From Flexithrix dorotheae DSM 6795 (GTDB lineage: Bacteria > Bacteroidota > Bacteroidia > Cytophagales > Flammeovirgaceae), in the NCBI RefSeq assembly GCF_000379765.1, contig NZ_KB903465.1, positions 124,001 through 188,000 of the forward strand: a stretch of DNA of 64,000 bases, given 5' to 3'. The notes beneath the pieces are model-generated. The model was given only the letters and a program-made list of their open reading frames with translations, was not told where the DNA came from and made no database searches. The first letter of the stretch is position 1. Every line of letters begins with the position of its first letter. A program made the position numbers and the translations under genes. Below, piece after piece: positions 1-64,000 of the stretch.

Positions 1-1749
1 AAATACGAAACTGCCATCGACTATTTTATTCAGGCCCTTAAGGTAAAAGAAGAAATGGGAGATAAAAAAGGTGTGGCCGCCATTAACGGAAATCTGGGAA
101 ATCTTTACCTGGATCATAGTGAATACGATAAGGCTCTGCATTATTATCAGGCTGCCAATACCCTTTTTGTTGACCTTGGAATCAGAAAGCTAGAGGCGGT
201 TTCTCTCTCCAATATTGGACTGGTTTATTTTTATAAAAACAATTTAAAAGCTTCTCTGGAACACCATAAAAAAGCATTGCCCATTCTTACCGAACTTGGG
301 GAATATAGCGAAATTGCAAATTGCCTTAACGATATTGGAAGTATTTACCTGAAAGAAAACAACTATGCCTTAGCCATACAAACATTCCAGCAAGGCCTAA
401 AGTCATTTAAAGCAGCCGGAAGCAAAAACATGCTTTATATGGCCGAAACGTATAACAATTTAGGTGAACTTTATATCAAAGTCGGGGATTTTCAATCTGC
501 TTTGGAGTACCTGGAATCAGGAAGAGCCATTGCCAATGATATTGATAACTTGTCTCTAAAAAAGGACATTTATCGAAACCTGGCCTTATTTTATGAAAAA
601 ACTGAAGATTTTGAAAAAGCCTATTTAAACCACAAATTATTCACTTCTTATAAAGACAGCATTTATAACCTGGAGAAAACCCAGCAAATTGCGGAGATCG
701 AAACCAAGTACGAAACCGAAAAGCGTGATCAGGAAAATATGTTTTTAAAGAATGAGCAGGCCAGAAAAAATGCCGAGCTCAAGCGAAAAGACCTGGAAAA
801 CAAAATGCTGGCAGGAGGAATTATTCTTTTTCTTATAGCCATCATTCACTTTTATAGAATAAACAAGCAGAAAAAAGCCACCAATAAAATTCTCTCAGAA
901 CAAAATAAGCAGATTTACGATAAGCAACTGGAAATTGTCAATATCAACGAGAACCTGAAAGAATCTCAAAAAAGGCTTCATAATGCCAACTCCGAATTAA
1001 GGCTGTTGAATGACGGGCTCGAAGCTACTGTAAAAGCAAGAACTTCTGAGTTACAAAAGACCAATAATGAACTTGACACCTTTCTTTACCAATCCTCCCA
1101 TGCCTTAAGAAGGCCCTTGGTTCATATCAATGGTTTAATGCAAATCCTTAGAATTGAGGAAGATAAAATAAAAGCGCAGGATATTTTTGATAAGTTGAAC
1201 TACACTATCCAGAAAATGGATATGATGTTGAGCAAGCTGGTAATGGCCAGTGAAGTACATTATGGTCAGGAAAAGGAAAGAGAGATAAATTTTGAGGAAT
1301 TAATAAAGGATGTCTGGGCATTTTTAAGTCTTAAGTACGATACCAAAAGCATCAGATTTGGAGTGGAGATAAATACCGATCTCAAGTTTTTGGCAGATGA
1401 AAGAATGCTTAGAATTATGTTCCAGAATATTCTTGAAAATTCAATTCTGTTTAAGGTAGATTCTACCTTAAGACCTCCTTCACTTGGAATTGATATTACA
1501 AGTGATTCCGAACACATGGAAATAAAAATTCATGACAATGGCATAGGCATTCCTAAAGAAGCCCTTTCTGATATTTTTAAAATGTTTACCGTGGCCACAC
1601 ACAAAACAGAAGGGTACGGTCTGGGGCTTTATATTGTAAACAAAGCAGTGAAAAAGTTGAAAGGAACAATTACAGTTTCAAGTTTTGAACATGAGTATAC
1701 CGTTTTTAGAATTACCATTCCTTTGGTAAAAGCCACTCAATTAATTTAG
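1..1749 (+). CDS. TPR-containing sensor histidine kinase, 5' partial
   Basis: The reading frame is open from base 1, so the gene begins upstream of the window; the ATG at 55 is internal to a TPR helix. Visible codons 1 to about 230 are tetratricopeptide repeats (recurring A-x-x-Y and G-x-x-Y pairs). A coiled coil follows, then one membrane segment near codons 269-287, a second coiled coil, and a HisKA region with the phosphoacceptor His at codon 367 in SSHALRRPL. The ATPase domain has an N box (NILENS), DNGIGIP and GYGLGLYIV near codons 539-547. This is the usual Bacteroidota layout of periplasmic TPR sensor, one membrane helix and cytoplasmic kinase. No receiver or output domain is fused and no response regulator lies next to it, so its partner is unknown. 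The family call is firm; the signal is not known. Confidence 0.9.
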   Translation, partial: KYETAIDYFIQALKVKEEMGDKKGVAAINGNLGNLYLDHSEYDKALHYYQAANTLFVDLGIRKLEAVSLSNIGLVYFYKNNLKASLEHHKKALPILTELGEYSEIANCLNDIGSIYLKENNYALAIQTFQQGLKSFKAAGSKNMLYMAETYNNLGELYIKVGDFQSALEYLESGRAIANDIDNLSLKKDIYRNLALFYEKTEDFEKAYLNHKLFTSYKDSIYNLEKTQQIAEIETKYETEKRDQENMFLKNEQARKNAELKRKDLENKMLAGGIILFLIAIIHFYRINKQKKATNKILSEQNKQIYDKQLEIVNINENLKESQKRLHNANSELRLLNDGLEATVKARTSELQKTNNELDTFLYQSSHALRRPLVHINGLMQILRIEEDKIKAQDIFDKLNYTIQKMDMMLSKLVMASEVHYGQEKEREINFEELIKDVWAFLSLKYDTKSIRFGVEINTDLKFLADERMLRIMFQNILENSILFKVDSTLRPPSLGIDITSDSEHMEIKIHDNGIGIPKEALSDIFKMFTVATHKTEGYGLGLYIVNKAVKKLKGTITVSSFEHEYTVFRITIPLVKATQLI

Positions 1750-1993
1750 TTTCTTATCCCCTCCTTTCTCGCCAATTTTCTCAAAAACACTACTACAATT
1801 TCGGAATCGAAAAAAACAACTGACTACTATTCCAACAAAATTATCTTCATGCCTCAATATATGTTAATGGTCCTCGTTTTGGAAAAGCATATATAGAAAC
1901 CAGGAAATTATCCAAAATAGTTTCTATAAAGCTATAATCACTTAAAAATGGGAATTTGATTCTCATAATTTTTTAGCCAGGGCTGATTTTTTT

Positions 1994-3874
1994 ATGTATA
2001 AACTGGAAGAGCAGTTAAATTCAATTCTTTACAATTCAAGAGGGCGCGCTTTAAGCTTTTTAAAACTGGTTTCAGGTTTAAATGTCATTATTGCCATATT
2101 CCTGTTGGTATTGAGATTTGGTTTTTTGCCAGATCCAGAAGAAACCTTTACGATTTTTCGGGGCTATGACATTTGTTTTCTGATTTTTGCGCTGGTTTAC
2201 ACTACCCGGCTTTTATTTTCCCTTACCCGGGTTAAATTTTTCAAGAAAACATGGTTTGAAGGTTACCTCAATATTATTATTATCATCCATGGGTTGGTAA
2301 ATTATCTTTCCGATGGATTTAGAATTTTGCTCTGGCTGGTAAATCAACTTGAGATTTATAATCCATTACTCACTTTCGAACACATATTGAGTATTTATCT
2401 GGTAATACTTGTCGGTTTGGAGCTTACCAAAATCACTACCAGAATATCAGACTTACAACTTAAACCTGCCTCTACATTTATTTATAGCTTTATTATCCTG
2501 ATATTCTTTGGCACACTATTGCTCATGCTCCCGGCAATGACTCAGGGAAAGGGAAGTATGCCATTTTTAGAAGCTTTATTTACGGCTGTAAGTGCCTCTT
2601 GCGTAACCGGACTTTCCGTGGTGGATACAGGAACTTATTTCACCCAAAAAGGCCAAATCATCCTATTATTCCTCATTCAGTTGGGAGGGATTGGAATTGT
2701 GTCATTTGCGACCTTCTTCGCCACTTTTTTGGCCAAAGGAGTAGGCCTTAAACATCAATCCATTATCAAAGACCATTTGAGTAGCGAATCATTGGTTTCG
2801 GCAAAAGGTTTACTAACCCGGGTTATTCAGATTACCATGATAATTGAAATTCTTGGGGCTATTTTCCTTTTCCTGGCCTGGGATGATGAATTAAAATTCA
2901 ATACTTTAGGTCAGAAAATATTTTATTCTATCTTTCACTCTATTTCGGCCTTTTGCAATGCCGGGTTTAGCCTTTTCAGTGATGGTTTGTTTACCAATGA
3001 CATCAGTGAAGGCACTGCAGTATTTGCCAGGGAAAGTGATATCAATATCCGCAAAATGTATTTGTTGCATTTTATAATTGCCATTCTAATCATTTTGGGA
3101 AGTATTGGGTTTAGTACCATCGAAGATATTTTTACGCTCAACAAAACAAAAAAACGATTTAAGAATCCTAATAAGGAATGGAGATTAAGTACCAAAATAG
3201 CTGTTTATTCTACTGTAATTTTGGTGACACTGGGCACGGTAGGTTTTATGTTCTTAGAGTTTAATCAACTGACAGACAGAACTATTATTGAAGCTTTGAG
3301 TACTTCCTTCTTTCAATCTGTAACTACCAGGACTGCCGGCTTTCATACTATGAATTTTGGGGGATCAAGCGGTGGATTACCCATAGGAAATCCCACCATA
3401 ATCATGGTGATATTCTTAATGTTCATTGGGGCTGCCCCCGGTTCTACAGGTGGTGGAATAAAAAGCACCACGTTTTATGTACTCACCATGTCTGCCATTT
3501 CCAATATTAAAGGACAGGATAGAATTGAAATTGGGAAAAGAACCATTCCTGATGACTTAATCAGGAAAGCCTTTTCCGTATTTATGTTTGCTACTACCTA
3601 CAATCTGGTGGCTGTATTTATTTTATCCATTACCGAATCCGGAAATCCGGCTGGAATTGGAATTTTACAACTTGTATTTGAGCAAATTTCAGCTTTTGCT
3701 ACTGTGGGACTAAGTATGGGAATCACCTCCGGGCTTTCGGCCATGGGAAAGGTCGTTATCATCATTTCCATGTACATCGGCAGAGTAGGAACCTTAACCC
3801 TTGCCCTTGCCCTCAGCAGCAAAGTAATTACCAATTCTTATCGATACCCGGACGGACATGTCATGGTGGGTTAA
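1994..3874 (+). CDS. TrkH/KtrB-family potassium transporter
   Basis: Integral membrane K+ uptake subunit. Four selectivity-filter-like pore loops are visible: TGLS near residue 205, NAGF near 322, TAGF near 447 and TVGLS near 570, plus the conserved loop GSTGGGIKST near 483. At 626 residues it is longer than the usual 450-490. The extra part is an N-terminal stretch of about 150 residues with several hydrophobic segments ahead of the TrkH core. No trkA/ktrA-like regulatory gene is adjacent, so the cytoplasmic partner must be elsewhere. It ends 3 bp before the stop of the convergent gene at 3878, leaving no room for a separate terminator. Family assignment is secure; the ion and partner are family knowledge. 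Confidence 0.9.
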   Translation: MYKLEEQLNSILYNSRGRALSFLKLVSGLNVIIAIFLLVLRFGFLPDPEETFTIFRGYDICFLIFALVYTTRLLFSLTRVKFFKKTWFEGYLNIIIIIHGLVNYLSDGFRILLWLVNQLEIYNPLLTFEHILSIYLVILVGLELTKITTRISDLQLKPASTFIYSFIILIFFGTLLLMLPAMTQGKGSMPFLEALFTAVSASCVTGLSVVDTGTYFTQKGQIILLFLIQLGGIGIVSFATFFATFLAKGVGLKHQSIIKDHLSSESLVSAKGLLTRVIQITMIIEILGAIFLFLAWDDELKFNTLGQKIFYSIFHSISAFCNAGFSLFSDGLFTNDISEGTAVFARESDINIRKMYLLHFIIAILIILGSIGFSTIEDIFTLNKTKKRFKNPNKEWRLSTKIAVYSTVILVTLGTVGFMFLEFNQLTDRTIIEALSTSFFQSVTTRTAGFHTMNFGGSSGGLPIGNPTIIMVIFLMFIGAAPGSTGGGIKSTTFYVLTMSAISNIKGQDRIEIGKRTIPDDLIRKAFSVFMFATTYNLVAVFILSITESGNPAGIGILQLVFEQISAFATVGLSMGITSGLSAMGKVVIIISMYIGRVGTLTLALALSSKVITNSYRYPDGHVMVG

Positions 3875-3877
3875 TGT

Positions 3878-4708
3878 CTACAAAGTAGCCATAATACCTC
3901 TTGCATATCCTATAGATTCTGCAGCACCCGCCATTGGATCATCACCATCCTTTTCATATTCTAATGAAACTATTTCCTGATAATTTAATTTACTAATGGT
4001 TTTCAAAAACTTGGGAATATCCATAATTCCTCTGCCAAGCTCCAGCGTTTTTCCTTCAGCACCCAAGCCATCCACATCTTTTAAATGTATGTCATATAAT
4101 CTGTCAAAGTATTTTTTTGCTTTCTCTGCCGGGTCCTGCCCAATTCTATAAGTATGCCCGATGTCAATACAAAGACCAATTCTTTTATCCAATGCTTTTA
4201 CTTTCTCATAAACATCATCCGGACTTGGATAAATTTTATCCCCTGGCCCATGGTTATGAATCGCCAATTTAATATCATATTCTTTTACTTTTTTATCTAC
4301 TAATGGCAAAAGTTCAGGATTAGGCACACCTATAATCACCCTGAATCCTGCATTTTTTGCATATTCAAAAGCATCATTTACTTCAGGTTCTGATTTCATA
4401 TAAATCACCCCGCCTCCATAAAGATCAATGCCAGCATCTCTCACCTTTTTGGCCATTGCTTTAATTTCTTCAGCACTGCTATCCATAGGCATATGCATGC
4501 TTTTGAGGGCAATATGTTTCAAACCTAGCTTTTTGGTCATTTTTATCGTATCCTCTAAACTAAATTTTCTAAATGAATAGGAGGCCAGGCCAAACTTTAG
4601 ATTATGGTCAGCTTTTACAGTTGGATTGGATAAAACTATATTAGGCACACTCAATGAAGCCACTCCCACTCCAAGAGTTTTCAGAAAGGATTTTCTTGTG
4701 AATTTCAT
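3878..4708 (-). CDS. Sugar phosphate isomerase/epimerase-like TIM barrel protein, secreted
   Basis: 276 residues. The N terminus has TRKSFLKTLG followed by a hydrophobic stretch, which resembles a twin-arginine signal with an RK pair in place of RR, so export to the periplasm is likely. The body matches the xylose isomerase-like TIM barrel family: GLASYSFR near the start, a central AIHNHGPG, LCIDIGHT, YDIHLKD and a C-terminal ELGRGIMDIPKF and SLEYE. These His, Asp and Glu residues are the expected metal ligands. It lies 48 bp downstream of rarA on the same strand and may be co-transcribed with it, although the functions are unrelated. The substrate cannot be read from sequence; a keto-sugar or inositol-type epimerisation is typical of the family. 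Confidence 0.8.
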   Translation of the reverse strand: MKFTRKSFLKTLGVGVASLSVPNIVLSNPTVKADHNLKFGLASYSFRKFSLEDTIKMTKKLGLKHIALKSMHMPMDSSAEEIKAMAKKVRDAGIDLYGGGVIYMKSEPEVNDAFEYAKNAGFRVIIGVPNPELLPLVDKKVKEYDIKLAIHNHGPGDKIYPSPDDVYEKVKALDKRIGLCIDIGHTYRIGQDPAEKAKKYFDRLYDIHLKDVDGLGAEGKTLELGRGIMDIPKFLKTISKLNYQEIVSLEYEKDGDDPMAGAAESIGYARGIMATL

Positions 4709-4756
4709 AAAATTATGGTAAAAAAGGGTATGGTAAATCAGTAAATTTACCTAAAC

Positions 4757-6019
4757 TTAATAACCATATTTATCTTTCCATAATGCCTTGAGCCTTTTTC
4801 TCAATTCTTCTTCTCTGGGGTTTTTTCCCGGGTCATAAAATCGGGTACCTTTCAAATCATCGGGTAGGAATTCCTGGGAAGCAAAATTTCCCGGATAATT
4901 GTGGGAATATTTATAACCTTTTCCATAACCCTCAGCCTTCATTAGTTTTGTAGGGGCATTTCTGAGGGATAATGGCACAGGAAGATTTCCCTTTTCCCTT
5001 ACCTTTTGCTGTGCCAGGTTAATCGCCATGTAGGCTGCATTGCTTTTAGGAGAAGCCGCCAGATATGTAGTGGTTTGAGAAAGGATAATTCTGGACTCCG
5101 GAAAACCAATAAAACTGACTGCCTGAAAGCAGTTTGTAGCCATTACCATTGCGGTTGGGTTGGCATTCCCAATATCCTCAGAAGCCAAAATCAATAATCT
5201 CCTGGCTATGAATTTAGGATCTTCCCCTCCTTCTATCATCCTTGCCAGCCAATAAACTGCAGCATTCGGATCACTTCCCCTAATAGACTTGATGAATGCA
5301 GAAATAATATCATAATGTTGCTCACCGGATTTATCATATAAAACAGTACGCTGTTGGGCTGCATCAATCACAAATTCATTGGTAATAAAAACCTCTTCAT
5401 CATCTCCCGAAGCTTCCACAACCAACTCCAAAAGATTCAGCAACTTTCTGGCATCTCCATCGGAGAGATTTAAAAGAGCTTCCGTTTCTTCTAAATGGAT
5501 GGTCTTTTTAGCCATCATACTATCCTGATCGATCGCCTGATGGAGCAAGCCAATAAGTTCTTCTTTAGTTAATGATTTTAACCTGTAAACCTGACAGCGG
5601 GAAATTAAAGCGGAATTTACTTCGAAGGAAGGATTTTCTGTGGTTGCACCAATCAGGGTAATGATGCCCTTTTCCACTGCCCCAAGCAAAGCATCCTGTT
5701 GAGATTTATTGAAACGGTGAATTTCATCAATAAACAAAACTGTATTCACATTCCCTTTAGCATTATTAATCACTTCTCTCACATCCTTTACTCCGGCACT
5801 TACCGCACTTAGTGTTTTAAAAGGCAATTTCAAATGATTGGCAATAATATTGGCCAAAGTAGTTTTGCCTACTCCTGGAGGTCCCCAGAGAATAATGGAA
5901 ACAAGTGTCTGGTTTTCCACCATCTTTCTAAGTACACCATTTTTACCCACTAAATGTTCCTGGCCAATAAAGGTAGCCAAATCAACAGGTCTCACCCGCT
6001 CAGATAAAGGAGCTTTCAT
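4757..6019 (-). CDS. rarA: Replication-associated recombination protein A (AAA+ ATPase)
   Basis: 420 residues, the normal length for RarA/MgsA. Walker A is GPPGVGKT at residues 46-53 and Walker B is VLFIDEIHRF near 94-103. Sensor 1 is in the GATTENPSFEVN segment, and the C-terminal MgsA-type tetramerisation region contains RGSDPNAAVYWLARM and LASEDIGNANP. RarA acts at stalled replication forks and is related to the clamp loader. The ATG at 6019 gives the expected start MKAPLSERVRP. It heads a possible two-gene unit with the isomerase-like gene downstream. This is a confident assignment based on motifs along the full length. Confidence 0.95.
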   Translation of the reverse strand: MKAPLSERVRPVDLATFIGQEHLVGKNGVLRKMVENQTLVSIILWGPPGVGKTTLANIIANHLKLPFKTLSAVSAGVKDVREVINNAKGNVNTVLFIDEIHRFNKSQQDALLGAVEKGIITLIGATTENPSFEVNSALISRCQVYRLKSLTKEELIGLLHQAIDQDSMMAKKTIHLEETEALLNLSDGDARKLLNLLELVVEASGDDEEVFITNEFVIDAAQQRTVLYDKSGEQHYDIISAFIKSIRGSDPNAAVYWLARMIEGGEDPKFIARRLLILASEDIGNANPTAMVMATNCFQAVSFIGFPESRIILSQTTTYLAASPKSNAAYMAINLAQQKVREKGNLPVPLSLRNAPTKLMKAEGYGKGYKYSHNYPGNFASQEFLPDDLKGTRFYDPGKNPREEELRKRLKALWKDKYGY

Positions 6020-6285
6020 ATTTTTTTATTTAAGAAATCTATTCCATCCTACCCAATTTCCGAATCGTAAAATTAAGAAAACCAAAACAAATCTATCCTC
6101 TAAAAAATTAAGGTATGGATGGATTTTTTTGTATTGGTAAAATCTTTCAACCAGAACCAGTTCATCATAATTCAATAATTGTTATTAAGTTTGCCAAACA
6201 TTTGAAACAAGGGAAGGAAAACAGGTAAATTCTAAATTGATTATCTTCAATTCCCAAAAACTACTTTAAAAGGGTAGCACTTATT

Positions 6286-7041
6286 ATGCTCACAAAAAGA
6301 ATAATTCCCTGTCTGGATATAAAAGATGGGAAAACCGTGAAAGGAATTAATTTTGTTGACCTCAGAGATGCCGGAGATCCTGTAGAACTGGCTCAAATTT
6401 ACAGTGAACAGGGAGCCGATGAACTGGTTTTTCTTGATATTACTGCAACAGTAGAGAAAAGGAAAACTTTGGTAGAACTGGTAAGAAGAGTGGCTCAAAA
6501 AATCAACATTCCATTTACGGTTGGCGGAGGAATAAGTTCTAAGGAAGATGTTTCTGCCTTATTAAATGCAGGAGCCGATAAAATCTCTATTAATTCATCC
6601 GCTGTGCGCAATCCTGAGTTGGTCAATATTCTGGCCAATGAATTCGGATCACAATGTGTAGTGGTGGCCATTGATTCCCGCTATGTGAATGGAGAACATA
6701 TCGTGCATGTGAAAGGGGGAAGGGAAGCCACATCTATCAAAACAATTCCCTGGGCACATGAAGTGGAAGAAAGAGGAGCAGGTGAAATTTTATTGACTTC
6801 GATGGATCATGACGGCACCAAAAATGGTTTTGCCATTGAACTTACCGGTACCCTGACCAAATCCTTAAATATTCCGGTAATTGCTTCTGGTGGAGCTGGA
6901 AATATGGAGCATTTTGTAGAAATCTTTAAAAATAATGATGCTGATGCTGCATTAGCAGCCAGTATTTTTCATTTTAAGGAAATCGGAATTCCAGATTTAA
7001 AAAATTTCTTAAAAGGCAAAAACATCACCACAAGAATTTAA
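6286..7041 (+). CDS. hisF: Imidazole glycerol phosphate synthase cyclase subunit HisF
   Basis: 251 residues, the standard HisF length. The beta/alpha barrel has both phosphate-binding halves and the catalytic aspartates in [14 protein letters not shown] (N terminus) and [13 protein letters not shown] (middle). VGGGISS and [12 protein letters not shown] are the two phosphate loops. With HisH it makes imidazole glycerol phosphate and AICAR from PRFAR, the fifth step of histidine synthesis, in the cytoplasm. hisE follows after 37 bp, so the two form the end of a his gene set; no other his gene is in the window. A -7-like box TAAGTTTG lies at 6186-6193 but no clear -33 element pairs with it. Confidence 0.97.
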
Positions 7042-7078
7042 GCGCTGAAAGTAAAACAAAACAATTGCAGAAAATAAA

Positions 7079-7381
7079 ATGGAAAAAGATCAAAGTGATA
7101 TTGAGTTTTTAAATTATCTGGTGGAGATAATTAAAGACAGGAAAAACAATCCAAATCAACAGTCTTATACAGCAAGCTTATTCAAAAAGGGGCTGAATAA
7201 AATTGCACAGAAAGTTGGAGAAGAAGCGGTGGAGCTTGTAATAGAAGCAAAAGATGATAATAAAGACCTGTTTTTAGGAGAAGCTGCCGATTTGATTTTC
7301 CACTATTTAGTGTTGCTTGAGGCAAAACAATATTCTTTAAATGAAGTAATTGAGGTACTGAAAAAACGGCATCAGGAATAA
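7079..7381 (+). CDS. hisE: Phosphoribosyl-ATP pyrophosphatase HisE
   Basis: 100 residues matching the all-alpha MazG-like HisE fold: SYTASLFKKG, IAQKVGEEAVEL and GEAADLIFHYLVLL, in which the Glu and Asp residues bind Mg2+ and the substrate pyrophosphate. It hydrolyses phosphoribosyl-ATP to phosphoribosyl-AMP, the second step of histidine synthesis. Bacteroidota often carry a fused HisI-HisE protein; here only the HisE half is present and no HisI cyclohydrolase sequence precedes it, the upstream neighbour being hisF. hisI must therefore be a separate gene elsewhere. The start ATG fits the 100-residue family length. Confidence 0.92.
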   Translation: MEKDQSDIEFLNYLVEIIKDRKNNPNQQSYTASLFKKGLNKIAQKVGEEAVELVIEAKDDNKDLFLGEAADLIFHYLVLLEAKQYSLNEVIEVLKKRHQE

Positions 7382-7456
7382 AAAACTGCACAACAAATGT
7401 TAATAACACATTACATTCAACTTTTTTAAATATTTTTCAATATTTTGTTTCGATTA

Positions 7457-7487
7457 TTTGATATAAACAAACATATTCTTATTTTTG
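7457..7487 (+). promoter_or_regulatory. Bacteroidota-type promoter TTTG-N19-TATTTTTG
   Basis: A -33 box TTTG at 7457-7460 is followed by 19 bases and an exact TAnnTTTG -7 box at 7480-7487, the primary sigma factor consensus of this phylum. Transcription would begin near 7494 and give about 190 nt of leader before the small gene at 7685. The rest of the 7382-7684 gap is AT-rich with no recognisable gene. Confidence 0.65.
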
Positions 7488-7684
7488 TATTATTAAACTT
7501 AAAGCAACTTCTCCCAACTACCTCCTTTTCACCCAAACATACATTGTTTTAATCAAGGGTAAATACTGAAAATGATTAAAGTCATATACTAAAACTGACA
7601 GGTATCATGGCAAACTTAGTAAGTTAATACTATCTTATAACTAACAGGAATAGATTTTTTAAACCTAACAAAGTTATATTAATT

Positions 7685-7864
7685 ATGCCCTATTACAAGT
7701 CCACAAACAGAAGGAGTGCTACACCTATTTCAGATGCAGCAAAATTTTTCAGTACAAAGAGAAACGAAAATCAATTACAAGGATACACTGCATCCTTTAG
7801 TAATGAGAAATCAGAAATTAAAGCAATAAGAAGAGAAGATAAATTTAACCAGAAAGCAAGATAA
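7685..7864 (+). CDS. Small basic protein, 59 residues, function unknown
   Basis: An ATG-to-TAA frame encoding MPYYKSTNRRSATPISDAAK and onward, rich in Lys, Arg, Ser and Asn, with no hydrophobic segment or cysteine. The support for a real gene is context: a consensus promoter lies upstream (7457-7487) and a strong intrinsic terminator begins 34 bases after the stop (7898-7933), so a discrete short transcript is likely. The long leader of about 190 nt could hold regulation. Alternatively the transcript could be a small RNA and the frame incidental. It is not recognised as any known family. A soluble nucleic-acid- or anion-binding role is possible only by charge. Confidence 0.5.
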   Translation: MPYYKSTNRRSATPISDAAKFFSTKRNENQLQGYTASFSNEKSEIKAIRREDKFNQKAR

Positions 7865-7897
7865 TCCCTTTTCCTTTTTGCCTTAAAGATTTTAATT

Positions 7898-7933
7898 AAA
7901 AAGGCTTCGGAATAAATTCCGAAGCCTTTTTTT
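7898..7933. terminator. Bidirectional intrinsic terminator
   Basis: A perfect 15-bp stem (arms 7898-7912 and 7917-7931, containing AAGGCTTCGG) has a 4-nt loop, an A-run on the left and a T-run on the right. It can end both the small gene on the plus strand and the 1109-residue protein gene on the minus strand. Confidence 0.9.
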
Positions 7934-7939
7934 AGGCAA

Positions 7940-10900
7940 TTATTTTTTCAAAAACTTTTTTACAACTTTTGATCGCCCATTATTTATTTCCACAAAATAC
8001 ATCCCAGGTTTATATGAGCTAATATCGATAGTCCTGGAATTTTTATTAATGTTTGCTTTATTTAACTCTGTCAATAGCATCAGCTTTCCAGTCAAATCTA
8101 TAATTTTAATACTATATTCATCCATGACTGATGAACTAAAAGATATATTTAAATCATTTTGAGCTGGATTTGGGTATAAACCAACTTGCTCTAAATCAGA
8201 AGAAATTTCTTTATCCAATACTTTATCCAATACTTTATCCAAAGAACCATAAGCATTTCTGGATGCAGCAGATTGATGGACTTCACTCTCTACTATTAAA
8301 TAATCCACAGCTCCCCAACTACTATTCGCTTTAATAAAAAGTGAATGCTTCCCTTCGGAAATTTGAATAGGTTCTGAAATCATATCTCCCCAATATGCCC
8401 CCCCAAAATGACTACTAAAATCAGAAACAGAACCAGGATCTCCATTCAAAGAAATACTATTATTGTCTAATTTGAATAAATAACCATTTGGCCAATAAAC
8501 CATTGAATTATGGGTATGTCCTGATCTTACTCTTAGTTTAAGCGTGTAATTGCCAGAAGAAGGTACATCAAAATCAATTTTAAATTCGTCTCCGTTATCA
8601 AAAATGGCTACTGCTCTTCCAGAATCATCGCTATAAACTGGAGAGGAGAATTCGGTAACATTACTTTTAGAACCCTGATTATTTATTACAATAAAATGCT
8701 CCTCCGCTTCATACTTTTGAGAGGCAGGTTCTATAACACTATTTTCAATAACAAATGTTCCTTCAGCAGCAAATTTGGATGATAATTTCCCACAACCCTT
8801 AGTTTGAACACTCCATTGATAAGTCCCAGGCTTTAAATTTGTCACTTTAAAAATAGGATGAATTCCTACATTACTTTCTTCAACTAGTCCATAACCAGTA
8901 ATAAAATTTGCTTCACCTGACAAGATTAATTCATCTCCTTTTTTTACATACAAATTATAAGATTCATGCTCTTCCGGTCTTCTAACATTGTCCCATGTGA
9001 GTAAGGCAGAACTTGAATCAACTAGGGCATTTAAATTTGTGGGTACAATTGGAAGAGGTTTAGATTGAAAAGACTGATTGATTAATAACTTCCCATCTTT
9101 AGTGAAGATATCTAAAAATCCATCTCCATTGTAGTCCACTTTGGCAATCACGTTAGTTAATCCATTTAAGGTATTATTGGGATAAATTGGGGATGGAATA
9201 CCTGTATCTGAAAATTGCCCACTACCATTATTTTCATAGTAGGTTTCTGCTTTAATGTCAAGATCTCCATCACCATCGTAGTCAAACCACTCGCCATAAA
9301 GCTGATCGGGTAAACCTACATTCATATCTTCAAAAATACCTGAGGAGTTTTGTTGTAGAAGTTTTGTCCAATAATTAAAAACACCATTATCATATTTATA
9401 TCCGTGGTGTAAAAAATCAACCAAACCATCCTGATTATAATCTGCCCAAGATCCAACCCCCCTCACATTTCTCGCATTATTTTCAAAAAGAGTTTTATCC
9501 GCTTTATTTAATTCCACAATAAAGTCATAAGAGGTCTGGATATCATAACGTCCTATTGATAACTCCAAATCACCATCCTGATCAACATCAATCCATTTAA
9601 AATTAAATACACCATAAACATCAAAACTCTGAATCATTTCCACATAATTTCCTTCCTGATTCTCAATTATCCTTAATTCTGTATCATAACCTAAAAAAGA
9701 ATAAAGTAAAAAATCAAAATCACCATCACTATCAAAATCACGCACTTCAAAACTTATGATTTGATCTTCCTCATTATAGGGTAAAGGGATTAAAGAAGCT
9801 GTAAAATTATTTTGATTGTTTGTGTAAAGTTTAATTTGATTACTATACTCTTCCACAACCATTAAATCAAGATCGCCATCATCATCAAAATCCAACCATT
9901 TAGCAAAATAAATATTAGGTGAATTTGGTATTCCTTGTAAAAGCTGACTTTGATATAACAAACCTGATTCTCCTTCAGCAATTTCAACTTCAAAAAAATC
10001 TATCCCACCCATTGCCTTATCGGCTCTAACTTCTAAAAAATAATTCCCTTTTTTCAACTCCAAAACAGGAGATTTAAGATCACCCCAGTAGGATTCACCA
10101 AAAGTATCATTGACTTGGAAAATTGAATTATTATCTCCAGAAAAATTCAATCTAACATCATCTACAAAAAAGGAATATCCAGAATGCCAAAAGCTTTGGC
10201 TATCGGTAGCATCGCCACTTCGTACTCGTGCATTTAATACATAAGTACCATCTTCAGGAATTGAAAAGTTAACATGGATTTGGTCATTTTTGTCAGGGAA
10301 TCCAACCACTTTACGAACCTTTCCATTTTCCAATAAATCTTCAAAAACAGTAATTAAACCATTTCCTAAAAAATCCTGATTTACGTAATAGAAATCCTCC
10401 ACCTCATATTTTGCTAAAGGAGGAGTTTCATAAACAAGTAAAGTCCACTTTAATTCTCGTTCAACATAATTGTCAGGGTTTTCAGCCTCGTAAACTTTTA
10501 TGGTTGACGAAATTGTAATTGGATATAACGAATTTGAGCGATCTGCTTCTAATTCACCTGAAATTAATCCAGTCCTCTCATTTATCCATAACCCTTCAGG
10601 TAATCCCATTGCCACATAAACAAGTGAATCATTTTCTTCATCGATAGCTTCAACTTGTAGGGAAACCGATTCACTTATAAATCTCTTCTGAGTAGATAAA
10701 GGACTTATTTGAGGTTTTTGATTTGGGATAACTTCTTGAATTACTTCCAAATAATCAACAGCCCCCCAACTGCTTTTACATTCAATAGTTAATTCGTGAT
10801 TTCCAGCACTAAGTTCAACTCCATTTAAAACCATATTCCCCCAATAAGATCCTCCAAAGGCGGACTGAAAAGTGGAAATACTATTTACATCACCAACAAA

Positions 10901-11269
10901 ATTAACAGAATTACCATCTAATGTAAAAGCGTAACCATTTGGCCAATATGATTCAGGCGCATTGTTATAACCAGACCTCAAGTTTATTTTCAACTGAATC
11001 ATTCCGGATGATTCTATTTCAAAAGCTATTTTCAACCTATCACCATTATCAAACAATGTCACTGCTTTTCCTGTACCATCAGCATAAATCGATTCTGGGA
11101 ATTCAATTATATCTCCTTTGCTACCTACATCAGTCACCACACTAAAATAATTTTCTGCTTCGTAGATTGTACTTTGATTCGTTTCAATATTAGGAACAGG
11201 AAAAAAACCAAAGGATTTACTAAATTGTATTAACAACAATAACAATAAGGAAAGGGTGTATTTTACCAT
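7940..11269 (-). CDS. Modular T9SS-secreted surface protein (CBM-like, FG-GAP, FnIII, sorting domain)
   Basis: 1109 residues. Signal peptide about 1-21. Carbohydrate-binding-like beta-sandwich modules at about 36-177, 287-429 and 852-995 share the signature YWPNGYxFxLD ... GGxYWGDM ... SWGAVDYL. An Ig-like stretch covers 183-280. Six calcium-binding FG-GAP/VCBS-type repeats between 450 and 735 show DxDxDG motifs (DFDDDGDLD, DFDSDGDFD, DVDQDGDLE, DYNQDGLVD, DYDGDGDLD, DYNGDGFLD). A fibronectin III-like domain spans 740-843. The C terminus (about 1029-1109) is a type A T9SS sorting domain, beginning LYPNPAQNDLNISF. The protein is therefore expected at the cell surface or secreted through the Por machinery. 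It has the same module order as the upstream 2342-residue protein and looks like its shorter paralogue. No catalytic domain is visible; glycan binding or adhesion is inferred. Confidence 0.85.
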   Translation of the reverse strand: MVKYTLSLLLLLLIQFSKSFGFFPVPNIETNQSTIYEAENYFSVVTDVGSKGDIIEFPESIYADGTGKAVTLFDNGDRLKIAFEIESSGMIQLKINLRSGYNNAPESYWPNGYAFTLDGNSVNFVGDVNSISTFQSAFGGSYWGNMVLNGVELSAGNHELTIECKSSWGAVDYLEVIQEVIPNQKPQISPLSTQKRFISESVSLQVEAIDEENDSLVYVAMGLPEGLWINERTGLISGELEADRSNSLYPITISSTIKVYEAENPDNYVERELKWTLLVYETPPLAKYEVEDFYYVNQDFLGNGLITVFEDLLENGKVRKVVGFPDKNDQIHVNFSIPEDGTYVLNARVRSGDATDSQSFWHSGYSFFVDDVRLNFSGDNNSIFQVNDTFGESYWGDLKSPVLELKKGNYFLEVRADKAMGGIDFFEVEIAEGESGLLYQSQLLQGIPNSPNIYFAKWLDFDDDGDLDLMVVEEYSNQIKLYTNNQNNFTASLIPLPYNEEDQIISFEVRDFDSDGDFDFLLYSFLGYDTELRIIENQEGNYVEMIQSFDVYGVFNFKWIDVDQDGDLELSIGRYDIQTSYDFIVELNKADKTLFENNARNVRGVGSWADYNQDGLVDFLHHGYKYDNGVFNYWTKLLQQNSSGIFEDMNVGLPDQLYGEWFDYDGDGDLDIKAETYYENNGSGQFSDTGIPSPIYPNNTLNGLTNVIAKVDYNGDGFLDIFTKDGKLLINQSFQSKPLPIVPTNLNALVDSSSALLTWDNVRRPEEHESYNLYVKKGDELILSGEANFITGYGLVEESNVGIHPIFKVTNLKPGTYQWSVQTKGCGKLSSKFAAEGTFVIENSVIEPASQKYEAEEHFIVINNQGSKSNVTEFSSPVYSDDSGRAVAIFDNGDEFKIDFDVPSSGNYTLKLRVRSGHTHNSMVYWPNGYLFKLDNNSISLNGDPGSVSDFSSHFGGAYWGDMISEPIQISEGKHSLFIKANSSWGAVDYLIVESEVHQSAASRNAYGSLDKVLDKVLDKEISSDLEQVGLYPNPAQNDLNISFSSSVMDEYSIKIIDLTGKLMLLTELNKANINKNSRTIDISSYKPGMYFVEINNGRSKVVKKFLKK
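8209..8244 (-). repeat. 12-bp tandem repeat in the surface-protein linker
   Basis: The unit CTTTATCCAATA occurs twice exactly (8209-8220, 8221-8232) and a third time nearly (8233-8244). It encodes the linker LDKVLDKVLDKE between the last binding module and the sorting domain. The 12-bp unit keeps frame, so copy changes would only alter linker length. Confidence 0.85.
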
Positions 11270-11478
11270 AACAAGCTGGATTTAAAAATTAACAAAAAAA
11301 TAGATAGTTAAAAAATAATTCGCCTAATTTGGTAAAAATCAATATTATATATTAATGTGTAATATACAATCAAAACAAATGCTCAGCTGTTAACAATAGT
11401 TAATTCCACTTTTTTTTAAACAGGTCGCTCTTTAAAGGGATTAACTTCATCAAAAAGCTATTTGAAAAAATCCAGAAT

Positions 11479-14400
11479 TTAAAAGCTCTGATTTTCTTTT
11501 ATAATTCTGGTTTTATAACTGTATGTACCGGTACTTATAGTCAGAATATATAATCCCTGTTGAAGATTTTCAAGGTTTAAAACTTTTCTAAAGTCCTGAC
11601 TATTTTTTTCAAAAACCTGCTGATCAAGTATTTTTCCCAGTACATCATAAATCACTAAACTGTAACTTCCATTTATTTGATTCTTTAATAAAATCGAAAA
11701 TTCATTTTTAACCGGATTAGGAAAAACACTAATTCCTTCCAGACTAATTTCGTCTTCAAGCCCGGTTACAGATTTATTTTCAATAATTATTTTCTCGTTG
11801 CCTACTATTACTGTCACTTCCTTTTCTTCATTACTTTTATCTATACCTAATGAAAGGCTTCCCAAATCAAGCGGAATACCCTGGTAATCAGCCAATACCC
11901 TGTATTCATTGATGGCTAGTCCTTCAAACACGAAATTCCCTTCTTCATCAGAATAAGTCTCGGCAATGACCTCATTTATATTTAATTGAAGAATATAAAG
12001 CCGAACATTTGGCAAAGGATCTCCTTCTGCATTCCCACTTACAATTCTTCCTCCGGAAAAATTAGAACTAGCCACCACTTTTCCTTTTATAGAAGAGTTT
12101 CCCCCTACTACGGCAGCCATCTGCTGGATAATAATATTTTGATTGAGACTATCACTGGAAAGTGTTACTTTATTAGCATCAGCTCTGATAATCACATCTC
12201 CAAAATATGTATCAAGCAGATTTGGAAATACTTTTTTATCAGGTATGGCCTTAATGAAATATCTGCCTTGAGGAACATCAGTGAAAACATAGAGATCACT
12301 CTCCACAATTTCCTGAGAAGTAAAATTCTGGAATTTTCCATCTTCCTGTTCCTGATACAACACCACTTTCGCATGCTTTACCCTCTCCCCGTTTTTCTGG
12401 AATAAAATACCTCCGATGCTATAACCTACTTCAGTTTGGGTTAAGAAAATACTAAATGCTTCCTGATAACTTCCACCATTTCCATCCTGAGCTTCTATCC
12501 TTACGCTAAAGACCTTTTGTTCGGTGTAGCGAAATATTCCCCCCGAAAAAATTTCATTTCCAATAATGAAAAACTTGCCATTATCATCATCTCCTTCTCC
12601 TTCTATGAGATAAAATGTATGATTATCGAATTCATCTGGGTCTGAACTAGTTAGTTTTCCAACAAGTGTGCCCACAGGCGCATTTTCCACCAAATTCACA
12701 TTGGAGAGTTTAATATCATCGGGATTACGATTTGCTGGTGATTCATCCACATCGGAGACTAGAATAACAAATTCTTTATGAAAAACACCTCCATTCCCAT
12801 CACTTACAGCCACTTTGATTTTATGACTTTCCTTTTCTTCAAAGTCGAAATTAATTTTGGTAAAAAGGCTGTCTCCTTTGGCTTCAAAAAGCTGGTCACC
12901 ACCAAAATCAGCCAATACAGAAAATTGATGACTATCCAAGCTATCTAAATCCTCCACGGAAAGCTTCCCTAAAAAAGCGCCTTTACCTTCATTTTCATTA
13001 ATAATTATATTTGATATCAGAATATCAGTTGGTAAATTATTCCCTATTGTTTCTTCTACATCTTCAATATTTATAGAAAAAACCTTCTCAAAACTCCCTC
13101 CATTTCCATCTGAAACCTGGATCCTTATCTGATAGGATTTCTTTTCCTCAAAATCGAAAATTACTGCATTTTTAAGCTGCCCATTTTCAATAATAAAACT
13201 ACCATTATCTTCACTTCCTTCTCCATTAAGAGCCAGACCAAACGAAAGCACATCTGCGGAATCCGTATCAATACCTGTTAAATCCCCAATATTGGAACCT
13301 GGCAGTACGTTTTCCTTAATATTATTGTTTGAAAGCAAAATATCGGTTGGTGAGGAATTTTCCACACTTTCCTCTTTGTCAATTACAGTTACAATAATGA
13401 TTTTTTCGAATTCTCCTTCATTGTTATCAGTTACCTTAATCCTCAAACTGAAGGTTTTTTGAGTTTCAAAATCAAACACTTTGGCCGATCTTAATTGGTC
13501 ACCTTCAATCTGGAATTTATCGTTGTCAAGGGCTCCTTCTCCATCAGCAAATTCAAAAGTATGGGAATCTTCAATATCCGGATCATCAGCTGATAAAACT
13601 CCAATTAATGCTCCCGGAGCCTGTTCCTCTTCTATTCCCGAATTGTCAATTAAAATATCTGTAGGAAGCTGGTTTTCAGGAGCTTCTTCTTCGTCCAATA
13701 CCTGAATTGTAAATTCCTGTTTTACAAAAGCCCCATATTCATCTTTTGCTAAAACAATAACCTTCAAGAACTCTTGTGTCTCAAAATCAAAAACTGTTTT
13801 AGTTTTCAACAGATTATTATCAATTACAAATTTAGTACTATCCAAACCTCCTCTTATCTCAAACTGATGTACCTGAAAAGTATCAGGATCAATGGTGCTT
13901 AGCTCGCCAACTATACTTCCAATAGGAAGGTTTTCCTTAATCGTATTGCCCGATAATGCTACTGCGGTAGGCGATGAGTTTTCGAAAACATCTTTTACAT
14001 TAATCGTAAAGTTTTCAGCTAATACCCCACCTTTTTTATCAGAAACTTTCACCCTGATCGTAAAACTCTGGTTTTGTTCAAAATCGAAAATTTCCCGGGT
14101 AATCAACTTATTTTCATCAATAGCAAATTTTTCATTATCGTTACTTCCTTCTACCAGGGAAAATTCGAGTTGATCAAAAAAATCAGGGTCTTTACCGGAA
14201 AAAACTCCAATTTCTGTATTTATTTTTTCATTCTCTCCAACTTCATTTTGGCTCAATTTCAACTCCGATGGAGGTCTGTTTGATCTTACCCCTCCTACTT
14301 TTTCCACAAACAGATAATCAACCGCAGCATAGGCCTTGGCAGACTTAATAGCTAAGTTATAAGTTTCACCAACTTCCAGATTTACGGTATCCGAAATCAT

Positions 14401-17400
14401 GTCACCCCAATGCGCACCACCATAATAAGAGCTAAATTCAGAAAGGGTAGTATTATCACCAACAAGTTTCACCTCCTTCCCTTCCAGTTTAAACTGATAA
14501 CCGTTAGGCCAATAAGCCTCATTGGTCACCTCTCCACCTGCTCTTAACCTTACCACCAAGCGGTAACTAGCATTTTCTTCTACATTAAAATCAATTTTAA
14601 ACTCATCATCAACATCAAAAATGCTAACACCTTTTCCAGAGCCATCTTTGTAAATGGGTTCATTAAACTCCTTAACTGTTCCATTCGAACCCACATCATT
14701 TAACACCTGATAATGTTCTTCAGCCTGGAAGAAATTTGGGGATAAGCCGCATTCCCTTTGTATATTTTCCAATGAATAGCAACCAAAAGCATTATTCTTT
14801 ATAATCAGGTTACCAGAAACAAAATCTTTTAACTTATCCAGAATACAACAATCTGATAATAAAGGATTAAAGTTGATTGCCAATTGGGTAATTTTCTGAA
14901 GATTTTCTAATCCTTTTAATGAAGTAAGTTGATCATTACTATGAATTTCCATATTTCCTACCTCTGTTAGATTTTTAAGGCCTTCTATCGAAACCAGATT
15001 TGGGGAATTTTTGATTAAAAGAGTCTCTTTTACAGAAGTTAAAATATGCAATGCATCCAGGTTAGTAATATCAGTTCCATCAATATATAAATTACCTTCC
15101 AACACTCGGCAATTAAACTCATCTACTTCTTTTTGAGTTGTTAATACCCTGTTTTTAAAACAATCATCACATTTTTGAGGCAGGATAAAATCTTCTATTT
15201 CATACTTACACTCAGGATTTTCCTTAAAATAAACAGAAAGGTCAATTGGTTCGCCTGGCTCAGGAGCAAAACCTACGACCATTGGATTAGAAATAACTTC
15301 GAGTTCTTTGTTATTCACTACCAAAGTACCAAATGGTCTGTTAGTAAAATAGATCTCTACTGTTTGAAGAAGAATATTACCAAAGTTGGAACAACTTGTT
15401 TCTGCAAGCACTACTTTATCTATACTACATGGAAAGTCCTTATTGCTAATGGTGAATGAACCTTCACTTGCAAATTTTGAAGCCAGTTGACCACTACCAA
15501 CAGTTTGTACACTCCAATGATAAGTTCCGGGTGCAAGTTCACGTGCCTTGAATATTGGAGCAATACCTACATTTCCTTTTGGCCTTAAAGGGTCACTTTC
15601 TTTAAGCCCACTTCTATAATCCTCGTACTTTAAATGATTCTTGGTTATTTGAGGATAGCCTGTATCTCTATTCGACTCTGAAGTAAATATAGTTTCGTTT
15701 CCTTTTCGAATATATAAGTTATAAGCCTCTTCTTCTTTCCTGACATCATTCCAACTCAAAAGGACACTGTGTGAATTGGGATTCGCTTTTAAATTAGCAG
15801 GAATTTGAGGTTTGGATTTTATTTTATCAGATGAGTTAATATAGAGTTTACCGTCTTTGGTAAAAAAATCAAGATGACCATCCCCATTAAAATCCAATGT
15901 AGTCAGGATATTGGAAACCCCATTTATACTTTTTGGATATACAGGAGTCCTTATACCGGAATTACTAAAATTTTCATTGCCATTATTTTTAAAAAAAGTA
16001 GTTGAACTAATATCAACATCCCCATCTCCATCATAATCAAACCATTCTCCATAAAGCTTATCAGGAAATCCCTTATTTAAATCTTTAAATATTCCAAATT
16101 CACCTTGCATATAAAGCCTTGTCCAAAAATAAAAAGGGCCATTTTCGAATCTATAACCATGCTGCAAAAAATCCTTTAATCCGTCCTTGTTCAAATCCGT
16201 CCATGAGCCTAGTCCAGAAACTCCCCTTTTGGGATAATTAGAAAAGGAATTTTCAGATTTATCATATAGAAGTCTAAAATCTTGAGAATATTGGATTTCA
16301 TGTTCTCTCCCTTGGATGTCCAAATCTCCATCCTGGTCGCTGTCTACCCAATTATACTCAAAGTTACCATAGACATTTAGAAACATAGGAATCTCATCAT
16401 ATGTCCCATTTCCATTATTTTGAAATATGTTTATTTCAGATGTAATGAAACCTGGAACATTATCTGACCCATATATAAGAAAGTCTAAATCTCCATCACT
16501 ATCAAAATCTCTCAGATTTATATTATAAACTAAAAAATTTGATTCAAGATTTAGATTTATTATACTTCGATTAAAATGTCCACTATTATTTCTATAAAAC
16601 TCAATTTCATTGGAATTTTCTCTAGCCAAAAAAAGGTCAAGGTCTCCATCTTTATCTTCATCCACCCATTTCGCGTCCTGGATGTTTTCTAAACTTACTC
16701 CTGAAAGAAGCTGTAGCTTATATAAGTCCTGAGCAGTTCCATCATTTTTCACAATTTCCAAATAATCCACAGCCACCCACGGAGATTCAGCTTCTATTTC
16801 CACATAATATTCTCCTGCTTTGAGATTTAATAAAGGGGATTCCATTTCACCCCAATACGATCCTCCCAAACTATTCTGAAGCCCTGAAAGACTACTATTA
16901 TTACCTATAAAAGATAAATCCACATCATCAATACTAAAAGAATAACCTGAAGGCCAGTATTTGGTTTGGCTGGATTTATCTCCGGCACGTAGTCTTACGA
17001 TTAATTGGTATTTTCCGTCCTCTGGTATTTTGAAACCCAAATGAATCCGATCTCCGACATCAAATAATGCCACCGCTTTTCCTTTACCATCATTGTTTAT
17101 GGCCTCGCCAATAATTTCAACCTTTCCATTTGTCCCTACATCCTTAAAGGTAGTATAATTGTCCTCCATTTCGTATTTACTTGTTGAAGGAACACGGTGA
17201 ATATCAATTTTCCAATTAAATATAAAATTCTCATAGATTGATGGATTATCCTTTAGAGAGACTTTTACAGTTAATGTTGCTTCTGTAGGGTAAAAAAGAT
17301 CAGAGTAGATTTTAGTAACTGTACCTGAAATTAATCCGGTTTCTTTATTAAGCTCCAATCCATTAAAAAATCCACTAATTTGATCGTCTGATTCATAAAC

Positions 17401-18507
17401 CAATTCCCCACCATTAGAAGCACTCGCCTTTAACTGCAAACTCACTTCATCGCCAACAAAACTGGACTGATTGGGAACATCCTCTATAGTAATTTTCACT
17501 TCACCATTATCTTCCACTTCTTCTATTTCCAGGTAGTCTACTCCAGCCCATTTGGCTTTTGCTTCTACGGAAATTTCATTATTGCCAGCATTCAGGTTTA
17601 ATTCGACTGACTCCAATATTCCCCAATAAGATTCACCATATTGAACTATACTATTATAAACTCCTGAAAAACTGATACCAGTATTATTCACACTGATTCC
17701 ATAACCATTTTCTGTCCAATACCTGTCTTTATATCCTGATTCACCTGATCTTAACCGGACTTTTAACTTATATTTTCCTGATTTTGGAATATTAAAAGTC
17801 ATCTTTAATTGGTCTCCAATATCCCAAAGTTTTACGGCAATTTCCCCATTTGGATCTCTTATCCATTCAGGATCGGCTTCAATAGGATATCCTCCCCCAT
17901 CAATCACAGCAACAAAATGATCTTCAAATTCAATTTTATCACCAGAAGGGGGTGGCGGAGGATTTCCTTCTATTTTTTCTATTTCTATATAATCTACACC
18001 TGCCCAGTAAGCTTTTGCTTCTATAGAAATTTCATTGTTATCTGTAGCCTTTAAGGTTAATTCTGGAGAATTCATTATTCCCCAATATGAGGTTCCATAT
18101 TGAATAATACTACTCTGGTCTCCTGTAAAATTAAAAACATTATTATTTACACTTAATTCATATCCGTTTTCTCTCCAATACCTATTGATATCTCCCGATT
18201 CACCGGACCTTAACCGTACTTTTATTAGATATTTTCCATCTTCTGGTACCTGAAATTCCATTTTTAACTTATCTCCAGCATCCCATAGTTTTACAGCTAC
18301 TTCACCGTTTGGATCTTTTATCCAATCATAATCCGCTTCAATAACACTTTTTGTTCCTTCATCGGTCACTACCACAAAATTATTTTCAACCTCAATTCGG
18401 GTAGCATTTATTTTATGCTCAATGGAAGAATAGGAAAAGGAGCTTATTGTAGTAAAAAGCAAGGTGGTGAAAACCAGTTGAAAATAATAGTTGTTATTCA
18501 TATTCAT
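11479..18507 (-). CDS. Giant modular T9SS-secreted protein with cadherin-like repeats
   Basis: 2342 residues. Signal peptide about 1-28. Carbohydrate-binding-like modules at about 36-177, 193-328, 445-586 and 1260-1402. An Ig-like segment at 340-435. Six FG-GAP/VCBS-type calcium motifs between 610 and 885 (for example DEDKDGDLD, DYDGDGDVD). A fibronectin-like domain at 900-1022. A leucine-rich receptor-L-like domain at about 1115-1253. Six cadherin-like repeats between 1411 and 2024, each of roughly 95 residues, with recurring PTDILLS, ENxxxG and FDFExxxxFxIRIKVSD. Two carboxypeptidase-regulatory-like beta domains at about 2029-2110 and 2138-2235. A T9SS sorting domain begins at about 2258 (ISVFPNPVKNEF). 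The first two binding modules are joined by a short Pro-rich linker (PPPPP). The protein is probably a calcium-stabilised surface adhesin or polysaccharide-binding scaffold. The module order shared with the gene downstream (7940-11269) suggests duplication followed by gain of the LRR and cadherin part. No catalytic motif was seen. Confidence 0.88.
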   Translation of the reverse strand: MNMNNNYYFQLVFTTLLFTTISSFSYSSIEHKINATRIEVENNFVVVTDEGTKSVIEADYDWIKDPNGEVAVKLWDAGDKLKMEFQVPEDGKYLIKVRLRSGESGDINRYWRENGYELSVNNNVFNFTGDQSSIIQYGTSYWGIMNSPELTLKATDNNEISIEAKAYWAGVDYIEIEKIEGNPPPPPSGDKIEFEDHFVAVIDGGGYPIEADPEWIRDPNGEIAVKLWDIGDQLKMTFNIPKSGKYKLKVRLRSGESGYKDRYWTENGYGISVNNTGISFSGVYNSIVQYGESYWGILESVELNLNAGNNEISVEAKAKWAGVDYLEIEEVEDNGEVKITIEDVPNQSSFVGDEVSLQLKASASNGGELVYESDDQISGFFNGLELNKETGLISGTVTKIYSDLFYPTEATLTVKVSLKDNPSIYENFIFNWKIDIHRVPSTSKYEMEDNYTTFKDVGTNGKVEIIGEAINNDGKGKAVALFDVGDRIHLGFKIPEDGKYQLIVRLRAGDKSSQTKYWPSGYSFSIDDVDLSFIGNNSSLSGLQNSLGGSYWGEMESPLLNLKAGEYYVEIEAESPWVAVDYLEIVKNDGTAQDLYKLQLLSGVSLENIQDAKWVDEDKDGDLDLFLARENSNEIEFYRNNSGHFNRSIINLNLESNFLVYNINLRDFDSDGDLDFLIYGSDNVPGFITSEINIFQNNGNGTYDEIPMFLNVYGNFEYNWVDSDQDGDLDIQGREHEIQYSQDFRLLYDKSENSFSNYPKRGVSGLGSWTDLNKDGLKDFLQHGYRFENGPFYFWTRLYMQGEFGIFKDLNKGFPDKLYGEWFDYDGDGDVDISSTTFFKNNGNENFSNSGIRTPVYPKSINGVSNILTTLDFNGDGHLDFFTKDGKLYINSSDKIKSKPQIPANLKANPNSHSVLLSWNDVRKEEEAYNLYIRKGNETIFTSESNRDTGYPQITKNHLKYEDYRSGLKESDPLRPKGNVGIAPIFKARELAPGTYHWSVQTVGSGQLASKFASEGSFTISNKDFPCSIDKVVLAETSCSNFGNILLQTVEIYFTNRPFGTLVVNNKELEVISNPMVVGFAPEPGEPIDLSVYFKENPECKYEIEDFILPQKCDDCFKNRVLTTQKEVDEFNCRVLEGNLYIDGTDITNLDALHILTSVKETLLIKNSPNLVSIEGLKNLTEVGNMEIHSNDQLTSLKGLENLQKITQLAINFNPLLSDCCILDKLKDFVSGNLIIKNNAFGCYSLENIQRECGLSPNFFQAEEHYQVLNDVGSNGTVKEFNEPIYKDGSGKGVSIFDVDDEFKIDFNVEENASYRLVVRLRAGGEVTNEAYWPNGYQFKLEGKEVKLVGDNTTLSEFSSYYGGAHWGDMISDTVNLEVGETYNLAIKSAKAYAAVDYLFVEKVGGVRSNRPPSELKLSQNEVGENEKINTEIGVFSGKDPDFFDQLEFSLVEGSNDNEKFAIDENKLITREIFDFEQNQSFTIRVKVSDKKGGVLAENFTINVKDVFENSSPTAVALSGNTIKENLPIGSIVGELSTIDPDTFQVHQFEIRGGLDSTKFVIDNNLLKTKTVFDFETQEFLKVIVLAKDEYGAFVKQEFTIQVLDEEEAPENQLPTDILIDNSGIEEEQAPGALIGVLSADDPDIEDSHTFEFADGEGALDNDKFQIEGDQLRSAKVFDFETQKTFSLRIKVTDNNEGEFEKIIIVTVIDKEESVENSSPTDILLSNNNIKENVLPGSNIGDLTGIDTDSADVLSFGLALNGEGSEDNGSFIIENGQLKNAVIFDFEEKKSYQIRIQVSDGNGGSFEKVFSINIEDVEETIGNNLPTDILISNIIINENEGKGAFLGKLSVEDLDSLDSHQFSVLADFGGDQLFEAKGDSLFTKINFDFEEKESHKIKVAVSDGNGGVFHKEFVILVSDVDESPANRNPDDIKLSNVNLVENAPVGTLVGKLTSSDPDEFDNHTFYLIEGEGDDDNGKFFIIGNEIFSGGIFRYTEQKVFSVRIEAQDGNGGSYQEAFSIFLTQTEVGYSIGGILFQKNGERVKHAKVVLYQEQEDGKFQNFTSQEIVESDLYVFTDVPQGRYFIKAIPDKKVFPNLLDTYFGDVIIRADANKVTLSSDSLNQNIIIQQMAAVVGGNSSIKGKVVASSNFSGGRIVSGNAEGDPLPNVRLYILQLNINEVIAETYSDEEGNFVFEGLAINEYRVLADYQGIPLDLGSLSLGIDKSNEEKEVTVIVGNEKIIIENKSVTGLEDEISLEGISVFPNPVKNEFSILLKNQINGSYSLVIYDVLGKILDQQVFEKNSQDFRKVLNLENLQQGLYILTISTGTYSYKTRIIKENQSF

Positions 18508-18862
18508 AGATCAGTTAAACACAGTCTTAAAAAATAGTAGTCCAGTTATCTTGCTTATAGGAATTCCCCCCATCAATTCACAACTCAGAATTGACCAAAA
18601 ATGAGGATAGTAAAATACAGTTCTGTACGTAGTTAAAATGCAATTTTAGAATTGTTCTACAAGACTCTCAAATATGCTAAATTTTATTTTTAATTTTGGT
18701 TAACAAATGTTAATCACCGCAATAATTATTGGTTAAATAAGGATTAAATCAGTTTTTTATTTCAGAAAACAACAAAACCTTCCAATAATGAAAGGTTTAT
18801 CATACTAAAATTCACCAAAACTTAACGGACTGGAAACATGATAAGATCAGGTCATCTTATCT
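18508..18862. other. 355-bp intergenic region upstream of the giant surface protein
   Basis: AT-rich, with no supported gene. It should hold the minus-strand promoter for 11479-18507, but I find no exact -33/-7 pair. No terminator, tRNA or repeat is obvious. Confidence 0.5.
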
Positions 18863-19342
18863 TCAATTCATTCTTATCCGAACTTTTCTTGTGCTGTAAT
18901 CTATTTTAAAGCCATAAGTTTTCATGGTATCAGCACCAATAATCCCATTAATTTTTATGTTTGTACGTTCAAAAGTTGAATTTACAATTGGGGAAATATC
19001 ATAGGTTACGTAGGGTGTTACGATTTCCTTCCCTACCAGGTGAAGCTTCACATTATAGGCATTTTTCATTCTTACCCGGGTGTTTCCAAATCCGGTAAAT
19101 TCCAAATTAGGATTGTGCTTTTCCAAAATTCCAAAACCATACTTTTTCTGATCTTTTAAATGAACAATCGTTCTGTCAGAACCTGTATCTAAAAGTAAAT
19201 ATGCTTTTTTTCCATTAATTACCCCTTCCACAATTGGTTTATCATCCAGGCTGATAATATCCAAATAAAAATAATCCACATCGGAGGAATTTTCCACGAC
19301 AGGAAAAAAGACTACCCAAAAAAAAGAAAATAAAGCCATCAT
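18863..19342 (-). CDS. Retropepsin-like aspartyl protease family protein
   Basis: 159 residues. A hydrophobic N terminus (about residues 1-17) suggests a signal peptide or membrane anchor. The catalytic motif LLLDTGSDRTIVH matches the D-T-G active site of clan AA aspartic proteases. The C-terminal IIGADTMKTYGFKIDYSTR is the matching hydrophobic-hydrophobic-Gly element and strand. Single-domain proteins of this type act as homodimers, each chain giving one DTG. It lies 355 bp upstream of the giant T9SS protein on the same strand, and processing of surface proteins is conceivable but unproven. The fold call is good; its substrate is unknown and many family members are uncharacterised. Confidence 0.75.
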   Translation of the reverse strand: MMALFSFFWVVFFPVVENSSDVDYFYLDIISLDDKPIVEGVINGKKAYLLLDTGSDRTIVHLKDQKKYGFGILEKHNPNLEFTGFGNTRVRMKNAYNVKLHLVGKEIVTPYVTYDISPIVNSTFERTNIKINGIIGADTMKTYGFKIDYSTRKVRIRMN

Positions 19343-20013
19343 AATGTTAGTAATCTTTGGTTTACAAGCAAAAAATAAAACTTAACAACTGAAGTGGCCT
19401 TTATGAATTGAAATATACATTCATTTCAAAAGCCACCAATTAACTTTCCTATCCGTTGGAAAGGAGTTGTACATAGTTCAGTTTTGGAAAATTAAAGGAT
19501 TGTTGAAAGTTTGTGGTATTGTTATAATTCAACCTCTGGAATAGTATTTTTACAAAGGTTTAATATGCTTGTCAAAGGTAAATAGCCAAAACTCCCTAAG
19601 CTATCAGATATGAGCCAAAAAATACCGGAAATGTATCATCTTTACCTAAATGGTTAAATTGATGAGATTTTTAAAACTATTTATTAATCCCCTTTTTCCA
19701 TTTATAAATATCCATTGGACTTTCCTTTTGGGAATATTATTTCATCATATTTTTTTCATTTTAAACCTGATTACAAACCAATAATTTAAGGTTGGATGAA
19801 GTATTGAGTAGCCTATTTTCCCCTTTTTGCAGATGGAATAAATTAATGTAAAATAAAAAATGATACATTTGTAAACCATGGCTTTTCCATAGAAGTTAGG
19901 TAAAATCAATTAAAAAATAATTAAAAGCAGCTGTCTTTTTTATCCGTTTATATGAGTTGAAAAACATAAGCATCAAAATTACAGCTTCTTCTATCCAGCA
20001 CTTGGTTTAAAAA
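19343..20013. other. 671-bp divergent intergenic region
   Basis: AT-rich spacer between divergent genes. An imperfect hairpin at 19394-19436 has GTGGC and GCCAC at its ends. A 40-codon hydrophobic frame (19662-19784, plus strand, start MRFLKLFINPLF) could encode a small membrane peptide but has no other support. A -7-like box TACATTTG at 19864-19871 may belong to the gene at 20014, giving a leader of about 140 nt. Nothing else was recognised. Confidence 0.4.
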
Positions 20014-21867
20014 ATGAAATTTCAAATTATCATTATCGGGATAATATTTCTTTTTATCTCAATATCAGGAAGTTATTCACAAGTCAGAACAAAAGTAGCT
20101 CTTACCAAAGTGAGTAAATTAACTCATAAAATAATTACTCCACATACAGATAAAAAGGAACAGGTTAAAGCTATTTACGATTGGATTACTCATCATATAA
20201 AGTTAAGTACAAACCCGAGAAAAAAAGTCTTTTCAGACCCACACAAAGTAATTCAAAAGAGAAAAACCAACCAGCTAGGATTTTCCAACCTTTTCCATCA
20301 GATGTGTCAGGTTGCCGGAATTCCATCTCTGCAAGTACAAGGTTATTCTAAATCTCATTTCATGCCTTATAAATACCGGGCAATAAATTCCTTCCATTAT
20401 TGGAATCTCATAAAAATTGAGTCAAAGTGGTATGCAGTTGATGCAACTTTTGGAAGTGGTGATTTAAAATACAGAACAAATTTCATCAAAACTAAAATTT
20501 TTAAGCAGCCCCACTTTTCACAGAAAATCAAATTCATTCGAAATCCATCGGAAGAATATTTTTGTCCATCTCCAGATATTCTGAATGAAACGCATATTCC
20601 AAATATCCCCGAATTTCAACTTACATTAGATCCCCGACCTGTAAATCCATTGTTTGAAATTGATTCCACTGCTCATCTCTCACCAATTAATTATACTGAT
20701 TTAATCGAAAAGTTTTACAATACGACTTTGTGGAGGCAAAAACAAATTGAAGGGAATAAGGCATCCGAATTTAATCCTATAAACCATTTTGATTTGGCTT
20801 TGACACACTTTGAATATTGTGACTTTCACTTTCAGGAAGGAGCTACTGATGACATCAAATTTTTAAATGCACTTAAAGTAAAGATTGATTCTGCGAGTAT
20901 ACTTTTCAGAAATCATTTGGATGAAATTAATCGGGTACATAAGGAGTACTTATTGGATTATGGAGATATGAACAGAAATGTTTCAAGGATAAATTCAAGA
21001 CTGGAAAGTACCACCAGTATTGTAGAAAGCCATATTGGATTAGCTTTCAAAAATAATGACCGGGCAAATGGGTTTCAGATTAAAACAGAAGAACTGGAAA
21101 ACCTTATTCAAAATTGGAAATATGCAGGGTCTGGCCCAAAAAAACCGAACCCACAACAATTAAATAAACTGAAACAACAAATCTCCGAGTATGACAAACA
21201 ACTCAGTATTTTTAATGATTCAATCCAGAGAATTGAATACGAATGCGAGCTCAATCACGATTCTATTATAAACCTTCAACTTCTATCTCTTCACCATATT
21301 CATGAAATCAATTCCCAATTTTCACTTTTAAATGTGGAGATGGAACATCGTTTTCTCCCTAAAACCAAATCTTTAATTTCGGTAACAGATAGTTTAATAA
21401 CCCTATTAAATACAAGAGAGAAGGATATTTCCAGGATGAATAATATTTTCAGAAAAAATTCAAACAAACTTTTTCAATACCTTAAGAAAAAAGAAGTAAT
21501 CGCTAGCAAATATCGGAATATTATAAGACGATGGAGTTTTGATGAATTGAAAAACAAAGACTTTAAACTGAACATCAAAGAGTTTGAAGATCGACTTATA
21601 AATGATTACTTAATCTTTCAAAGAAATTTAAAACAAATGACTTCCTGGTTCAATGAACAAAAAGCTTTTTGCCAGACAGCCGGGAAGGATCTGCTATGGG
21701 GAAAAAGTAAATATGAAAAATTCAATATAGTTTATCCCCATTTTTTATCCTTTATCGCTATTCGGGAAAACAATTATTTCTCAGAGGAATTGGAATTAGC
21801 CAAAATGATGATCTCCAAATCAAGTGCTTTACAAAGAAGCATAGGCAGGAAGACCCCAACAAAATGA
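20014..21867 (+). CDS. Secreted transglutaminase-fold protein lacking the usual catalytic Cys, with coiled-coil C terminus
   Basis: 617 residues. Signal peptide about 1-22 (ends SGSYSQ). Residues 45-150 match a transglutaminase-like domain: VKAIYDWITHHI, GFSNLFHQMCQVAGIPS, then HYWNLIKI with His128 and VDATFGSG with Asp143. In active relatives the nucleophile sits in a motif like V-C-x-G-Y-S just before the SNLF helix; here that stretch reads N-Q-L-G-F-S, placing Gln87 at the cysteine position. Cys98 lies in the following helix and is not the usual site. The rest (about 220-600) is Lys/Glu/Ile-rich helix and likely coiled coil. I infer a non-enzymatic binding or scaffold protein in the periplasm or outer envelope. 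Divergent from the protease gene and 144 bp upstream of the GntR gene. Confidence 0.75.
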   Translation: MKFQIIIIGIIFLFISISGSYSQVRTKVALTKVSKLTHKIITPHTDKKEQVKAIYDWITHHIKLSTNPRKKVFSDPHKVIQKRKTNQLGFSNLFHQMCQVAGIPSLQVQGYSKSHFMPYKYRAINSFHYWNLIKIESKWYAVDATFGSGDLKYRTNFIKTKIFKQPHFSQKIKFIRNPSEEYFCPSPDILNETHIPNIPEFQLTLDPRPVNPLFEIDSTAHLSPINYTDLIEKFYNTTLWRQKQIEGNKASEFNPINHFDLALTHFEYCDFHFQEGATDDIKFLNALKVKIDSASILFRNHLDEINRVHKEYLLDYGDMNRNVSRINSRLESTTSIVESHIGLAFKNNDRANGFQIKTEELENLIQNWKYAGSGPKKPNPQQLNKLKQQISEYDKQLSIFNDSIQRIEYECELNHDSIINLQLLSLHHIHEINSQFSLLNVEMEHRFLPKTKSLISVTDSLITLLNTREKDISRMNNIFRKNSNKLFQYLKKKEVIASKYRNIIRRWSFDELKNKDFKLNIKEFEDRLINDYLIFQRNLKQMTSWFNEQKAFCQTAGKDLLWGKSKYEKFNIVYPHFLSFIAIRENNYFSEELELAKMMISKSSALQRSIGRKTPTK

Positions 21868-21962
21868 AACCTTTACACTTGTATACTCATGTGCAAGAAA
21901 AGCAAATTCAAAACAAGCCTTAGAAACAATTAAGAGGCATTATTAAAAATTCAATAAATTAA

Positions 21963-21994
21963 CTTGTATATACAGGATAAAAAATATACCTTTG
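21963..21994 (+). promoter_or_regulatory. Promoter of the GntR gene, which fixes its start
   Basis: A -7 box TACCTTTG at 21987-21994 fits TAnnTTTG exactly. A weaker -33 element CTTG lies 20 bases upstream at 21963-21966. Transcription would begin near 22001, downstream of the in-frame TTG at 21964, so translation should start at the ATG at 22012. Confidence 0.55.
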
Positions 21995-22011
21995 GCTCAT
22001 ATTCATACAAA

Positions 22012-22728
22012 ATGTCAGATTTACCTCAATATAAAAAGCTCCAGCACCTAATTAAAAAACAAATACTTTCGGGTGTTTACAAAGAAGGAGATTTGTTGCC
22101 TTCTGAGAATGAACTTAGTACTATTCATGAACTGAATAGAGCTACGGTTCGTCAGGCATTAAGTGAATTAGTGAAGGATGGGTATATCTACAAACACAAG
22201 GGCAAAGGGAGTATAGTTAGCTCCAGAAGGCAAACACTTGGACTTCTTTCATTTAAAGGTTTTTCCGAAGTAGTTGGCCAGACCACTCATGCTATTAAAA
22301 ATAAAGAATTGAAAAAGCCTTATTTAACCAAATGGGATGATCAGTTCTTTTATGAATTAACTGATATAGAAAAAGCTGCAGGCTGTATTTGCCTGGAAAG
22401 GTTAAGGATGGTTGATGAGGACCCGGTAATGTTAGAATTTACTTATATTCCAAACCTGAATTTACCCAGATTTGTAAGTAAACCTTTAATCAACAATTCC
22501 CTTTTCGATACTTTGCTTAATAATTATCAAATAGAAGTGATTAATCTGGAGCAGGACATCAGGGCAATTGCAGCGGATGAAGAAATAGCCGGTTTATTGC
22601 AGACCGAAGAGGAAAGTCCGATTCTTCATATTTTCAGGAGGTACCGTACGAATAGAGATGGCTTGTTTATATACAGTTCTTTATACTGTAATACAGAGCA
22701 ATATTCTATTGGAAGTATTTTTAACTAA
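22012..22728 (+). CDS. GntR-family transcriptional regulator with UTRA domain
   Basis: 238 residues from the ATG at 22012. The frame stays open to a TTG at 21964, but that start would lie inside the promoter. Residues about 5-70 are the GntR winged helix: YKKLQHLIKKQILSG, EGDLLPSENELS, NRATVRQALSELVKDG and YKHKGKGSIV. Residues about 90-235 fit a UTRA ligand domain (LERLRMVDEDPVMLE, EEESPILHIFRRYRTNRDG, FIYSSLYCN). UTRA regulators usually bind a sugar phosphate or related metabolite and repress neighbouring catabolic genes. The downstream GH9-like, deoC and sugar-kinase genes are the natural targets, but this is inferred from position only. Confidence 0.88.
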   Translation: MSDLPQYKKLQHLIKKQILSGVYKEGDLLPSENELSTIHELNRATVRQALSELVKDGYIYKHKGKGSIVSSRRQTLGLLSFKGFSEVVGQTTHAIKNKELKKPYLTKWDDQFFYELTDIEKAAGCICLERLRMVDEDPVMLEFTYIPNLNLPRFVSKPLINNSLFDTLLNNYQIEVINLEQDIRAIAADEEIAGLLQTEEESPILHIFRRYRTNRDGLFIYSSLYCNTEQYSIGSIFN

Positions 22729-23030
22729 GAATAAAAATATTGTAAGAAAAGCGATTCCAAAAACTTAAACTAGAATTAAAGTAAAAAAATGATTTTTGAC
22801 TAAGAATATTTATAGGTATTTATTTTAGTAAAGTTGAAAAAATTAAATCCGGATTTATACGCCATTATTTTTGACCAAGAAGATGCGTTTTTGAGGAGCA
22901 TAGCAGCGTTAGGCAACAAAAAAACAAAGACCTATTGGGCAAAAAGAACAAGTAGAAAACGGATGTTATTATTTTATCTTTACTTAACTTGGACACCTGA
23001 ATTTAAATACCAGACATAATTATTTGAAAT
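22729..23030. other. 302-bp region between regulator and GH9 genes
   Basis: AT-rich. It includes a TTG-started 61-codon frame (22834-23019) that I do not accept as a gene: it has no ATG and a composition unlike its neighbours. The promoter of the downstream operon probably lies here; TTTTTGAC near 22794 followed by T/A-rich sequence is suggestive but not an exact match. Confidence 0.35.
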
Positions 23031-24809
23031 ATGAAAAACAGACCCAACGTATTCTTAAATCATGTAGGCTTTTTGTGTGATGCCAGGAAGATAGTCACCA
23101 TAGAGGATTGTGAAGCTACTGAATTCACCATTCAGAACATGAGTCTTCATACAGCCGAATCTTTAGGTGGCTATGAAAACTGGCAAACAGTGTATACCGG
23201 GCCACTAAAAAAAGTTCAAAATCATTTGGGAACATTTCTACAGGGCGATTTTACAGATTTTACCCAACCAGGTTTATTTAGAATTTTCCTTCCCGATGGG
23301 ATAGGTCATTCTTACCAGTTTTTAATTACAGATGGTGCCTTTTCCCGATTACCAAGGCTTTTTCTGGACCATATTCACAACTGGAGATCGGGAAATTTTG
23401 AAAACGAATGGAGAGGACCTATAAATGCAGATGATGGCATCAGGTCAGATAATGGCGAATATATTGATGCTTCAGGAGGTTGGAATGATGCAGGAGATTT
23501 GAGGAAATGGATGACTATGACCAATCTGCCAGCTATTGGTTTTTTAGATATTCACGAAAGACTGGGATTAAAATGGAATCACTTTGCGGAGGAAAACGTA
23601 ACCGATAACGACCTGATCACAGAAACCATTTGGGGAGTGAAATTCATCCTTAAAATGCAAGACCCTGATACAGGGATGATTTTTGAAGAATTGGGTGCTG
23701 GTGGCGAAGGACGAAAACAACCGGGCATGAGCTGGTGGTATGAGAATCATTCTGGCTGTTATGCAGATAACTCCCAAAACCACTTTACTGATAACAAAGT
23801 ACAATCAGGAGATGAAAGAAGGGTAAGGGTGCAGTATAATCCAATTGTACAATATATTAATTCATACATTTTACTTAGGGCCGCCAAAGCTTTAAAAGCT
23901 TATGATCCTGAACTGGCTGAAACCTGTATAAAAGCTGCTTTCAGGGTGTGGGATTTTATCCAAACTAAAAAGGATGAAGATCCTTTACATACCTGGACCT
24001 CGGTGAGATCCTGGAGATTATGTGCCGGAATAGAGTTCCATCTGGCAGGAAAAATCCCTATGGAAGAGGTAACAGTGATGCTTGATGAATTAATTGACCT
24101 GCAAAGTGAAGAATACGGATTTTGGTTTATGGATGCTAAAAAAGATGATCCTTACCGGGCAATTCTACACTCAGCACAACCTATTATCGGGCAGGCGCAG
24201 TTTATGGAATATTTCCCCGATCATCCTGTAGTAGAAAAATGCAGAAAATCTATTCTCATCTGTTGGGAAAAGTATGTGCAATACATCACGAAAACCAACC
24301 CATTTGGCATAATTCCTCTGGGTTGTTATTTCAAACCTGCAACCGAAATAGATGTTTACAGAGATTTGGATAACGGTTTAAAATTCAGGTTTTATTTGCC
24401 TCCAAATTCTCCACAAAGAATCACGCATGGCCTTGCCGGTCACTGGACTAGTTGGTCGCATGGGTTAGCACTTGCCGGAAAGGTTTTGGGAGATAATGAG
24501 ATGACTCAGGCTTCCTGGGATCAGCTTTACTGGCTGCTGGGCAATAATCAGCTAAACAGTTGTCTGGTTTCGGGAATTGGGTATAATACCCCCATGCCGC
24601 ACAGCAGGTTTTTGGGCACAGATGTAGGAGGATTTTGTGTAGGGCCCAGAGGCGAAGAAGAAGACGAAATATTTATAGATATGGATGCCAGAGCGGATTG
24701 GAGCAGTACAGAATACTGGAATTGCCCCTTATCGAATACGTTAATGGCATTTTCAATTTTATTACCAAAAGAAATAAAAACGGAAAGGAAAGTGGGATAT
24801 ATTGGCTAA
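23031..24809 (+). CDS. Glycoside hydrolase family 9-like protein, no signal peptide
   Basis: 592 residues. Residues about 5-105 resemble the N-terminal Ig-like domain of GH9 enzymes (VFLNHVGFL near the start, LFRIFLP). The rest is the (alpha/alpha)6 barrel, with the hallmark GGWNDAGD at 149-156, whose aspartates activate water in GH9. A C-terminal WSSTEYWNCPL contains the likely proton-donor Glu. GH9 enzymes cleave beta-1,4-glucans or act as exo-glucosidases or glucosaminidases. The N terminus (MKNRPNVFLN) has no signal peptide or lipobox, so the enzyme is probably cytoplasmic and acts on imported oligosaccharides. It is first in a row with deoC, a Dabb protein and a PfkB kinase, downstream of a GntR regulator. 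The family is clear; the substrate is not. Confidence 0.82.
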   Translation: MKNRPNVFLNHVGFLCDARKIVTIEDCEATEFTIQNMSLHTAESLGGYENWQTVYTGPLKKVQNHLGTFLQGDFTDFTQPGLFRIFLPDGIGHSYQFLITDGAFSRLPRLFLDHIHNWRSGNFENEWRGPINADDGIRSDNGEYIDASGGWNDAGDLRKWMTMTNLPAIGFLDIHERLGLKWNHFAEENVTDNDLITETIWGVKFILKMQDPDTGMIFEELGAGGEGRKQPGMSWWYENHSGCYADNSQNHFTDNKVQSGDERRVRVQYNPIVQYINSYILLRAAKALKAYDPELAETCIKAAFRVWDFIQTKKDEDPLHTWTSVRSWRLCAGIEFHLAGKIPMEEVTVMLDELIDLQSEEYGFWFMDAKKDDPYRAILHSAQPIIGQAQFMEYFPDHPVVEKCRKSILICWEKYVQYITKTNPFGIIPLGCYFKPATEIDVYRDLDNGLKFRFYLPPNSPQRITHGLAGHWTSWSHGLALAGKVLGDNEMTQASWDQLYWLLGNNQLNSCLVSGIGYNTPMPHSRFLGTDVGGFCVGPRGEEEDEIFIDMDARADWSSTEYWNCPLSNTLMAFSILLPKEIKTERKVGYIG

Positions 24810-24893
24810 CAACTATTTGCCCACCATCATCACTACTTTTCCGGTTTTGAATCAGAGTGCATTTATTTAAAACTAAATATAAATTCAATTAAA

Positions 24894-25658
24894 ATGGACA
24901 AAGTAACCGAACTGTCAAAAATGATTGACCACTCTTTGCTTCACCCCACCATGACGGATGAAGATTTAATAAAAGGGTGTGAAATTGCTAAAAAGTATAA
25001 TGCGGCATCAGTATGTATTAAGCCTTATGCAATAAAACTGGCAGTTGAAGAATTGAAAGGTAGTGATGTTTTGGTGGGTACTGTTATTGGTTTTCCACAA
25101 GGAAATTCTACTGTAGCCATCAAGGTAGCGGAGACCAAACAAGCCTGCCTGGACGGAGCAGTAGAAATTGATATGGTGGTAAATATCGGAAAAGTGTTGC
25201 AGGAAGACTGGGATTATATAGAAGCTGAAGTGAAAGCCGTTTGCGAAGAAACCCACAAGCATGGTGCAATTCTAAAAGTGATTTTTGAAAATGATTTCCT
25301 TCCTGAAGACAAATTCAAAATCAAATTATGCGAAATCTGTACTAAAGTTGGAGCCGACTTTGTAAAAACTTCAACTGGTTATGGTTTTGTAAAAGGAGAT
25401 GATGGAAAATATTCTTATCAGGGAGCTACTCATGCCGATTTAAAATTAATGAGAAAGCATTCTGGTCCAGAGGTGCAGGTAAAAGCTGCCGGAGGGGTAA
25501 GAACACTTGATGATTTAATTGCAGTAAAAGAATTAGGAGTAACCAGAGTTGGGGCTACAGCGACCATCGCCATGATTGAAGAAGCTAAAAAGCGATTCAC
25601 TGGCGATTATGATGCGGAAGCACAAGCCAACGCAGCCGGAGATACTTCAGGTTACTAA
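24894..25658 (+). CDS. deoC: Deoxyribose-phosphate aldolase
   Basis: 254 residues, a class I aldolase TIM barrel. The Schiff-base lysine is in FVKTSTGYG, and the second active-site lysine is in VKAAGGVRT. IDMVVNIG and the opening LSKMIDHSLLHPT are also family marks. It cleaves 2-deoxyribose-5-phosphate to glyceraldehyde-3-phosphate and acetaldehyde in the cytoplasm. The gene starts 84 bp after the GH9-like gene and is followed by repeat-rich spacer. No other nucleoside catabolic genes (deoA, deoB, deoD) are nearby, so it may serve a sugar pathway here rather than nucleoside salvage. The enzyme assignment is firm. Confidence 0.95.
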   Translation: MDKVTELSKMIDHSLLHPTMTDEDLIKGCEIAKKYNAASVCIKPYAIKLAVEELKGSDVLVGTVIGFPQGNSTVAIKVAETKQACLDGAVEIDMVVNIGKVLQEDWDYIEAEVKAVCEETHKHGAILKVIFENDFLPEDKFKIKLCEICTKVGADFVKTSTGYGFVKGDDGKYSYQGATHADLKLMRKHSGPEVQVKAAGGVRTLDDLIAVKELGVTRVGATATIAMIEEAKKRFTGDYDAEAQANAAGDTSGY

Positions 25659-25682
25659 GAAAGGCTCTTGCGGGTAGAAAAA

Positions 25683-25930
25683 GGTTTCCTTGATCGACTA
25701 AAGGACAAAAAACTAATTAAATTGAAAATATTCCGTCAAGTATACAATTGTGCATATCTGATTTTTACGGTTAAAATCCTCCCCTTTATCCCCTCCAAAG
25801 GGGAAAAAGTAAATTTCCTCCTCAAAGGAGGGGGGTAGGGCGAGTGAAAAACAAGTATTAATTTATTTTTTAGACCCTAATTTTCAAAAATGTCCAGGAG
25901 TATGGTTTCCTTGATCGATTAAAGGACAAA
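25683..25930 (+). repeat. 27-bp direct repeat pair upstream of the Dabb gene
   Basis: Two copies, 25683-25709 and 25904-25930, differ at a single base (C or T after GATCGA). Each contains the near-palindrome TCCTTGATCGATTAAAGGA, with arms TCCTT and AAGGA around GATCGA. They flank the REP-like element at 25776-25846. They could be operators, recombination scars or a target-site-like duplication. Confidence 0.8.
25776..25846. repeat. REP-like palindromic repeat, copy 1
   Basis: A G/C-rich island with two nested hairpins (CCCCTCCAAAGGGG, and CCTCCTCAAAGGAGG). It is nearly identical to the reverse complement of 26563-26638. It lies 117 bp after the deoC stop and may stabilise or terminate the deoC transcript. 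Confidence 0.85.
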
Positions 25931-25981
25931 TTACTAAGAATTTGTAAATTGCCACTTCAAATTTTTAATTCAATTAAAACA

Positions 25982-26392
25982 ATGAAAAGAAGACCTTTTT
26001 TTACCGCATTTACAGGATTATTAACCGGAGCAGGATTATTTGCTTTTCCTTCATGGGCTAAAATTAAACCTAACAAAAAGATTCCGGGTGGTTTTATTCA
26101 CCATGTATTTTTCTGGTTTAAAGAGCCTGATAATAAAGAAAAAAATGATGCTTTTTTAAAGAGCTTAACTTCATTTTTAGATGAAGTGGATGAGATTATG
26201 GCTTCTCATGTAGGGCTTCCGGCTAATACTCCAAGAGAAGTGGTAGATAACTCCTATACCGTTTCCCTAATTGTAACTTTTAAAGATAAAGCCGCTCATG
26301 ATGCTTATCAGGAGCATCCTGCGCACAAAAGATTTATTAAAGAATCATCGGATATCTGGGAGAAAGTCCAGATTTATGATGTGGTAAGTTAA
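25982..26392 (+). CDS. Exported Dabb (stress-responsive A/B barrel) domain protein
   Basis: 136 residues from the ATG at 25982; an in-frame TTG at 25949 would put a tail before the signal peptide. The N terminus MKRRPFFTAFTGLL plus a hydrophobic run ending FPSWAK looks like a signal, with an RRxFF pair that could route it to Tat. The domain begins IHHVFFWFKEP and includes FLDEVDEIMASHVG, YTVSLIVTFKDKAAHDAYQ and HPAHKRFI, typical of the dimeric ferredoxin-like Dabb fold. Family members include plant stress proteins and sugar- or aromatic-pathway enzymes, and no function is implied by the domain alone. Flanked on both sides by inverted copies of a REP-like repeat. Confidence 0.8.
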   Translation: MKRRPFFTAFTGLLTGAGLFAFPSWAKIKPNKKIPGGFIHHVFFWFKEPDNKEKNDAFLKSLTSFLDEVDEIMASHVGLPANTPREVVDNSYTVSLIVTFKDKAAHDAYQEHPAHKRFIKESSDIWEKVQIYDVVS

Positions 26393-26562
26393 AGCTGATT
26401 TGGGGTTGAGTTTTTCTCAACCTCTCATTTCGCTAATTTTGTAGCTTTTTCAGGATTTATTGGTTGTTGATTTAATGTTTCTTAGGCATGAACTTCTTTT
26501 GTTTTATTGCCATCAATTAATGGACTAGTTTCATTAAATCCGTAGGAACAAAACCAATTTTA

Positions 26563-26638
26563 CCTATTCCTCTCCCTTTCCTCCTCAATTGAGGAGGAAA
26601 TTTAATCTTCCCCTTTGGAGGAGAGAAAGGGGAGGTTA
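26563..26638. repeat. REP-like palindromic repeat, copy 2 (inverted relative to copy 1)
   Basis: Contains TTTCCTCCTCAATTGAGG and CCCCTTTGGAGG. Its reverse complement matches 25776-25846 along almost its whole length apart from a few substitutions and small indels. The two copies bracket the Dabb gene in opposite orientation. The rest of the 26393-26704 gap holds nothing I recognise. Confidence 0.85.
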
Positions 26639-26704
26639 TTTAGCCCAACCTCCTGAAATAGTTTCCAAAATTGGCCTAAATCCAGCTTTATAATTAAATT
26701 GAAA

Positions 26705-27832
26705 ATGAAATCACTTATTCAAAATCTGATTAGAAAGCTGGAAAAAAACCAGGATGAGCAAAAAGCCAAAAAGATCTTTATTGGATTTGATGGCTATATC
26801 GATAAAATCCAAAGGGCAGTAAAAGCCCAGCATCCTGAAAGAACTGCATTTTATAAAACACTTACAGATTTTTCAGCCAAAATAGCCGCTGCTTCAGGAA
26901 AAAGCGGTCAGGTGGAAATTACCACACAGGAAACCAAATTAGGCGGTAATGCTCCTATTCTGGCCCATGCTGCCGATTGTCTTGGTCTGGATGTAACTTG
27001 TATGGGAACCTTAGGAGACCCGGAAATCCATCCGCTATTTAAGGCAATTGGCAAGCATAGCCAGTTAATTTCTGTAGGAAAACCTGCAGAAACCAATGCC
27101 CTGGAATTCCATGACGGAAAACTGATTTTATCTGAAATTAGTACTTTTAAAGAACTGGATTGGGAACACCTGAAAAAGAAAGCAGGGCTGGAAAAACTTA
27201 TACGGATATTTAATGAAAGTGAGTTGCTGGCACTTGTAGACTGGTGTAATTTATTCCATTGTACCGCTATCTGGCAGGGAATATTTGAAGAAGTACTTCC
27301 ACATCTGGAAAAACGGCCCAAAACTTATTTCTTCGATTTAGCCGATCCGTCTAAAAAAACGATAAATGAAATTGGGGAAGCACTTCGGCTAATTGGTCAG
27401 TATAAATCTTTTGGAAAAGTAATACTGGGAATGAATGAAAATGAAACTGATTTGATTTACAAAGCCTTAAGTGAATATTTGGGAGTTACAGCAGACCCAA
27501 ATGCTAATCTGGAAGAACAGGGAAAATATATTTTCGAAAAGTTAAACCTTGATCAGCTTTTGATTCATCCTATTAAAAGTGCATTGAGTATTGATAGCAA
27601 TGGCAATATTTCTCTAAAAGGTCGCCTGGTGGCCGCGCCAAAAATTTCTACTGGTGGAGGAGATAATTTAAACGCAGGTTTTTGTTTTGGCATCCTGCAG
27701 GGATTCAATACAGAGGAAACTCTGATATTGGGAATGGCTACTTCCGGAGCCTATGTTCAGAACGGAAAAAGCCCTTCAATAAAAGATTTAATAAACTATT
27801 TGAGGGTTTGGGAAAAAGAAGTTGTTCTATAA
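26705..27832 (+). CDS. PfkB/ribokinase-superfamily carbohydrate kinase
   Basis: 375 residues from the ATG at 26705; an in-frame TTG at 26699 adds only two residues. The N-terminal FIGFDGYIDKI and LGGNAPILAHAADCLG fit the substrate-binding half of ribokinase-like kinases. The C-terminal STGGGDNLNAGFCFG is the anion hole with the catalytic base Asp in GGGD. LGMNENETD is the N-x-x-E Mg/phosphate motif. It is longer than typical ribokinases (about 310) and diverges from named subfamilies, so the substrate is not assignable. In context with deoC and a GH9-like enzyme it may phosphorylate a released monosaccharide in the cytoplasm. Confidence 0.82.
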   Translation: MKSLIQNLIRKLEKNQDEQKAKKIFIGFDGYIDKIQRAVKAQHPERTAFYKTLTDFSAKIAAASGKSGQVEITTQETKLGGNAPILAHAADCLGLDVTCMGTLGDPEIHPLFKAIGKHSQLISVGKPAETNALEFHDGKLILSEISTFKELDWEHLKKKAGLEKLIRIFNESELLALVDWCNLFHCTAIWQGIFEEVLPHLEKRPKTYFFDLADPSKKTINEIGEALRLIGQYKSFGKVILGMNENETDLIYKALSEYLGVTADPNANLEEQGKYIFEKLNLDQLLIHPIKSALSIDSNGNISLKGRLVAAPKISTGGGDNLNAGFCFGILQGFNTEETLILGMATSGAYVQNGKSPSIKDLINYLRVWEKEVVL

Positions 27833-27941
27833 TAGTAAAATATACGGTTAATTACCAAGGCAATTAAACTTGGCTAATATAATATTGAATAATTCAATAG
27901 TGTGCGATTATCTAATTATCAAGCAATGACTAACTTAAACT

Positions 27942-27993
27942 AAAGTGCTGTATATTAATTTTCTTTGGAGAATTGATGTCAGCACTTTTTCTG
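27942..27993. repeat. Inverted repeat upstream of the quinoprotein gene
   Basis: AAAGTGCTG at 27942-27950 and CAGCACTTT at 27980-27988 pair over 9 bp around a 29-nt loop, and T residues follow the right arm. It may be a weak terminator for the kinase gene or a 5' regulatory structure for the dehydrogenase at 28028. The long loop makes it uncertain. Confidence 0.35.
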
Positions 27994-28027
27994 CTTACAT
28001 ATTAATAACATTATTTCAGAAGATGAT

Positions 28028-30232
28028 ATGAAATTGAAAAATCACTTACTATCTGTTACAAATTACTCGGTATGTTTATTTTTTCTAATGGGAATATATG
28101 CCTGTTCCACGATAACCCATGAGGAAGAATCAGTCCGGGAAAACAAAAACGAATGGCCTGCTTATCAGGGAGATAAAGGTAGAAATCAGTACTCTAATCT
28201 AAAGCAGATTAATAAAGAAAATGTAACCTCTTTAAAAGTGGCCTGGGAATACAAAACCAACGACCTTGATCCCGATGGTCATGCCCAGATCCAGTGTAAC
28301 CCCATTATAATTGATGGCATTATGTATGGCACTTCTCCCAGACTTAAGGTTTTTGCGATTAATGCAGCAACAGGTGAGGAAAAATGGGTGTTCAATCCCA
28401 ATGCTAATGCTGAGGGGGAAAAAATGAATTATGGAATGAATGTGAATCGCGGAGTGACTTATTGGGAAAAAGGGAATGACAAAAGAATTCTTTTCACCTC
28501 AGGACCAGTACTTTATTGTCTTAATGCCGATACCGGCCAGCCGGTAAAATCTTTTGGTATTGACGGACAAACTTCATTAAAACAAAACCTCGGGGGAAGA
28601 TCCGCAGATTTATATGTAGTATCTACCACCCCAGGAGTAGCCTTTAATGATCTATTAATTATTGGAACCAGAGTTTCTGAAAATGTTGATGCGGCATCCG
28701 GTTATATCAGAGCCTTTAATATCAAAACCGGAGAAGTCGCCTGGACTTTTCATACTATTCCCAAACCAGGGGAATTTGGATTTGATACCTGGCCGGAAGA
28801 TGCCCACAACAGTATTGGAGGGGCAAATTCATGGTCGGGCATGAGCCTTGATGAAAAAAGGGGAATTGTTTTTATCCCAACAGGATCTGCTGCTTTTGAT
28901 TTTTATGGTGGAAACAGAAAAGGGGAAAACCTTTTTGCCAATTGTGTGCTGGCCTTAAATGCTTCCACTGGAGAAAGGATATGGCATTACCAGACTGTCC
29001 ATCACGATGTTTGGGACAGAGATTTACCTGCCCCTCCAAATTTGATCACGGTGAACCACAATGGGAAAGAAATTGACGCAGTGGCCCAAATTACAAAATC
29101 AGGATTTGTATTTCTTTTCAATAGGGAAACGGGTGAGCCACTTTTTCCCATAGAGGAAAAACCTTTCCCAAAATCTGATCTAGAAGGGGAAGAAACCTGG
29201 CCAACACAACCAATTCCAACTTTACCCCCTCCTTTTGCCAGACAGCAAATGAAGGAAGGTGACATTACCAATATCAGTCAGGAATCACACGATTATGTCA
29301 GGGGAATTCTGGCCAATGTCAGGTCAGATGGGCAGTTTGTTCCACCCAGTAAGGAAGGCACTATAATTTACCCCGGATTTGATGGTGGAGGAGAATGGGG
29401 AGGAGCTTCATTCGATCAGCAATCGGGAATTATGTATGTAAATGCCAATGAAATGGCCTGGATTCTCACTATGGTAGAAGTTGGGAAGGATAAAAAAGTT
29501 AGCGAAGATGGTGGAAAAGAACTTTTGGCTGATGCTGGAGCAAGCATTTATCAGGTTAATTGTGCGATATGCCACGGACAGGAAAGGCAGGGAGACCCTT
29601 CTGGGACTTACCCTCCTTTGAAAAATATTGGAGAAAAATATAAGAAGGCGGAAATTCTGGCTCTGGTAAATAGTGGAAAGGGATTTATGCCATCCTTCGG
29701 GCATTTGGAAGATGGGCAAAAAGAAGCATTGCTGGCTTTTTTATTAAATCTTGAGGATGAAGTAACTGATGCACATGAACTCGGAATGGAATCGAATAAA
29801 ACGGCTTTACCTTATACACATACCGGCTACAACAGGTTTTTTGATCACCTCGGTTACCCAGCAGTAAAGCCCCCCTGGGGGACACTTAATGCCATAGATT
29901 TGAATAAAGGCGAAATTTTATGGAAAGTACCTTTAGGAGAATTTGAGGAATTAACTGACAAAGGCATTGCCAAAACCGGAACAGAAAATTATGGAGGCCC
30001 TGTGGCTACAGATGGAGGCTTAATTTTCATCGGGGCATCCAAAGACGAATATTTCAGGGCATTTGACAAAGATACCGGAGAAGAATTATGGAAATACAAA
30101 CTTCCCGCTGGTGGTTATGCCACGCCTGCGGTATATGAAGCAGATGGCAAACAATATGTGGTAATTGCCTGTGGTGGGGGAAAAATGGGTACCAAATCTG
30201 GGGACAGCTACGTAGCCTTTGCCCTACCCTAA
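28028..30232 (+). CDS. PQQ-dependent dehydrogenase with embedded cytochrome c domain, lipoprotein
   Basis: 734 residues. The N terminus has a hydrophobic run ending IYAC, so Cys26 is a likely lipid attachment site. The body is a PQQ-type beta-propeller (WPAYQGDKGRNQYSNL, recurrent A-x-x-x-x-TGE-x-x-W blades, and late GGPVATDGGLIFIGAS and GGYATPAVYE). Inserted before the last blades is a monohaem cytochrome c domain: CAICHG at 512-517 with the axial Met in GKGFMPSFG. Such enzymes oxidise sugars or alcohols in the periplasm and pass electrons through the haem. It is separated by 195 bp from the sugar kinase and closes the sugar block. Substrate (glucose, other aldose or alcohol) is open. No PQQ synthesis genes are in the window. 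Confidence 0.88.
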   Translation: MKLKNHLLSVTNYSVCLFFLMGIYACSTITHEEESVRENKNEWPAYQGDKGRNQYSNLKQINKENVTSLKVAWEYKTNDLDPDGHAQIQCNPIIIDGIMYGTSPRLKVFAINAATGEEKWVFNPNANAEGEKMNYGMNVNRGVTYWEKGNDKRILFTSGPVLYCLNADTGQPVKSFGIDGQTSLKQNLGGRSADLYVVSTTPGVAFNDLLIIGTRVSENVDAASGYIRAFNIKTGEVAWTFHTIPKPGEFGFDTWPEDAHNSIGGANSWSGMSLDEKRGIVFIPTGSAAFDFYGGNRKGENLFANCVLALNASTGERIWHYQTVHHDVWDRDLPAPPNLITVNHNGKEIDAVAQITKSGFVFLFNRETGEPLFPIEEKPFPKSDLEGEETWPTQPIPTLPPPFARQQMKEGDITNISQESHDYVRGILANVRSDGQFVPPSKEGTIIYPGFDGGGEWGGASFDQQSGIMYVNANEMAWILTMVEVGKDKKVSEDGGKELLADAGASIYQVNCAICHGQERQGDPSGTYPPLKNIGEKYKKAEILALVNSGKGFMPSFGHLEDGQKEALLAFLLNLEDEVTDAHELGMESNKTALPYTHTGYNRFFDHLGYPAVKPPWGTLNAIDLNKGEILWKVPLGEFEELTDKGIAKTGTENYGGPVATDGGLIFIGASKDEYFRAFDKDTGEELWKYKLPAGGYATPAVYEADGKQYVVIACGGGKMGTKSGDSYVAFALP

Positions 30233-30263
30233 AAGACACCTTCTTTTAATTATTTACCAATTG

Positions 30264-30292
30264 AGCCCTTGCATTTCGTGAGGGCTTTTTTG
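30264..30292 (+). terminator. Intrinsic terminator after the quinoprotein gene
   Basis: AGCCCT at 30264-30269 pairs with AGGGCT at 30281-30286, followed by a run of six T, 32 bases after the stop codon. Confidence 0.75.
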
Positions 30293-30350
30293 GTGGATTG
30301 TAAATCCTACGATATTGATTCGATTTTGTAAAGGTCGAATTGGGACCACT

Positions 30351-30650
30351 TTAAATCCTAGGCCCCTCATTTGTATCAAATTTATGTCTGATTTTCAGCA
30401 AAGTTAGTGCTTTGCTTATTCTATTTTTTACAATGTCTTTTTCTTCATCATTTAGAAAATCAACAGAATAATCTGAACCCCACCTTGGTTTGAAAAATGG
30501 AATAACTGTAATATTATCCTTTCCAGACATGGTATCCATTAAACCTAATTCTATAACTTTTTCGCCTTCGCAATAATTTAAGACAAATTGGTTCAAGACT
30601 TCTATTTTAAATCCCTCACCTACTACCACTTTATTATTTATTTTTTTCAC
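30351..30650 (-). CDS. Hypothetical protein, 99 residues
   Basis: Short, soluble and without signal peptide. It begins MKKINNKVVVGEGFKIEV and has a beta-rich first half (FVLNYCEGEKVIELG), then a helical end with LNDEEKDIVKNRISKAL. The pattern of a Y-x-E-G-E-K strand and a C-terminal helix with a Trp just before it is faintly like small bacterial immunity-type proteins, but I would not assign it. It stands alone between the quinoprotein terminator and the divergent helicase gene. The composition is like its neighbours, so it may be real but is not recognised. Confidence 0.55.
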   Translation of the reverse strand: MKKINNKVVVGEGFKIEVLNQFVLNYCEGEKVIELGLMDTMSGKDNITVIPFFKPRWGSDYSVDFLNDEEKDIVKNRISKALTLLKIRHKFDTNEGPRI

Positions 30651-30757
30651 TTCTATTATAACTCGTTGTTCTATTAAAAATACAACATTTTTATTAATTG
30701 TAATCCAATAGCTATAAACTCTTATCCATGGGATAATTTAATATAACTCATATCCCT

Positions 30758-30765
30758 TACTTTTG
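30758..30765 (+). promoter_or_regulatory. Candidate -7 box for the helicase gene
   Basis: TACTTTTG matches TAnnTTTG and lies 19 bp before the helicase ATG. No convincing TTTG -33 box is at the expected distance, so the promoter is provisional. Confidence 0.4.
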
Positions 30766-30784
30766 CACAAAATAAATACCTGTT

Positions 30785-32131
30785 ATGAGTTCATTCGCAT
30801 CATTAAACTTATCAAAATTTCTTTTAAATGCCATTTCCGATCTTGGATTTGAAACTCCTACTCCTATTCAAGAGGAAGCTTACCCTATTATTCTCTCCGG
30901 AAAGGATATTGTAGGGATTTCCCAAACAGGTACAGGAAAAACTTTTGCCTATGCCCTACCACTTTTAAGAGATTTGAAATTTTCCAGACAGGTTCATCCA
31001 AGGATTCTCATACTGGTCCCTACAAGAGAATTGGTTTTACAAGTAGTAGATCAAATCAAAAGCTTGACGACTTACATGAGCGTGAGGGTACTCGGAGTTT
31101 ATGGTGGGGTAAATATCAATACCCAAAGACAGGTAGTAGCGGAAGGTTCTGATATCCTGGTTGCCACTCCGGGCAGATTATATGACCTGGTGCTTAGCCA
31201 GGCAGTTCAGTTGAAAGCCGCCAAAAAACTGGTGATTGATGAAGTAGATGTGATGCTCGATCTGGGTTTCAGGTTCCAGTTGACCAATATTTTTGAACTG
31301 ATGCCTGAAAAAAGGCAAAATATCATGTTTTCCGCCACCATGACTGAAGAGGTGGATGAATTGATTGACAGCTTTTTTACACCACCGACCAAAATTTCCA
31401 TAGCTGTGAGTGGTACTCCCTTGGAAAATATCACTCAACAGGCTTATCCTGTTAAAAACTTTAATACCAAAGTAAATTTACTGGCGCATTTACTCAAAGA
31501 TAAAGCCCTATTTCATAAAGTACTGGTTTTCGTTTCCAGTAAAAAACTGGCTGACCGTCTTTTTGAAAAACTAGAGGAGCAATTTGCTTCTGCTATGTGT
31601 ATCATTCATTCCAATAAATCACAAAATTATAGGGAAAGATCAGTTGAAGAATTTGATGAAGGCAAAAAAAGGATTTTGATTGCCACCGATGTAATCGCCA
31701 GAGGGCTTGATTTAGATAAAATTTCCCATGTCATAAATTTTGATGTCCCCTCCTACCCTGAAAATTATATGCACAGGATTGGACGAACTGGAAGAGCCGA
31801 AGAATCCGGAAATACTATCATGTTTTACACAGAAATGGAAGAACCTCAAAAGGAAGCCATAGAAGCTTTAATGGATTATGAAATTCCTTTGCTCGACTTT
31901 CCTGATGAAGTGGAAATCAACAATGAATTGATTCCTGAAGAAAGACCTAAAAAAGGAGGAGGCAACAAAAACATTCAAATTAAGATTGAAGAATCCAATC
32001 CGGCTTTTCATGAGAAAAAGGAAAAGAACAAGAAAGTAAACGTAAGGCGATCCCATAAAAAGGAAATGCAATTGAAATACAAAAAACCAAAGAAAAGAGC
32101 ACCTAAAAAGTCCGGAAAAGGGAAACGGTAG
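30785..32131 (+). CDS. DEAD-box-type ATP-dependent RNA helicase (motif II is DEVD)
   Basis: 448 residues. Helicase core: Q-motif region (FETPTPIQEEAYP), motif I SQTGTGKT, Ia PTRELV, Ib TPGRLYDL, motif II VIDEVD, motif III SAT, motif V ATDVIARGLD and motif VI HRIGRTGRA. Motif II reads D-E-V-D where the family usually has D-E-A-D; the metal-contacting acids are kept. The last 60 or so residues are a strongly basic Lys/Arg-rich tail typical of RNA-binding extensions in Bacteroidota helicases involved in ribosome assembly or cold adaptation. A short leader carries a candidate -7 box 19 bp upstream. Cytoplasmic. The exact RNA target is unknown. Confidence 0.93.
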   Translation: MSSFASLNLSKFLLNAISDLGFETPTPIQEEAYPIILSGKDIVGISQTGTGKTFAYALPLLRDLKFSRQVHPRILILVPTRELVLQVVDQIKSLTTYMSVRVLGVYGGVNINTQRQVVAEGSDILVATPGRLYDLVLSQAVQLKAAKKLVIDEVDVMLDLGFRFQLTNIFELMPEKRQNIMFSATMTEEVDELIDSFFTPPTKISIAVSGTPLENITQQAYPVKNFNTKVNLLAHLLKDKALFHKVLVFVSSKKLADRLFEKLEEQFASAMCIIHSNKSQNYRERSVEEFDEGKKRILIATDVIARGLDLDKISHVINFDVPSYPENYMHRIGRTGRAEESGNTIMFYTEMEEPQKEAIEALMDYEIPLLDFPDEVEINNELIPEERPKKGGGNKNIQIKIEESNPAFHEKKEKNKKVNVRRSHKKEMQLKYKKPKKRAPKKSGKGKR

Positions 32132-32315
32132 GTTTTAGGGGTTAGTGATTAGAGGTTAGGGGTTAGAAGAAAATCACTTGAGCTGGAGCACGCGTGATGC
32201 ATGTGCCATTTTCAAGATGCTAACCAAAATAATCCTTGTGTATGACGTGGATTTTGGAGGAAGGCGAATATATTGCCCTAGTGTGTTAAATTGCCTTACA
32301 AACGCAATTCTCAGA

Positions 32316-32339
32316 CATCCTCGTTCGGAAACGAGGATG
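32316..32339. repeat. Perfect hairpin in a REP-like intergenic segment
   Basis: CATCCTCGTT and AACGAGGATG form a 10-bp perfect stem around CGGA. It sits 10 bp beyond the stop of the minus-strand gene at 32350. Upstream (32131-32175) is a short degenerate GGGGTTAG/GAGGTTAG repeat. There is no T-run, so it resembles a REP hairpin more than a terminator. Confidence 0.7.
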
Positions 32340-32349
32340 ATTCATTTAG

Positions 32350-32745
32350 CTAATGGTTCATTTTTTTTCTCACTAAATAAATATAAATAATTACTGGACC
32401 TACAACTATTAAAAACCAAAATAGCAAAATTAATTCTGCCCAACCAGGAGGTTCCGAATATAGGAACTGAAAATAACCGTCCATTTTCGCCCTTATCATT
32501 TCAATGGTTATAAAACTACCTGCAAGCGCCATAAAATAGGACAAGGAAATTACCCAAATTTTTTTATTTTTTGATAAAAGGTAAAGCAAGGTCAACCATA
32601 ACATCCCTACAGCAAAAGGAATTCCCAACATCTGTCCTCCATGGCCATATGCAGTTATAATAAAGCCAAACCTTAAACAGTATATAAATGAGGTGATTGA
32701 GCATACAATCAATACTAGCAATTTAATCACACTCGTACTATTCAC
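32350..32745 (-). CDS. Small integral membrane protein, unknown function
   Basis: 131 residues with about four hydrophobic segments (starting near residues 8, 42, 62 and 102) and short polar loops; the C terminus is basic (YLVRKKMNH). No conserved catalytic motif is visible. Its ATG overlaps the stop of the NYN gene by 4 bp, so the two are likely translated as a coupled pair. The shared operon suggests a link to the NYN protein, but I do not recognise the family. It is probably an inner-membrane protein. Confidence 0.6.
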   Translation of the reverse strand: MNSTSVIKLLVLIVCSITSFIYCLRFGFIITAYGHGGQMLGIPFAVGMLWLTLLYLLSKNKKIWVISLSYFMALAGSFITIEMIRAKMDGYFQFLYSEPPGWAELILLFWFLIVVGPVIIYIYLVRKKMNH

Positions 32746-33503
32746 CGCTTCCTCCTCCCTTCTTTAATTCTTACATAAATTAATTTGAAGCGTCCGTTGG
32801 GGCTTTCTCTTTGTTCTATTTCAAAGTTTTTGATAGATTTGATCAGTGGGGTTAATTTTTGGAATCCATAGTTTCTGGAATCAAAATTGGGTTGCTTTTT
32901 TTGTAATAGATTACCTACATCTCCCAGGTATGCCCATCCGTCATCCTCTGCCAAATCGGAAATTGTGGTGGAAATCAGTTTGATTTCCTTCTGGGTAATC
33001 TTATCGAAATCATCTTCTTTTTTACCGGACTTTGATTTGGTACTTCCCTCATGATCATCCTCTTCCGACTGGCTTTTCAAAATTTCTATGTAAATAAATT
33101 TATCGCAAGCCACTATAAAGGGATTTGGCGTTTTCCTTTCTCCTATGCCCAAAACCAACATTCCTGCTTCACGCAATCTGGTGGCCAGCTTGGTAAAATC
33201 ACTGTCGCTGGAAACCAGACAAAACCCATTTACCTTTTCAGAATACAGAATATCCATCGCATCGATAATCATAGCTGAATCGGTGGCATTCTTTCCTGAA
33301 GTGTAGCCATATTGCTGGATTGGGGTAATGGCATTTTCCAACAATAAATTTTTCCAGCCACCCAGATTGGGCCTGGTCCAGTCACCGTAAATTCTTTTAA
33401 TGGTTGGATTGCCGTATTTGGCAATTTCTTCCATCATTTCCTTCACGTATGCGGAAGGAATATTATCTCCATCTATTAATACTGCAAGTTTTAAATCTGC
33501 CAT
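32742..33503 (-). CDS. NYN-domain (LabA-like) putative ribonuclease with C-terminal OST-HTH/LOTUS-like domain
   Basis: 253 residues. Residues about 5-145 are a NYN/PIN-like domain with the acidic metal-binding set in VLIDGDNIP, KNATDSAMIIDAMD and VSSDSDFTKLATRLRE. A low-complexity acidic and Ser/Lys linker follows (near 148-168). Residues about 170-250 fit a LOTUS/OST-HTH type winged helix (ISTTISDLAEDDGWAYLGDV, FDSRNYGFQKLTPLIK), which binds RNA in known cases. The pairing of NYN with OST-HTH is common in bacteria and suggests RNA cleavage or surveillance. Cytoplasmic. Overlaps the downstream membrane gene by 4 bp (ATGA). Confidence 0.88.
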   Translation of the reverse strand: MADLKLAVLIDGDNIPSAYVKEMMEEIAKYGNPTIKRIYGDWTRPNLGGWKNLLLENAITPIQQYGYTSGKNATDSAMIIDAMDILYSEKVNGFCLVSSDSDFTKLATRLREAGMLVLGIGERKTPNPFIVACDKFIYIEILKSQSEEDDHEGSTKSKSGKKEDDFDKITQKEIKLISTTISDLAEDDGWAYLGDVGNLLQKKQPNFDSRNYGFQKLTPLIKSIKNFEIEQRESPNGRFKLIYVRIKEGRRKR

Positions 33504-33533
33504 AAGTGTTTTTTAGCGTTTTTTCTGGTTTGG

Positions 33534-35144
33534 TTAATCTAATGCTACAATTCCCAATTTATAAGTCTTTCGTTTTTCCCCATAAATCAAAATCTCATTG
33601 TCGGTAATTTGTTCACAGCTTTTGGGCCTGCAAATGATATTTTCTGCTCTGTTACTGGACACAAGCCTTCGCTTCATTTGGCCCTCCTTATCGATAGATG
33701 CCAGCACCACAACTGATTTTTTTCCATTAAAATAGGCTGTACTATTCGGATGGTTATTTTTAATATTTTTGATATTATCGTTATAAATAAAATGAATTTT
33801 CCCTCCCTGAATGCCATGAACATAGGAAGAAAAATAGCCACCATCATTGGCTGTTTTTTGCCTTTTTGGCACCCGTGTGGCCCACTCTATACTCATATCC
33901 GGGTTGATATTCAGCACAATAATATCATTGTAATAGTAATAGTAGGTATAATCTGTCATGCCCGATCTCTGGTCGTAACTGGTATATACACGTACGTAAA
34001 ATTGTTCCGCTACCAATAAGGCTCCGCCATCACTTCTTAATATAATATGATCAATATTATATCGGTATAATTCCTTATCTCCTTTATTGGCTTTTTTATA
34101 AGACATAAATTCCGACAAAAACTTATTGTCAAATTCGCTAAAACCTTGCTTTACAATTTTTTTGGATTCGGCATCAATCCTTAAAAAACAGGTGCCTTTA
34201 ATGGTAGTAGTTCCTTTATCAGAATAAAATCCTGCACATATAATGTCGCCATCATCATTAATCCTGAAATTTAGGTCGGTAATAAATTTATCATCAAGAG
34301 ATACCGTATATTCCTGAAAATCCTCTCCCCTATTCTTATAAGAAAGGATTTTATATTCATAATTTGGCTTCCCCCTCCTTCTTTCCTTCAATTTCCCTTT
34401 ATATTCTACCCCAAGGATATAGGCATTTCCTCTATTGTCTACCCTGTAATTATCAATTTCAAATAATTTATCCGAATAAGGAATAGTGATGTTTTTTTGC
34501 CATAGTTCCTCCATTTTTTCATCAAAAACCTGAATGGCAAATTTTTCATTTTCCCCTCTTACATAAACCTCCGAATTCCAAATCATGAACTTGGAACGAT
34601 CTCTGGACAGTTCATGGGAAAACTCACCAAAATTATTCCTGTTCCTCAACCCCGACTCGGCAATCTTTTCAGGTGGACCAGCAGCTTTCATAGTTTCCAT
34701 GTCAAATTCCTGAACAAAGAGGAAGTTTTTTCGGGCCTGTTGGTTCAACTGGCTGGAAAAGGTAAATATTTTTCCATTCATGCTCTGGGCAAAAAGGAAA
34801 ATTAAATACTCATTGCCTATTCTATTTTCAATCGGGACGGCTTTTTTCAGCATCATTTTCTCATCATAAAGCTGTAACATGGCAGGTTTGGGAGACGAGA
34901 AAGAAAAAATTGAAGGACCAAAAAATCCCGGATCGGCTTCCATAATGGCGTATACACCCAGTTCATTGCTATCCACAATATCACTGATGAGGGCGTGTTT
35001 TTTTATTTTTTTCTGAGTTGGTCCCCATTGGGTTTTCACCTGTTGAGCAGTAGCTGATTCTATTCCCAAAGCGATAAAAAACAAAATAAGGGAAAATTTT
35101 AAGGAGATTTGAAAGGAAATAAATCTCGGTTGTATAGGATTCAT
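33534..35144 (-). CDS. Secreted hypothetical protein, probable beta-propeller
   Basis: 536 residues. The N terminus is a long signal peptide (hydrophobic about 13-30, ending ATAQQ). The rest is beta-rich with repeated short blade-like stretches and aromatic clusters (including TDYTYYYYYND). There is no clear catalytic motif, lipobox or T9SS sorting domain. It probably sits in the periplasm. The family is common in Cytophagales as orphans, which is an impression rather than a database result. It begins 107 bp from the divergent glycosyltransferase-like gene and is followed 30 bp later by the NYN gene, so the three minus-strand genes could share one transcript. Confidence 0.7.
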   Translation of the reverse strand: MNPIQPRFISFQISLKFSLILFFIALGIESATAQQVKTQWGPTQKKIKKHALISDIVDSNELGVYAIMEADPGFFGPSIFSFSSPKPAMLQLYDEKMMLKKAVPIENRIGNEYLIFLFAQSMNGKIFTFSSQLNQQARKNFLFVQEFDMETMKAAGPPEKIAESGLRNRNNFGEFSHELSRDRSKFMIWNSEVYVRGENEKFAIQVFDEKMEELWQKNITIPYSDKLFEIDNYRVDNRGNAYILGVEYKGKLKERRRGKPNYEYKILSYKNRGEDFQEYTVSLDDKFITDLNFRINDDGDIICAGFYSDKGTTTIKGTCFLRIDAESKKIVKQGFSEFDNKFLSEFMSYKKANKGDKELYRYNIDHIILRSDGGALLVAEQFYVRVYTSYDQRSGMTDYTYYYYYNDIIVLNINPDMSIEWATRVPKRQKTANDGGYFSSYVHGIQGGKIHFIYNDNIKNIKNNHPNSTAYFNGKKSVVVLASIDKEGQMKRRLVSSNRAENIICRPKSCEQITDNEILIYGEKRKTYKLGIVALD

Positions 35145-35250
35145 TTGTTTGTTTTTAAATTAGGGTCTACAAAAGCAATTAGCTGGCAATAATAAAGGCT
35201 AAGTTAAAAATTAATTAGGCAAAATTTATAAAGTATCTTTTAATCCACTT

Positions 35251-36099
35251 ATGGCTAAAAAAATTATGTACTATGCAGTTGGTGGAGGGATGGGACATAT
35301 TACCAGAGCAAAAGCCTTTTTATATACCACAGAAATGGAATTGGATGAAGTCATCATTTGTACGGCTTCCCGATATGCAAAGGATTTGCTCAAGGACTAC
35401 AATCATGAAATTATCCCCGGGGAATTAGCCTATGACAAAAATGAACTGAAAAACTGGTTGTTGGATTTGATCAAAAGGCATAATATCGGTTCGGTTTATC
35501 TGGATGTTTTTCCCGGAGGAATTATTGGGGAATGGATGGACTTTCCTTCCACAGACCTCAAATTTTTTTACCTTGCAAGAATTTTAAAATTCAGATTCTA
35601 TCTTTCTAAGTTCAAGGGTTCATTCCCTGCTTTTTCAGAGATTTTCATTTGCGAAAAAATATCAAATGATCAACTGGCCTGGACCAAATCGCTCTCCAGG
35701 AATACAAGCTTTTTTAATCTTTATTACCAGGAAAAAACAAGTCCTTCTCATTTGAGAAAACGATTCGAAGCGTCCAAACCTGACAATTGGATAATTCTTC
35801 ATTCAGGACCTGAAAAGGAAGTAGAGGTTTTATATCAGGAAGCAATGGATTTGGCCAAACTCGAAAAATCAGAACCCAAAATATGGCTAATTTCCGGGAA
35901 TTTGCCAGAGCACTTAAAGGATAAAGTGAAGTATTTAGGGGCTCAAACTTATAATGATTTGTTGGAATTAGCCGATTTAATTATTTCCGCCTGTGGATTT
36001 AATACCATGCATCAATTAAAATTTATTAAAACCAGACACAAATCAATTCCTTTTGAAAGAAAATATGATGACCAGTTTTGGAGAAAAGAAAACATGTGA
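35251..36099 (+). CDS. Glycosyltransferase-like protein (GT-B, MurG-type C terminus)
   Basis: 282 residues. It begins KKIMYYAVGGGMGHITRAKA, the GGxGH donor or acceptor loop of GT-B enzymes such as MurG and related transferases. The C terminus has LADLIISACGFNTMHQL and DDQFWRK, matching the G-x-N-T and D-x-Q sugar-nucleotide contacts. It is shorter than MurG-type enzymes (350 or more), so the N-terminal domain is reduced. No membrane segment or signal. It is probably a cytoplasmic transferase acting on a lipid or protein acceptor. The donor is not assignable. No biosynthesis cluster surrounds it. Confidence 0.65.
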   Translation: MAKKIMYYAVGGGMGHITRAKAFLYTTEMELDEVIICTASRYAKDLLKDYNHEIIPGELAYDKNELKNWLLDLIKRHNIGSVYLDVFPGGIIGEWMDFPSTDLKFFYLARILKFRFYLSKFKGSFPAFSEIFICEKISNDQLAWTKSLSRNTSFFNLYYQEKTSPSHLRKRFEASKPDNWIILHSGPEKEVEVLYQEAMDLAKLEKSEPKIWLISGNLPEHLKDKVKYLGAQTYNDLLELADLIISACGFNTMHQLKFIKTRHKSIPFERKYDDQFWRKENM

Positions 36100-36620
36100 T
36101 CAACTGTTTTCTTTATCCACAAAAATAATTTGAACTTTAGCCGAATATTTTTTATTTAAGGGTTAACATTTAAGCTCTATTGCTTGGAGCGTGTTTAAAA
36201 TTTAGGTTTTAAAGCGAAAACGTCCAGTTTTGGGTACTCACGAAAAAAGAATTTTTTTGAATAGCAGCGCTATTTGGAAATCTTATTTTGAAGTGGGGTT
36301 TCATAATTGGGCCTTTGCAGCGAAACAGTTAAAATTTAAACATGCTATTAAGTTATCAGGAAATAATTGTCCCGGTAAGGTTGGCATTTTCTGTGAACCT
36401 GGGTCTTTAAAGCTGCTATAGTGCGCTTACGTAAGGTTTCTGGTTTGTGGAAATGACTTTGTTAAAACCAAAGGCGTTTTCAGGTTACCTAGAGAATGGA
36501 TGTGCAACTTTTTTATTTATAAAAATGACCATCTCTCTCTTTCAAGCTTTAGTACTCCAGACCGAGTGACAAATCAATACTAGTTTAATTTTGATTTAGC
36601 AATTAACTATAAAGATACTC
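36100..36620. other. 521-bp intergenic region with a possible small inverted-repeat element
   Basis: Near 36190-36345 the segment begins GTGTTTAAAATTTAGG and ends with a sequence whose reverse complement reads ATGTTTAAATTTTAAC, so the ends are imperfect inverted repeats. A central hairpin has AATAGC and GCTATT. A 63-codon TTG-started frame (36230-36421) overlaps it but has no coding support. Possibly a degenerate MITE-like element; nothing else recognised. Confidence 0.35.
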
Positions 36621-37646
36621 ATGAATCAGCAAGAAAAATTTCTACAGGAATATCCAGATAAAATATATTTAAAGCATGATGATACTGAATTAATTTCCAA
36701 TTACCTACAGCAGGAGGAGTTTTTGGAAAAAGATGAAAAGGTAATTGGGATGGAAAAACCCGGAGAGGGGAACATGAATTTTGTAGCCAGAATAAACACC
36801 AATCACCGAAGTTTTATTCTCAAGCAATCCAGACCATGGGTGGAAAAATACCCTCAAATTTCAGCTCCTATTGATCGAATAAATGTAGAATCTAAAATTT
36901 ACAGACTCATCAGGCAAAATAAAACCCTGAGAAATTTCACTCCGGAAATCTTATTGGATAAATCTGAAGATTACATTTTGGTATTAGAAGACCTGGGGAA
37001 AGGAGCTGACTTTACCTACCTGTATCAAAAAGATAAAACCATTCATGAAGAGGAACTGGCCACATTAGTAGGTTTCATCAATCAGCTTCATCAAATAAAA
37101 AGAGACGTAGCAAGTGAATTTCCAGGGAATATGCCAATGAAAAAATTAAATCATGAGCATATTTTTTATTTCCCTTATTTGGAAGAGAATGGATTTGACC
37201 TGGATACTGTCCGGCCGGGCCTACAGGCCATTGCCATGCAATATAAAAAGGATGATGCTTTAAAAGCTAAAATAGCCACTTTGGGAGATATCTACCTGGG
37301 TGAAGGGAATACCTTGATTCATGGAGATTACTATCCGGGAAGCTGGTTGAGGGTTACTTCAGGGATCAAAATAATAGATCCGGAATTTGGCTATTTTGGG
37401 AAGCCTGAGTTCGATCTGGGTGTTTTCACTGCGCATTTAAAAATGGCACAGGTTGAACAGGAATCTATTGATTTTGTTTTGGAAAATTACGACCAGCCGG
37501 CTGGTTTTGATCCACAACTTTGTCAGTCATTTACCGGTGTGGAAATTTTAAGGAGAATAATTGGACTGGCTCAATTACCTTTGGATTTGACTTTAAATGA
37601 AAAGGAGGCTCTTTTGAAAGAAGCTGTTAGACTTATTAAAAACTGA
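36621..37646 (+). CDS. APH-fold small-molecule kinase resembling methylthioribose kinase (MtnK)
   Basis: 341 residues. The kinase fold is seen in GEGNMNFVARI (nucleotide loop), FILKQSRPWVEKYP (ATP-binding Lys), LEDLG (hinge), the catalytic loop HGDYYPGSWL, and the metal site IDPEFGYFGKPEFDLG. The WVEKYP region and IDPEF resemble MtnK more than aminoglycoside kinases. Known MtnK phosphorylates 5-methylthioribose in methionine salvage, but no other mtn gene is nearby, so the exact substrate is uncertain. No signal peptide, so cytoplasmic. The next gene, 11 bp downstream, encodes an ADP-ribosylglycohydrolase-like lipoprotein; the pair is likely co-transcribed. Confidence 0.8.
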   Translation: MNQQEKFLQEYPDKIYLKHDDTELISNYLQQEEFLEKDEKVIGMEKPGEGNMNFVARINTNHRSFILKQSRPWVEKYPQISAPIDRINVESKIYRLIRQNKTLRNFTPEILLDKSEDYILVLEDLGKGADFTYLYQKDKTIHEEELATLVGFINQLHQIKRDVASEFPGNMPMKKLNHEHIFYFPYLEENGFDLDTVRPGLQAIAMQYKKDDALKAKIATLGDIYLGEGNTLIHGDYYPGSWLRVTSGIKIIDPEFGYFGKPEFDLGVFTAHLKMAQVEQESIDFVLENYDQPAGFDPQLCQSFTGVEILRRIIGLAQLPLDLTLNEKEALLKEAVRLIKN

Positions 37647-37657
37647 CCTAAAAACAA

Positions 37658-38989
37658 ATGCGTTTCATCACTTATTTTTTCCTGGGATTATTCTTAATCT
37701 CCTGTTCCAACGCTTCGGAAACTGACGAAAAAACTTCAAAAAAACCTGAAAAAATTTCGGGGAACACCCACCTAAACCCTCCTTTATTGAAAAAGGAAGC
37801 ACTTTATGATAAAATTCTGGGCATGCTGGTGGGATCCGCCATTGGTGACGCCATGGGCGCACCAACTGAAATGTGGAGCCGGGAAAATATTAAAATCAAT
37901 TATGGATTTGTAGATCAGTTGGATACCATGGTGCGGGCTCCTTCGGCAGAAGGCACCTGGGAATATAATTTGCCAGCGGGAGGAACTACCGATGATACCC
38001 GCTGGAAAAAGCTGATTATGGAATTTCTGATTGAATCCGAAAATGGCTTTTTAGATAATAGCCGGGCATTGGATGACCAGCAGTTTGCCGAATTTATATT
38101 ATCCAAATACCAAAAAGATATTCAATCTTTAAAAAATACGGATGGTTTTTCTCCGGAGCCCTTTGAAGTAAATGCCAGAAAAATGGCCTGGCTTCAGGAA
38201 TGGGCAATGGTAGCCAAACCCTTTGCAGAAAAGGATTTAAACGGATATGCCTTTGCCCTTAATAAATTCTATGGTGGAGAAATGACCTGTGCAGGAATGC
38301 TTTATGCCCCGGCATTAGGAGCCTTTTACCCATCACAACCAGAACTGGCCTATTCCGAGACATACAAACTTTGCCTTTTCGACATCGGTTATGCGCGCGA
38401 CATCAGTGCCTTAACCGGAGCAATGGTAGCTGAGGCCTTAAGGGAAAATCCATCAAAACCCGCCATCTTAAATGTGGTCAGGGATATTGATCCACAACAT
38501 TATTTTAAGAGCCGGTTGGTGGGCAGGTCAGCATTCCGAAATTATCAGATTGCCAAAAGTATTGTGTATGAAGCCAATCAACTCGATAAAAGCCAGGTTG
38601 ATATTTCCAGGCTTATTTTTCCTAAAAATAAACCTTTTGATACCTTACATGTAGCCAGAATGCAGAAAGCCTTTGAACTCCTGGATGGAAATAACCAGGA
38701 TATGCCATTCCATGCTGCCGAAATATTTTTAGTTAATCTCACTGCCATCATGTTTTGTGATTTTGATTTTGAATCTTCCCTGGCTTTTGTTATCAATTAT
38801 GGCAGAGATAATGATACTACTGCAGCTGTTACCGGAGCCATATTAGGTGCATTTCACGGAGCCAATAACCTTCCCCCAAAAATGGTGGATCAGGTATTGA
38901 CAGTAAATAAAGAGCAACTGGGAATTGACCTGGAACAATTGGCTAATGATTTCACTGAAAAAATCTTAACTCAACAGGAAAGCAGCTAG
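37658..38989 (+). CDS. ADP-ribosylglycohydrolase-family lipoprotein
   Basis: 443 residues. The signal peptide ends LFLISC, a lipobox with Cys16 as the lipid site. The catalytic core has GSAIGDAMGAPTEMW and TDDTRW (first Asp pair) and GRDNDTTAAVTGAILGAFHG (second). The Asp residues bind the two Mg2+ ions of the ARH/DraG fold. Family members remove ADP-ribose from proteins or cleave ribosyl-linked metabolites. A lipidated form outside the cytoplasm would not meet ADP-ribosylated cytosolic proteins, so a nucleoside- or ribose-type substrate is plausible. The kinase gene 11 bp upstream supports a joint salvage role (inference). It ends 3 bp from the convergent TolC gene. Confidence 0.85.
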   Translation: MRFITYFFLGLFLISCSNASETDEKTSKKPEKISGNTHLNPPLLKKEALYDKILGMLVGSAIGDAMGAPTEMWSRENIKINYGFVDQLDTMVRAPSAEGTWEYNLPAGGTTDDTRWKKLIMEFLIESENGFLDNSRALDDQQFAEFILSKYQKDIQSLKNTDGFSPEPFEVNARKMAWLQEWAMVAKPFAEKDLNGYAFALNKFYGGEMTCAGMLYAPALGAFYPSQPELAYSETYKLCLFDIGYARDISALTGAMVAEALRENPSKPAILNVVRDIDPQHYFKSRLVGRSAFRNYQIAKSIVYEANQLDKSQVDISRLIFPKNKPFDTLHVARMQKAFELLDGNNQDMPFHAAEIFLVNLTAIMFCDFDFESSLAFVINYGRDNDTTAAVTGAILGAFHGANNLPPKMVDQVLTVNKEQLGIDLEQLANDFTEKILTQQESS

Positions 38990-38992
38990 AAA

Positions 38993-40447
38993 TTACTCAT
39001 AATTGATCACCTCATTTTTTTCAAAATCATAAAGCGTTAGCATTCTGATTTCATAATAAGCATTCCAGAAATCCCTCAAGGCATTGAGATAGGTTCTTTT
39101 TGCAGAATCCTTGTCCTGCAGGGCGATATTTAAATCTGTAATGCTAATTTTAGCCACCAGGTATCTTTGCTGGGCAATGTCGTATCTTTTCTGTCCAATT
39201 TCATCAGCTATGATGGCAGCTTCTAATTGAGATTTCAGAATCTGAAACCGCTTGACCAGTACATAAATTTCCTGTTCGAAATTAATTTCTTCCTGGGCAA
39301 CGGTGTTTTTGATCAATTCCTGGTTGGCAAGCGCTGATTTGATGGCCGACTTTTGCCTTCCCCAGTCAATGATTGGTATCTGAAAGGTAACACTCAAATT
39401 TTCCCTATCCTGAAGGTCCTGATAAAGTAAATTAAATTCTTCAGAGGTATTTGTCAGACCAAAAGATCCATTGATTTGAACATTCAATCCACTTTCCCCC
39501 TTAGCTTCTGCCACATTCCTTTCTGCCTCTAGTTGTTGTCGTTTAAAGCTTAGATATTGTTGCCGGTTTTGTTTTGCCTGTTCAATCGCCTTTTGCTCAT
39601 CAATATCAAATTCTGGAATTACAGTAGGTTCAATCAGGAAAACACTGGTATTTTCATTATTGCCAATAAACTGATTCAGTTCCAAAGTTCTGGTTTCTAC
39701 ATTAAGTCCTTCCTGGCTCACCTGCTGTTCTGAGTTTCTTAAGTTCAGTTCCAACTGAAGCAATTCATTTTCGGCAATTTTCCCCAATTCATATCTTCCT
39801 AATCCAATTTTATAAATGGTATCATTATTTGCCCTGTTTTTTTTGGCTATCTCCGAAGAAATCTGAGCCAATAACAAATCGAAAAATAATCCACTTGCCC
39901 TTAATGAAATTCCTTCAATGTCCTCATTATATTCTTTCATCGCCTCTTCATATAAAATCGGCTCTATTTTCTTATCCCATTTAAACTGATTAAAAGTAAA
40001 AATGGGTTGATATAGTCCAACTGTGATCGGATTAGCTCGGTAAGTGAGGTATTCATTATCCCCAAATTGCTGGATTCTGCCAATTTCTGATCTCATAAAA
40101 ACAGTTCCTCCTGTAGGGGAAATTCTTTGAGAAATTCCTAACCCTAACTCGGCAGATGTAAAAGTTCTCCTTCTAAATTGTTCCGATCCGTCATCCTGTG
40201 TAATTGGATCAATACTTCGATTGAAATCTGGCAAAGTTCCGTCAAACCCGAGTTGAGGTTTAAACCTAGCCTGGAAACTTTTATAAGCCCAGAAAACCTG
40301 TTCTTTTTGGTTTTGAACTCTAAGTGACCACAAAGATTTCCCCTGTGCCAATGCCACTACATCCTGTAGGGTGTAGATATTTTGCTGGGCATTTAAACAA
40401 ACAGGAAGTGAAAGAATAAGAATGAAAAAAAATGTCTTTTTTAACAT
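38993..40447 (-). CDS. TolC-family outer membrane efflux protein
   Basis: 484 residues with a signal peptide about 1-20 (ending LNAQQ). The body has the two long helical hairpins and short beta regions of the outer membrane factor family; repeated Asn/Gln/Glu-rich amphipathic helices (NRQQYLSFKRQQLEAERN, ILKSQLEAAIIADEIGQKRY) are visible. It forms the outer-membrane channel of tripartite exporters. It is last in a minus-strand set after the MacA/HlyD-like adaptor (42119-43405) and the MacB-like permease (40517-41857). The substrate is unknown. Confidence 0.88.
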   Translation of the reverse strand: MLKKTFFFILILSLPVCLNAQQNIYTLQDVVALAQGKSLWSLRVQNQKEQVFWAYKSFQARFKPQLGFDGTLPDFNRSIDPITQDDGSEQFRRRTFTSAELGLGISQRISPTGGTVFMRSEIGRIQQFGDNEYLTYRANPITVGLYQPIFTFNQFKWDKKIEPILYEEAMKEYNEDIEGISLRASGLFFDLLLAQISSEIAKKNRANNDTIYKIGLGRYELGKIAENELLQLELNLRNSEQQVSQEGLNVETRTLELNQFIGNNENTSVFLIEPTVIPEFDIDEQKAIEQAKQNRQQYLSFKRQQLEAERNVAEAKGESGLNVQINGSFGLTNTSEEFNLLYQDLQDRENLSVTFQIPIIDWGRQKSAIKSALANQELIKNTVAQEEINFEQEIYVLVKRFQILKSQLEAAIIADEIGQKRYDIAQQRYLVAKISITDLNIALQDKDSAKRTYLNALRDFWNAYYEIRMLTLYDFEKNEVINYE

Positions 40448-40516
40448 GAGTGGTATGTTTGTTAATCGAATTTTGAAGGTTTAACAGCTTATTAAAAAAA
40501 TGATACTTAATTTGAA

Positions 40517-41857
40517 TTACTCATAGCGTAAGCAGGTAATTGGATCTTGCTCTGCAGCCCTTTTGGCCGGAGTAATCCCAAAAATAAGCCCAACACCCGC
40601 AGCCACTACAAAGGAAATGAAAATGGATATGGGGGATACAATTGTGGGGATATCCGCAATCTTGGATATAATTAAGGCGAGAATCACACCCAGTATCACT
40701 CCAATTATTCCTCCCGAAAGGCTAATCATTACGCTTTCAAATAAGAATTGTAATACAATGTCCAGTTTTTTTGCTCCAAGGGAAATTCTAAGGCCAATTT
40801 CTTTAATCCTCTCCAGCACAGAAGCCAGCATGATATTCATAATTCCTATCCCTCCTACTACCAGAGAAATTCCGGCAATTGCTCCCAGTACTATATTGAA
40901 AATATCGTTGGTCCGCTGCTGCTGCTTGAGCAATAATTCGGGAATGGTAATCTCATAATCCACCATGCCATAATGCCGCCTTTCCAGCATTCTTACAATT
41001 ACATCTGCTGAAGGATTAAGTTGCTCTGTTTCAGACACCTGGATAACAAGTTTATCCAACTGATGATAATTATACGACTTTTTGTTTTCCTGATCCTCAT
41101 CATTATTTCCATTTCTGGCGGCCTGCTGTACCATTTTGGCTGTAACCAAGGCCCGGTTTTCATAACGCATCAATATCGTTTTCAATGGAGTATATACATC
41201 CATATTAAAATCTCTGATTCCCAATTTGGCCAAACTTGAAGAGGACACCTGCCTTTCTGCCATCACCCCGATTATTTTTAACCAGTGCGGTCCGCATTTT
41301 ATATATTTCCCGATGGGGTTTTCCTTACTAAAAAACTTAGTCTGAATACCTCGGCCAATAATGCAAACCTGAGAGCCATTTTGCAGCTGAAAGTCATTAA
41401 ACATTTTTCCATCGGCCAATTCGAAATTGTAGATATTAAAATAATCGGGCAAAACACCTATAAGTTTTGCCGACCGCCTTATTCCATTTTTTACAATAAA
41501 AGTTTCTTTGATAATTTCCGGACTAATCCGCTGAACGTTGGGCAAAACATTGGTTATACTATTCACATCCAGCATGTTCAACCCGGGAGAGAATTTATTT
41601 TCTGAAGCCCCTGAACCATCCCCTTCATCAACCTCCTCTTCTTTTTGTTCTACAATCGGTTCTATTACAATATTATTTACCCCAACCAATTTTATTTGTT
41701 CCAGTATTTCCTGCTGAGCACCATTCCCCACAGCCAGCATGGCAATTACAGCCGCTACTCCAAAGATAATCCCGAGTGCAGTAAGAAAGGACCTGAGTTT
41801 GTTGGCAATTACCGCTTCAAGGGCAATGGAAAAGTTGGCTAAATATCTGTCCATCAT
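40517..41857 (-). CDS. MacB/FtsX-type ABC transporter permease
   Basis: 446 residues. An N-terminal membrane helix (LRSFLTALGIIFGVAAVIAM) is followed by a large periplasmic MacB core domain, then three C-terminal helices with the FtsX-type GGIGIMNIMLASVLERIKEI and IGLRISLGAKK coupling helix. It ends AEQDPITCLRYE, a typical MacB tail. There is no nucleotide-binding domain in this protein, and no ABC ATPase gene is in this cluster, so the ATPase must come from elsewhere. Type VII ABC systems of this kind transmit force to the periplasm to drive export through TolC. Placed between adaptor and TolC genes on the same strand. Confidence 0.88.
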   Translation of the reverse strand: MMDRYLANFSIALEAVIANKLRSFLTALGIIFGVAAVIAMLAVGNGAQQEILEQIKLVGVNNIVIEPIVEQKEEEVDEGDGSGASENKFSPGLNMLDVNSITNVLPNVQRISPEIIKETFIVKNGIRRSAKLIGVLPDYFNIYNFELADGKMFNDFQLQNGSQVCIIGRGIQTKFFSKENPIGKYIKCGPHWLKIIGVMAERQVSSSSLAKLGIRDFNMDVYTPLKTILMRYENRALVTAKMVQQAARNGNNDEDQENKKSYNYHQLDKLVIQVSETEQLNPSADVIVRMLERRHYGMVDYEITIPELLLKQQQRTNDIFNIVLGAIAGISLVVGGIGIMNIMLASVLERIKEIGLRISLGAKKLDIVLQFLFESVMISLSGGIIGVILGVILALIISKIADIPTIVSPISIFISFVVAAGVGLIFGITPAKRAAEQDPITCLRYE

Positions 41858-42074
41858 AGCTTATGGGAATTTTGTCTTGGTTTTAAAAAAGTTGTTGAAG
41901 GCCGGCAGGGACATTCAATAAAAATTGTAAATCTATACTTATAAAAAATTACTTTTCCGGCTTAAGGCAAATCAAGCTGTAACAATCAAATCTATAGAAA
42001 GTGAAAATCTAAAAAAACAGAATTATACTGATTACACTTATAAAGAATATGAAGCCGGATATTTCAAATTTGAA

Positions 42075-42102
42075 TTTTTAGGAGAATGATTTCTCCTAAA
42101 AA
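42075..42102. repeat. Perfect 12-bp inverted repeat between adaptor and permease genes
   Basis: Arms TTTTTAGGAGAA (42075-42086) and TTCTCCTAAAAA (42091-42102) around TGAT. The T-run is on the left and the A-run on the right, the reverse of an intrinsic terminator, so it is more likely an operator or a translation-linked hairpin. It starts 17 bp past the adaptor stop codon. Confidence 0.6.
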
Positions 42103-42118
42103 CAGGTCATACCCCAAT

Positions 42119-43405
42119 TTAAAGATCATTTTTTCTGGCCACAACATCTGTCTCCTCCATGTCCAGCAATTTCACTTCATCTTCTTCTTTTCCTTCCGGA
42201 GTAGATAAGAGGCAAATGTCTCCTTCATTAATACCCATTTCCACAATAGCCTCATTTTCATTGGTTTTACCCACAATTACCTGTTGTTTTACCACAGTGA
42301 GCCCTTCCTTTTTATACACATAAGAGATGGAATCTCCCTGAGAATGAAGACATTCTAGAGGAAGGAAAATAGCTTCGGGAATAGTTTCACAGGAAATAAT
42401 ATTACTGGTGGTCATTGCCGGACGCAAAGTTGTATCCGATTCATTAACCTTAATGGTCACTTCAAATACTTTGGCATCGGAATTGGGTTTTTGTTCACCC
42501 ATATTCGCCACATTTATTACTTCACCTGTCATTTTCTTATCCGGGAAGGCATCCAGTCCAATTTTTACTATCTGCCCTTTTTGGATTTTCATGATGTCCA
42601 CTTCATTCACATAAGTTTTGGAAATCATACTGGTAAGATCAGGTAAAGTGGCCACTGTAGGGTTCCAGGTTTGTACGGTTGAGCCCTCCTTTTTCTTTCT
42701 CCCATTCCAGTCTCTGGCATAAATGACCATACCATCTTCCGGAGCCAGAATAATAAATTCTTCAAGCAATTTTCCCATAAAATCCACACTTGCCTGTTCC
42801 TGAGAAAGGGTTGCACTTTTTTCCTGCATTTTTGCTTTAGCTTGATCTACTTCAATTTTATAGTTTGAGCTGGCCTGTTCAAAGGCCCTTTGCGCTTTTT
42901 CCAATTCAATTTCTGCCTGTTTGATGGTTGCTGGCGGTTCAAATTGAGATTGCTCTAAAACGATTCGTTTTTCCTCCACGGCAAACTCCAAATCAACCAG
43001 ATTATCCCTGGCTTTACGCAGGCTAAGGGCAGTATCCAACATGGTTTGTGTATATTGGGATTCTGCTTTAGTAAGCTCAGTTTCCCTTGCTCTAAGTTTA
43101 TCAACTACCGAAGATTTATCAAGTTCTCCAATTCTATCTCCCTTCTTTACTACTGTACCTTCGGGAATCAATTTGTTTATTTTCACCTCCCAAACCTGTA
43201 TAGCCCGTAGCCCGGAAGAGGGCCCCTGCACATTTACAGAGTTCAATGCTTCCAGCTCACCAGTAGTATTCACTGCGATTTCAAAGGGTCCTTTACGGGC
43301 AGTTACTGTAATGTCCTGTTTATCATCGGATGTGGTGCCCCAGAAAAAATAAATTAAGGCAAGTACAAAAACTACAATTGCGGGAATTAAGATTTTTTTA
43401 TTCAT
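42119..43405 (-). CDS. HlyD/MacA-type efflux periplasmic adaptor subunit
   Basis: 428 residues. One N-terminal membrane anchor (residues 5-23), then a barrel-sandwich and alpha-hairpin (coiled coil at about 115-220, Gln/Glu/Lys-rich) and a beta-barrel with VKIGLDAFPDKKMTGEV. The ARKGPFEIAVNTTGELEAL segment is the usual lipoyl-like strand. It links an inner-membrane permease to a TolC channel. It is first in the minus-strand series with the permease (261 bp downstream) and the TolC protein. The 261-bp gap contains a palindrome. Confidence 0.88.
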   Translation of the reverse strand: MNKKILIPAIVVFVLALIYFFWGTTSDDKQDITVTARKGPFEIAVNTTGELEALNSVNVQGPSSGLRAIQVWEVKINKLIPEGTVVKKGDRIGELDKSSVVDKLRARETELTKAESQYTQTMLDTALSLRKARDNLVDLEFAVEEKRIVLEQSQFEPPATIKQAEIELEKAQRAFEQASSNYKIEVDQAKAKMQEKSATLSQEQASVDFMGKLLEEFIILAPEDGMVIYARDWNGRKKKEGSTVQTWNPTVATLPDLTSMISKTYVNEVDIMKIQKGQIVKIGLDAFPDKKMTGEVINVANMGEQKPNSDAKVFEVTIKVNESDTTLRPAMTTSNIISCETIPEAIFLPLECLHSQGDSISYVYKKEGLTVVKQQVIVGKTNENEAIVEMGINEGDICLLSTPEGKEEDEVKLLDMEETDVVARKNDL

Positions 43406-43766
43406 TGTTTCAGTAGGTTAGCAAGGCTTTGTATCTCTTTTCCAAAGCTAGAAACTGTTTTGTTGAGGTTATGTTAAAAAATAGTTAAATCCATAGTGAT
43501 AATTGCAATAATTCCGCTTCTATTCACCAATTTTAATCCTAAAATTATCAACTAAGTTAATAGTTAAAATCGCATAACTGCAAACCGTTCGTGTAAAATT
43601 TTAAAAAAATAATAATTAACCAGGTTGCTTATGAATTATCGCAATTAAATTCTATAATTCGAAGATGTATTTTATTAATTTATTTGGAAAAAGCTGGTTT
43701 CTAAATTTTATCCTGTACATGAAAAAACTCATTTTTGCCTCAAAACAGTCTTTAAAACTAAAATTC
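43406..43766. other. 361-bp divergent region before the glycerophosphodiesterase gene
   Basis: AT-rich, no supported gene. CAAAGCTA at 43443-43450 is the reverse complement of a -7 box (TAGCTTTG) for the adaptor gene, but the matching -33 box is not clear. In-frame ATGs at 43665 and 43719 precede the chosen start of the downstream gene. Confidence 0.4.
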
Positions 43767-44669
43767 ATGCCTTACTTCAAAAGTTGCCTCCCTGTTATTA
43801 TTCTGGTATTTTTCTTTGCTGCAAATTTAAATCTGGCAAATGCCCAAACGTTTAATTTCGATTTACAGGGCCACCGGGGAGCCAGAGGTTTGATGCCTGA
43901 AAATACAATACCGAGCTTCCTGGAGGCCCTTAAACTTGACGTTAATACCCTTGAACTGGATGTTGTTATTTCCAAAGATAAAAAAGTAGTGGTATCTCAT
44001 GAACCCTGGTTTAATCCGTCAATCTGTCTTGATGCAAGTGGAAATCAAATTACGGAAGAATCAGAAAAGAAGATCAGGATATATGAAATGGATTATGCTG
44101 AAATTCTTCAATTTGACTGTGGTTCCACCCAAAATCCCCAATTCCCCAAACAACAAACTCAGAAAGTTGCCAAACCATTATTGGAGGATGTTATCAGCAC
44201 AGTAGAAGCTTATATTAAAAATAATAATTTACCCAAGGTGGCTTATAATATTGAAATAAAAAGTGCTCCAAAGGGAGATGATACCTTTCATCCTACTATC
44301 GATGTATTTTCAAAACTTGTACATAAAGTGATAAAAAAACAATTGCCTACAGAAAGGGTAACTATTCAGAGTTTTGATTTTAGGGTTTTAAAATACTGGA
44401 ACAAGCATTATCCAGCTTTTAAACTGTCCGCTTTGGTTTCTGGAGGAGATATAAAAAATCAAATAGATAAACTTGGGTTTACCCCCCAGATATATAGTCC
44501 CAGCTTTAAGTACCTCGATCAAAACACAGTTAAGCAGGCCCAAACCATGGGCATGAAAGTAATTCCATGGACGGTTAATCAAAAAGAGGAAATGATTCCC
44601 CTACTGGAATGGGGAGTAGACGGAATTATTACCGATTATCCTGATATTGGGATGGAACTTAAAAAGTAA
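43767..44669 (+). CDS. Glycerophosphodiester phosphodiesterase, periplasmic
   Basis: 300 residues from the ATG at 43767, which directly begins a signal peptide (MPYFKSCLPVIILVFFFAAN, cleaved near ANAQT). Longer starts at 43665 and 43719 would add a Lys-rich leader before the signal. Family motifs: the catalytic QGHRGARGLMPENT, TLELDVVISKDKKVVVSHEP with the metal-binding Glu and Asp, NIEIKS, and the end WGVDGIITDYPD. It hydrolyses glycerophosphodiesters to an alcohol and glycerol-3-phosphate. It stands alone between divergent and convergent neighbours, so co-regulation is not evident. Confidence 0.92.
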   Translation: MPYFKSCLPVIILVFFFAANLNLANAQTFNFDLQGHRGARGLMPENTIPSFLEALKLDVNTLELDVVISKDKKVVVSHEPWFNPSICLDASGNQITEESEKKIRIYEMDYAEILQFDCGSTQNPQFPKQQTQKVAKPLLEDVISTVEAYIKNNNLPKVAYNIEIKSAPKGDDTFHPTIDVFSKLVHKVIKKQLPTERVTIQSFDFRVLKYWNKHYPAFKLSALVSGGDIKNQIDKLGFTPQIYSPSFKYLDQNTVKQAQTMGMKVIPWTVNQKEEMIPLLEWGVDGIITDYPDIGMELKK

Positions 44670-44763
44670 ATCCTGGTTAGCCAAAAATATCATTGGCAAC
44701 CAGGATTAAAAAGAAAGCCTAAAGCGGCTAAAGATGGTCAATTATTAAAGCAGGTTAGAGTTT

Positions 44764-45222
44764 TCAGTTCATTTTTTGGGGGCATTTCCCCTTAATGTTG
44801 AGAACATTTCTTTCCATTTCACCAGAATAATTCAATAAGGTTTTAAAATAACTATTCAGGTAAAAACCATTTTCAAAAGTGCCTAAAATGGCTTTCTTGA
44901 TGTTTTTCCTGGATTCATTTTTGGTAACCAGGCAATTACATCCAAAATCCAGGTAACGCTGTAGTGTTTCTTTATGGGTAGTATCCACAAATAAAATTTG
45001 TCGGGAAAGAGGGAACATCTGCCTAAAAGCAACCAGGTTATTTTCGGGCTGGTCGGAAATTGTTTCCTCATCAATTAATAATACATCATTAGAAATTCCA
45101 GCACCTTGTTTGGGTAACCGGGAAGTTTTGATGGTGGAAGTTGTCATTTCATTAACAAGTTCAGCCAGGTTATTACCAAAATAGTTTTCTTTAGTAATAG
45201 AAATTAAATTGAGGGCGGTCAT
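44764..45222 (-). CDS. Receiver-like protein without output domain
   Basis: 152 residues from the ATG at 45222; the frame can also start at 45249, which would add nine hydrophobic residues before the receiver strand. The alignment LNLISITKENYFGNNLAELV ... NDVLLIDEETI ... RQILFVDTTHKETLQRYLDFGCNCLVTKNE follows the CheY-type pattern of a NarL-class response regulator: beta-1, the phosphoacceptor strand with LLID, and the conserved Lys in VTKN. The paired acidic residues after beta-1 are replaced (TKEN). There is no HTH after the receiver. It may be a degenerate or single-domain regulator. Confidence 0.55.
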   Translation of the reverse strand: MTALNLISITKENYFGNNLAELVNEMTTSTIKTSRLPKQGAGISNDVLLIDEETISDQPENNLVAFRQMFPLSRQILFVDTTHKETLQRYLDFGCNCLVTKNESRKNIKKAILGTFENGFYLNSYFKTLLNYSGEMERNVLNIKGKCPQKMN

Positions 45223-46112
45223 GATAGTCAACGTTAATATGGCACTCATTAAATTTTATTTGAAGCAGCCATTTTCATCAATCCAATAACACTATAAAAC
45301 ATTTAAAAAGTACTGTTGCACTAAATGAGCGCACAATTTGGCAGATTTTTAAAAAATAAATTATTCCTTAGGAAATAAAATGTTATGTTGAATGAAATTT
45401 ACACAAATAAATTTTAGTACAATACCAAATTTTATAAATAATTAAAATAGATAGTTTCAGGATAGTAATAAAAATTAGTTAATGCTGGAGGAATATTCTG
45501 ATCTTATAAAGTTACATCAAATATTCTGCGAAGTCAATACCCAAAATAAGGTATATACATCAAAAACAGTTTTTTATTGACAGTAAATACAGGTAAAAAC
45601 AAAATAAAAGCGGTTAACAAAATGCCCAATAATTAATTATTCTAAAAAGACCCCTTTAAAAATAAGTATTTTTTCGTAGTACAGGTTATTATTTCATATG
45701 GAAAAAATGTAGGACAGATTTACTTGTTTAGCCAATTTTCATTAAACTACTTAGATCCAAATCCTCGGCTTGAATTTTAAAATAAATCAGTGTTTATATT
45801 TTAACTTTTCCTTTAACATATTCACTTCCGTTTAATTCCCAATTATTTACTATTTTCGCACGGCATATTCCCCTGTGTTCACAGGTCATAATTATGCATT
45901 TTAAAGGGTTTAAAGAGGTTAATTACTTTTTAGTCTCCAAATTTTATAATTGAATTTTTCATTTTTTAATAGAATTTTCCTTGTTTAGAGTCGGATTAAA
46001 AATTGATTTCCCAATTTTCAAATTCAAATCATATTACCAAAGAATTGTATAAACAAACTCCTAAAGAGTAAAAATCTGGTTCTACGAACAAACTGAGAAA
46101 TATCCAACTTTT
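45223..46112. other. About 890-bp intergenic region upstream of the DUF2723 gene
   Basis: Very AT-rich. The only open stretch of note is a 32-codon ATG frame at 45482-45580 (start MLEEYSDLIKLHQIF), not otherwise supported. TATTTTCG near 45851 resembles a -7 box with one mismatch. A small palindrome CCTGTGTTCACAGG lies near 45874. No RNA gene or repeat family recognised. Confidence 0.4.
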
Positions 46113-49100
46113 ATGAAAGAATTTAAAAAGATTAATGATATCACGGGCTGGGCGCTTTTCCTTATCTCCTTTTTCGTATATCTTTTAACAGTGGAAGAAA
46201 CGGCAAGTTTCTGGGATTGCGGGGAATTTATTGCCGTATCCTACAAACTGGAAGTACCTCACCCACCAGGAGCCCCCTTGTTCCTGTTATTGGGCAGAAT
46301 GTTTTCTTTCCTTGCCTTTGGAGATGTAACCCAGGTAGCATTCTGGATTAATATTCTATCTGTGCTGTCTTCCGCATTAACCATCATGTTCCTGCACTGG
46401 TCGATTGTTTTGTTAGGTAGAAAAGTAATCAAACCTGAGAAAGGTGAATATTCCATGAATCAGATCCTCACTTTAATGGGAGGTGGAATTGTAGGAAGCC
46501 TTGCTTATACTTTTTCAGATTCTTTCTGGTTTTCCGCAGTGGAAGCAGAAGTTTATGCTTTATCTTCTCTGTTCACAGCCTTCGTTTTTTGGGCTATATT
46601 AAAATGGGAATGGATAGAAAATCAGCAATTTGCCGATAAATGGCTTATTTTGATTGCCTACGTAATGGGGCTATCCATTGGGGTTCACTTACTTAACCTG
46701 GTAGCCATTCCTGCATTAGGCCTTATTTTTTACTTTAAGAAATATAAAGAACATACCCCTACCGGAGTTGTAGGTGCTTTTTTGGTAAGTGCTTTTGCCA
46801 TTCTGGTGATCATGTACGGAGTTATCCCAGGACTTCCAAGTGTGGCAGGTTATTTCGAAATTCTCTTTGTCAATTCTTTCGGGCTTCCATTCGGTTATGG
46901 TATAACCTTCTTTATCATAATGTTCATAGGACTTTTGGTTTATGGATTATATTATTCAGAGAAAAACCAGAAAGAAGTATTGAATGTGGCCCTATTGGCC
47001 TTCACATTCATTCTAATTGGCTATACTTCCTATGGCATCATTCCGATCAGGTCAGGTTATAATACCCCAATCAATGAAAATGACCCTTCCGATATCATTA
47101 GTGTGGTGAAGTACCTGAAAAGGGAGCAATATGGAGACCGTCCATTAGTCTATGGACAGTCATTTGTTTCTAAAAGAGTGGACCAGGAACAAGGAGCCGC
47201 TGTTTATAGAAAAGCTGAAGACAAATACGAAATATATGATTATAAAACCAAGATCATATATGACAAGAAAAACAATATGCTCTTCCCCAGGATTTACAGT
47301 CAGCAGCCTGGACACCCTGAACTTTACCGACAAAAACTGGGGCTGAAAGCAAATGAAACCCCTTCTATGCTTGACAATATTTACTATATGTTCGACTATC
47401 AGTTTGGGCATATGTACTTCAGGTATTTTATGTGGAATTTTGCAGGAAGAGAAAGTGATGAGAAGGAAGCAGGCTGGCTTACCCCGTGGGAAGATATCGG
47501 GGTTGATTTACCAGAGGAATTAGCCAGAAATAAAGCCAGAAGTAATTTTTACATGTTGCCCTTAATTCTGGGAATTATAGGATTGTTCTTTCAATATAAA
47601 AAGGGCGAAAAGGATTTTTGGGTAGTAATGATCCTATTTTTCCTTACCGGATTAGGATTAGTACTTTACCTTAATTCACCTCCGGTAGAACCCCGGGAAA
47701 GGGATTATATTTATGTCGGTTCCTTTTATGCTTTTGCCATATGGATAGGTTTTGGTGTATTTGCTATCAAAGAATTTCTGAGTAAATATCTTAAAAACGG
47801 ACTTGCAGCCCCTGCATTAGCTTGTGTTTTATCCCTTAGTGCGCCTGCAATAATGGGCATAAACGGCTGGGATAATCACAACAGGTCAAATAGATTCCAT
47901 TCCATTGACCAGGCTAAAAACACCCTGAGAAGCTGCGCTCCAAATGCCATATTATTCACTGGTGGAGATAATGACACTTTCCCCCTTTGGTACGTGCAGG
48001 AAGTAGAAGGATTTAGGACAGATGTAAGAGTGGTCGTTTTAAGTTACTTCAGTACCGACTGGTACATTTCTCAAATGAGGAGGAAAGCGTATGAATCAGA
48101 TCCACTCCCATTATCCATAAAACCAAAAAACTATCTTTCCGGAACCAACGATTATGTTCCTTTGGTAGAATCAGAAGGAAGTGAAAAAAGAGCTGTAAAT
48201 GTAAAATCATACATCAATCTGGTGGACAAAAATGACCCAAGAGTACTTGTTCCGTTACAAGGTGGCGGACAAACTGCCAAATTGTTAACCAGAAACTTTT
48301 CTCTTGATATCGATAAGGGTGATGTATTGAAGAAAGGATTTATTCCAAAAGGTAAAGAAGATCAGGTAGTTGATCAAATGGTTTGGAGTTTAAAAGAAGG
48401 ACAAAGAGCTATTTTTAAAAGTGATCTGGCTATTCTGGATTTATTAGCTACCAATAATTGGGAAAGGCCAATTTATTTCAACAATACTTCTTCAAATACT
48501 TCTAACCTGGAATTAAGACCTTACCTACAATTAGAAGGGATGGCATTCAGACTTATGCCTATCAGAAGCAAACCTTCCGGAGAGGTTGGAGAGGTGAACG
48601 TTGAGGTAATGAAAGAAAACTTATCAAAATTTGAATTCAGAGGTTTTGATGATCCAAGTACTTATAATGATGAAGAATACAGGAAGTTTGGGGCAAATAC
48701 TAGACATAGTTATGCCAGGCTGGCAAAGGCCCTTTATGAAGAAGGAAGATTGGATGAAGCCAAAGAAGTACTCGATACCGGGTTGAAAAACATTCCTGAT
48801 ACGACTATTCCTTATAGCTATTTTACTTCTCGTTTTGTAGAGCTTTACTATTTATTGGGAGAAAAAGAGAGAGCCAAGGAAATTGCGGATGTAATGGAAA
48901 GAAGAGCCAGAGAATTTGTGGATTACGCAGTAAATCATGGCAAATATGATGACAATATTTATAGAAGTGCCATGATCTTCCCTTCAGCACTTGCTGATAT
49001 TTACAGGAGGTTATCTATCCAGGTAATGAATGAGGCTACAAACCTTCAGGGAAGTAGTGACAGTGATATTAATTTGGAAGGAGATATTTCTGCAAAACTT

Positions 49101-49202
49101 CAGGAAATAGAAGAAGAAAGAAAATTCTATATGGAGGAGTTTGAACGGTTTGATAAAATTTTAGAAGAAAATCAACAAAAACTCCGGTCAGGAAGAAGGT
49201 AA
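46113..49202 (+). CDS. DUF2723-family multi-span membrane protein with C-terminal TPR-like tail (GT-C-like)
   Basis: 1029 residues. The first half has about ten membrane helices. The first extracytoplasmic loop carries SFWDCGEFIAVSYKLEVPHP, in which Asp and Glu resemble the acidic dyad of GT-C protein O-mannosyltransferases. A periplasmic segment follows, with ILFTGGDNDTFPLWYVQEV and TDWYISQMRRKAYES, both recurrent in this family. The C terminus has TPR-like helices (YARLAKALYEEGRLDEAKEVL). Family members are widespread in Bacteroidota and are suspected to glycosylate proteins or lipids at the outer face of the inner membrane; direct function is unproven. It stands as a single gene after a long leader region. 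Confidence 0.88.
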   Translation: MKEFKKINDITGWALFLISFFVYLLTVEETASFWDCGEFIAVSYKLEVPHPPGAPLFLLLGRMFSFLAFGDVTQVAFWINILSVLSSALTIMFLHWSIVLLGRKVIKPEKGEYSMNQILTLMGGGIVGSLAYTFSDSFWFSAVEAEVYALSSLFTAFVFWAILKWEWIENQQFADKWLILIAYVMGLSIGVHLLNLVAIPALGLIFYFKKYKEHTPTGVVGAFLVSAFAILVIMYGVIPGLPSVAGYFEILFVNSFGLPFGYGITFFIIMFIGLLVYGLYYSEKNQKEVLNVALLAFTFILIGYTSYGIIPIRSGYNTPINENDPSDIISVVKYLKREQYGDRPLVYGQSFVSKRVDQEQGAAVYRKAEDKYEIYDYKTKIIYDKKNNMLFPRIYSQQPGHPELYRQKLGLKANETPSMLDNIYYMFDYQFGHMYFRYFMWNFAGRESDEKEAGWLTPWEDIGVDLPEELARNKARSNFYMLPLILGIIGLFFQYKKGEKDFWVVMILFFLTGLGLVLYLNSPPVEPRERDYIYVGSFYAFAIWIGFGVFAIKEFLSKYLKNGLAAPALACVLSLSAPAIMGINGWDNHNRSNRFHSIDQAKNTLRSCAPNAILFTGGDNDTFPLWYVQEVEGFRTDVRVVVLSYFSTDWYISQMRRKAYESDPLPLSIKPKNYLSGTNDYVPLVESEGSEKRAVNVKSYINLVDKNDPRVLVPLQGGGQTAKLLTRNFSLDIDKGDVLKKGFIPKGKEDQVVDQMVWSLKEGQRAIFKSDLAILDLLATNNWERPIYFNNTSSNTSNLELRPYLQLEGMAFRLMPIRSKPSGEVGEVNVEVMKENLSKFEFRGFDDPSTYNDEEYRKFGANTRHSYARLAKALYEEGRLDEAKEVLDTGLKNIPDTTIPYSYFTSRFVELYYLLGEKERAKEIADVMERRAREFVDYAVNHGKYDDNIYRSAMIFPSALADIYRRLSIQVMNEATNLQGSSDSDINLEGDISAKLQEIEEERKFYMEEFERFDKILEENQQKLRSGRR

Positions 49203-49381
49203 GAAATAGTCCTGGTGGACTAAAGTTGAAATAAAGACTGTTTTAAGTTAATCTCCCAAATTTTGAAATGATTTGGATTAGTGATAACTTGAAACAGTTT
49301 TTTTTATGGTTAGAGAATGAGCTTGCTTATTCTTTAACTTTTTCAAACTATTTCATTTAACTCACCCATTAAACTAAACTT

Positions 49382-50440
49382 ATGAAAATGAGATTCACTT
49401 TTTTATCTTTCATAATTATTACCTCTATTATTTTAGGTTGTAAACCCAAAGAAGAACCTGTCACTGAGGTGGAAGAACCCGAAGAGAAGGAAGTTTCAAA
49501 ATATGAAACAACTGGCAGCAAAGAGGTAGTAAGTCCTAAGCTACATGATCTTATACCAGAAGAAAACCAATTAGAAATTATAGCAGAAGGTTTTGACTGG
49601 TCGGAAGGGCCGCTTTGGATTCCCTCCCAAAACATGTTATTGTTTACGGATATTCCCCCCAACAAAATAATAAAGTGGACAGAAGAAAATGGTGCAGAAC
49701 TATACCTTACCCCAGCCGGATATACTGGAGAAACGGAAAGAGGCGGAGAAGTTGGTGCCAATGGATTGCTTTTGGATAGTGATGAAAACCTGGTGCTTTG
49801 CCAGCACGGCAACAGGCAAATGGCAAGGATGGATGCACCTCTTGACCAGCCAGCACCAAATTTTATTACCATAGCCGATAATTATGAGGGAAAGAAATTT
49901 AATAGTCCGAATGATGCTACTTTTAAAAGCAATGGTGATCTATATTTCACCGATCCTCCTTATGGACTAGAGAAAAATATGAACGATCCCTTAAAGGAAA
50001 TCCCTTTTCAGGGAGTTTATAAAGCTGACGCTGAGGGAAATGTGGTTTTGCTTACGGATGAATTAAGCAGACCTAACGGGATCGCATTCTCTCCGAATGA
50101 AAAAACTTTATATGTGGCGAATTCCGATCCTAATAGGGCTATCTGGATGGCTTATGATGTGAAAGAAGATGGAACGCTTGAAAATGGCAGAGTATTTTAT
50201 GATGCTACAGACAATAGTAAAGCTGGTGAAAAAGGTTTACCTGACGGCTTAAAAGTAGATGATATGGGAAATATTTACGCTACGGGCCCAGGTGGTATAT
50301 GGATTTTTACTGATGAAGGCGAACATCTTGGTACATTAAAAACCGGCCAGGCTACCTCCAATTGTGCTTTCAATGAAGATAAATCGATGCTTTATATCAC
50401 TGCTGATATGTACCTGATGAGAATAAAAATGAAATCTTAA
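49382..50440 (+). CDS. SMP-30/gluconolactonase-like lipoprotein
   Basis: 352 residues. The signal peptide ends TSIILGC, giving lipid-modified Cys at 19 or so. A Glu-rich linker follows. The six-bladed propeller has EGPLWIP with the metal-binding Glu, GANGLLLD, SPNDATFKSNGDLYFTDPPYG, LSRPNGIAFSPNEKTLYVANS and LPDGLKVDDMGNIYATGPGG, where Asn and Asp bind a divalent metal. The family cleaves lactones such as gluconolactone in the periplasm. It could act on the lactone product of a sugar dehydrogenase such as the quinoprotein at 28028, but they are 19 kb apart. Ends 6 bp before a strong terminator. Confidence 0.92.
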   Translation: MKMRFTFLSFIIITSIILGCKPKEEPVTEVEEPEEKEVSKYETTGSKEVVSPKLHDLIPEENQLEIIAEGFDWSEGPLWIPSQNMLLFTDIPPNKIIKWTEENGAELYLTPAGYTGETERGGEVGANGLLLDSDENLVLCQHGNRQMARMDAPLDQPAPNFITIADNYEGKKFNSPNDATFKSNGDLYFTDPPYGLEKNMNDPLKEIPFQGVYKADAEGNVVLLTDELSRPNGIAFSPNEKTLYVANSDPNRAIWMAYDVKEDGTLENGRVFYDATDNSKAGEKGLPDGLKVDDMGNIYATGPGGIWIFTDEGEHLGTLKTGQATSNCAFNEDKSMLYITADMYLMRIKMKS

Positions 50441-50446
50441 AAAATG

Positions 50447-50476
50447 AAAAGCACTGATTTTTGAATCAGTGCTTTT
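50447..50476. terminator. Bidirectional intrinsic terminator
   Basis: AAAAGCACTGATT (50447-50459) and AATCAGTGCTTTT (50464-50476) form a perfect 13-bp stem with a 4-nt loop. It serves the SMP-30 gene and, in the other direction, the convergent outer-membrane protein gene. Confidence 0.9.
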
Positions 50477-50511
50477 CTAATACAGGATTAATTTTTTGCC
50501 ACTATATATTT

Positions 50512-51321
50512 CTAGTAATAGAGTGAACTATTGTAAAATGTAGGGCATGGCATACTTCCTCCACGCTTTCCATACTTTTTCTGATCACCTAATTTGAATA
50601 ATAGTTTTAAGGTTAGCATTCCATATACGTCAGCTTTATTCGGGTTTCCATTTCCAAAGGAGGTCGCTCCATTAATTCCATTCGGGCGAATTGTTTCGAA
50701 ATAATTAACTTCCTCAGGACTAAGGTTCGCCACATTTATTGTTCTGGCACTTACCCCATCCAATAAATCTGAATTGACTACTCTCATTCCCGCATCTACT
50801 ACAAAAGCTACCTTTTTGCTCAGGTCATAGCGAAACCCAACCCCTAATGGAAATATCATACTAATATTTGGGATAGGTTCTGATTCGGTTTGAAGATCCG
50901 AGGCTTTTATTTCACCTGCTCCACCATCACTCGAGAGCAAATATTGTGGGTTATTCGTTGTGAAGCCAAGGCCTGCATAAGCAAAAGGCATCAATTTAGC
51001 CCCCGGGTTTCCTCCATACATCAAACTGGTATATAGCTCAATATTTGATGCTTTAAAGGCTCTATTTCGGGAGGGATGAACATCAGGTGCACCTATTTTA
51101 TAATAGCTAGCGCCCGATTTTAAATAGAGATTTCTTGTATATTGATACCATAACTCCACATTTACGGCCGGCTCAGTGTTTTGGATCTTAAGCCCTGAAA
51201 CATCACCTGAATAGCCTGTACCTCCCGCTCCAACAGCAAGACTTAACTGGGCAGTAGAGTTTTCAATAAATAATAGGGAGACCACCAATCCTAAAAGGAT
51301 TCCTTTAAAAAATAACTTCAT
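50512..51321 (-). CDS. Outer membrane beta-barrel protein, unknown function
   Basis: 269 residues with a signal peptide (about 1-24, ending NSTAQ). The mature part alternates strands (LSLAVGAGGTGYSGDVSG, VELWYQYTRNLYLKSGASYY, FAYAGLGFTTNNP, FPLGVGFRYDLSKKVAFVVD, GMLTLKLLFKLG) and matches small outer membrane barrels of Bacteroidota. The C terminus ends SMPCPTFYNSSLYY, which is unusual for a barrel because a true last strand normally ends with F or W. No known substrate or enzyme motif. Alone in its transcription unit. Confidence 0.65.
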   Translation of the reverse strand: MKLFFKGILLGLVVSLLFIENSTAQLSLAVGAGGTGYSGDVSGLKIQNTEPAVNVELWYQYTRNLYLKSGASYYKIGAPDVHPSRNRAFKASNIELYTSLMYGGNPGAKLMPFAYAGLGFTTNNPQYLLSSDGGAGEIKASDLQTESEPIPNISMIFPLGVGFRYDLSKKVAFVVDAGMRVVNSDLLDGVSARTINVANLSPEEVNYFETIRPNGINGATSFGNGNPNKADVYGMLTLKLLFKLGDQKKYGKRGGSMPCPTFYNSSLYY

Positions 51322-51491
51322 TTCTGGTTGAATTTATAGCTGATTACGAAATTGTTAGTTGAAGATTTTTACGCTGAAAGCCTAAAAAAAGTTCGAAAGT
51401 CAAAAATTCTCTTCAATTTCAGTAAATTCAAATAATATGCCACATGCTTTTTTAAGTCCTTATTCAAAATTGAATCACAATTAATCTGACC

Positions 51492-51848
51492 ATGCACGTA
51501 AAAATGAATTTTTCCCGACCTGAACTTATATATTTATTCCTGACCATCCTTGGACTCCTGCTTCCCTGGTATTTTAATATCCAGTTCTTTTTGACTGAAC
51601 CTGATACTTCCATAGGAAATTTTGTGGCACTTACCTTTCTGAGCTACCCATCGATTTCCATAAATATGGATCTCACCGTGTGTTTACTTACATATTTTGT
51701 GTGGTTTATACCCGAAGCTATCCGATTAAAAATAAAAAACTGGTGGATTTTTATTGTTTTGTGCTTTCTGATTGCTTTTGCGTTTTCTTTTCCATTGTTT
51801 ATGCTTGTAAGAGAAAGGAAGCTTAGAAAAGCAGGGCTTAGAGATTAG
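51492..51848 (+). CDS. Small membrane protein, DUF2834-like
   Basis: 118 residues; a second Met at position 5 is an alternative start. Three hydrophobic segments (about 13-31, 60-75 and 86-106). The pattern LLPWYFN ... NMDLTVCLLTYFVWFIPEAIRLKIKNWWIF ... FSFPLFMLVRERK fits the DUF2834 family of unknown function: Pro-Trp after helix 1, Asp before helix 2, Glu-Ala/Arg at its end, and a basic tail after LPL/FPL. Probable inner-membrane protein. It has no clear operon partner. Confidence 0.65.
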   Translation: MHVKMNFSRPELIYLFLTILGLLLPWYFNIQFFLTEPDTSIGNFVALTFLSYPSISINMDLTVCLLTYFVWFIPEAIRLKIKNWWIFIVLCFLIAFAFSFPLFMLVRERKLRKAGLRD

Positions 51849-52066
51849 ATCTTTTGTTTGAAATTAACCTGGCAAGGATTTCCCGATTTTTTTTACCAAT
51901 TGATATTTTCAATTATCATCTAATGGTTGAATGTCCTAACTTTGCCCGAATTTTCATAAAATGCCAGCTACATTTCAATCATCCAATAAAATTGAATAAA
52001 TGGTTTATTTGTGGTGTGGCAAATCATGAATGATCATTCAGCAAAATTTCTATTAAAATTAAAAAT

Positions 52067-52627
52067 ATGAAAAACCCCATTTTTAAAAAGGGTATTGTCA
52101 CCGGGCTTGCAGCAGGTTTAACCTGTTTTATTTATATATATGTGCTCTATTTGTTAGGTCTAAATCAATTTGGGCGATTCAAATATATGTTCATTGGAAT
52201 TTATGCCATATTTTTTGTGGTAGGTTTATGGAGCTTTCGCCAACAGTTTGGTGGCCTGGAATGGTCCAGAGCCCTGGGACTTGGCTTGTTAATTAATTTT
52301 TTTGGTAGCCTTACCTATTTTATTGTGCTGTATGCATTCATGGCTGGAACTCCAAATAATGCCATCGAAAGATATGAATCCGAAATGTTGTTGTTGCAAA
52401 AAGGTAACCAGGAGTACCTGAAGCATGAAATGCAAAAATCTCTGGAACTTGATGATATTACTACCCATAATAAGCTAAAGGAGGAATTAGACAACCTTAA
52501 TAAAGCGTATGAAACATTTAAAAATACAGAATGGACTCCTGGAATTATGGCAGTTGATCAAACATTTGGTTTTGCAGGAATTGGGCTTTTTCTAGCCTTT
52601 TTATTCAGTTTAATTTTCAAAAACTAG
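52067..52627 (+). CDS. DUF4199-like membrane protein
   Basis: 186 residues. Four hydrophobic segments (about 10-30, 38-56, 70-90 and 163-185), with a hydrophilic helical stretch of about 60 residues between the third and fourth (Glu/Lys/Leu-rich, MQKSLELDDITTHNKLKEEL). This arrangement matches the DUF4199 family in Bacteroidota, whose function is not known. A TAACTTTG -7 box lies at 51937-51944, but no paired -33 box was found. The trpF-like gene follows at 57 bp and may be co-transcribed. Confidence 0.7.
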   Translation: MKNPIFKKGIVTGLAAGLTCFIYIYVLYLLGLNQFGRFKYMFIGIYAIFFVVGLWSFRQQFGGLEWSRALGLGLLINFFGSLTYFIVLYAFMAGTPNNAIERYESEMLLLQKGNQEYLKHEMQKSLELDDITTHNKLKEELDNLNKAYETFKNTEWTPGIMAVDQTFGFAGIGLFLAFLFSLIFKN

Positions 52628-52684
52628 CATACAATTTTTAAATTCAAACCACCAGATTTTCCTGGCAGGCTCAATCATTCTATT

Positions 52685-53347
52685 ATGGAACCCTCACCAA
52701 AACCTAGAGTCAAAATTTGTTGTATTAGCAGTAAGGAAGAAGCCAGCATTGCCATTTCCTTTGGTGCATCTGCATTAGGATTAGTGGGGGAAATGCCAAG
52801 CGGGCCCGGGGTAATTAATGATGAATTAATAAAGGAAATTGCAGAAACGGTGCCCCCTCCCATCAGTACATTCTTACTTACAAGTAGAATGGATGCCAAA
52901 GCAATCATCGAACATCAACAAAAGGTAAACACCAATACCATCCAAATTGTAGATGCCCTGGAATCTGGAACTTATCAGGAAATAAAAACAGCACTACCAG
53001 GAGTAAAGCTTGTTCAGGTAATTCATGTAATTGGAGAGGAATCTGTAGATGAGGCCATTAAATTATCGGAATCTGTAGATGCTATATTGCTGGACTCTGG
53101 AAACCCCAACCTCACCGTAAAAGAGCTTGGAGGAACAGGAAGAACACATAACTGGGAATTAAGCAGGAAAATAAGAGAGGCGATTAATGTCCCTATTTTC
53201 CTTGCCGGGGGACTAAAGCCTGAAAATGTGAAACAAGCAATAGAAACAGTTCAACCATTTGGACTGGACCTCTGCAGTGGAGTAAGAACCGATGGACACC
53301 TGGATTCAGTCAAACTGGAAGCCTTTTTCAAGGCAGTTAATAGTTAG
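52685..53347 (+). CDS. Phosphoribosylanthranilate isomerase-like protein (TrpF paralogue)
   Basis: 220 residues, a TIM barrel of TrpF type. The catalytic Cys is in RVKICC (Cys12; true TrpF usually reads KICG) and the acid is Asp137 in ILLDSG. Phosphate loops are near GGTGRTHNW and FLAGGLKPENV, with the ending LDLCSGVRTDGHLDSVKLEAF. The residues needed for the Amadori rearrangement are kept. It is not in a trp operon, and its neighbours are unrelated membrane and NAD genes. It may therefore be a paralogue with a different substrate. Its stop overlaps the convergent nadR stop by 4 bp. Confidence 0.75.
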   Translation: MEPSPKPRVKICCISSKEEASIAISFGASALGLVGEMPSGPGVINDELIKEIAETVPPPISTFLLTSRMDAKAIIEHQQKVNTNTIQIVDALESGTYQEIKTALPGVKLVQVIHVIGEESVDEAIKLSESVDAILLDSGNPNLTVKELGGTGRTHNWELSRKIREAINVPIFLAGGLKPENVKQAIETVQPFGLDLCSGVRTDGHLDSVKLEAFFKAVNS

Positions 53348-54330
53348 TTTTTCGCAATAAATATTTCACATATTTCTTTCATTTGCTTGAAGCGTTCCTC
53401 CCAGGAACCATTTATTTCTGTCACCTGGATGCCCTGTCTCCGAATTTCTGACAGATGGAACTCATTTAATTGGTTTCTTGCCTTTTCATCCAGCCGTGTA
53501 CCGTCCTGAATATAAGGAATGCCATTTGGCGTTAAAAAAAAATATAAATCAGCACGATTTAAAGTGTTGATTTCATAATTTAATTCAAGAGGTTTGTCAA
53601 ACAAAAACCGACTATATGATTTTGTAATCGTGCAATCCGTATCCAGAAATAAGATTTTATTGGCAGTGGAAAGATGAATTTGGATTTGGTTTGCATGTAC
53701 TCTTGCTATTTTTTGTAAATCTGAAAAAGAACAGGCTTTGGTTGAAGACAAAATTTCTCTTGCGGCTTCCGCTACATAATTGGTGTTAAAAGATGCCGCT
53801 AATGCCTGCGCTAGAGTTGACTTTCCCGTAGATTCTGTACCAAGCAGAGCTATTTTTTTTACAAAATAAGGCTTTACAGCTTTTGGCAAAAAGCTCCAGT
53901 TGACGAAAGGTTTTTTCCTAATATCGGTAGCGGAAATCCCGACTATTTCTCTTTTACAATCGAATGGCAAATGCTGAATATTCATGAATTTAGCCAGATA
54001 ATCTCCATATTTTTCAGAAGTAAATACTATATTTAAATCAGGGATTAGCGTTTTAAAAACTTCACTCCAAACCCGAGATATATCCCTGGAAGACTCGGAA
54101 GTATTGGGTAATTCATCTTCTCTGTATGCAAAAGGAACAACCTTTATCCTTTGCTGTTTTTTATAGGTATTTTGAATCCAGTTTTGCCGGATTTCAACGG
54201 GAATACTCTCCTTATCAGAGGCGCAAACCAGTACATATAATAAATCGCAATGAGTTAAGGCAAAATCAATCAGGTGCTGGTGCCCCACATGAAAAGGATA
54301 AAATTTACCAAAAACAAGTCCTTTAACCAC
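53344..54330 (-). CDS. nadR: NadR-like NMN adenylyltransferase / ribosylnicotinamide kinase
   Basis: 328 residues in two domains. Residues 1-155 are a nucleotidyltransferase: GKFYPFHVGHQHLI (HxGH-type) and ISATDIRKKP (the ISxTxxR triphosphate motif). Residues 165-328 are a P-loop kinase: LLGTESTGKSTLAQAL (Walker A), followed by ADLYFFLTPNGIPYIQDGTR. It first phosphorylates nicotinamide riboside to NMN and then adenylates NMN to NAD. There is no helix-turn-helix domain, so unlike enteric NadR it is not also a repressor. It is third in a tight operon after a TonB receptor and pnuC (overlap with pnuC is 8 bp), which is the expected order for NR import and trapping. Confidence 0.92.
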   Translation of the reverse strand: MVKGLVFGKFYPFHVGHQHLIDFALTHCDLLYVLVCASDKESIPVEIRQNWIQNTYKKQQRIKVVPFAYREDELPNTSESSRDISRVWSEVFKTLIPDLNIVFTSEKYGDYLAKFMNIQHLPFDCKREIVGISATDIRKKPFVNWSFLPKAVKPYFVKKIALLGTESTGKSTLAQALAASFNTNYVAEAAREILSSTKACSFSDLQKIARVHANQIQIHLSTANKILFLDTDCTITKSYSRFLFDKPLELNYEINTLNRADLYFFLTPNGIPYIQDGTRLDEKARNQLNEFHLSEIRRQGIQVTEINGSWEERFKQMKEICEIFIAKN

Positions 54331-54967
54331 GGTTATATATTTTTATCCATTTGAATAACCCTAAAGTGGCTAATATCAGAAAAACCACATACTCCCATGC
54401 AATGAATAAAATTCCTTTTTTGAAATAAATAAAAATTGCAACCAAATCCACCAAAATCCAAAGTACCCAGGAAGCCACATTTTTCCTTGCCAGAAGAATT
54501 AATGCTAATACACTGGCCACTGTTGTAAAGGCATCGGAATATGGATAAGCAGCAGGAATACTAAAAATATCCGGCAGATAAAGGTGAATTTTAGTCATGA
54601 AAATCCCCAATAATACAGTCCCAGAAATAAGTAATAAACCATAAAAAATCCAGCCTGAAAATTTAAGTAAAAAGACATTTGTATTTCCATTGTCCTCTTC
54701 TTTCCAGAATATCCATCCATAAATGCTGATTCCAAGGAAATAAACCTGCAATAGCATATCGGAATAAAGTTGTACCTGGTAAAACAGCAGAAAAAATAAA
54801 ACCTCATTAATTATGCCTGTCGGCCAGGTAAAAATATTTGCCTTGCTAGCCAGATAAACTGAAATCAACCCTGATATAGTACCCAACAGCTCAATCAGGC
54901 TTAATGGATAGTTTCCAATTTTTAAAATAATAAAATCAGTGCTAAATAAATCCATTACAACCGCCAT
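54323..54967 (-). CDS. pnuC: PnuC-type nicotinamide riboside transporter
   Basis: 214 residues with seven predicted hydrophobic segments. The family motifs FTWPTGIINEVLFF and LYSDMLLQVYFLGISIYGW are visible; WPTG and the YGWxxW element line the substrate path in known PnuC. It equilibrates nicotinamide riboside across the inner membrane, and the downstream NadR kinase traps it. It overlaps the TonB receptor by 13 bp and nadR by 8 bp, so the three genes are likely translationally coupled. The PnuT (thiamine) variant is possible on sequence alone, but nadR in the operon argues for the NAD precursor. Confidence 0.9.
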   Translation of the reverse strand: MAVVMDLFSTDFIILKIGNYPLSLIELLGTISGLISVYLASKANIFTWPTGIINEVLFFLLFYQVQLYSDMLLQVYFLGISIYGWIFWKEEDNGNTNVFLLKFSGWIFYGLLLISGTVLLGIFMTKIHLYLPDIFSIPAAYPYSDAFTTVASVLALILLARKNVASWVLWILVDLVAIFIYFKKGILFIAWEYVVFLILATLGLFKWIKIYNRG

Positions 54968-56973
54968 TTCACCGATAGCATATAATTCCGTGGAGCCTGA
55001 ATAAAATATTTAGATACACCATCATAATCTACATATCCATTATTGAAATATTTGATATTAAAAAGGTTATTTACCCTAACCATAAATGTAAATTTTTGTA
55101 TCTGGTAAGCTAGTCTGCTATTCACTAAAAAATAACTATCGATTTTATTGTCATTGGCAAAATCGATGTAGGAATAATCCTGAAATCTTCCGTTCAATGC
55201 GGCTGAAAGGTTTTTCCAATGAAAAACTACTTCCTGAAACAGGATAAACTTCGGGGTGAGAATTGGGCTAAAGGTTATCTCAGATTCAGTAATTCTGCTA
55301 TAATTAAAGGAAGCACTATTTTTATATCCTAAATGCTCATTAATTCGCCAATTAAAGTCCAGTTCAACTCCTGTTCTAAAACTCTTTTCTACATTATTGG
55401 TAAGCGCAATTCCATTCGGGCCAAATTGTCCATTGAGTACAATTTCATTTTTAAAATCCATATAGTATCCATTCAGATTCAAATAATACTTATGGTTTGA
55501 AATACGCATTCCAAATTCATGGTCAGTCACATATTCTGGTGAAGTATTGCCTAAATCCGGATTTCCCAGCGAATCCGCCTGAAGGTCATCCCATCCCTGA
55601 AAAATATCATTTCTGGTAGGTTCCCGTCCGGTATAGCCCACACTGTAATAAAATGTAGTTTTATCATTGAGCAAGTAGGACAGGCCCGCTTTAGGATTGA
55701 AAAAATTCCAGGTTAAAGCATCCATCTCCACATTTCCCTTATAAGAAAAGCTTGTATTTCTAACCTGAAGATCCACTAGCCCCAGCCATTTTTCACTTTC
55801 ATAATTTAATTTCAAAAAGCCACTTATCTCATTTTTAAACCCCGTATTACTATAAAGCTGCCCTAAATTCAGCTCACTTCCTTTATGATTTCGATTGTAT
55901 AAATTTCCATGAAATCCCGCTACCAGTCCTAAGTGCCTGCTATTAAATTGATAATTTGCAAACATCCCCAGAAAGTTTGACTGAAATGCATAATTGAACA
56001 TTTCATCATTAGAAGGTAATCCAACAAAATTATTGGAATCAAAGTCATAATTTCCTTCAAGGTAATTGTAATACAGGCTGGAATGGAAGGCAGATTTTTC
56101 CGAGATTTTAATCTGATTTTGAAGTTGTATAAGGGTTTGGAAAAACTGATCGTTTTCGTTGGCATTACCATTTGTTCTTGGGTCATCCTCAATTTCAGCT
56201 TTTGGCACACCAATCCATGCCATTTCATTTTTCTGGTTTCCTGCAAAACCAGTTAGTTTCCAGGTAACACTTTCTCCAAAATAGCCGGCACTATAAAAAA
56301 GGGATTGCCCGATATTTCCAGACCTGTATTTATAACCATCCGAATGAAGTTGAGATGCCCTCAGGTAAATTCCCTTATTTTGCTTAACTCCGGAATTAAA
56401 TTCACCATAAATCCTGTAAGTATTGTAAGAACCGTAGTCAATACCCACTTCAGCAGAAAGAGAGTCATTTAAAACCGGGCTATCAAATTGAATACTCCCT
56501 CCATAACTGGCACTGCCATTTTTAGAATTACCTATTCCCCTGATTAACTGCATGCCATCAAGGGAGTTCAAAAAATCAGGGAAGTTAGAAAAGTAAACAC
56601 CCTGATCTTCAGGCTCATTTAAAGGTACTCCATCCAGTGTCATATTAATCCTGGTCTGATCAATTCCCCGCATTCGTATATAAGAATAACCATAATAACT
56701 TCCTGCATCAGAGTAAGCAGTAACCGAAGGTGTATTTTGAAGAATAAAGGAAGGTTCCTGCCCAAAATTTAAAGGTTGGAGTTCTTTTTTTTTGAGATTA
56801 TGGATGGTAAATGGAGAATTGCTCTCCGCAAAATAAGCAGTGGCTATAGGCAATTCAGGCAGGATAATTAAAGAATTAATTTTGGTGGAATCACTAGTGG
56901 AAAAATCTTGACTAAATGTATTTTGAAGGATTAAAAAGGATATAAAAAAAAATAAAAAGGAAAATTGCTTCAT
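54955..56973 (-). CDS. TonB-dependent outer membrane receptor, probably for nicotinamide riboside
   Basis: 672 residues. Signal peptide about 1-21 (ending LQNTFSQ). Plug domain about 50-170 with RMRGIDQTRINMTLDGVPLN, then a 22-strand barrel. It ends NYMLSVKWRL, an aromatic-rich last strand. No FeCT-type or siderophore-specific domain was seen. By operon (pnuC and nadR follow with overlapping stops and starts) it should import an NAD precursor across the outer membrane with TonB energy. No TPP riboswitch pattern was found upstream, which speaks against thiamine. Its ATG overlaps the stop of a 47-residue candidate frame (ATGA). Confidence 0.88.
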   Translation of the reverse strand: MKQFSFLFFFISFLILQNTFSQDFSTSDSTKINSLIILPELPIATAYFAESNSPFTIHNLKKKELQPLNFGQEPSFILQNTPSVTAYSDAGSYYGYSYIRMRGIDQTRINMTLDGVPLNEPEDQGVYFSNFPDFLNSLDGMQLIRGIGNSKNGSASYGGSIQFDSPVLNDSLSAEVGIDYGSYNTYRIYGEFNSGVKQNKGIYLRASQLHSDGYKYRSGNIGQSLFYSAGYFGESVTWKLTGFAGNQKNEMAWIGVPKAEIEDDPRTNGNANENDQFFQTLIQLQNQIKISEKSAFHSSLYYNYLEGNYDFDSNNFVGLPSNDEMFNYAFQSNFLGMFANYQFNSRHLGLVAGFHGNLYNRNHKGSELNLGQLYSNTGFKNEISGFLKLNYESEKWLGLVDLQVRNTSFSYKGNVEMDALTWNFFNPKAGLSYLLNDKTTFYYSVGYTGREPTRNDIFQGWDDLQADSLGNPDLGNTSPEYVTDHEFGMRISNHKYYLNLNGYYMDFKNEIVLNGQFGPNGIALTNNVEKSFRTGVELDFNWRINEHLGYKNSASFNYSRITESEITFSPILTPKFILFQEVVFHWKNLSAALNGRFQDYSYIDFANDNKIDSYFLVNSRLAYQIQKFTFMVRVNNLFNIKYFNNGYVDYDGVSKYFIQAPRNYMLSVKWRL

Positions 56974-57113
56974 CTGGGTAAATTAGTGTTGAACCTTTGG
57001 TTTAATTTACCCGCCAAATTCCAAATTTCTTCTTGCTTTGCCAAAACATCAATCCAATTTTTAGGAATTCTGATATCTCGAAAAAAATCCAACCTATTGA
57101 TTTTGACTCCCAT
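56970..57113 (-). CDS. Candidate small gene coupled to the TonB receptor, 47 residues
   Basis: An ATG-started frame (MGVKINRLDFFRDIRIPKNW and onward, ending NTNLPR) whose TGA overlaps the ATG of the receptor as ATGA. A second frame, 57002-57166, overlaps it in another phase (start MQKGRKELKVFPV), and both look protein-like. They could be one gene split by a slip at the run of seven T (seven A on the plus strand at about 57081-57087). It is also possible that neither is translated. The rest of the 56974-57300 gap is AT-rich with no riboswitch pattern that I recognise. Low confidence as a true protein. Confidence 0.3.
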   Translation of the reverse strand: MGVKINRLDFFRDIRIPKNWIDVLAKQEEIWNLAGKLNQRFNTNLPR

Positions 57114-57300
57114 AACTCAGCATCCGCCACAGGAAAAACTTTCAATTCCTTTCTTCCTTTCTGCATTAAATTTTCACTAATTCCCTAATGTCAAAGCTCC
57201 AGGCAACACCTCAATAATCACCCAGAAGCCAAACGCTTTGAACCCTTCATTTTAAGCGTGATCCAAAAGATCTAAATCATCAGAAATAAATCAAGAAATT

Positions 57301-57858
57301 CTAATAAATATAGCCTCCTGGTTCTGCTTCCAGCTCTACCCCCAGGGTTAAAACCATCCTGTTTACAAAATTAAAATAGCTGATAACCAGGGTGGCATCT
57401 AAAATTGCCCGGTCCGACAAACCATGCAATGCCAATTGATCAATATAGTAATCATTTTGAGGTTCTCCGGGGTGTTTGGTGACATGCCAGGCCAGGTGGC
57501 CCAATAGTAAATCGGTTTGGGAAATATCCACTTTATGGTAATCTTCTCTTAACTGTTTAACCTTTTCTTCATTTTTCCAATAATGAAGTAAAGCTTCACT
57601 ATGATGAATCTGGCAATACTCACAATTGTTAGCCTTAGATACAATGACCCCAATCATTTCCCGCCTAGGCCTTGAAAGAGGAGATTGTCCGAACATGATA
57701 GTGAGATATAAATCCATATGATTGACAATGGATTGAGGATTCAGACTCTGGATTTTATGAATATCAGCAACTTTGCCTCTTTTTTCCAATAATTCATCAT
57801 ACACTTCTTTGAGGAAACCCTCTGCATTTTCAGGTTGGATAACTTCAATTTTGGCCAT
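57301..57858 (-). CDS. AhpD/carboxymuconolactone decarboxylase-like protein
   Basis: 185 residues, alpha-helical. The catalytic pattern ANNCEYCQIHHSEAL gives C-x-x-C with a following His, as in alkylhydroperoxidase AhpD-type peroxidase-related proteins. Other conserved helices are RPRREMIGVIVSKANN and DLLLGHLAWHVTKHPGEP. Such proteins reduce peroxides through the Cys pair. There is no signal peptide. It is in its own unit 327 bp upstream of the TonB receptor operon and may not be related. Confidence 0.85.
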   Translation of the reverse strand: MAKIEVIQPENAEGFLKEVYDELLEKRGKVADIHKIQSLNPQSIVNHMDLYLTIMFGQSPLSRPRREMIGVIVSKANNCEYCQIHHSEALLHYWKNEEKVKQLREDYHKVDISQTDLLLGHLAWHVTKHPGEPQNDYYIDQLALHGLSDRAILDATLVISYFNFVNRMVLTLGVELEAEPGGYIY

Positions 57859-58079
57859 AGTATTTCTTTTTGGTTAAGGTTGGAAGTACTATTAAATATA
57901 ATAATTTATTTCCAAAAAATTAAGAGGGGAAGAATCTTCAATTTACTTTCTTTATTATCAAACTAAAAATAAGAGAATGTTGTTTTCTCCCCATTATTCC
58001 ACTTCTATATTTAATTTTAATATCAGTAGGGCCAGAAAAACAATTGAATTATTTTCATACAAAAAACTGAAAAATTAAA

Positions 58080-59168
58080 ATGGCCGAACTTCTGAAAAAT
58101 CAAATCAATCCAGCGTTTATCCAAAATCTTTCTTCAAAAATCAAAACAAAAAACACGGAATTTAATGATAAGGAATTTCGTAATGCCCTTATTAATCCAG
58201 AATGGGAAGGTCTGGAACTCAAACAGCGGGTTAGAAAAATTTCAAATCAACTTCATCTTTTTCTAGGGAACAATTACCTGGAAAACCTTTCCCTAATCTT
58301 AGATTTAGCTCCTTCTTTTAAAGGGTTATCTCAAATGGTTTTTCCGGATTATGTGGAAGTCTACGGGCTTAGTCATTTTTCGGAATCTGTGCAAGCATTA
58401 AAGGAATTGACTCCATTTTTCTCATCTGAATTTGCCATTAGGCCATTTATCCTAAAAAACCAGTCAGAAATGATGAAAATAATGTTGGAATGGAGCCTGG
58501 ATGAAAATGAGCATGTAAGGAGACTTTCAAGTGAAGGTTGTAGGCCGAGACTGCCATGGGCCATGGGCATTAAATCATTAAAACAGAATCCTTTTGAAAT
58601 TCTTCCGATCCTGGAAAATCTAAAAAATGACCCATCCCTGTATGTGCGAAAAAGTGTGGCCAATAACCTGAACGACATTTCAAAAGATCATCCTGAATTA
58701 GCTTTAAAGCTATTTAAAGGCTGGTATGGAAAATCGGAAAATACAAACTGGATTATCAAACACGGATGCAGAACTTTGCTAAAACAAGGAAATAAAGAAG
58801 CGCTGAGTATTTTTGGTTTTAATAGTCAAGCCAAAATAAAGATTCAAAACTTCAAATTATCTAATCCAAAAATAAAGTTAGGAGACCGTCTGGATTTCTC
58901 GTTTGACTTAATTTTAGAAGGGGATCAAAAATCTAATATCCGATTAGAATATTTCATATATTACCTGAAGTCTAATGGAGCACATTCAAAAAAAATCTTT
59001 AAAATATCTGAAGGGATGATAGAAAACAGGAAGAAAATAAAGATCAATAAATCTCAGGTTTTCAAGAATTTCACCACCCGTAAACATTATTTTGGTGAGC
59101 ACAAAATTTCCCTGGTTATCAATGGAGAGGAACAGCCTCAATTACTGCCTTTTTACCTGGAAACTTAA
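58080..59168 (+). CDS. AlkC/AlkD-like DNA alkylation repair glycosylase
   Basis: 362 residues. Residues about 1-245 are HEAT-like helical repeats with RRLSSEGCRPRLPWAMGI and YVRKSVANNLNDISKDHPEL, characteristic of the AlkC/AlkD superfamily that excises alkylated bases. Residues about 255-362 form a beta-rich Ig-like domain (RLDFSFDLILEGDQ, HYFGEHKISLVING), as found in one AlkC group where it aids DNA binding. Both parts are intact, with no signal. It is preceded by 221 bp of AT-rich spacer without a clear promoter and is followed by a strong terminator. Confidence 0.88.
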   Translation: MAELLKNQINPAFIQNLSSKIKTKNTEFNDKEFRNALINPEWEGLELKQRVRKISNQLHLFLGNNYLENLSLILDLAPSFKGLSQMVFPDYVEVYGLSHFSESVQALKELTPFFSSEFAIRPFILKNQSEMMKIMLEWSLDENEHVRRLSSEGCRPRLPWAMGIKSLKQNPFEILPILENLKNDPSLYVRKSVANNLNDISKDHPELALKLFKGWYGKSENTNWIIKHGCRTLLKQGNKEALSIFGFNSQAKIKIQNFKLSNPKIKLGDRLDFSFDLILEGDQKSNIRLEYFIYYLKSNGAHSKKIFKISEGMIENRKKIKINKSQVFKNFTTRKHYFGEHKISLVINGEEQPQLLPFYLET

Positions 59169-59180
59169 AATTGATTTAAA

Positions 59181-59220
59181 AACAAAAGAGCTATCAAAAA
59201 ATTTTGATAGCTCTTTTGTT
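59181..59220. terminator. Bidirectional intrinsic terminator
   Basis: A 19-bp perfect stem (59181-59199 with 59202-59220, including AAGAGCTATC) flanked by an A-run and a T-run. It lies between the convergent AlkC/AlkD-like gene and the gene at 59238. Confidence 0.9.
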
Positions 59221-59237
59221 TTAGTCTGTCGGTTAGG

Positions 59238-59921
59238 TTAATAACTGGCCATTAATTGACCTTTTAACTTTTCAAATTCTTTCTTTTTTAAATATCGCAG
59301 CTCCTTACTTTTTTCCTCAATCCACTGTTCCATGCTATAATTACCCCTAGGATAGACAGTATTATAAAATGTATACTCTGCTCCGTGCGCTACATATTCT
59401 TCAAAAAACATATCTTCAATTATATCGAAGTTAGCATTTATGTTCCCTTTCATTTCTGTAATTTCAAGAGGCTCAGCCGTCATCATTTGTTCCAACTGTT
59501 GTAAATAAGTAACCTGCTCCACACGCAGCCTTTCTTCTTCCTCCTTCTGTTCTTGAACATACGACTGTTGTTGAGAATTTCCTCCCCAAAATTCATCGTC
59601 AAAATTTTCCTCAACAACTACCTGTTCTTCAGCCTCTTCAAGGCCCATATCAAAAATGGCCTCTTCCTGAGCAATTTGCTCAATGGCAATTTGATTCTGA
59701 AGTTTTATAATTTGTTCTTCTTCAAGACCAGATAAGTCATTCCATTTTTTATTATAATACTCTTCCCAAACTTTTTTATCATCATAACGCTCAACTACCT
59801 TTTTCCAAAGGTTGGGTTTATTTAAAGGATCTTCTAGTAATGTCTCTTGAGCCTTAGCCTGGAAAACATTTAAAGTGATCAGGAGAAGTAGGTAAAACCT
59901 GATATTGTAAAGCTCTCTCAT
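59238..59921 (-). CDS. Secreted Glu/Gln-rich hypothetical protein
   Basis: 227 residues. A signal peptide ends near residue 25 (VFQAKAQ). The remainder is hydrophilic and charged: long Glu- and Gln-rich stretches (LQNQIAIEQIAQEEA, ERLRVEQVTYLQQLEQMM) with a segment of aspartate and aromatic residues (FDDEFWGG). Coiled coil or intrinsically disordered content is likely. The C terminus is basic (YLKKKEFEKLKGQLMASY). No domain recognised. It begins 271 bp from atpD and runs divergently from it. Confidence 0.6.
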   Translation of the reverse strand: MRELYNIRFYLLLLITLNVFQAKAQETLLEDPLNKPNLWKKVVERYDDKKVWEEYYNKKWNDLSGLEEEQIIKLQNQIAIEQIAQEEAIFDMGLEEAEEQVVVEENFDDEFWGGNSQQQSYVQEQKEEEERLRVEQVTYLQQLEQMMTAEPLEITEMKGNINANFDIIEDMFFEEYVAHGAEYTFYNTVYPRGNYSMEQWIEEKSKELRYLKKKEFEKLKGQLMASY

Positions 59922-60074
59922 ATAGTCATTATTGAAATTGGTATAACATCATTAAAGTATTTAGTATTACCGCAAGCATTTTTCACACCAACTACCTTTT
60001 AAAAAGATCAACAATAGTTAATACGAAAAACCTGCATGCTTCTATATAATGTAGAGAAGAATGTTATAAATTAC

Positions 60075-60106
60075 TTTGGATTAAACCATTATTAAATATA
60101 CTTTTG
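60075..60106 (+). promoter_or_regulatory. Promoter of atpD (TTTG-N20-TACTTTTG)
   Basis: TTTG at 60075-60078 and an exact TAnnTTTG box TACTTTTG at 60099-60106, spaced 20 bp, match the Bacteroidota promoter. Transcription would begin near 60113, about 80 nt before the atpD start. Confidence 0.65.
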
Positions 60107-60192
60107 TGCGAAAATTTAGCAGCCTTATGAGTAACTCTGAAGGCTGTGGAGTGGATTAAATAATAGTTCTTTAAAAACACCATATAGATTAA

Positions 60193-61698
<1,506 letters not shown>

Positions 61699-61713
61699 AT
61701 TAAAATTCATATT

Positions 61714-61740
61714 AGCCGGACTATTTACAGTCCGGCTTTT
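61714..61740 (+). terminator. Terminator-like hairpin between atpD and atpC
   Basis: AGCCGGACT (61714-61722) and AGTCCGGCT (61729-61737) form a perfect 9-bp GC-rich stem with a 6-nt loop and a run of T after it. It ends 14 bp before the atpC ATG and may reduce read-through so that atpC is made at lower levels than atpD. Confidence 0.75.
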
Positions 61741-61754
61741 AATTGATAAAGTGT

Positions 61755-62006
61755 ATGTATTTAGAAGTTATTACGCCAGATAAAAAAGCTTTTGAAGGAG
61801 AGGTAACCGGTGTTAAACTGCCTGGAACGAGTGGCTCTTTTGAGGTTTTAAATAACCACGCCCCAATTATTAGTACACTTGAAGAAGGAGATATCAGAAT
61901 TAATTCTGCAAAAGGAACCACACATATAAAAATTGGAGGTGGCATTGTAGAAATGCTAAACAATAAAGTAGTTGTTCTAGCGGAGTCTATTTTGGAAAAC
62001 GCCTAA
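61755..62006 (+). CDS. atpC: F-type ATP synthase subunit epsilon (short form)
   Basis: 83 residues from the ATG at 61755; an upstream TTG at 61743 would overlap the hairpin spacer and adds only four residues. It contains just the N-terminal beta-sandwich (MYLEVITPDKKAFEGEV, PGTSGSFEVLNNHAP, IKIGGGIVEMLNNKVVVLAE). The C-terminal helical hairpin that inhibits the enzyme in many bacteria is missing, as is usual in Bacteroidota. It couples gamma to the c-ring. Confidence 0.93.
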   Translation: MYLEVITPDKKAFEGEVTGVKLPGTSGSFEVLNNHAPIISTLEEGDIRINSAKGTTHIKIGGGIVEMLNNKVVVLAESILENA

Positions 62007-62025
62007 AATCCTTTTCCAAATGCCA

Positions 62026-62061
62026 ACAAAAAAGACCTTTTTCTCAAAAGGTCTTTTTTGT
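62026..62061. terminator. Terminator after atpC
   Basis: A 16-bp stem (62026-62041 with 62046-62061, containing AAAGACC and GGTCTTT), an A-run before and a T-run after. It can also serve the convergent hydrolase gene at 62076. Confidence 0.9.
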
Positions 62062-62075
62062 TTATTACCGCTTTA

Positions 62076-63083
62076 TTAAGTTAATCCAAGCAAAATGTAT
62101 TCTTCCAGGATTTCAAATGGCTCAAAAGCCTGATTAATATTGTAATAGCTTGCAGTGGTTGTAAACACCAAATCCAATTCGGGAAACAAAAAAATATGCT
62201 GACCTCCATACCCCCAGGCATATATATACCAAATTTCTTTATTCCCCAAAGTGCACTTTTTTCTCCACCAGAAAAAACCATATTCCTGCATTCCTGGCTT
62301 AATTTCAAACTGGTTACTTAATGTTTGGGCTACCCAATTGCCGGAAACCAATTGATTACCATTCCATTTGCCTTTTTGTAACATTAACCAGCCTATTTTA
62401 AGTAAGTCTTTTGGAACCAATTCGTAGTCACCTATTATTTCAGGGGAAAACACACTTCTGTGAATGGCTAGTTTATTTATATCTAAAGGCTGGAATAAAT
62501 ACTTTAAAGCAAAAGTTTCATTGGACAGACCTGATACTTTTTTTATAATACCTGCAAACAGAATGGGATTAGCACTACTGTAATTAAAAATAGTTCCAGG
62601 CTTAGCCTCCATTGGCTGAGAAAGGGCATAAGCTAACCAATCGGATGAAAGCACCAGCTGATTAGCCTGGTTTTCAAAACTTTGATAGGGCATTTCACTT
62701 TCATTCCATTGAATACCAGTTGTCATACAAAGTAAATGTCGGATAGTAATCTTATCCTTTCCACCACTCCAGTCTAAATACTGATACTCTTCAAAAAACT
62801 GGATAATAGGTTCATCCAGATTTTTTATTAAACCCTGATCCAGACAAATTCCTACCAAAATGGATTGAATACTTTTTGAAACTGATTGTATGGGATGAAG
62901 ATGATCCGCCTTATACCCATTAAAATACCCTTCAAATACCAAGTAGCCATTCCTAAGTACCAATAAGCTATCTAATTTCCCGAAATTTCCTGAATTTATT
63001 TGTTTGATTAACCTGGGAAAAACATGGGGTTTAAATCCTGAATCCTGTGGGGTTGCCTGGGGAAAATCAAATAACATTTTCAA
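62076..63083 (-). CDS. Beta-lactamase-fold serine hydrolase (class C-like)
   Basis: 335 residues with no signal peptide. The nucleophile motif SVSK is at 67-70, preceded by HPIQ. The tyrosine motif is FNYSSANP, and YAWGYGGQHIFLFPELDLV replaces the K-T-G box in this branch. Members include esterases and D-aminopeptidases. The three active-site elements are all visible, so it is probably active, but the substrate is unknown. It lies 22 bp downstream of the glycosyltransferase gene on the same strand. Confidence 0.85.
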   Translation of the reverse strand: MKMLFDFPQATPQDSGFKPHVFPRLIKQINSGNFGKLDSLLVLRNGYLVFEGYFNGYKADHLHPIQSVSKSIQSILVGICLDQGLIKNLDEPIIQFFEEYQYLDWSGGKDKITIRHLLCMTTGIQWNESEMPYQSFENQANQLVLSSDWLAYALSQPMEAKPGTIFNYSSANPILFAGIIKKVSGLSNETFALKYLFQPLDINKLAIHRSVFSPEIIGDYELVPKDLLKIGWLMLQKGKWNGNQLVSGNWVAQTLSNQFEIKPGMQEYGFFWWRKKCTLGNKEIWYIYAWGYGGQHIFLFPELDLVFTTTASYYNINQAFEPFEILEEYILLGLT

Positions 63084-63105
63084 TTACTTTAGGGAATTCA
63101 GAATT

Positions 63106-63888
63106 TTATTTTTCTAACGATAGTCGCTTTTGGTATTCCCTGATTTTCACATACTTAATGAAGCTGGCCTGTGCAGAAATGGCACAAACAATAAAACCAT
63201 AAAACCCATCCAAAAAACCGAGTCTTATAAAATAGCTTTTTATAAACTTAAAAACCGGACTAAATAAAATCTTAAATAAGTTCGATCTTTTCCCGGCTTC
63301 GTAGTTCGTTTTTGCCATAATTTCGGTAAAATAATTAACCTGCTTAAGGTGATCAAATATAGAATAATAACTATAATGCAAAATATCCCCTTTGATGTGG
63401 CTTTTAGTGGAACCACTTTCGAGATAAAATTCATCATGAGGGTTCACTCCTCCCCATTTTCCTTTCCGGCTGTCCCACAATCTTAACTTCACATCCGGAT
63501 ACCAATCGGTATGCCTTATCCATTTCCCACAATAGTTGGTGAGGCGGTTCATGGAATAACCATCATAATTCCAATTCTTTTTGACCGACAAAATAGATTT
63601 TTTCAGGCTTTCATCTAAAGCTTCGTCTGCATCAAGTGATAAAATATGAGGAAAGTTTGCCACCGAAATGGCGTAATTCTTTTGTTCAATATGTCCTTCA
63701 AATTTCTTCAAAACAAACCTGACTCCTTTTTCTTCACAAATCTCCTTAGTTCTGTCAGTTGAAAAAGAATCCACCACTACAATTTCATCTGCTATTCCTA
63801 TCAATGAATCGATACATCTCCCAATATTCCTTTCCTCATTGAGGGTAATGACTACCGCACTAATTTTCACCTCCTTAGCAGAATCCAT
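63106..63888 (-). CDS. Family 2 glycosyltransferase (WaaE/KdtX-like)
   Basis: 260 residues. VVITLNEERNIGRCIDSL is the nucleotide-binding start, VVVDSFSTDRT the first aspartate motif, and LSLDADEALDESL the DxD motif. YSMNRLTNYCGKWIRHTDWYPDVKLRLW resembles lipooligosaccharide core glucosyl- or heptosyltransferases of the WaaE/KdtX type. The C-terminal hydrophobic stretch may associate with the membrane. Substrate is not assignable from sequence. The next gene, 22 bp downstream, is the hydrolase at 62076; beyond 63888 the window holds only AT-rich spacer. Confidence 0.9.
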   Translation of the reverse strand: MDSAKEVKISAVVITLNEERNIGRCIDSLIGIADEIVVVDSFSTDRTKEICEEKGVRFVLKKFEGHIEQKNYAISVANFPHILSLDADEALDESLKKSILSVKKNWNYDGYSMNRLTNYCGKWIRHTDWYPDVKLRLWDSRKGKWGGVNPHDEFYLESGSTKSHIKGDILHYSYYSIFDHLKQVNYFTEIMAKTNYEAGKRSNLFKILFSPVFKFIKSYFIRLGFLDGFYGFIVCAISAQASFIKYVKIREYQKRLSLEK

Positions 63889-64000
63889 TTAAAGTTTATT
63901 CTTTAGATTATTAATAAATGAGGGCAAATTTAAATTCTTCATTCCTGAAATTCGGGTTTAGAATGGTTTAATTTCATTTTGTCCTAAATTATGCCTTGAA

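Follow-up and report, generated by a model that had tools for sequence, protein, structure and literature searches.

A tandem pair of modular T9SS cargo genes in Flexithrix dorotheae, their apparent hybrid in a sister species and a cysteine-less transglutaminase-like neighbour

The five genes described here (Table 1) occupy part of the window, the 64,000-nucleotide stretch of Flexithrix dorotheae DNA that was analysed (contig C36 of a 9.5-Mb genome, called G000 below, with the composition and genes expected in Bacteroidota), and we think it likely that they consist of a pair of tandem paralogues, A and B, that encode non-catalytic surface cargo and have recombined in the sister species, and of three unrelated genes that lie beside them. 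A sequence-only reading of this DNA had joined all five into one accessory surface-protein block. Its five genes were all recovered as open reading frames and its domain assignments were confirmed by family searches, whereas the block itself was not upheld by comparison with related genomes; the hybrid gene of the sister species and a clade of transglutaminase-like proteins without the catalytic Cys are new elements that go beyond that reading.

Table 1. Positions of the features discussed (window coordinates unless a locus is named; strand "." denotes both).
Feature	Position	Strand	Basis
Bacteroidota-type promoter of small gene, TTTG-19-TAnnTTTG	7457-7487	+	found at corresponding positions in window and G001
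Conserved 5' leader of small gene, ~120 nt	7562-7684	+	95% identity, window vs G001
59-aa ORF (basic orphan protein)	7685-7864	+	ORF call
Bidirectional terminator hairpin between small gene and convergent A, z -4.8	7898-7931	.	fold score; also in G001
Gene A, 1109 aa, T9SS type-A cargo: CBM-Ig-CBM-FG-GAP-fn3-CBM-sorting domain	7940-11269	-	ORF call, Pfam, A-B alignment
A: T9SS C-terminal sorting domain (PF18962/TIGR04183)	7952-8179	-	Pfam/TIGR match
A: CBM-like module 3, orthologous to CBM of G001 hybrid	8276-8734	-	module tree
A: FG-GAP propeller and fn3-like domain	8726-9973	-	Pfam and comparison
A: CBM-like module 2, pairs with B module 3	9968-10420	-	module tree
A: He_PIG Ig-like domain	10502-10696	-	Pfam
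A: CBM-like module 1	10724-11179	-	Pfam and module tree
Gene B, 2342 aa, T9SS type-A cargo: CBM-CBM-Ig-CBM-FG-GAP-fn3-LRR-CBM-cadherins-sorting domain	11479-18507	-	ORF call, Pfam, A-B alignment
B: T9SS sorting domain	11503-11727	-	Pfam/TIGR match
B: cadherin repeats, 5 stretches above cutoff, limits approximate	12373-14265	-	Pfam
B: CBM-like module 4	14284-14742	-	module tree
B: Receptor-L (LRR-like) domain	14857-15114	-	Pfam
B: FG-GAP propeller and fn3-like domain, 73% identity to G001 hybrid	15418-16740	-	alignment
B: CBM-like module 3, orthologous to A module 2	16738-17190	-	module tree
B: He_PIG Ig-like domain	17302-17490	-	Pfam
B: CBM-like modules 1 and 2, tandem duplication inside B	17506-18411	-	module tree, support 1.00
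Retropepsin-like aspartic protease (DTGS), 159 aa, predicted exported	18863-19342	-	Pfam RVP and sequence
Transglutaminase-like protein, 617 aa, predicted exported, long helical C-terminus; Gln87 at Cys site, His128 and Asp143 present	20014-21867	+	Transglut_core and alignment
Giant T9SS type-B cargo genes upstream of Cys-less gene	L235:9274-15999 and L236:9448-15999

Duplication and probable recombination of the cargo genes

The sorting domains of the two cargo proteins match TIGR04183/PF18962 at 62.5 bits (A) and 43.7 bits (B; cutoff 23), the N-termini of both are hydrophobic as judged by eye, and B also carries a carboxypeptidase-regulatory-like domain ahead of its sorting domain. Their FG-GAP propellers have the calcium-type motif DxDxDGD, and family searches found no recognisable catalytic domain in either protein. 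The Pfam family CBM_35 is matched by B above its cutoff of 28 (30.1 bits) and by A below it (23.7 bits); of 23 CBM-like modules taken singly, 10 match CBM_35 and 4 match CBM_6 at E<0.01, and a profile of the module run against the PDB matched the CBM6 of CelB (1uxz) and an agarase CBM6 (2cdo; a weak match). This module is found at about 10 other loci of G000 and is present in genera g1 (the genus of G000) and g8. Neither A nor the FG-GAP/fn3 core had a sequence-detectable relative in the PDB, and a scan of GTDB contigs gave only generic FG-GAP relatives of ≤43% identity, most of them at ~25-30%. The earlier description of A and B as modular T9SS cargo is thus confirmed for the sorting, FG-GAP, He_PIG, cadherin and Receptor-L domains, with the amendment that their CBM modules match CBM35 and CBM6 weakly when considered one at a time. 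From these domains A and B are most likely T9SS-exported, non-catalytic, multivalent glycan-binding adhesins of the outer surface; the proposed role in polysaccharide binding or adhesion is therefore the best reading of their modules. A role joint to all five genes is not supported by the synteny (below).

The two proteins are 43% identical across 843 aa, with the CBM, Ig-like, CBM, FG-GAP and fn3-like modules colinear, which bears out the duplication that had been suggested from their shared module order. Genome G001, the sole congener compared, has the gene order hisF-hisIE-small gene-large gene that is found in the window, with one large gene where G000 has A and B; the G001 assembly is a draft, 84% complete, in which the contig stops within the large gene, so that the 5' part of this gene and any further neighbours are outside view. 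Within the 662 visible residues, identity to B reaches 73% over the FG-GAP/fn3 part, where about half of the residues agree with A, and the last CBM and the sorting domain are A-like. At informative sites to the left of residue 403 there are 105 B-only against 19 A-only matches, and to the right of it 88 A-only against 15 B-only; the Fisher p value of this switch (7e-28) is somewhat flattering, since residue 403 was chosen to fit, but the contrast is far larger than that choice could account for. The groupings in a tree of the modules, (A2,B3) and (B4,(A3,G001)), agree with a hybrid, and this pattern of matches shows the visible part of the G001 gene to be a clean B-A chimera. In its left part A is as far from B as from the hybrid (194 and 196 matches in the same windows) and in its right part B is equidistant from A and the hybrid, which indicates that the duplication predates the split of the two species. 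B lies 5' of A on one strand, so that a deletion between them gives exactly a B-derived front and an A-derived rear, and the likeliest origin of the hybrid is a crossover in which B lost its rear and A its front. In the history that we propose, a tandem duplication would have produced A and B before the genus divided into its two known species, B would have grown by module gain (the LRR, the cadherins and a CBM duplication), and unequal crossing over between the copies would have left the single fusion gene in the sister species.

A history in which the G001 gene is ancestral, and A and B arose later by a duplication after which the front of A diverged fast and the rear of B was replaced, would require no loss in G001, and the hidden 5' part of the G001 gene leaves it some latitude; however, it predicts a front half in which A resembles B more than G001, whereas A is in fact equally far from the two there, and we consider it quite unlikely. 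That A and B are not tandem duplicates at all, and were acquired separately with a common module set, could be argued from the abundance of CBM modules elsewhere in G000, but this is hardly credible in view of colinear similarity through five consecutive modules and of an FG-GAP/fn3 core that reaches such similarity only in G000 and G001. Duplication followed by recombination is the reading retained here.

The three smaller neighbours

When synteny and homologues were compared across 58 related genomes, a core like that of A and B (FG-GAP + fn3) turned up in G001 only, accompanied there by the small gene alone of the other three; homologues of the five genes are otherwise essentially scattered, so that a conserved five-gene block was ruled out. 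The accompanying caution that the small gene, the protease and the transglutaminase-fold gene are tied to A and B by position alone proved sound. We regard the five-gene grouping as mostly chance proximity, in which the three small genes would be functionally unrelated to A and B. Adjoining the five genes, and not part of them, is an apparent sugar-catabolic cluster (21964-27832) with a GntR/UTRA regulator, a GH9-type glycosidase, a DeoC/LacD aldolase and a ketohexokinase-like gene, all reading in one direction.

Genomes of g1 and g8 have one copy each of the small gene (G001 has a further, weak match), and no confident match was found outside these two genera in 291 genomes of the order. Its 59-aa product, with the motif M[PT]YYK..RRS.TPISDAA.FFS, is 84% identical in G001; the nucleotide changes are distributed 3/4/14 by codon position, and the dN of 0.07 and dS of 0.59 (dN/dS about 0.12) mark it as a real gene under purifying selection and not a chance ORF. 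It also appears to be an independent transcription unit, given its conserved promoter (which we take to be of the Bacteroidota type from its TTTG-19-TAnnTTTG consensus), its conserved leader and the strong hairpin that faces convergent A. The leader is more conserved than the third codon positions of the gene itself; between the window and G001 it has no conserved peptide frame, it has no unusual fold (z -0.67), and it gave nothing credible in Rfam and was not found elsewhere by sequence search. In two g8 genomes (L085, L086) the homologue adjoins genes for a ParA-like ATPase and an RHH protein, as read from their sequences. A phage or plasmid origin was considered and rejected, there being no match in either collection.

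Of the RVP and aspartyl-protease families that the 159-aa protein matches, RVP passes its cutoff (24.3 bits, cutoff 20.7); the DTGS motif of the protein was read from the sequence. It is 47% identical to a second G000 copy on contig C2, and it is the C2 copy, not the window copy, that has a GH2-N-like neighbour gene in common with the retropepsins of G008 and G011. The syntenic orthologue with respect to the g8 genomes is therefore the C2 copy and the window gene is a lineage-specific paralogue, to all appearance a stray one without conserved neighbours.

The 617-aa protein has the Transglut_core fold that had been assigned to it (53.5 bits, cutoff 23), with the correction that its Cys-His-Asp triad is incomplete: Gln stands at Cys position 87, and His128 and Asp143 are retained. 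Long homologues (617-667 aa) are found in 11 genomes, namely G000, G011 and all nine species of genus g3, and in these the nucleophile is Q, S or A (11/11), the Asp is kept (11/11) and the His is kept in all but G011 (10/11). By contrast, nine short transglutaminases of 325-380 aa, read at loci L195-L203 in genomes of this family, all keep the Cys, as do nearly all other transglutaminases examined in the order; one long protein of the order, L214, seems to have lost it in a separate event. The long Cys-less proteins are monophyletic with moderate support (0.82), and by their alignment these proteins with a transglutaminase-like (TGL) and a coiled-coil part form a family-restricted clade that has lost the catalytic Cys. 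The C-terminal half of the 617-aa protein is predicted to be helical, in a poor model (the AlphaFold models are poor, with mean pLDDT of 45 and 50, this protein's among them). We infer that it is probably a non-enzymatic scaffold of the periplasm or surface. The clade is a warning for annotation, since such genes would be labelled enzymes, and it gives a lead on structural functions in the biology of surface proteins. The G011 copy (L095, G011:C245, 307-2247), from which the His is also lost, is interrupted in frame by a TAA close to the active-site region and may be a pseudogene or an assembly error.

Directly upstream of the Cys-less gene lies an ABC-HlyD-TolC type I exporter operon, whose ABC protein has an unassigned ~150-aa N-terminus, in seven of the nine g3 species (L098, L096, L099, L231-L234), a gene for a >2200-aa T9SS type-B cargo with DUF11/CshA-type repeats in the other two (G003/G012), and a CBM-LRR-CBM T9SS cargo gene in G011. 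In the window it is one gene away from B, with the retropepsin between them and the order divergent; no exporter is near it there, and the G000 exporter homologue is on contig C1, not C36. All seven genomes examined from other genera of the family have the type I exporter, none with the Cys-less gene as its neighbour, and linkage to the exporter, being seen in one genus only, was dropped as a general rule.

Two functional schemes bear on these neighbourhoods. One would join all five genes into a surface system in which the retropepsin processes the cargo, the transglutaminase cross-links or trims it and the small protein regulates; the closeness of the genes and the export signals apparent by eye at the N-termini of all the proteins except the 59-aa one would suit it, but it is largely refuted by the separate occurrence of the genes in other genomes, its transglutaminase lacks the nucleophile and its small gene has a promoter to itself and is closed off towards A by a terminator, and we judge it very improbable. 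The other would make the Cys-less protein an assembly, anchoring or retention partner of large surface proteins in the family, with its place near B a remnant. Of the 11 genomes, 7 have the exporter operon just before it, 2 the type-B cargo gene and 1 the CBM-LRR-CBM cargo gene, and B is near in the window, but its neighbours vary between genera, seven genomes of other genera have the exporter without it as a neighbour, T9SS cargo genes are numerous and the window order is divergent. Such a partnership is unlikely, although a genuine tie to surface proteins may lie behind the position of the gene beside T9SS cargo in G011 and G003/G012. Chance proximity of the three small genes to A and B remains our preferred account of the window itself.

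Comparison with known systems

The 617-aa protein resembles other Transglut_core (PF01841) proteins in its fold, as recognised by sequence, and in the His and Asp of its triad, and differs from them in the replacement of the nucleophilic Cys by Q, S or A throughout the long clade and in its long helical C-terminal extension. EPB42 and FBXO21 are inactive transglutaminase-like proteins (PMC10318531) with which it has in common a TGL fold without a working catalytic site and a non-enzymatic role (predicted in its case); unlike them it is bacterial, predicted to be exported and of a separate lineage. A literature search found no paper on inactive TGL proteins in Bacteroidetes. In LapG-LapB systems a TGL-type cysteine protease is encoded beside the type I exporter of giant adhesins (PMC3032545), and the TGL gene that follows ABC-HlyD-TolC genes in seven genomes of a related genus is similar in arrangement, but the Cys-less clade is a different TGL family without the nucleophile, and the window has no nearby exporter. 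A further conjecture, which we regard as distinctly improbable, is that this catalytically dead transglutaminase fold with its coiled-coil tail, which is fixed in three genera, helps to handle giant surface proteins secreted by T9SS or type I routes without acting as an enzyme; structurally it would then parallel the LapG-type control of adhesins, with no proteolysis involved.

The CBM-like modules of A and B have weak matches to CBM6/CBM35 along with the D..GD motif and terminal DY, and are set apart from these families as a lineage-specific subfamily with the motif RSG....YWPNGY...GGSYWG.M, most single modules being under the Pfam cutoff. Like other modular T9SS type-A cargo of Bacteroidota with CBM and FG-GAP/VCBS domains, A and B have beta-rich modules and a Por_Secre_tail sorting domain, and their hydrophobic N-termini may be signal peptides; they differ in lacking a catalytic domain and in having a core, CBM-Ig-CBM-FG-GAP-fn3-CBM, that was found in only two genomes of one genus. 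Together with the hybrid they would illustrate how T9SS surface proteins evolve inside a single genus: the genes duplicate in tandem, gain modules and recombine between copies where two domains meet.
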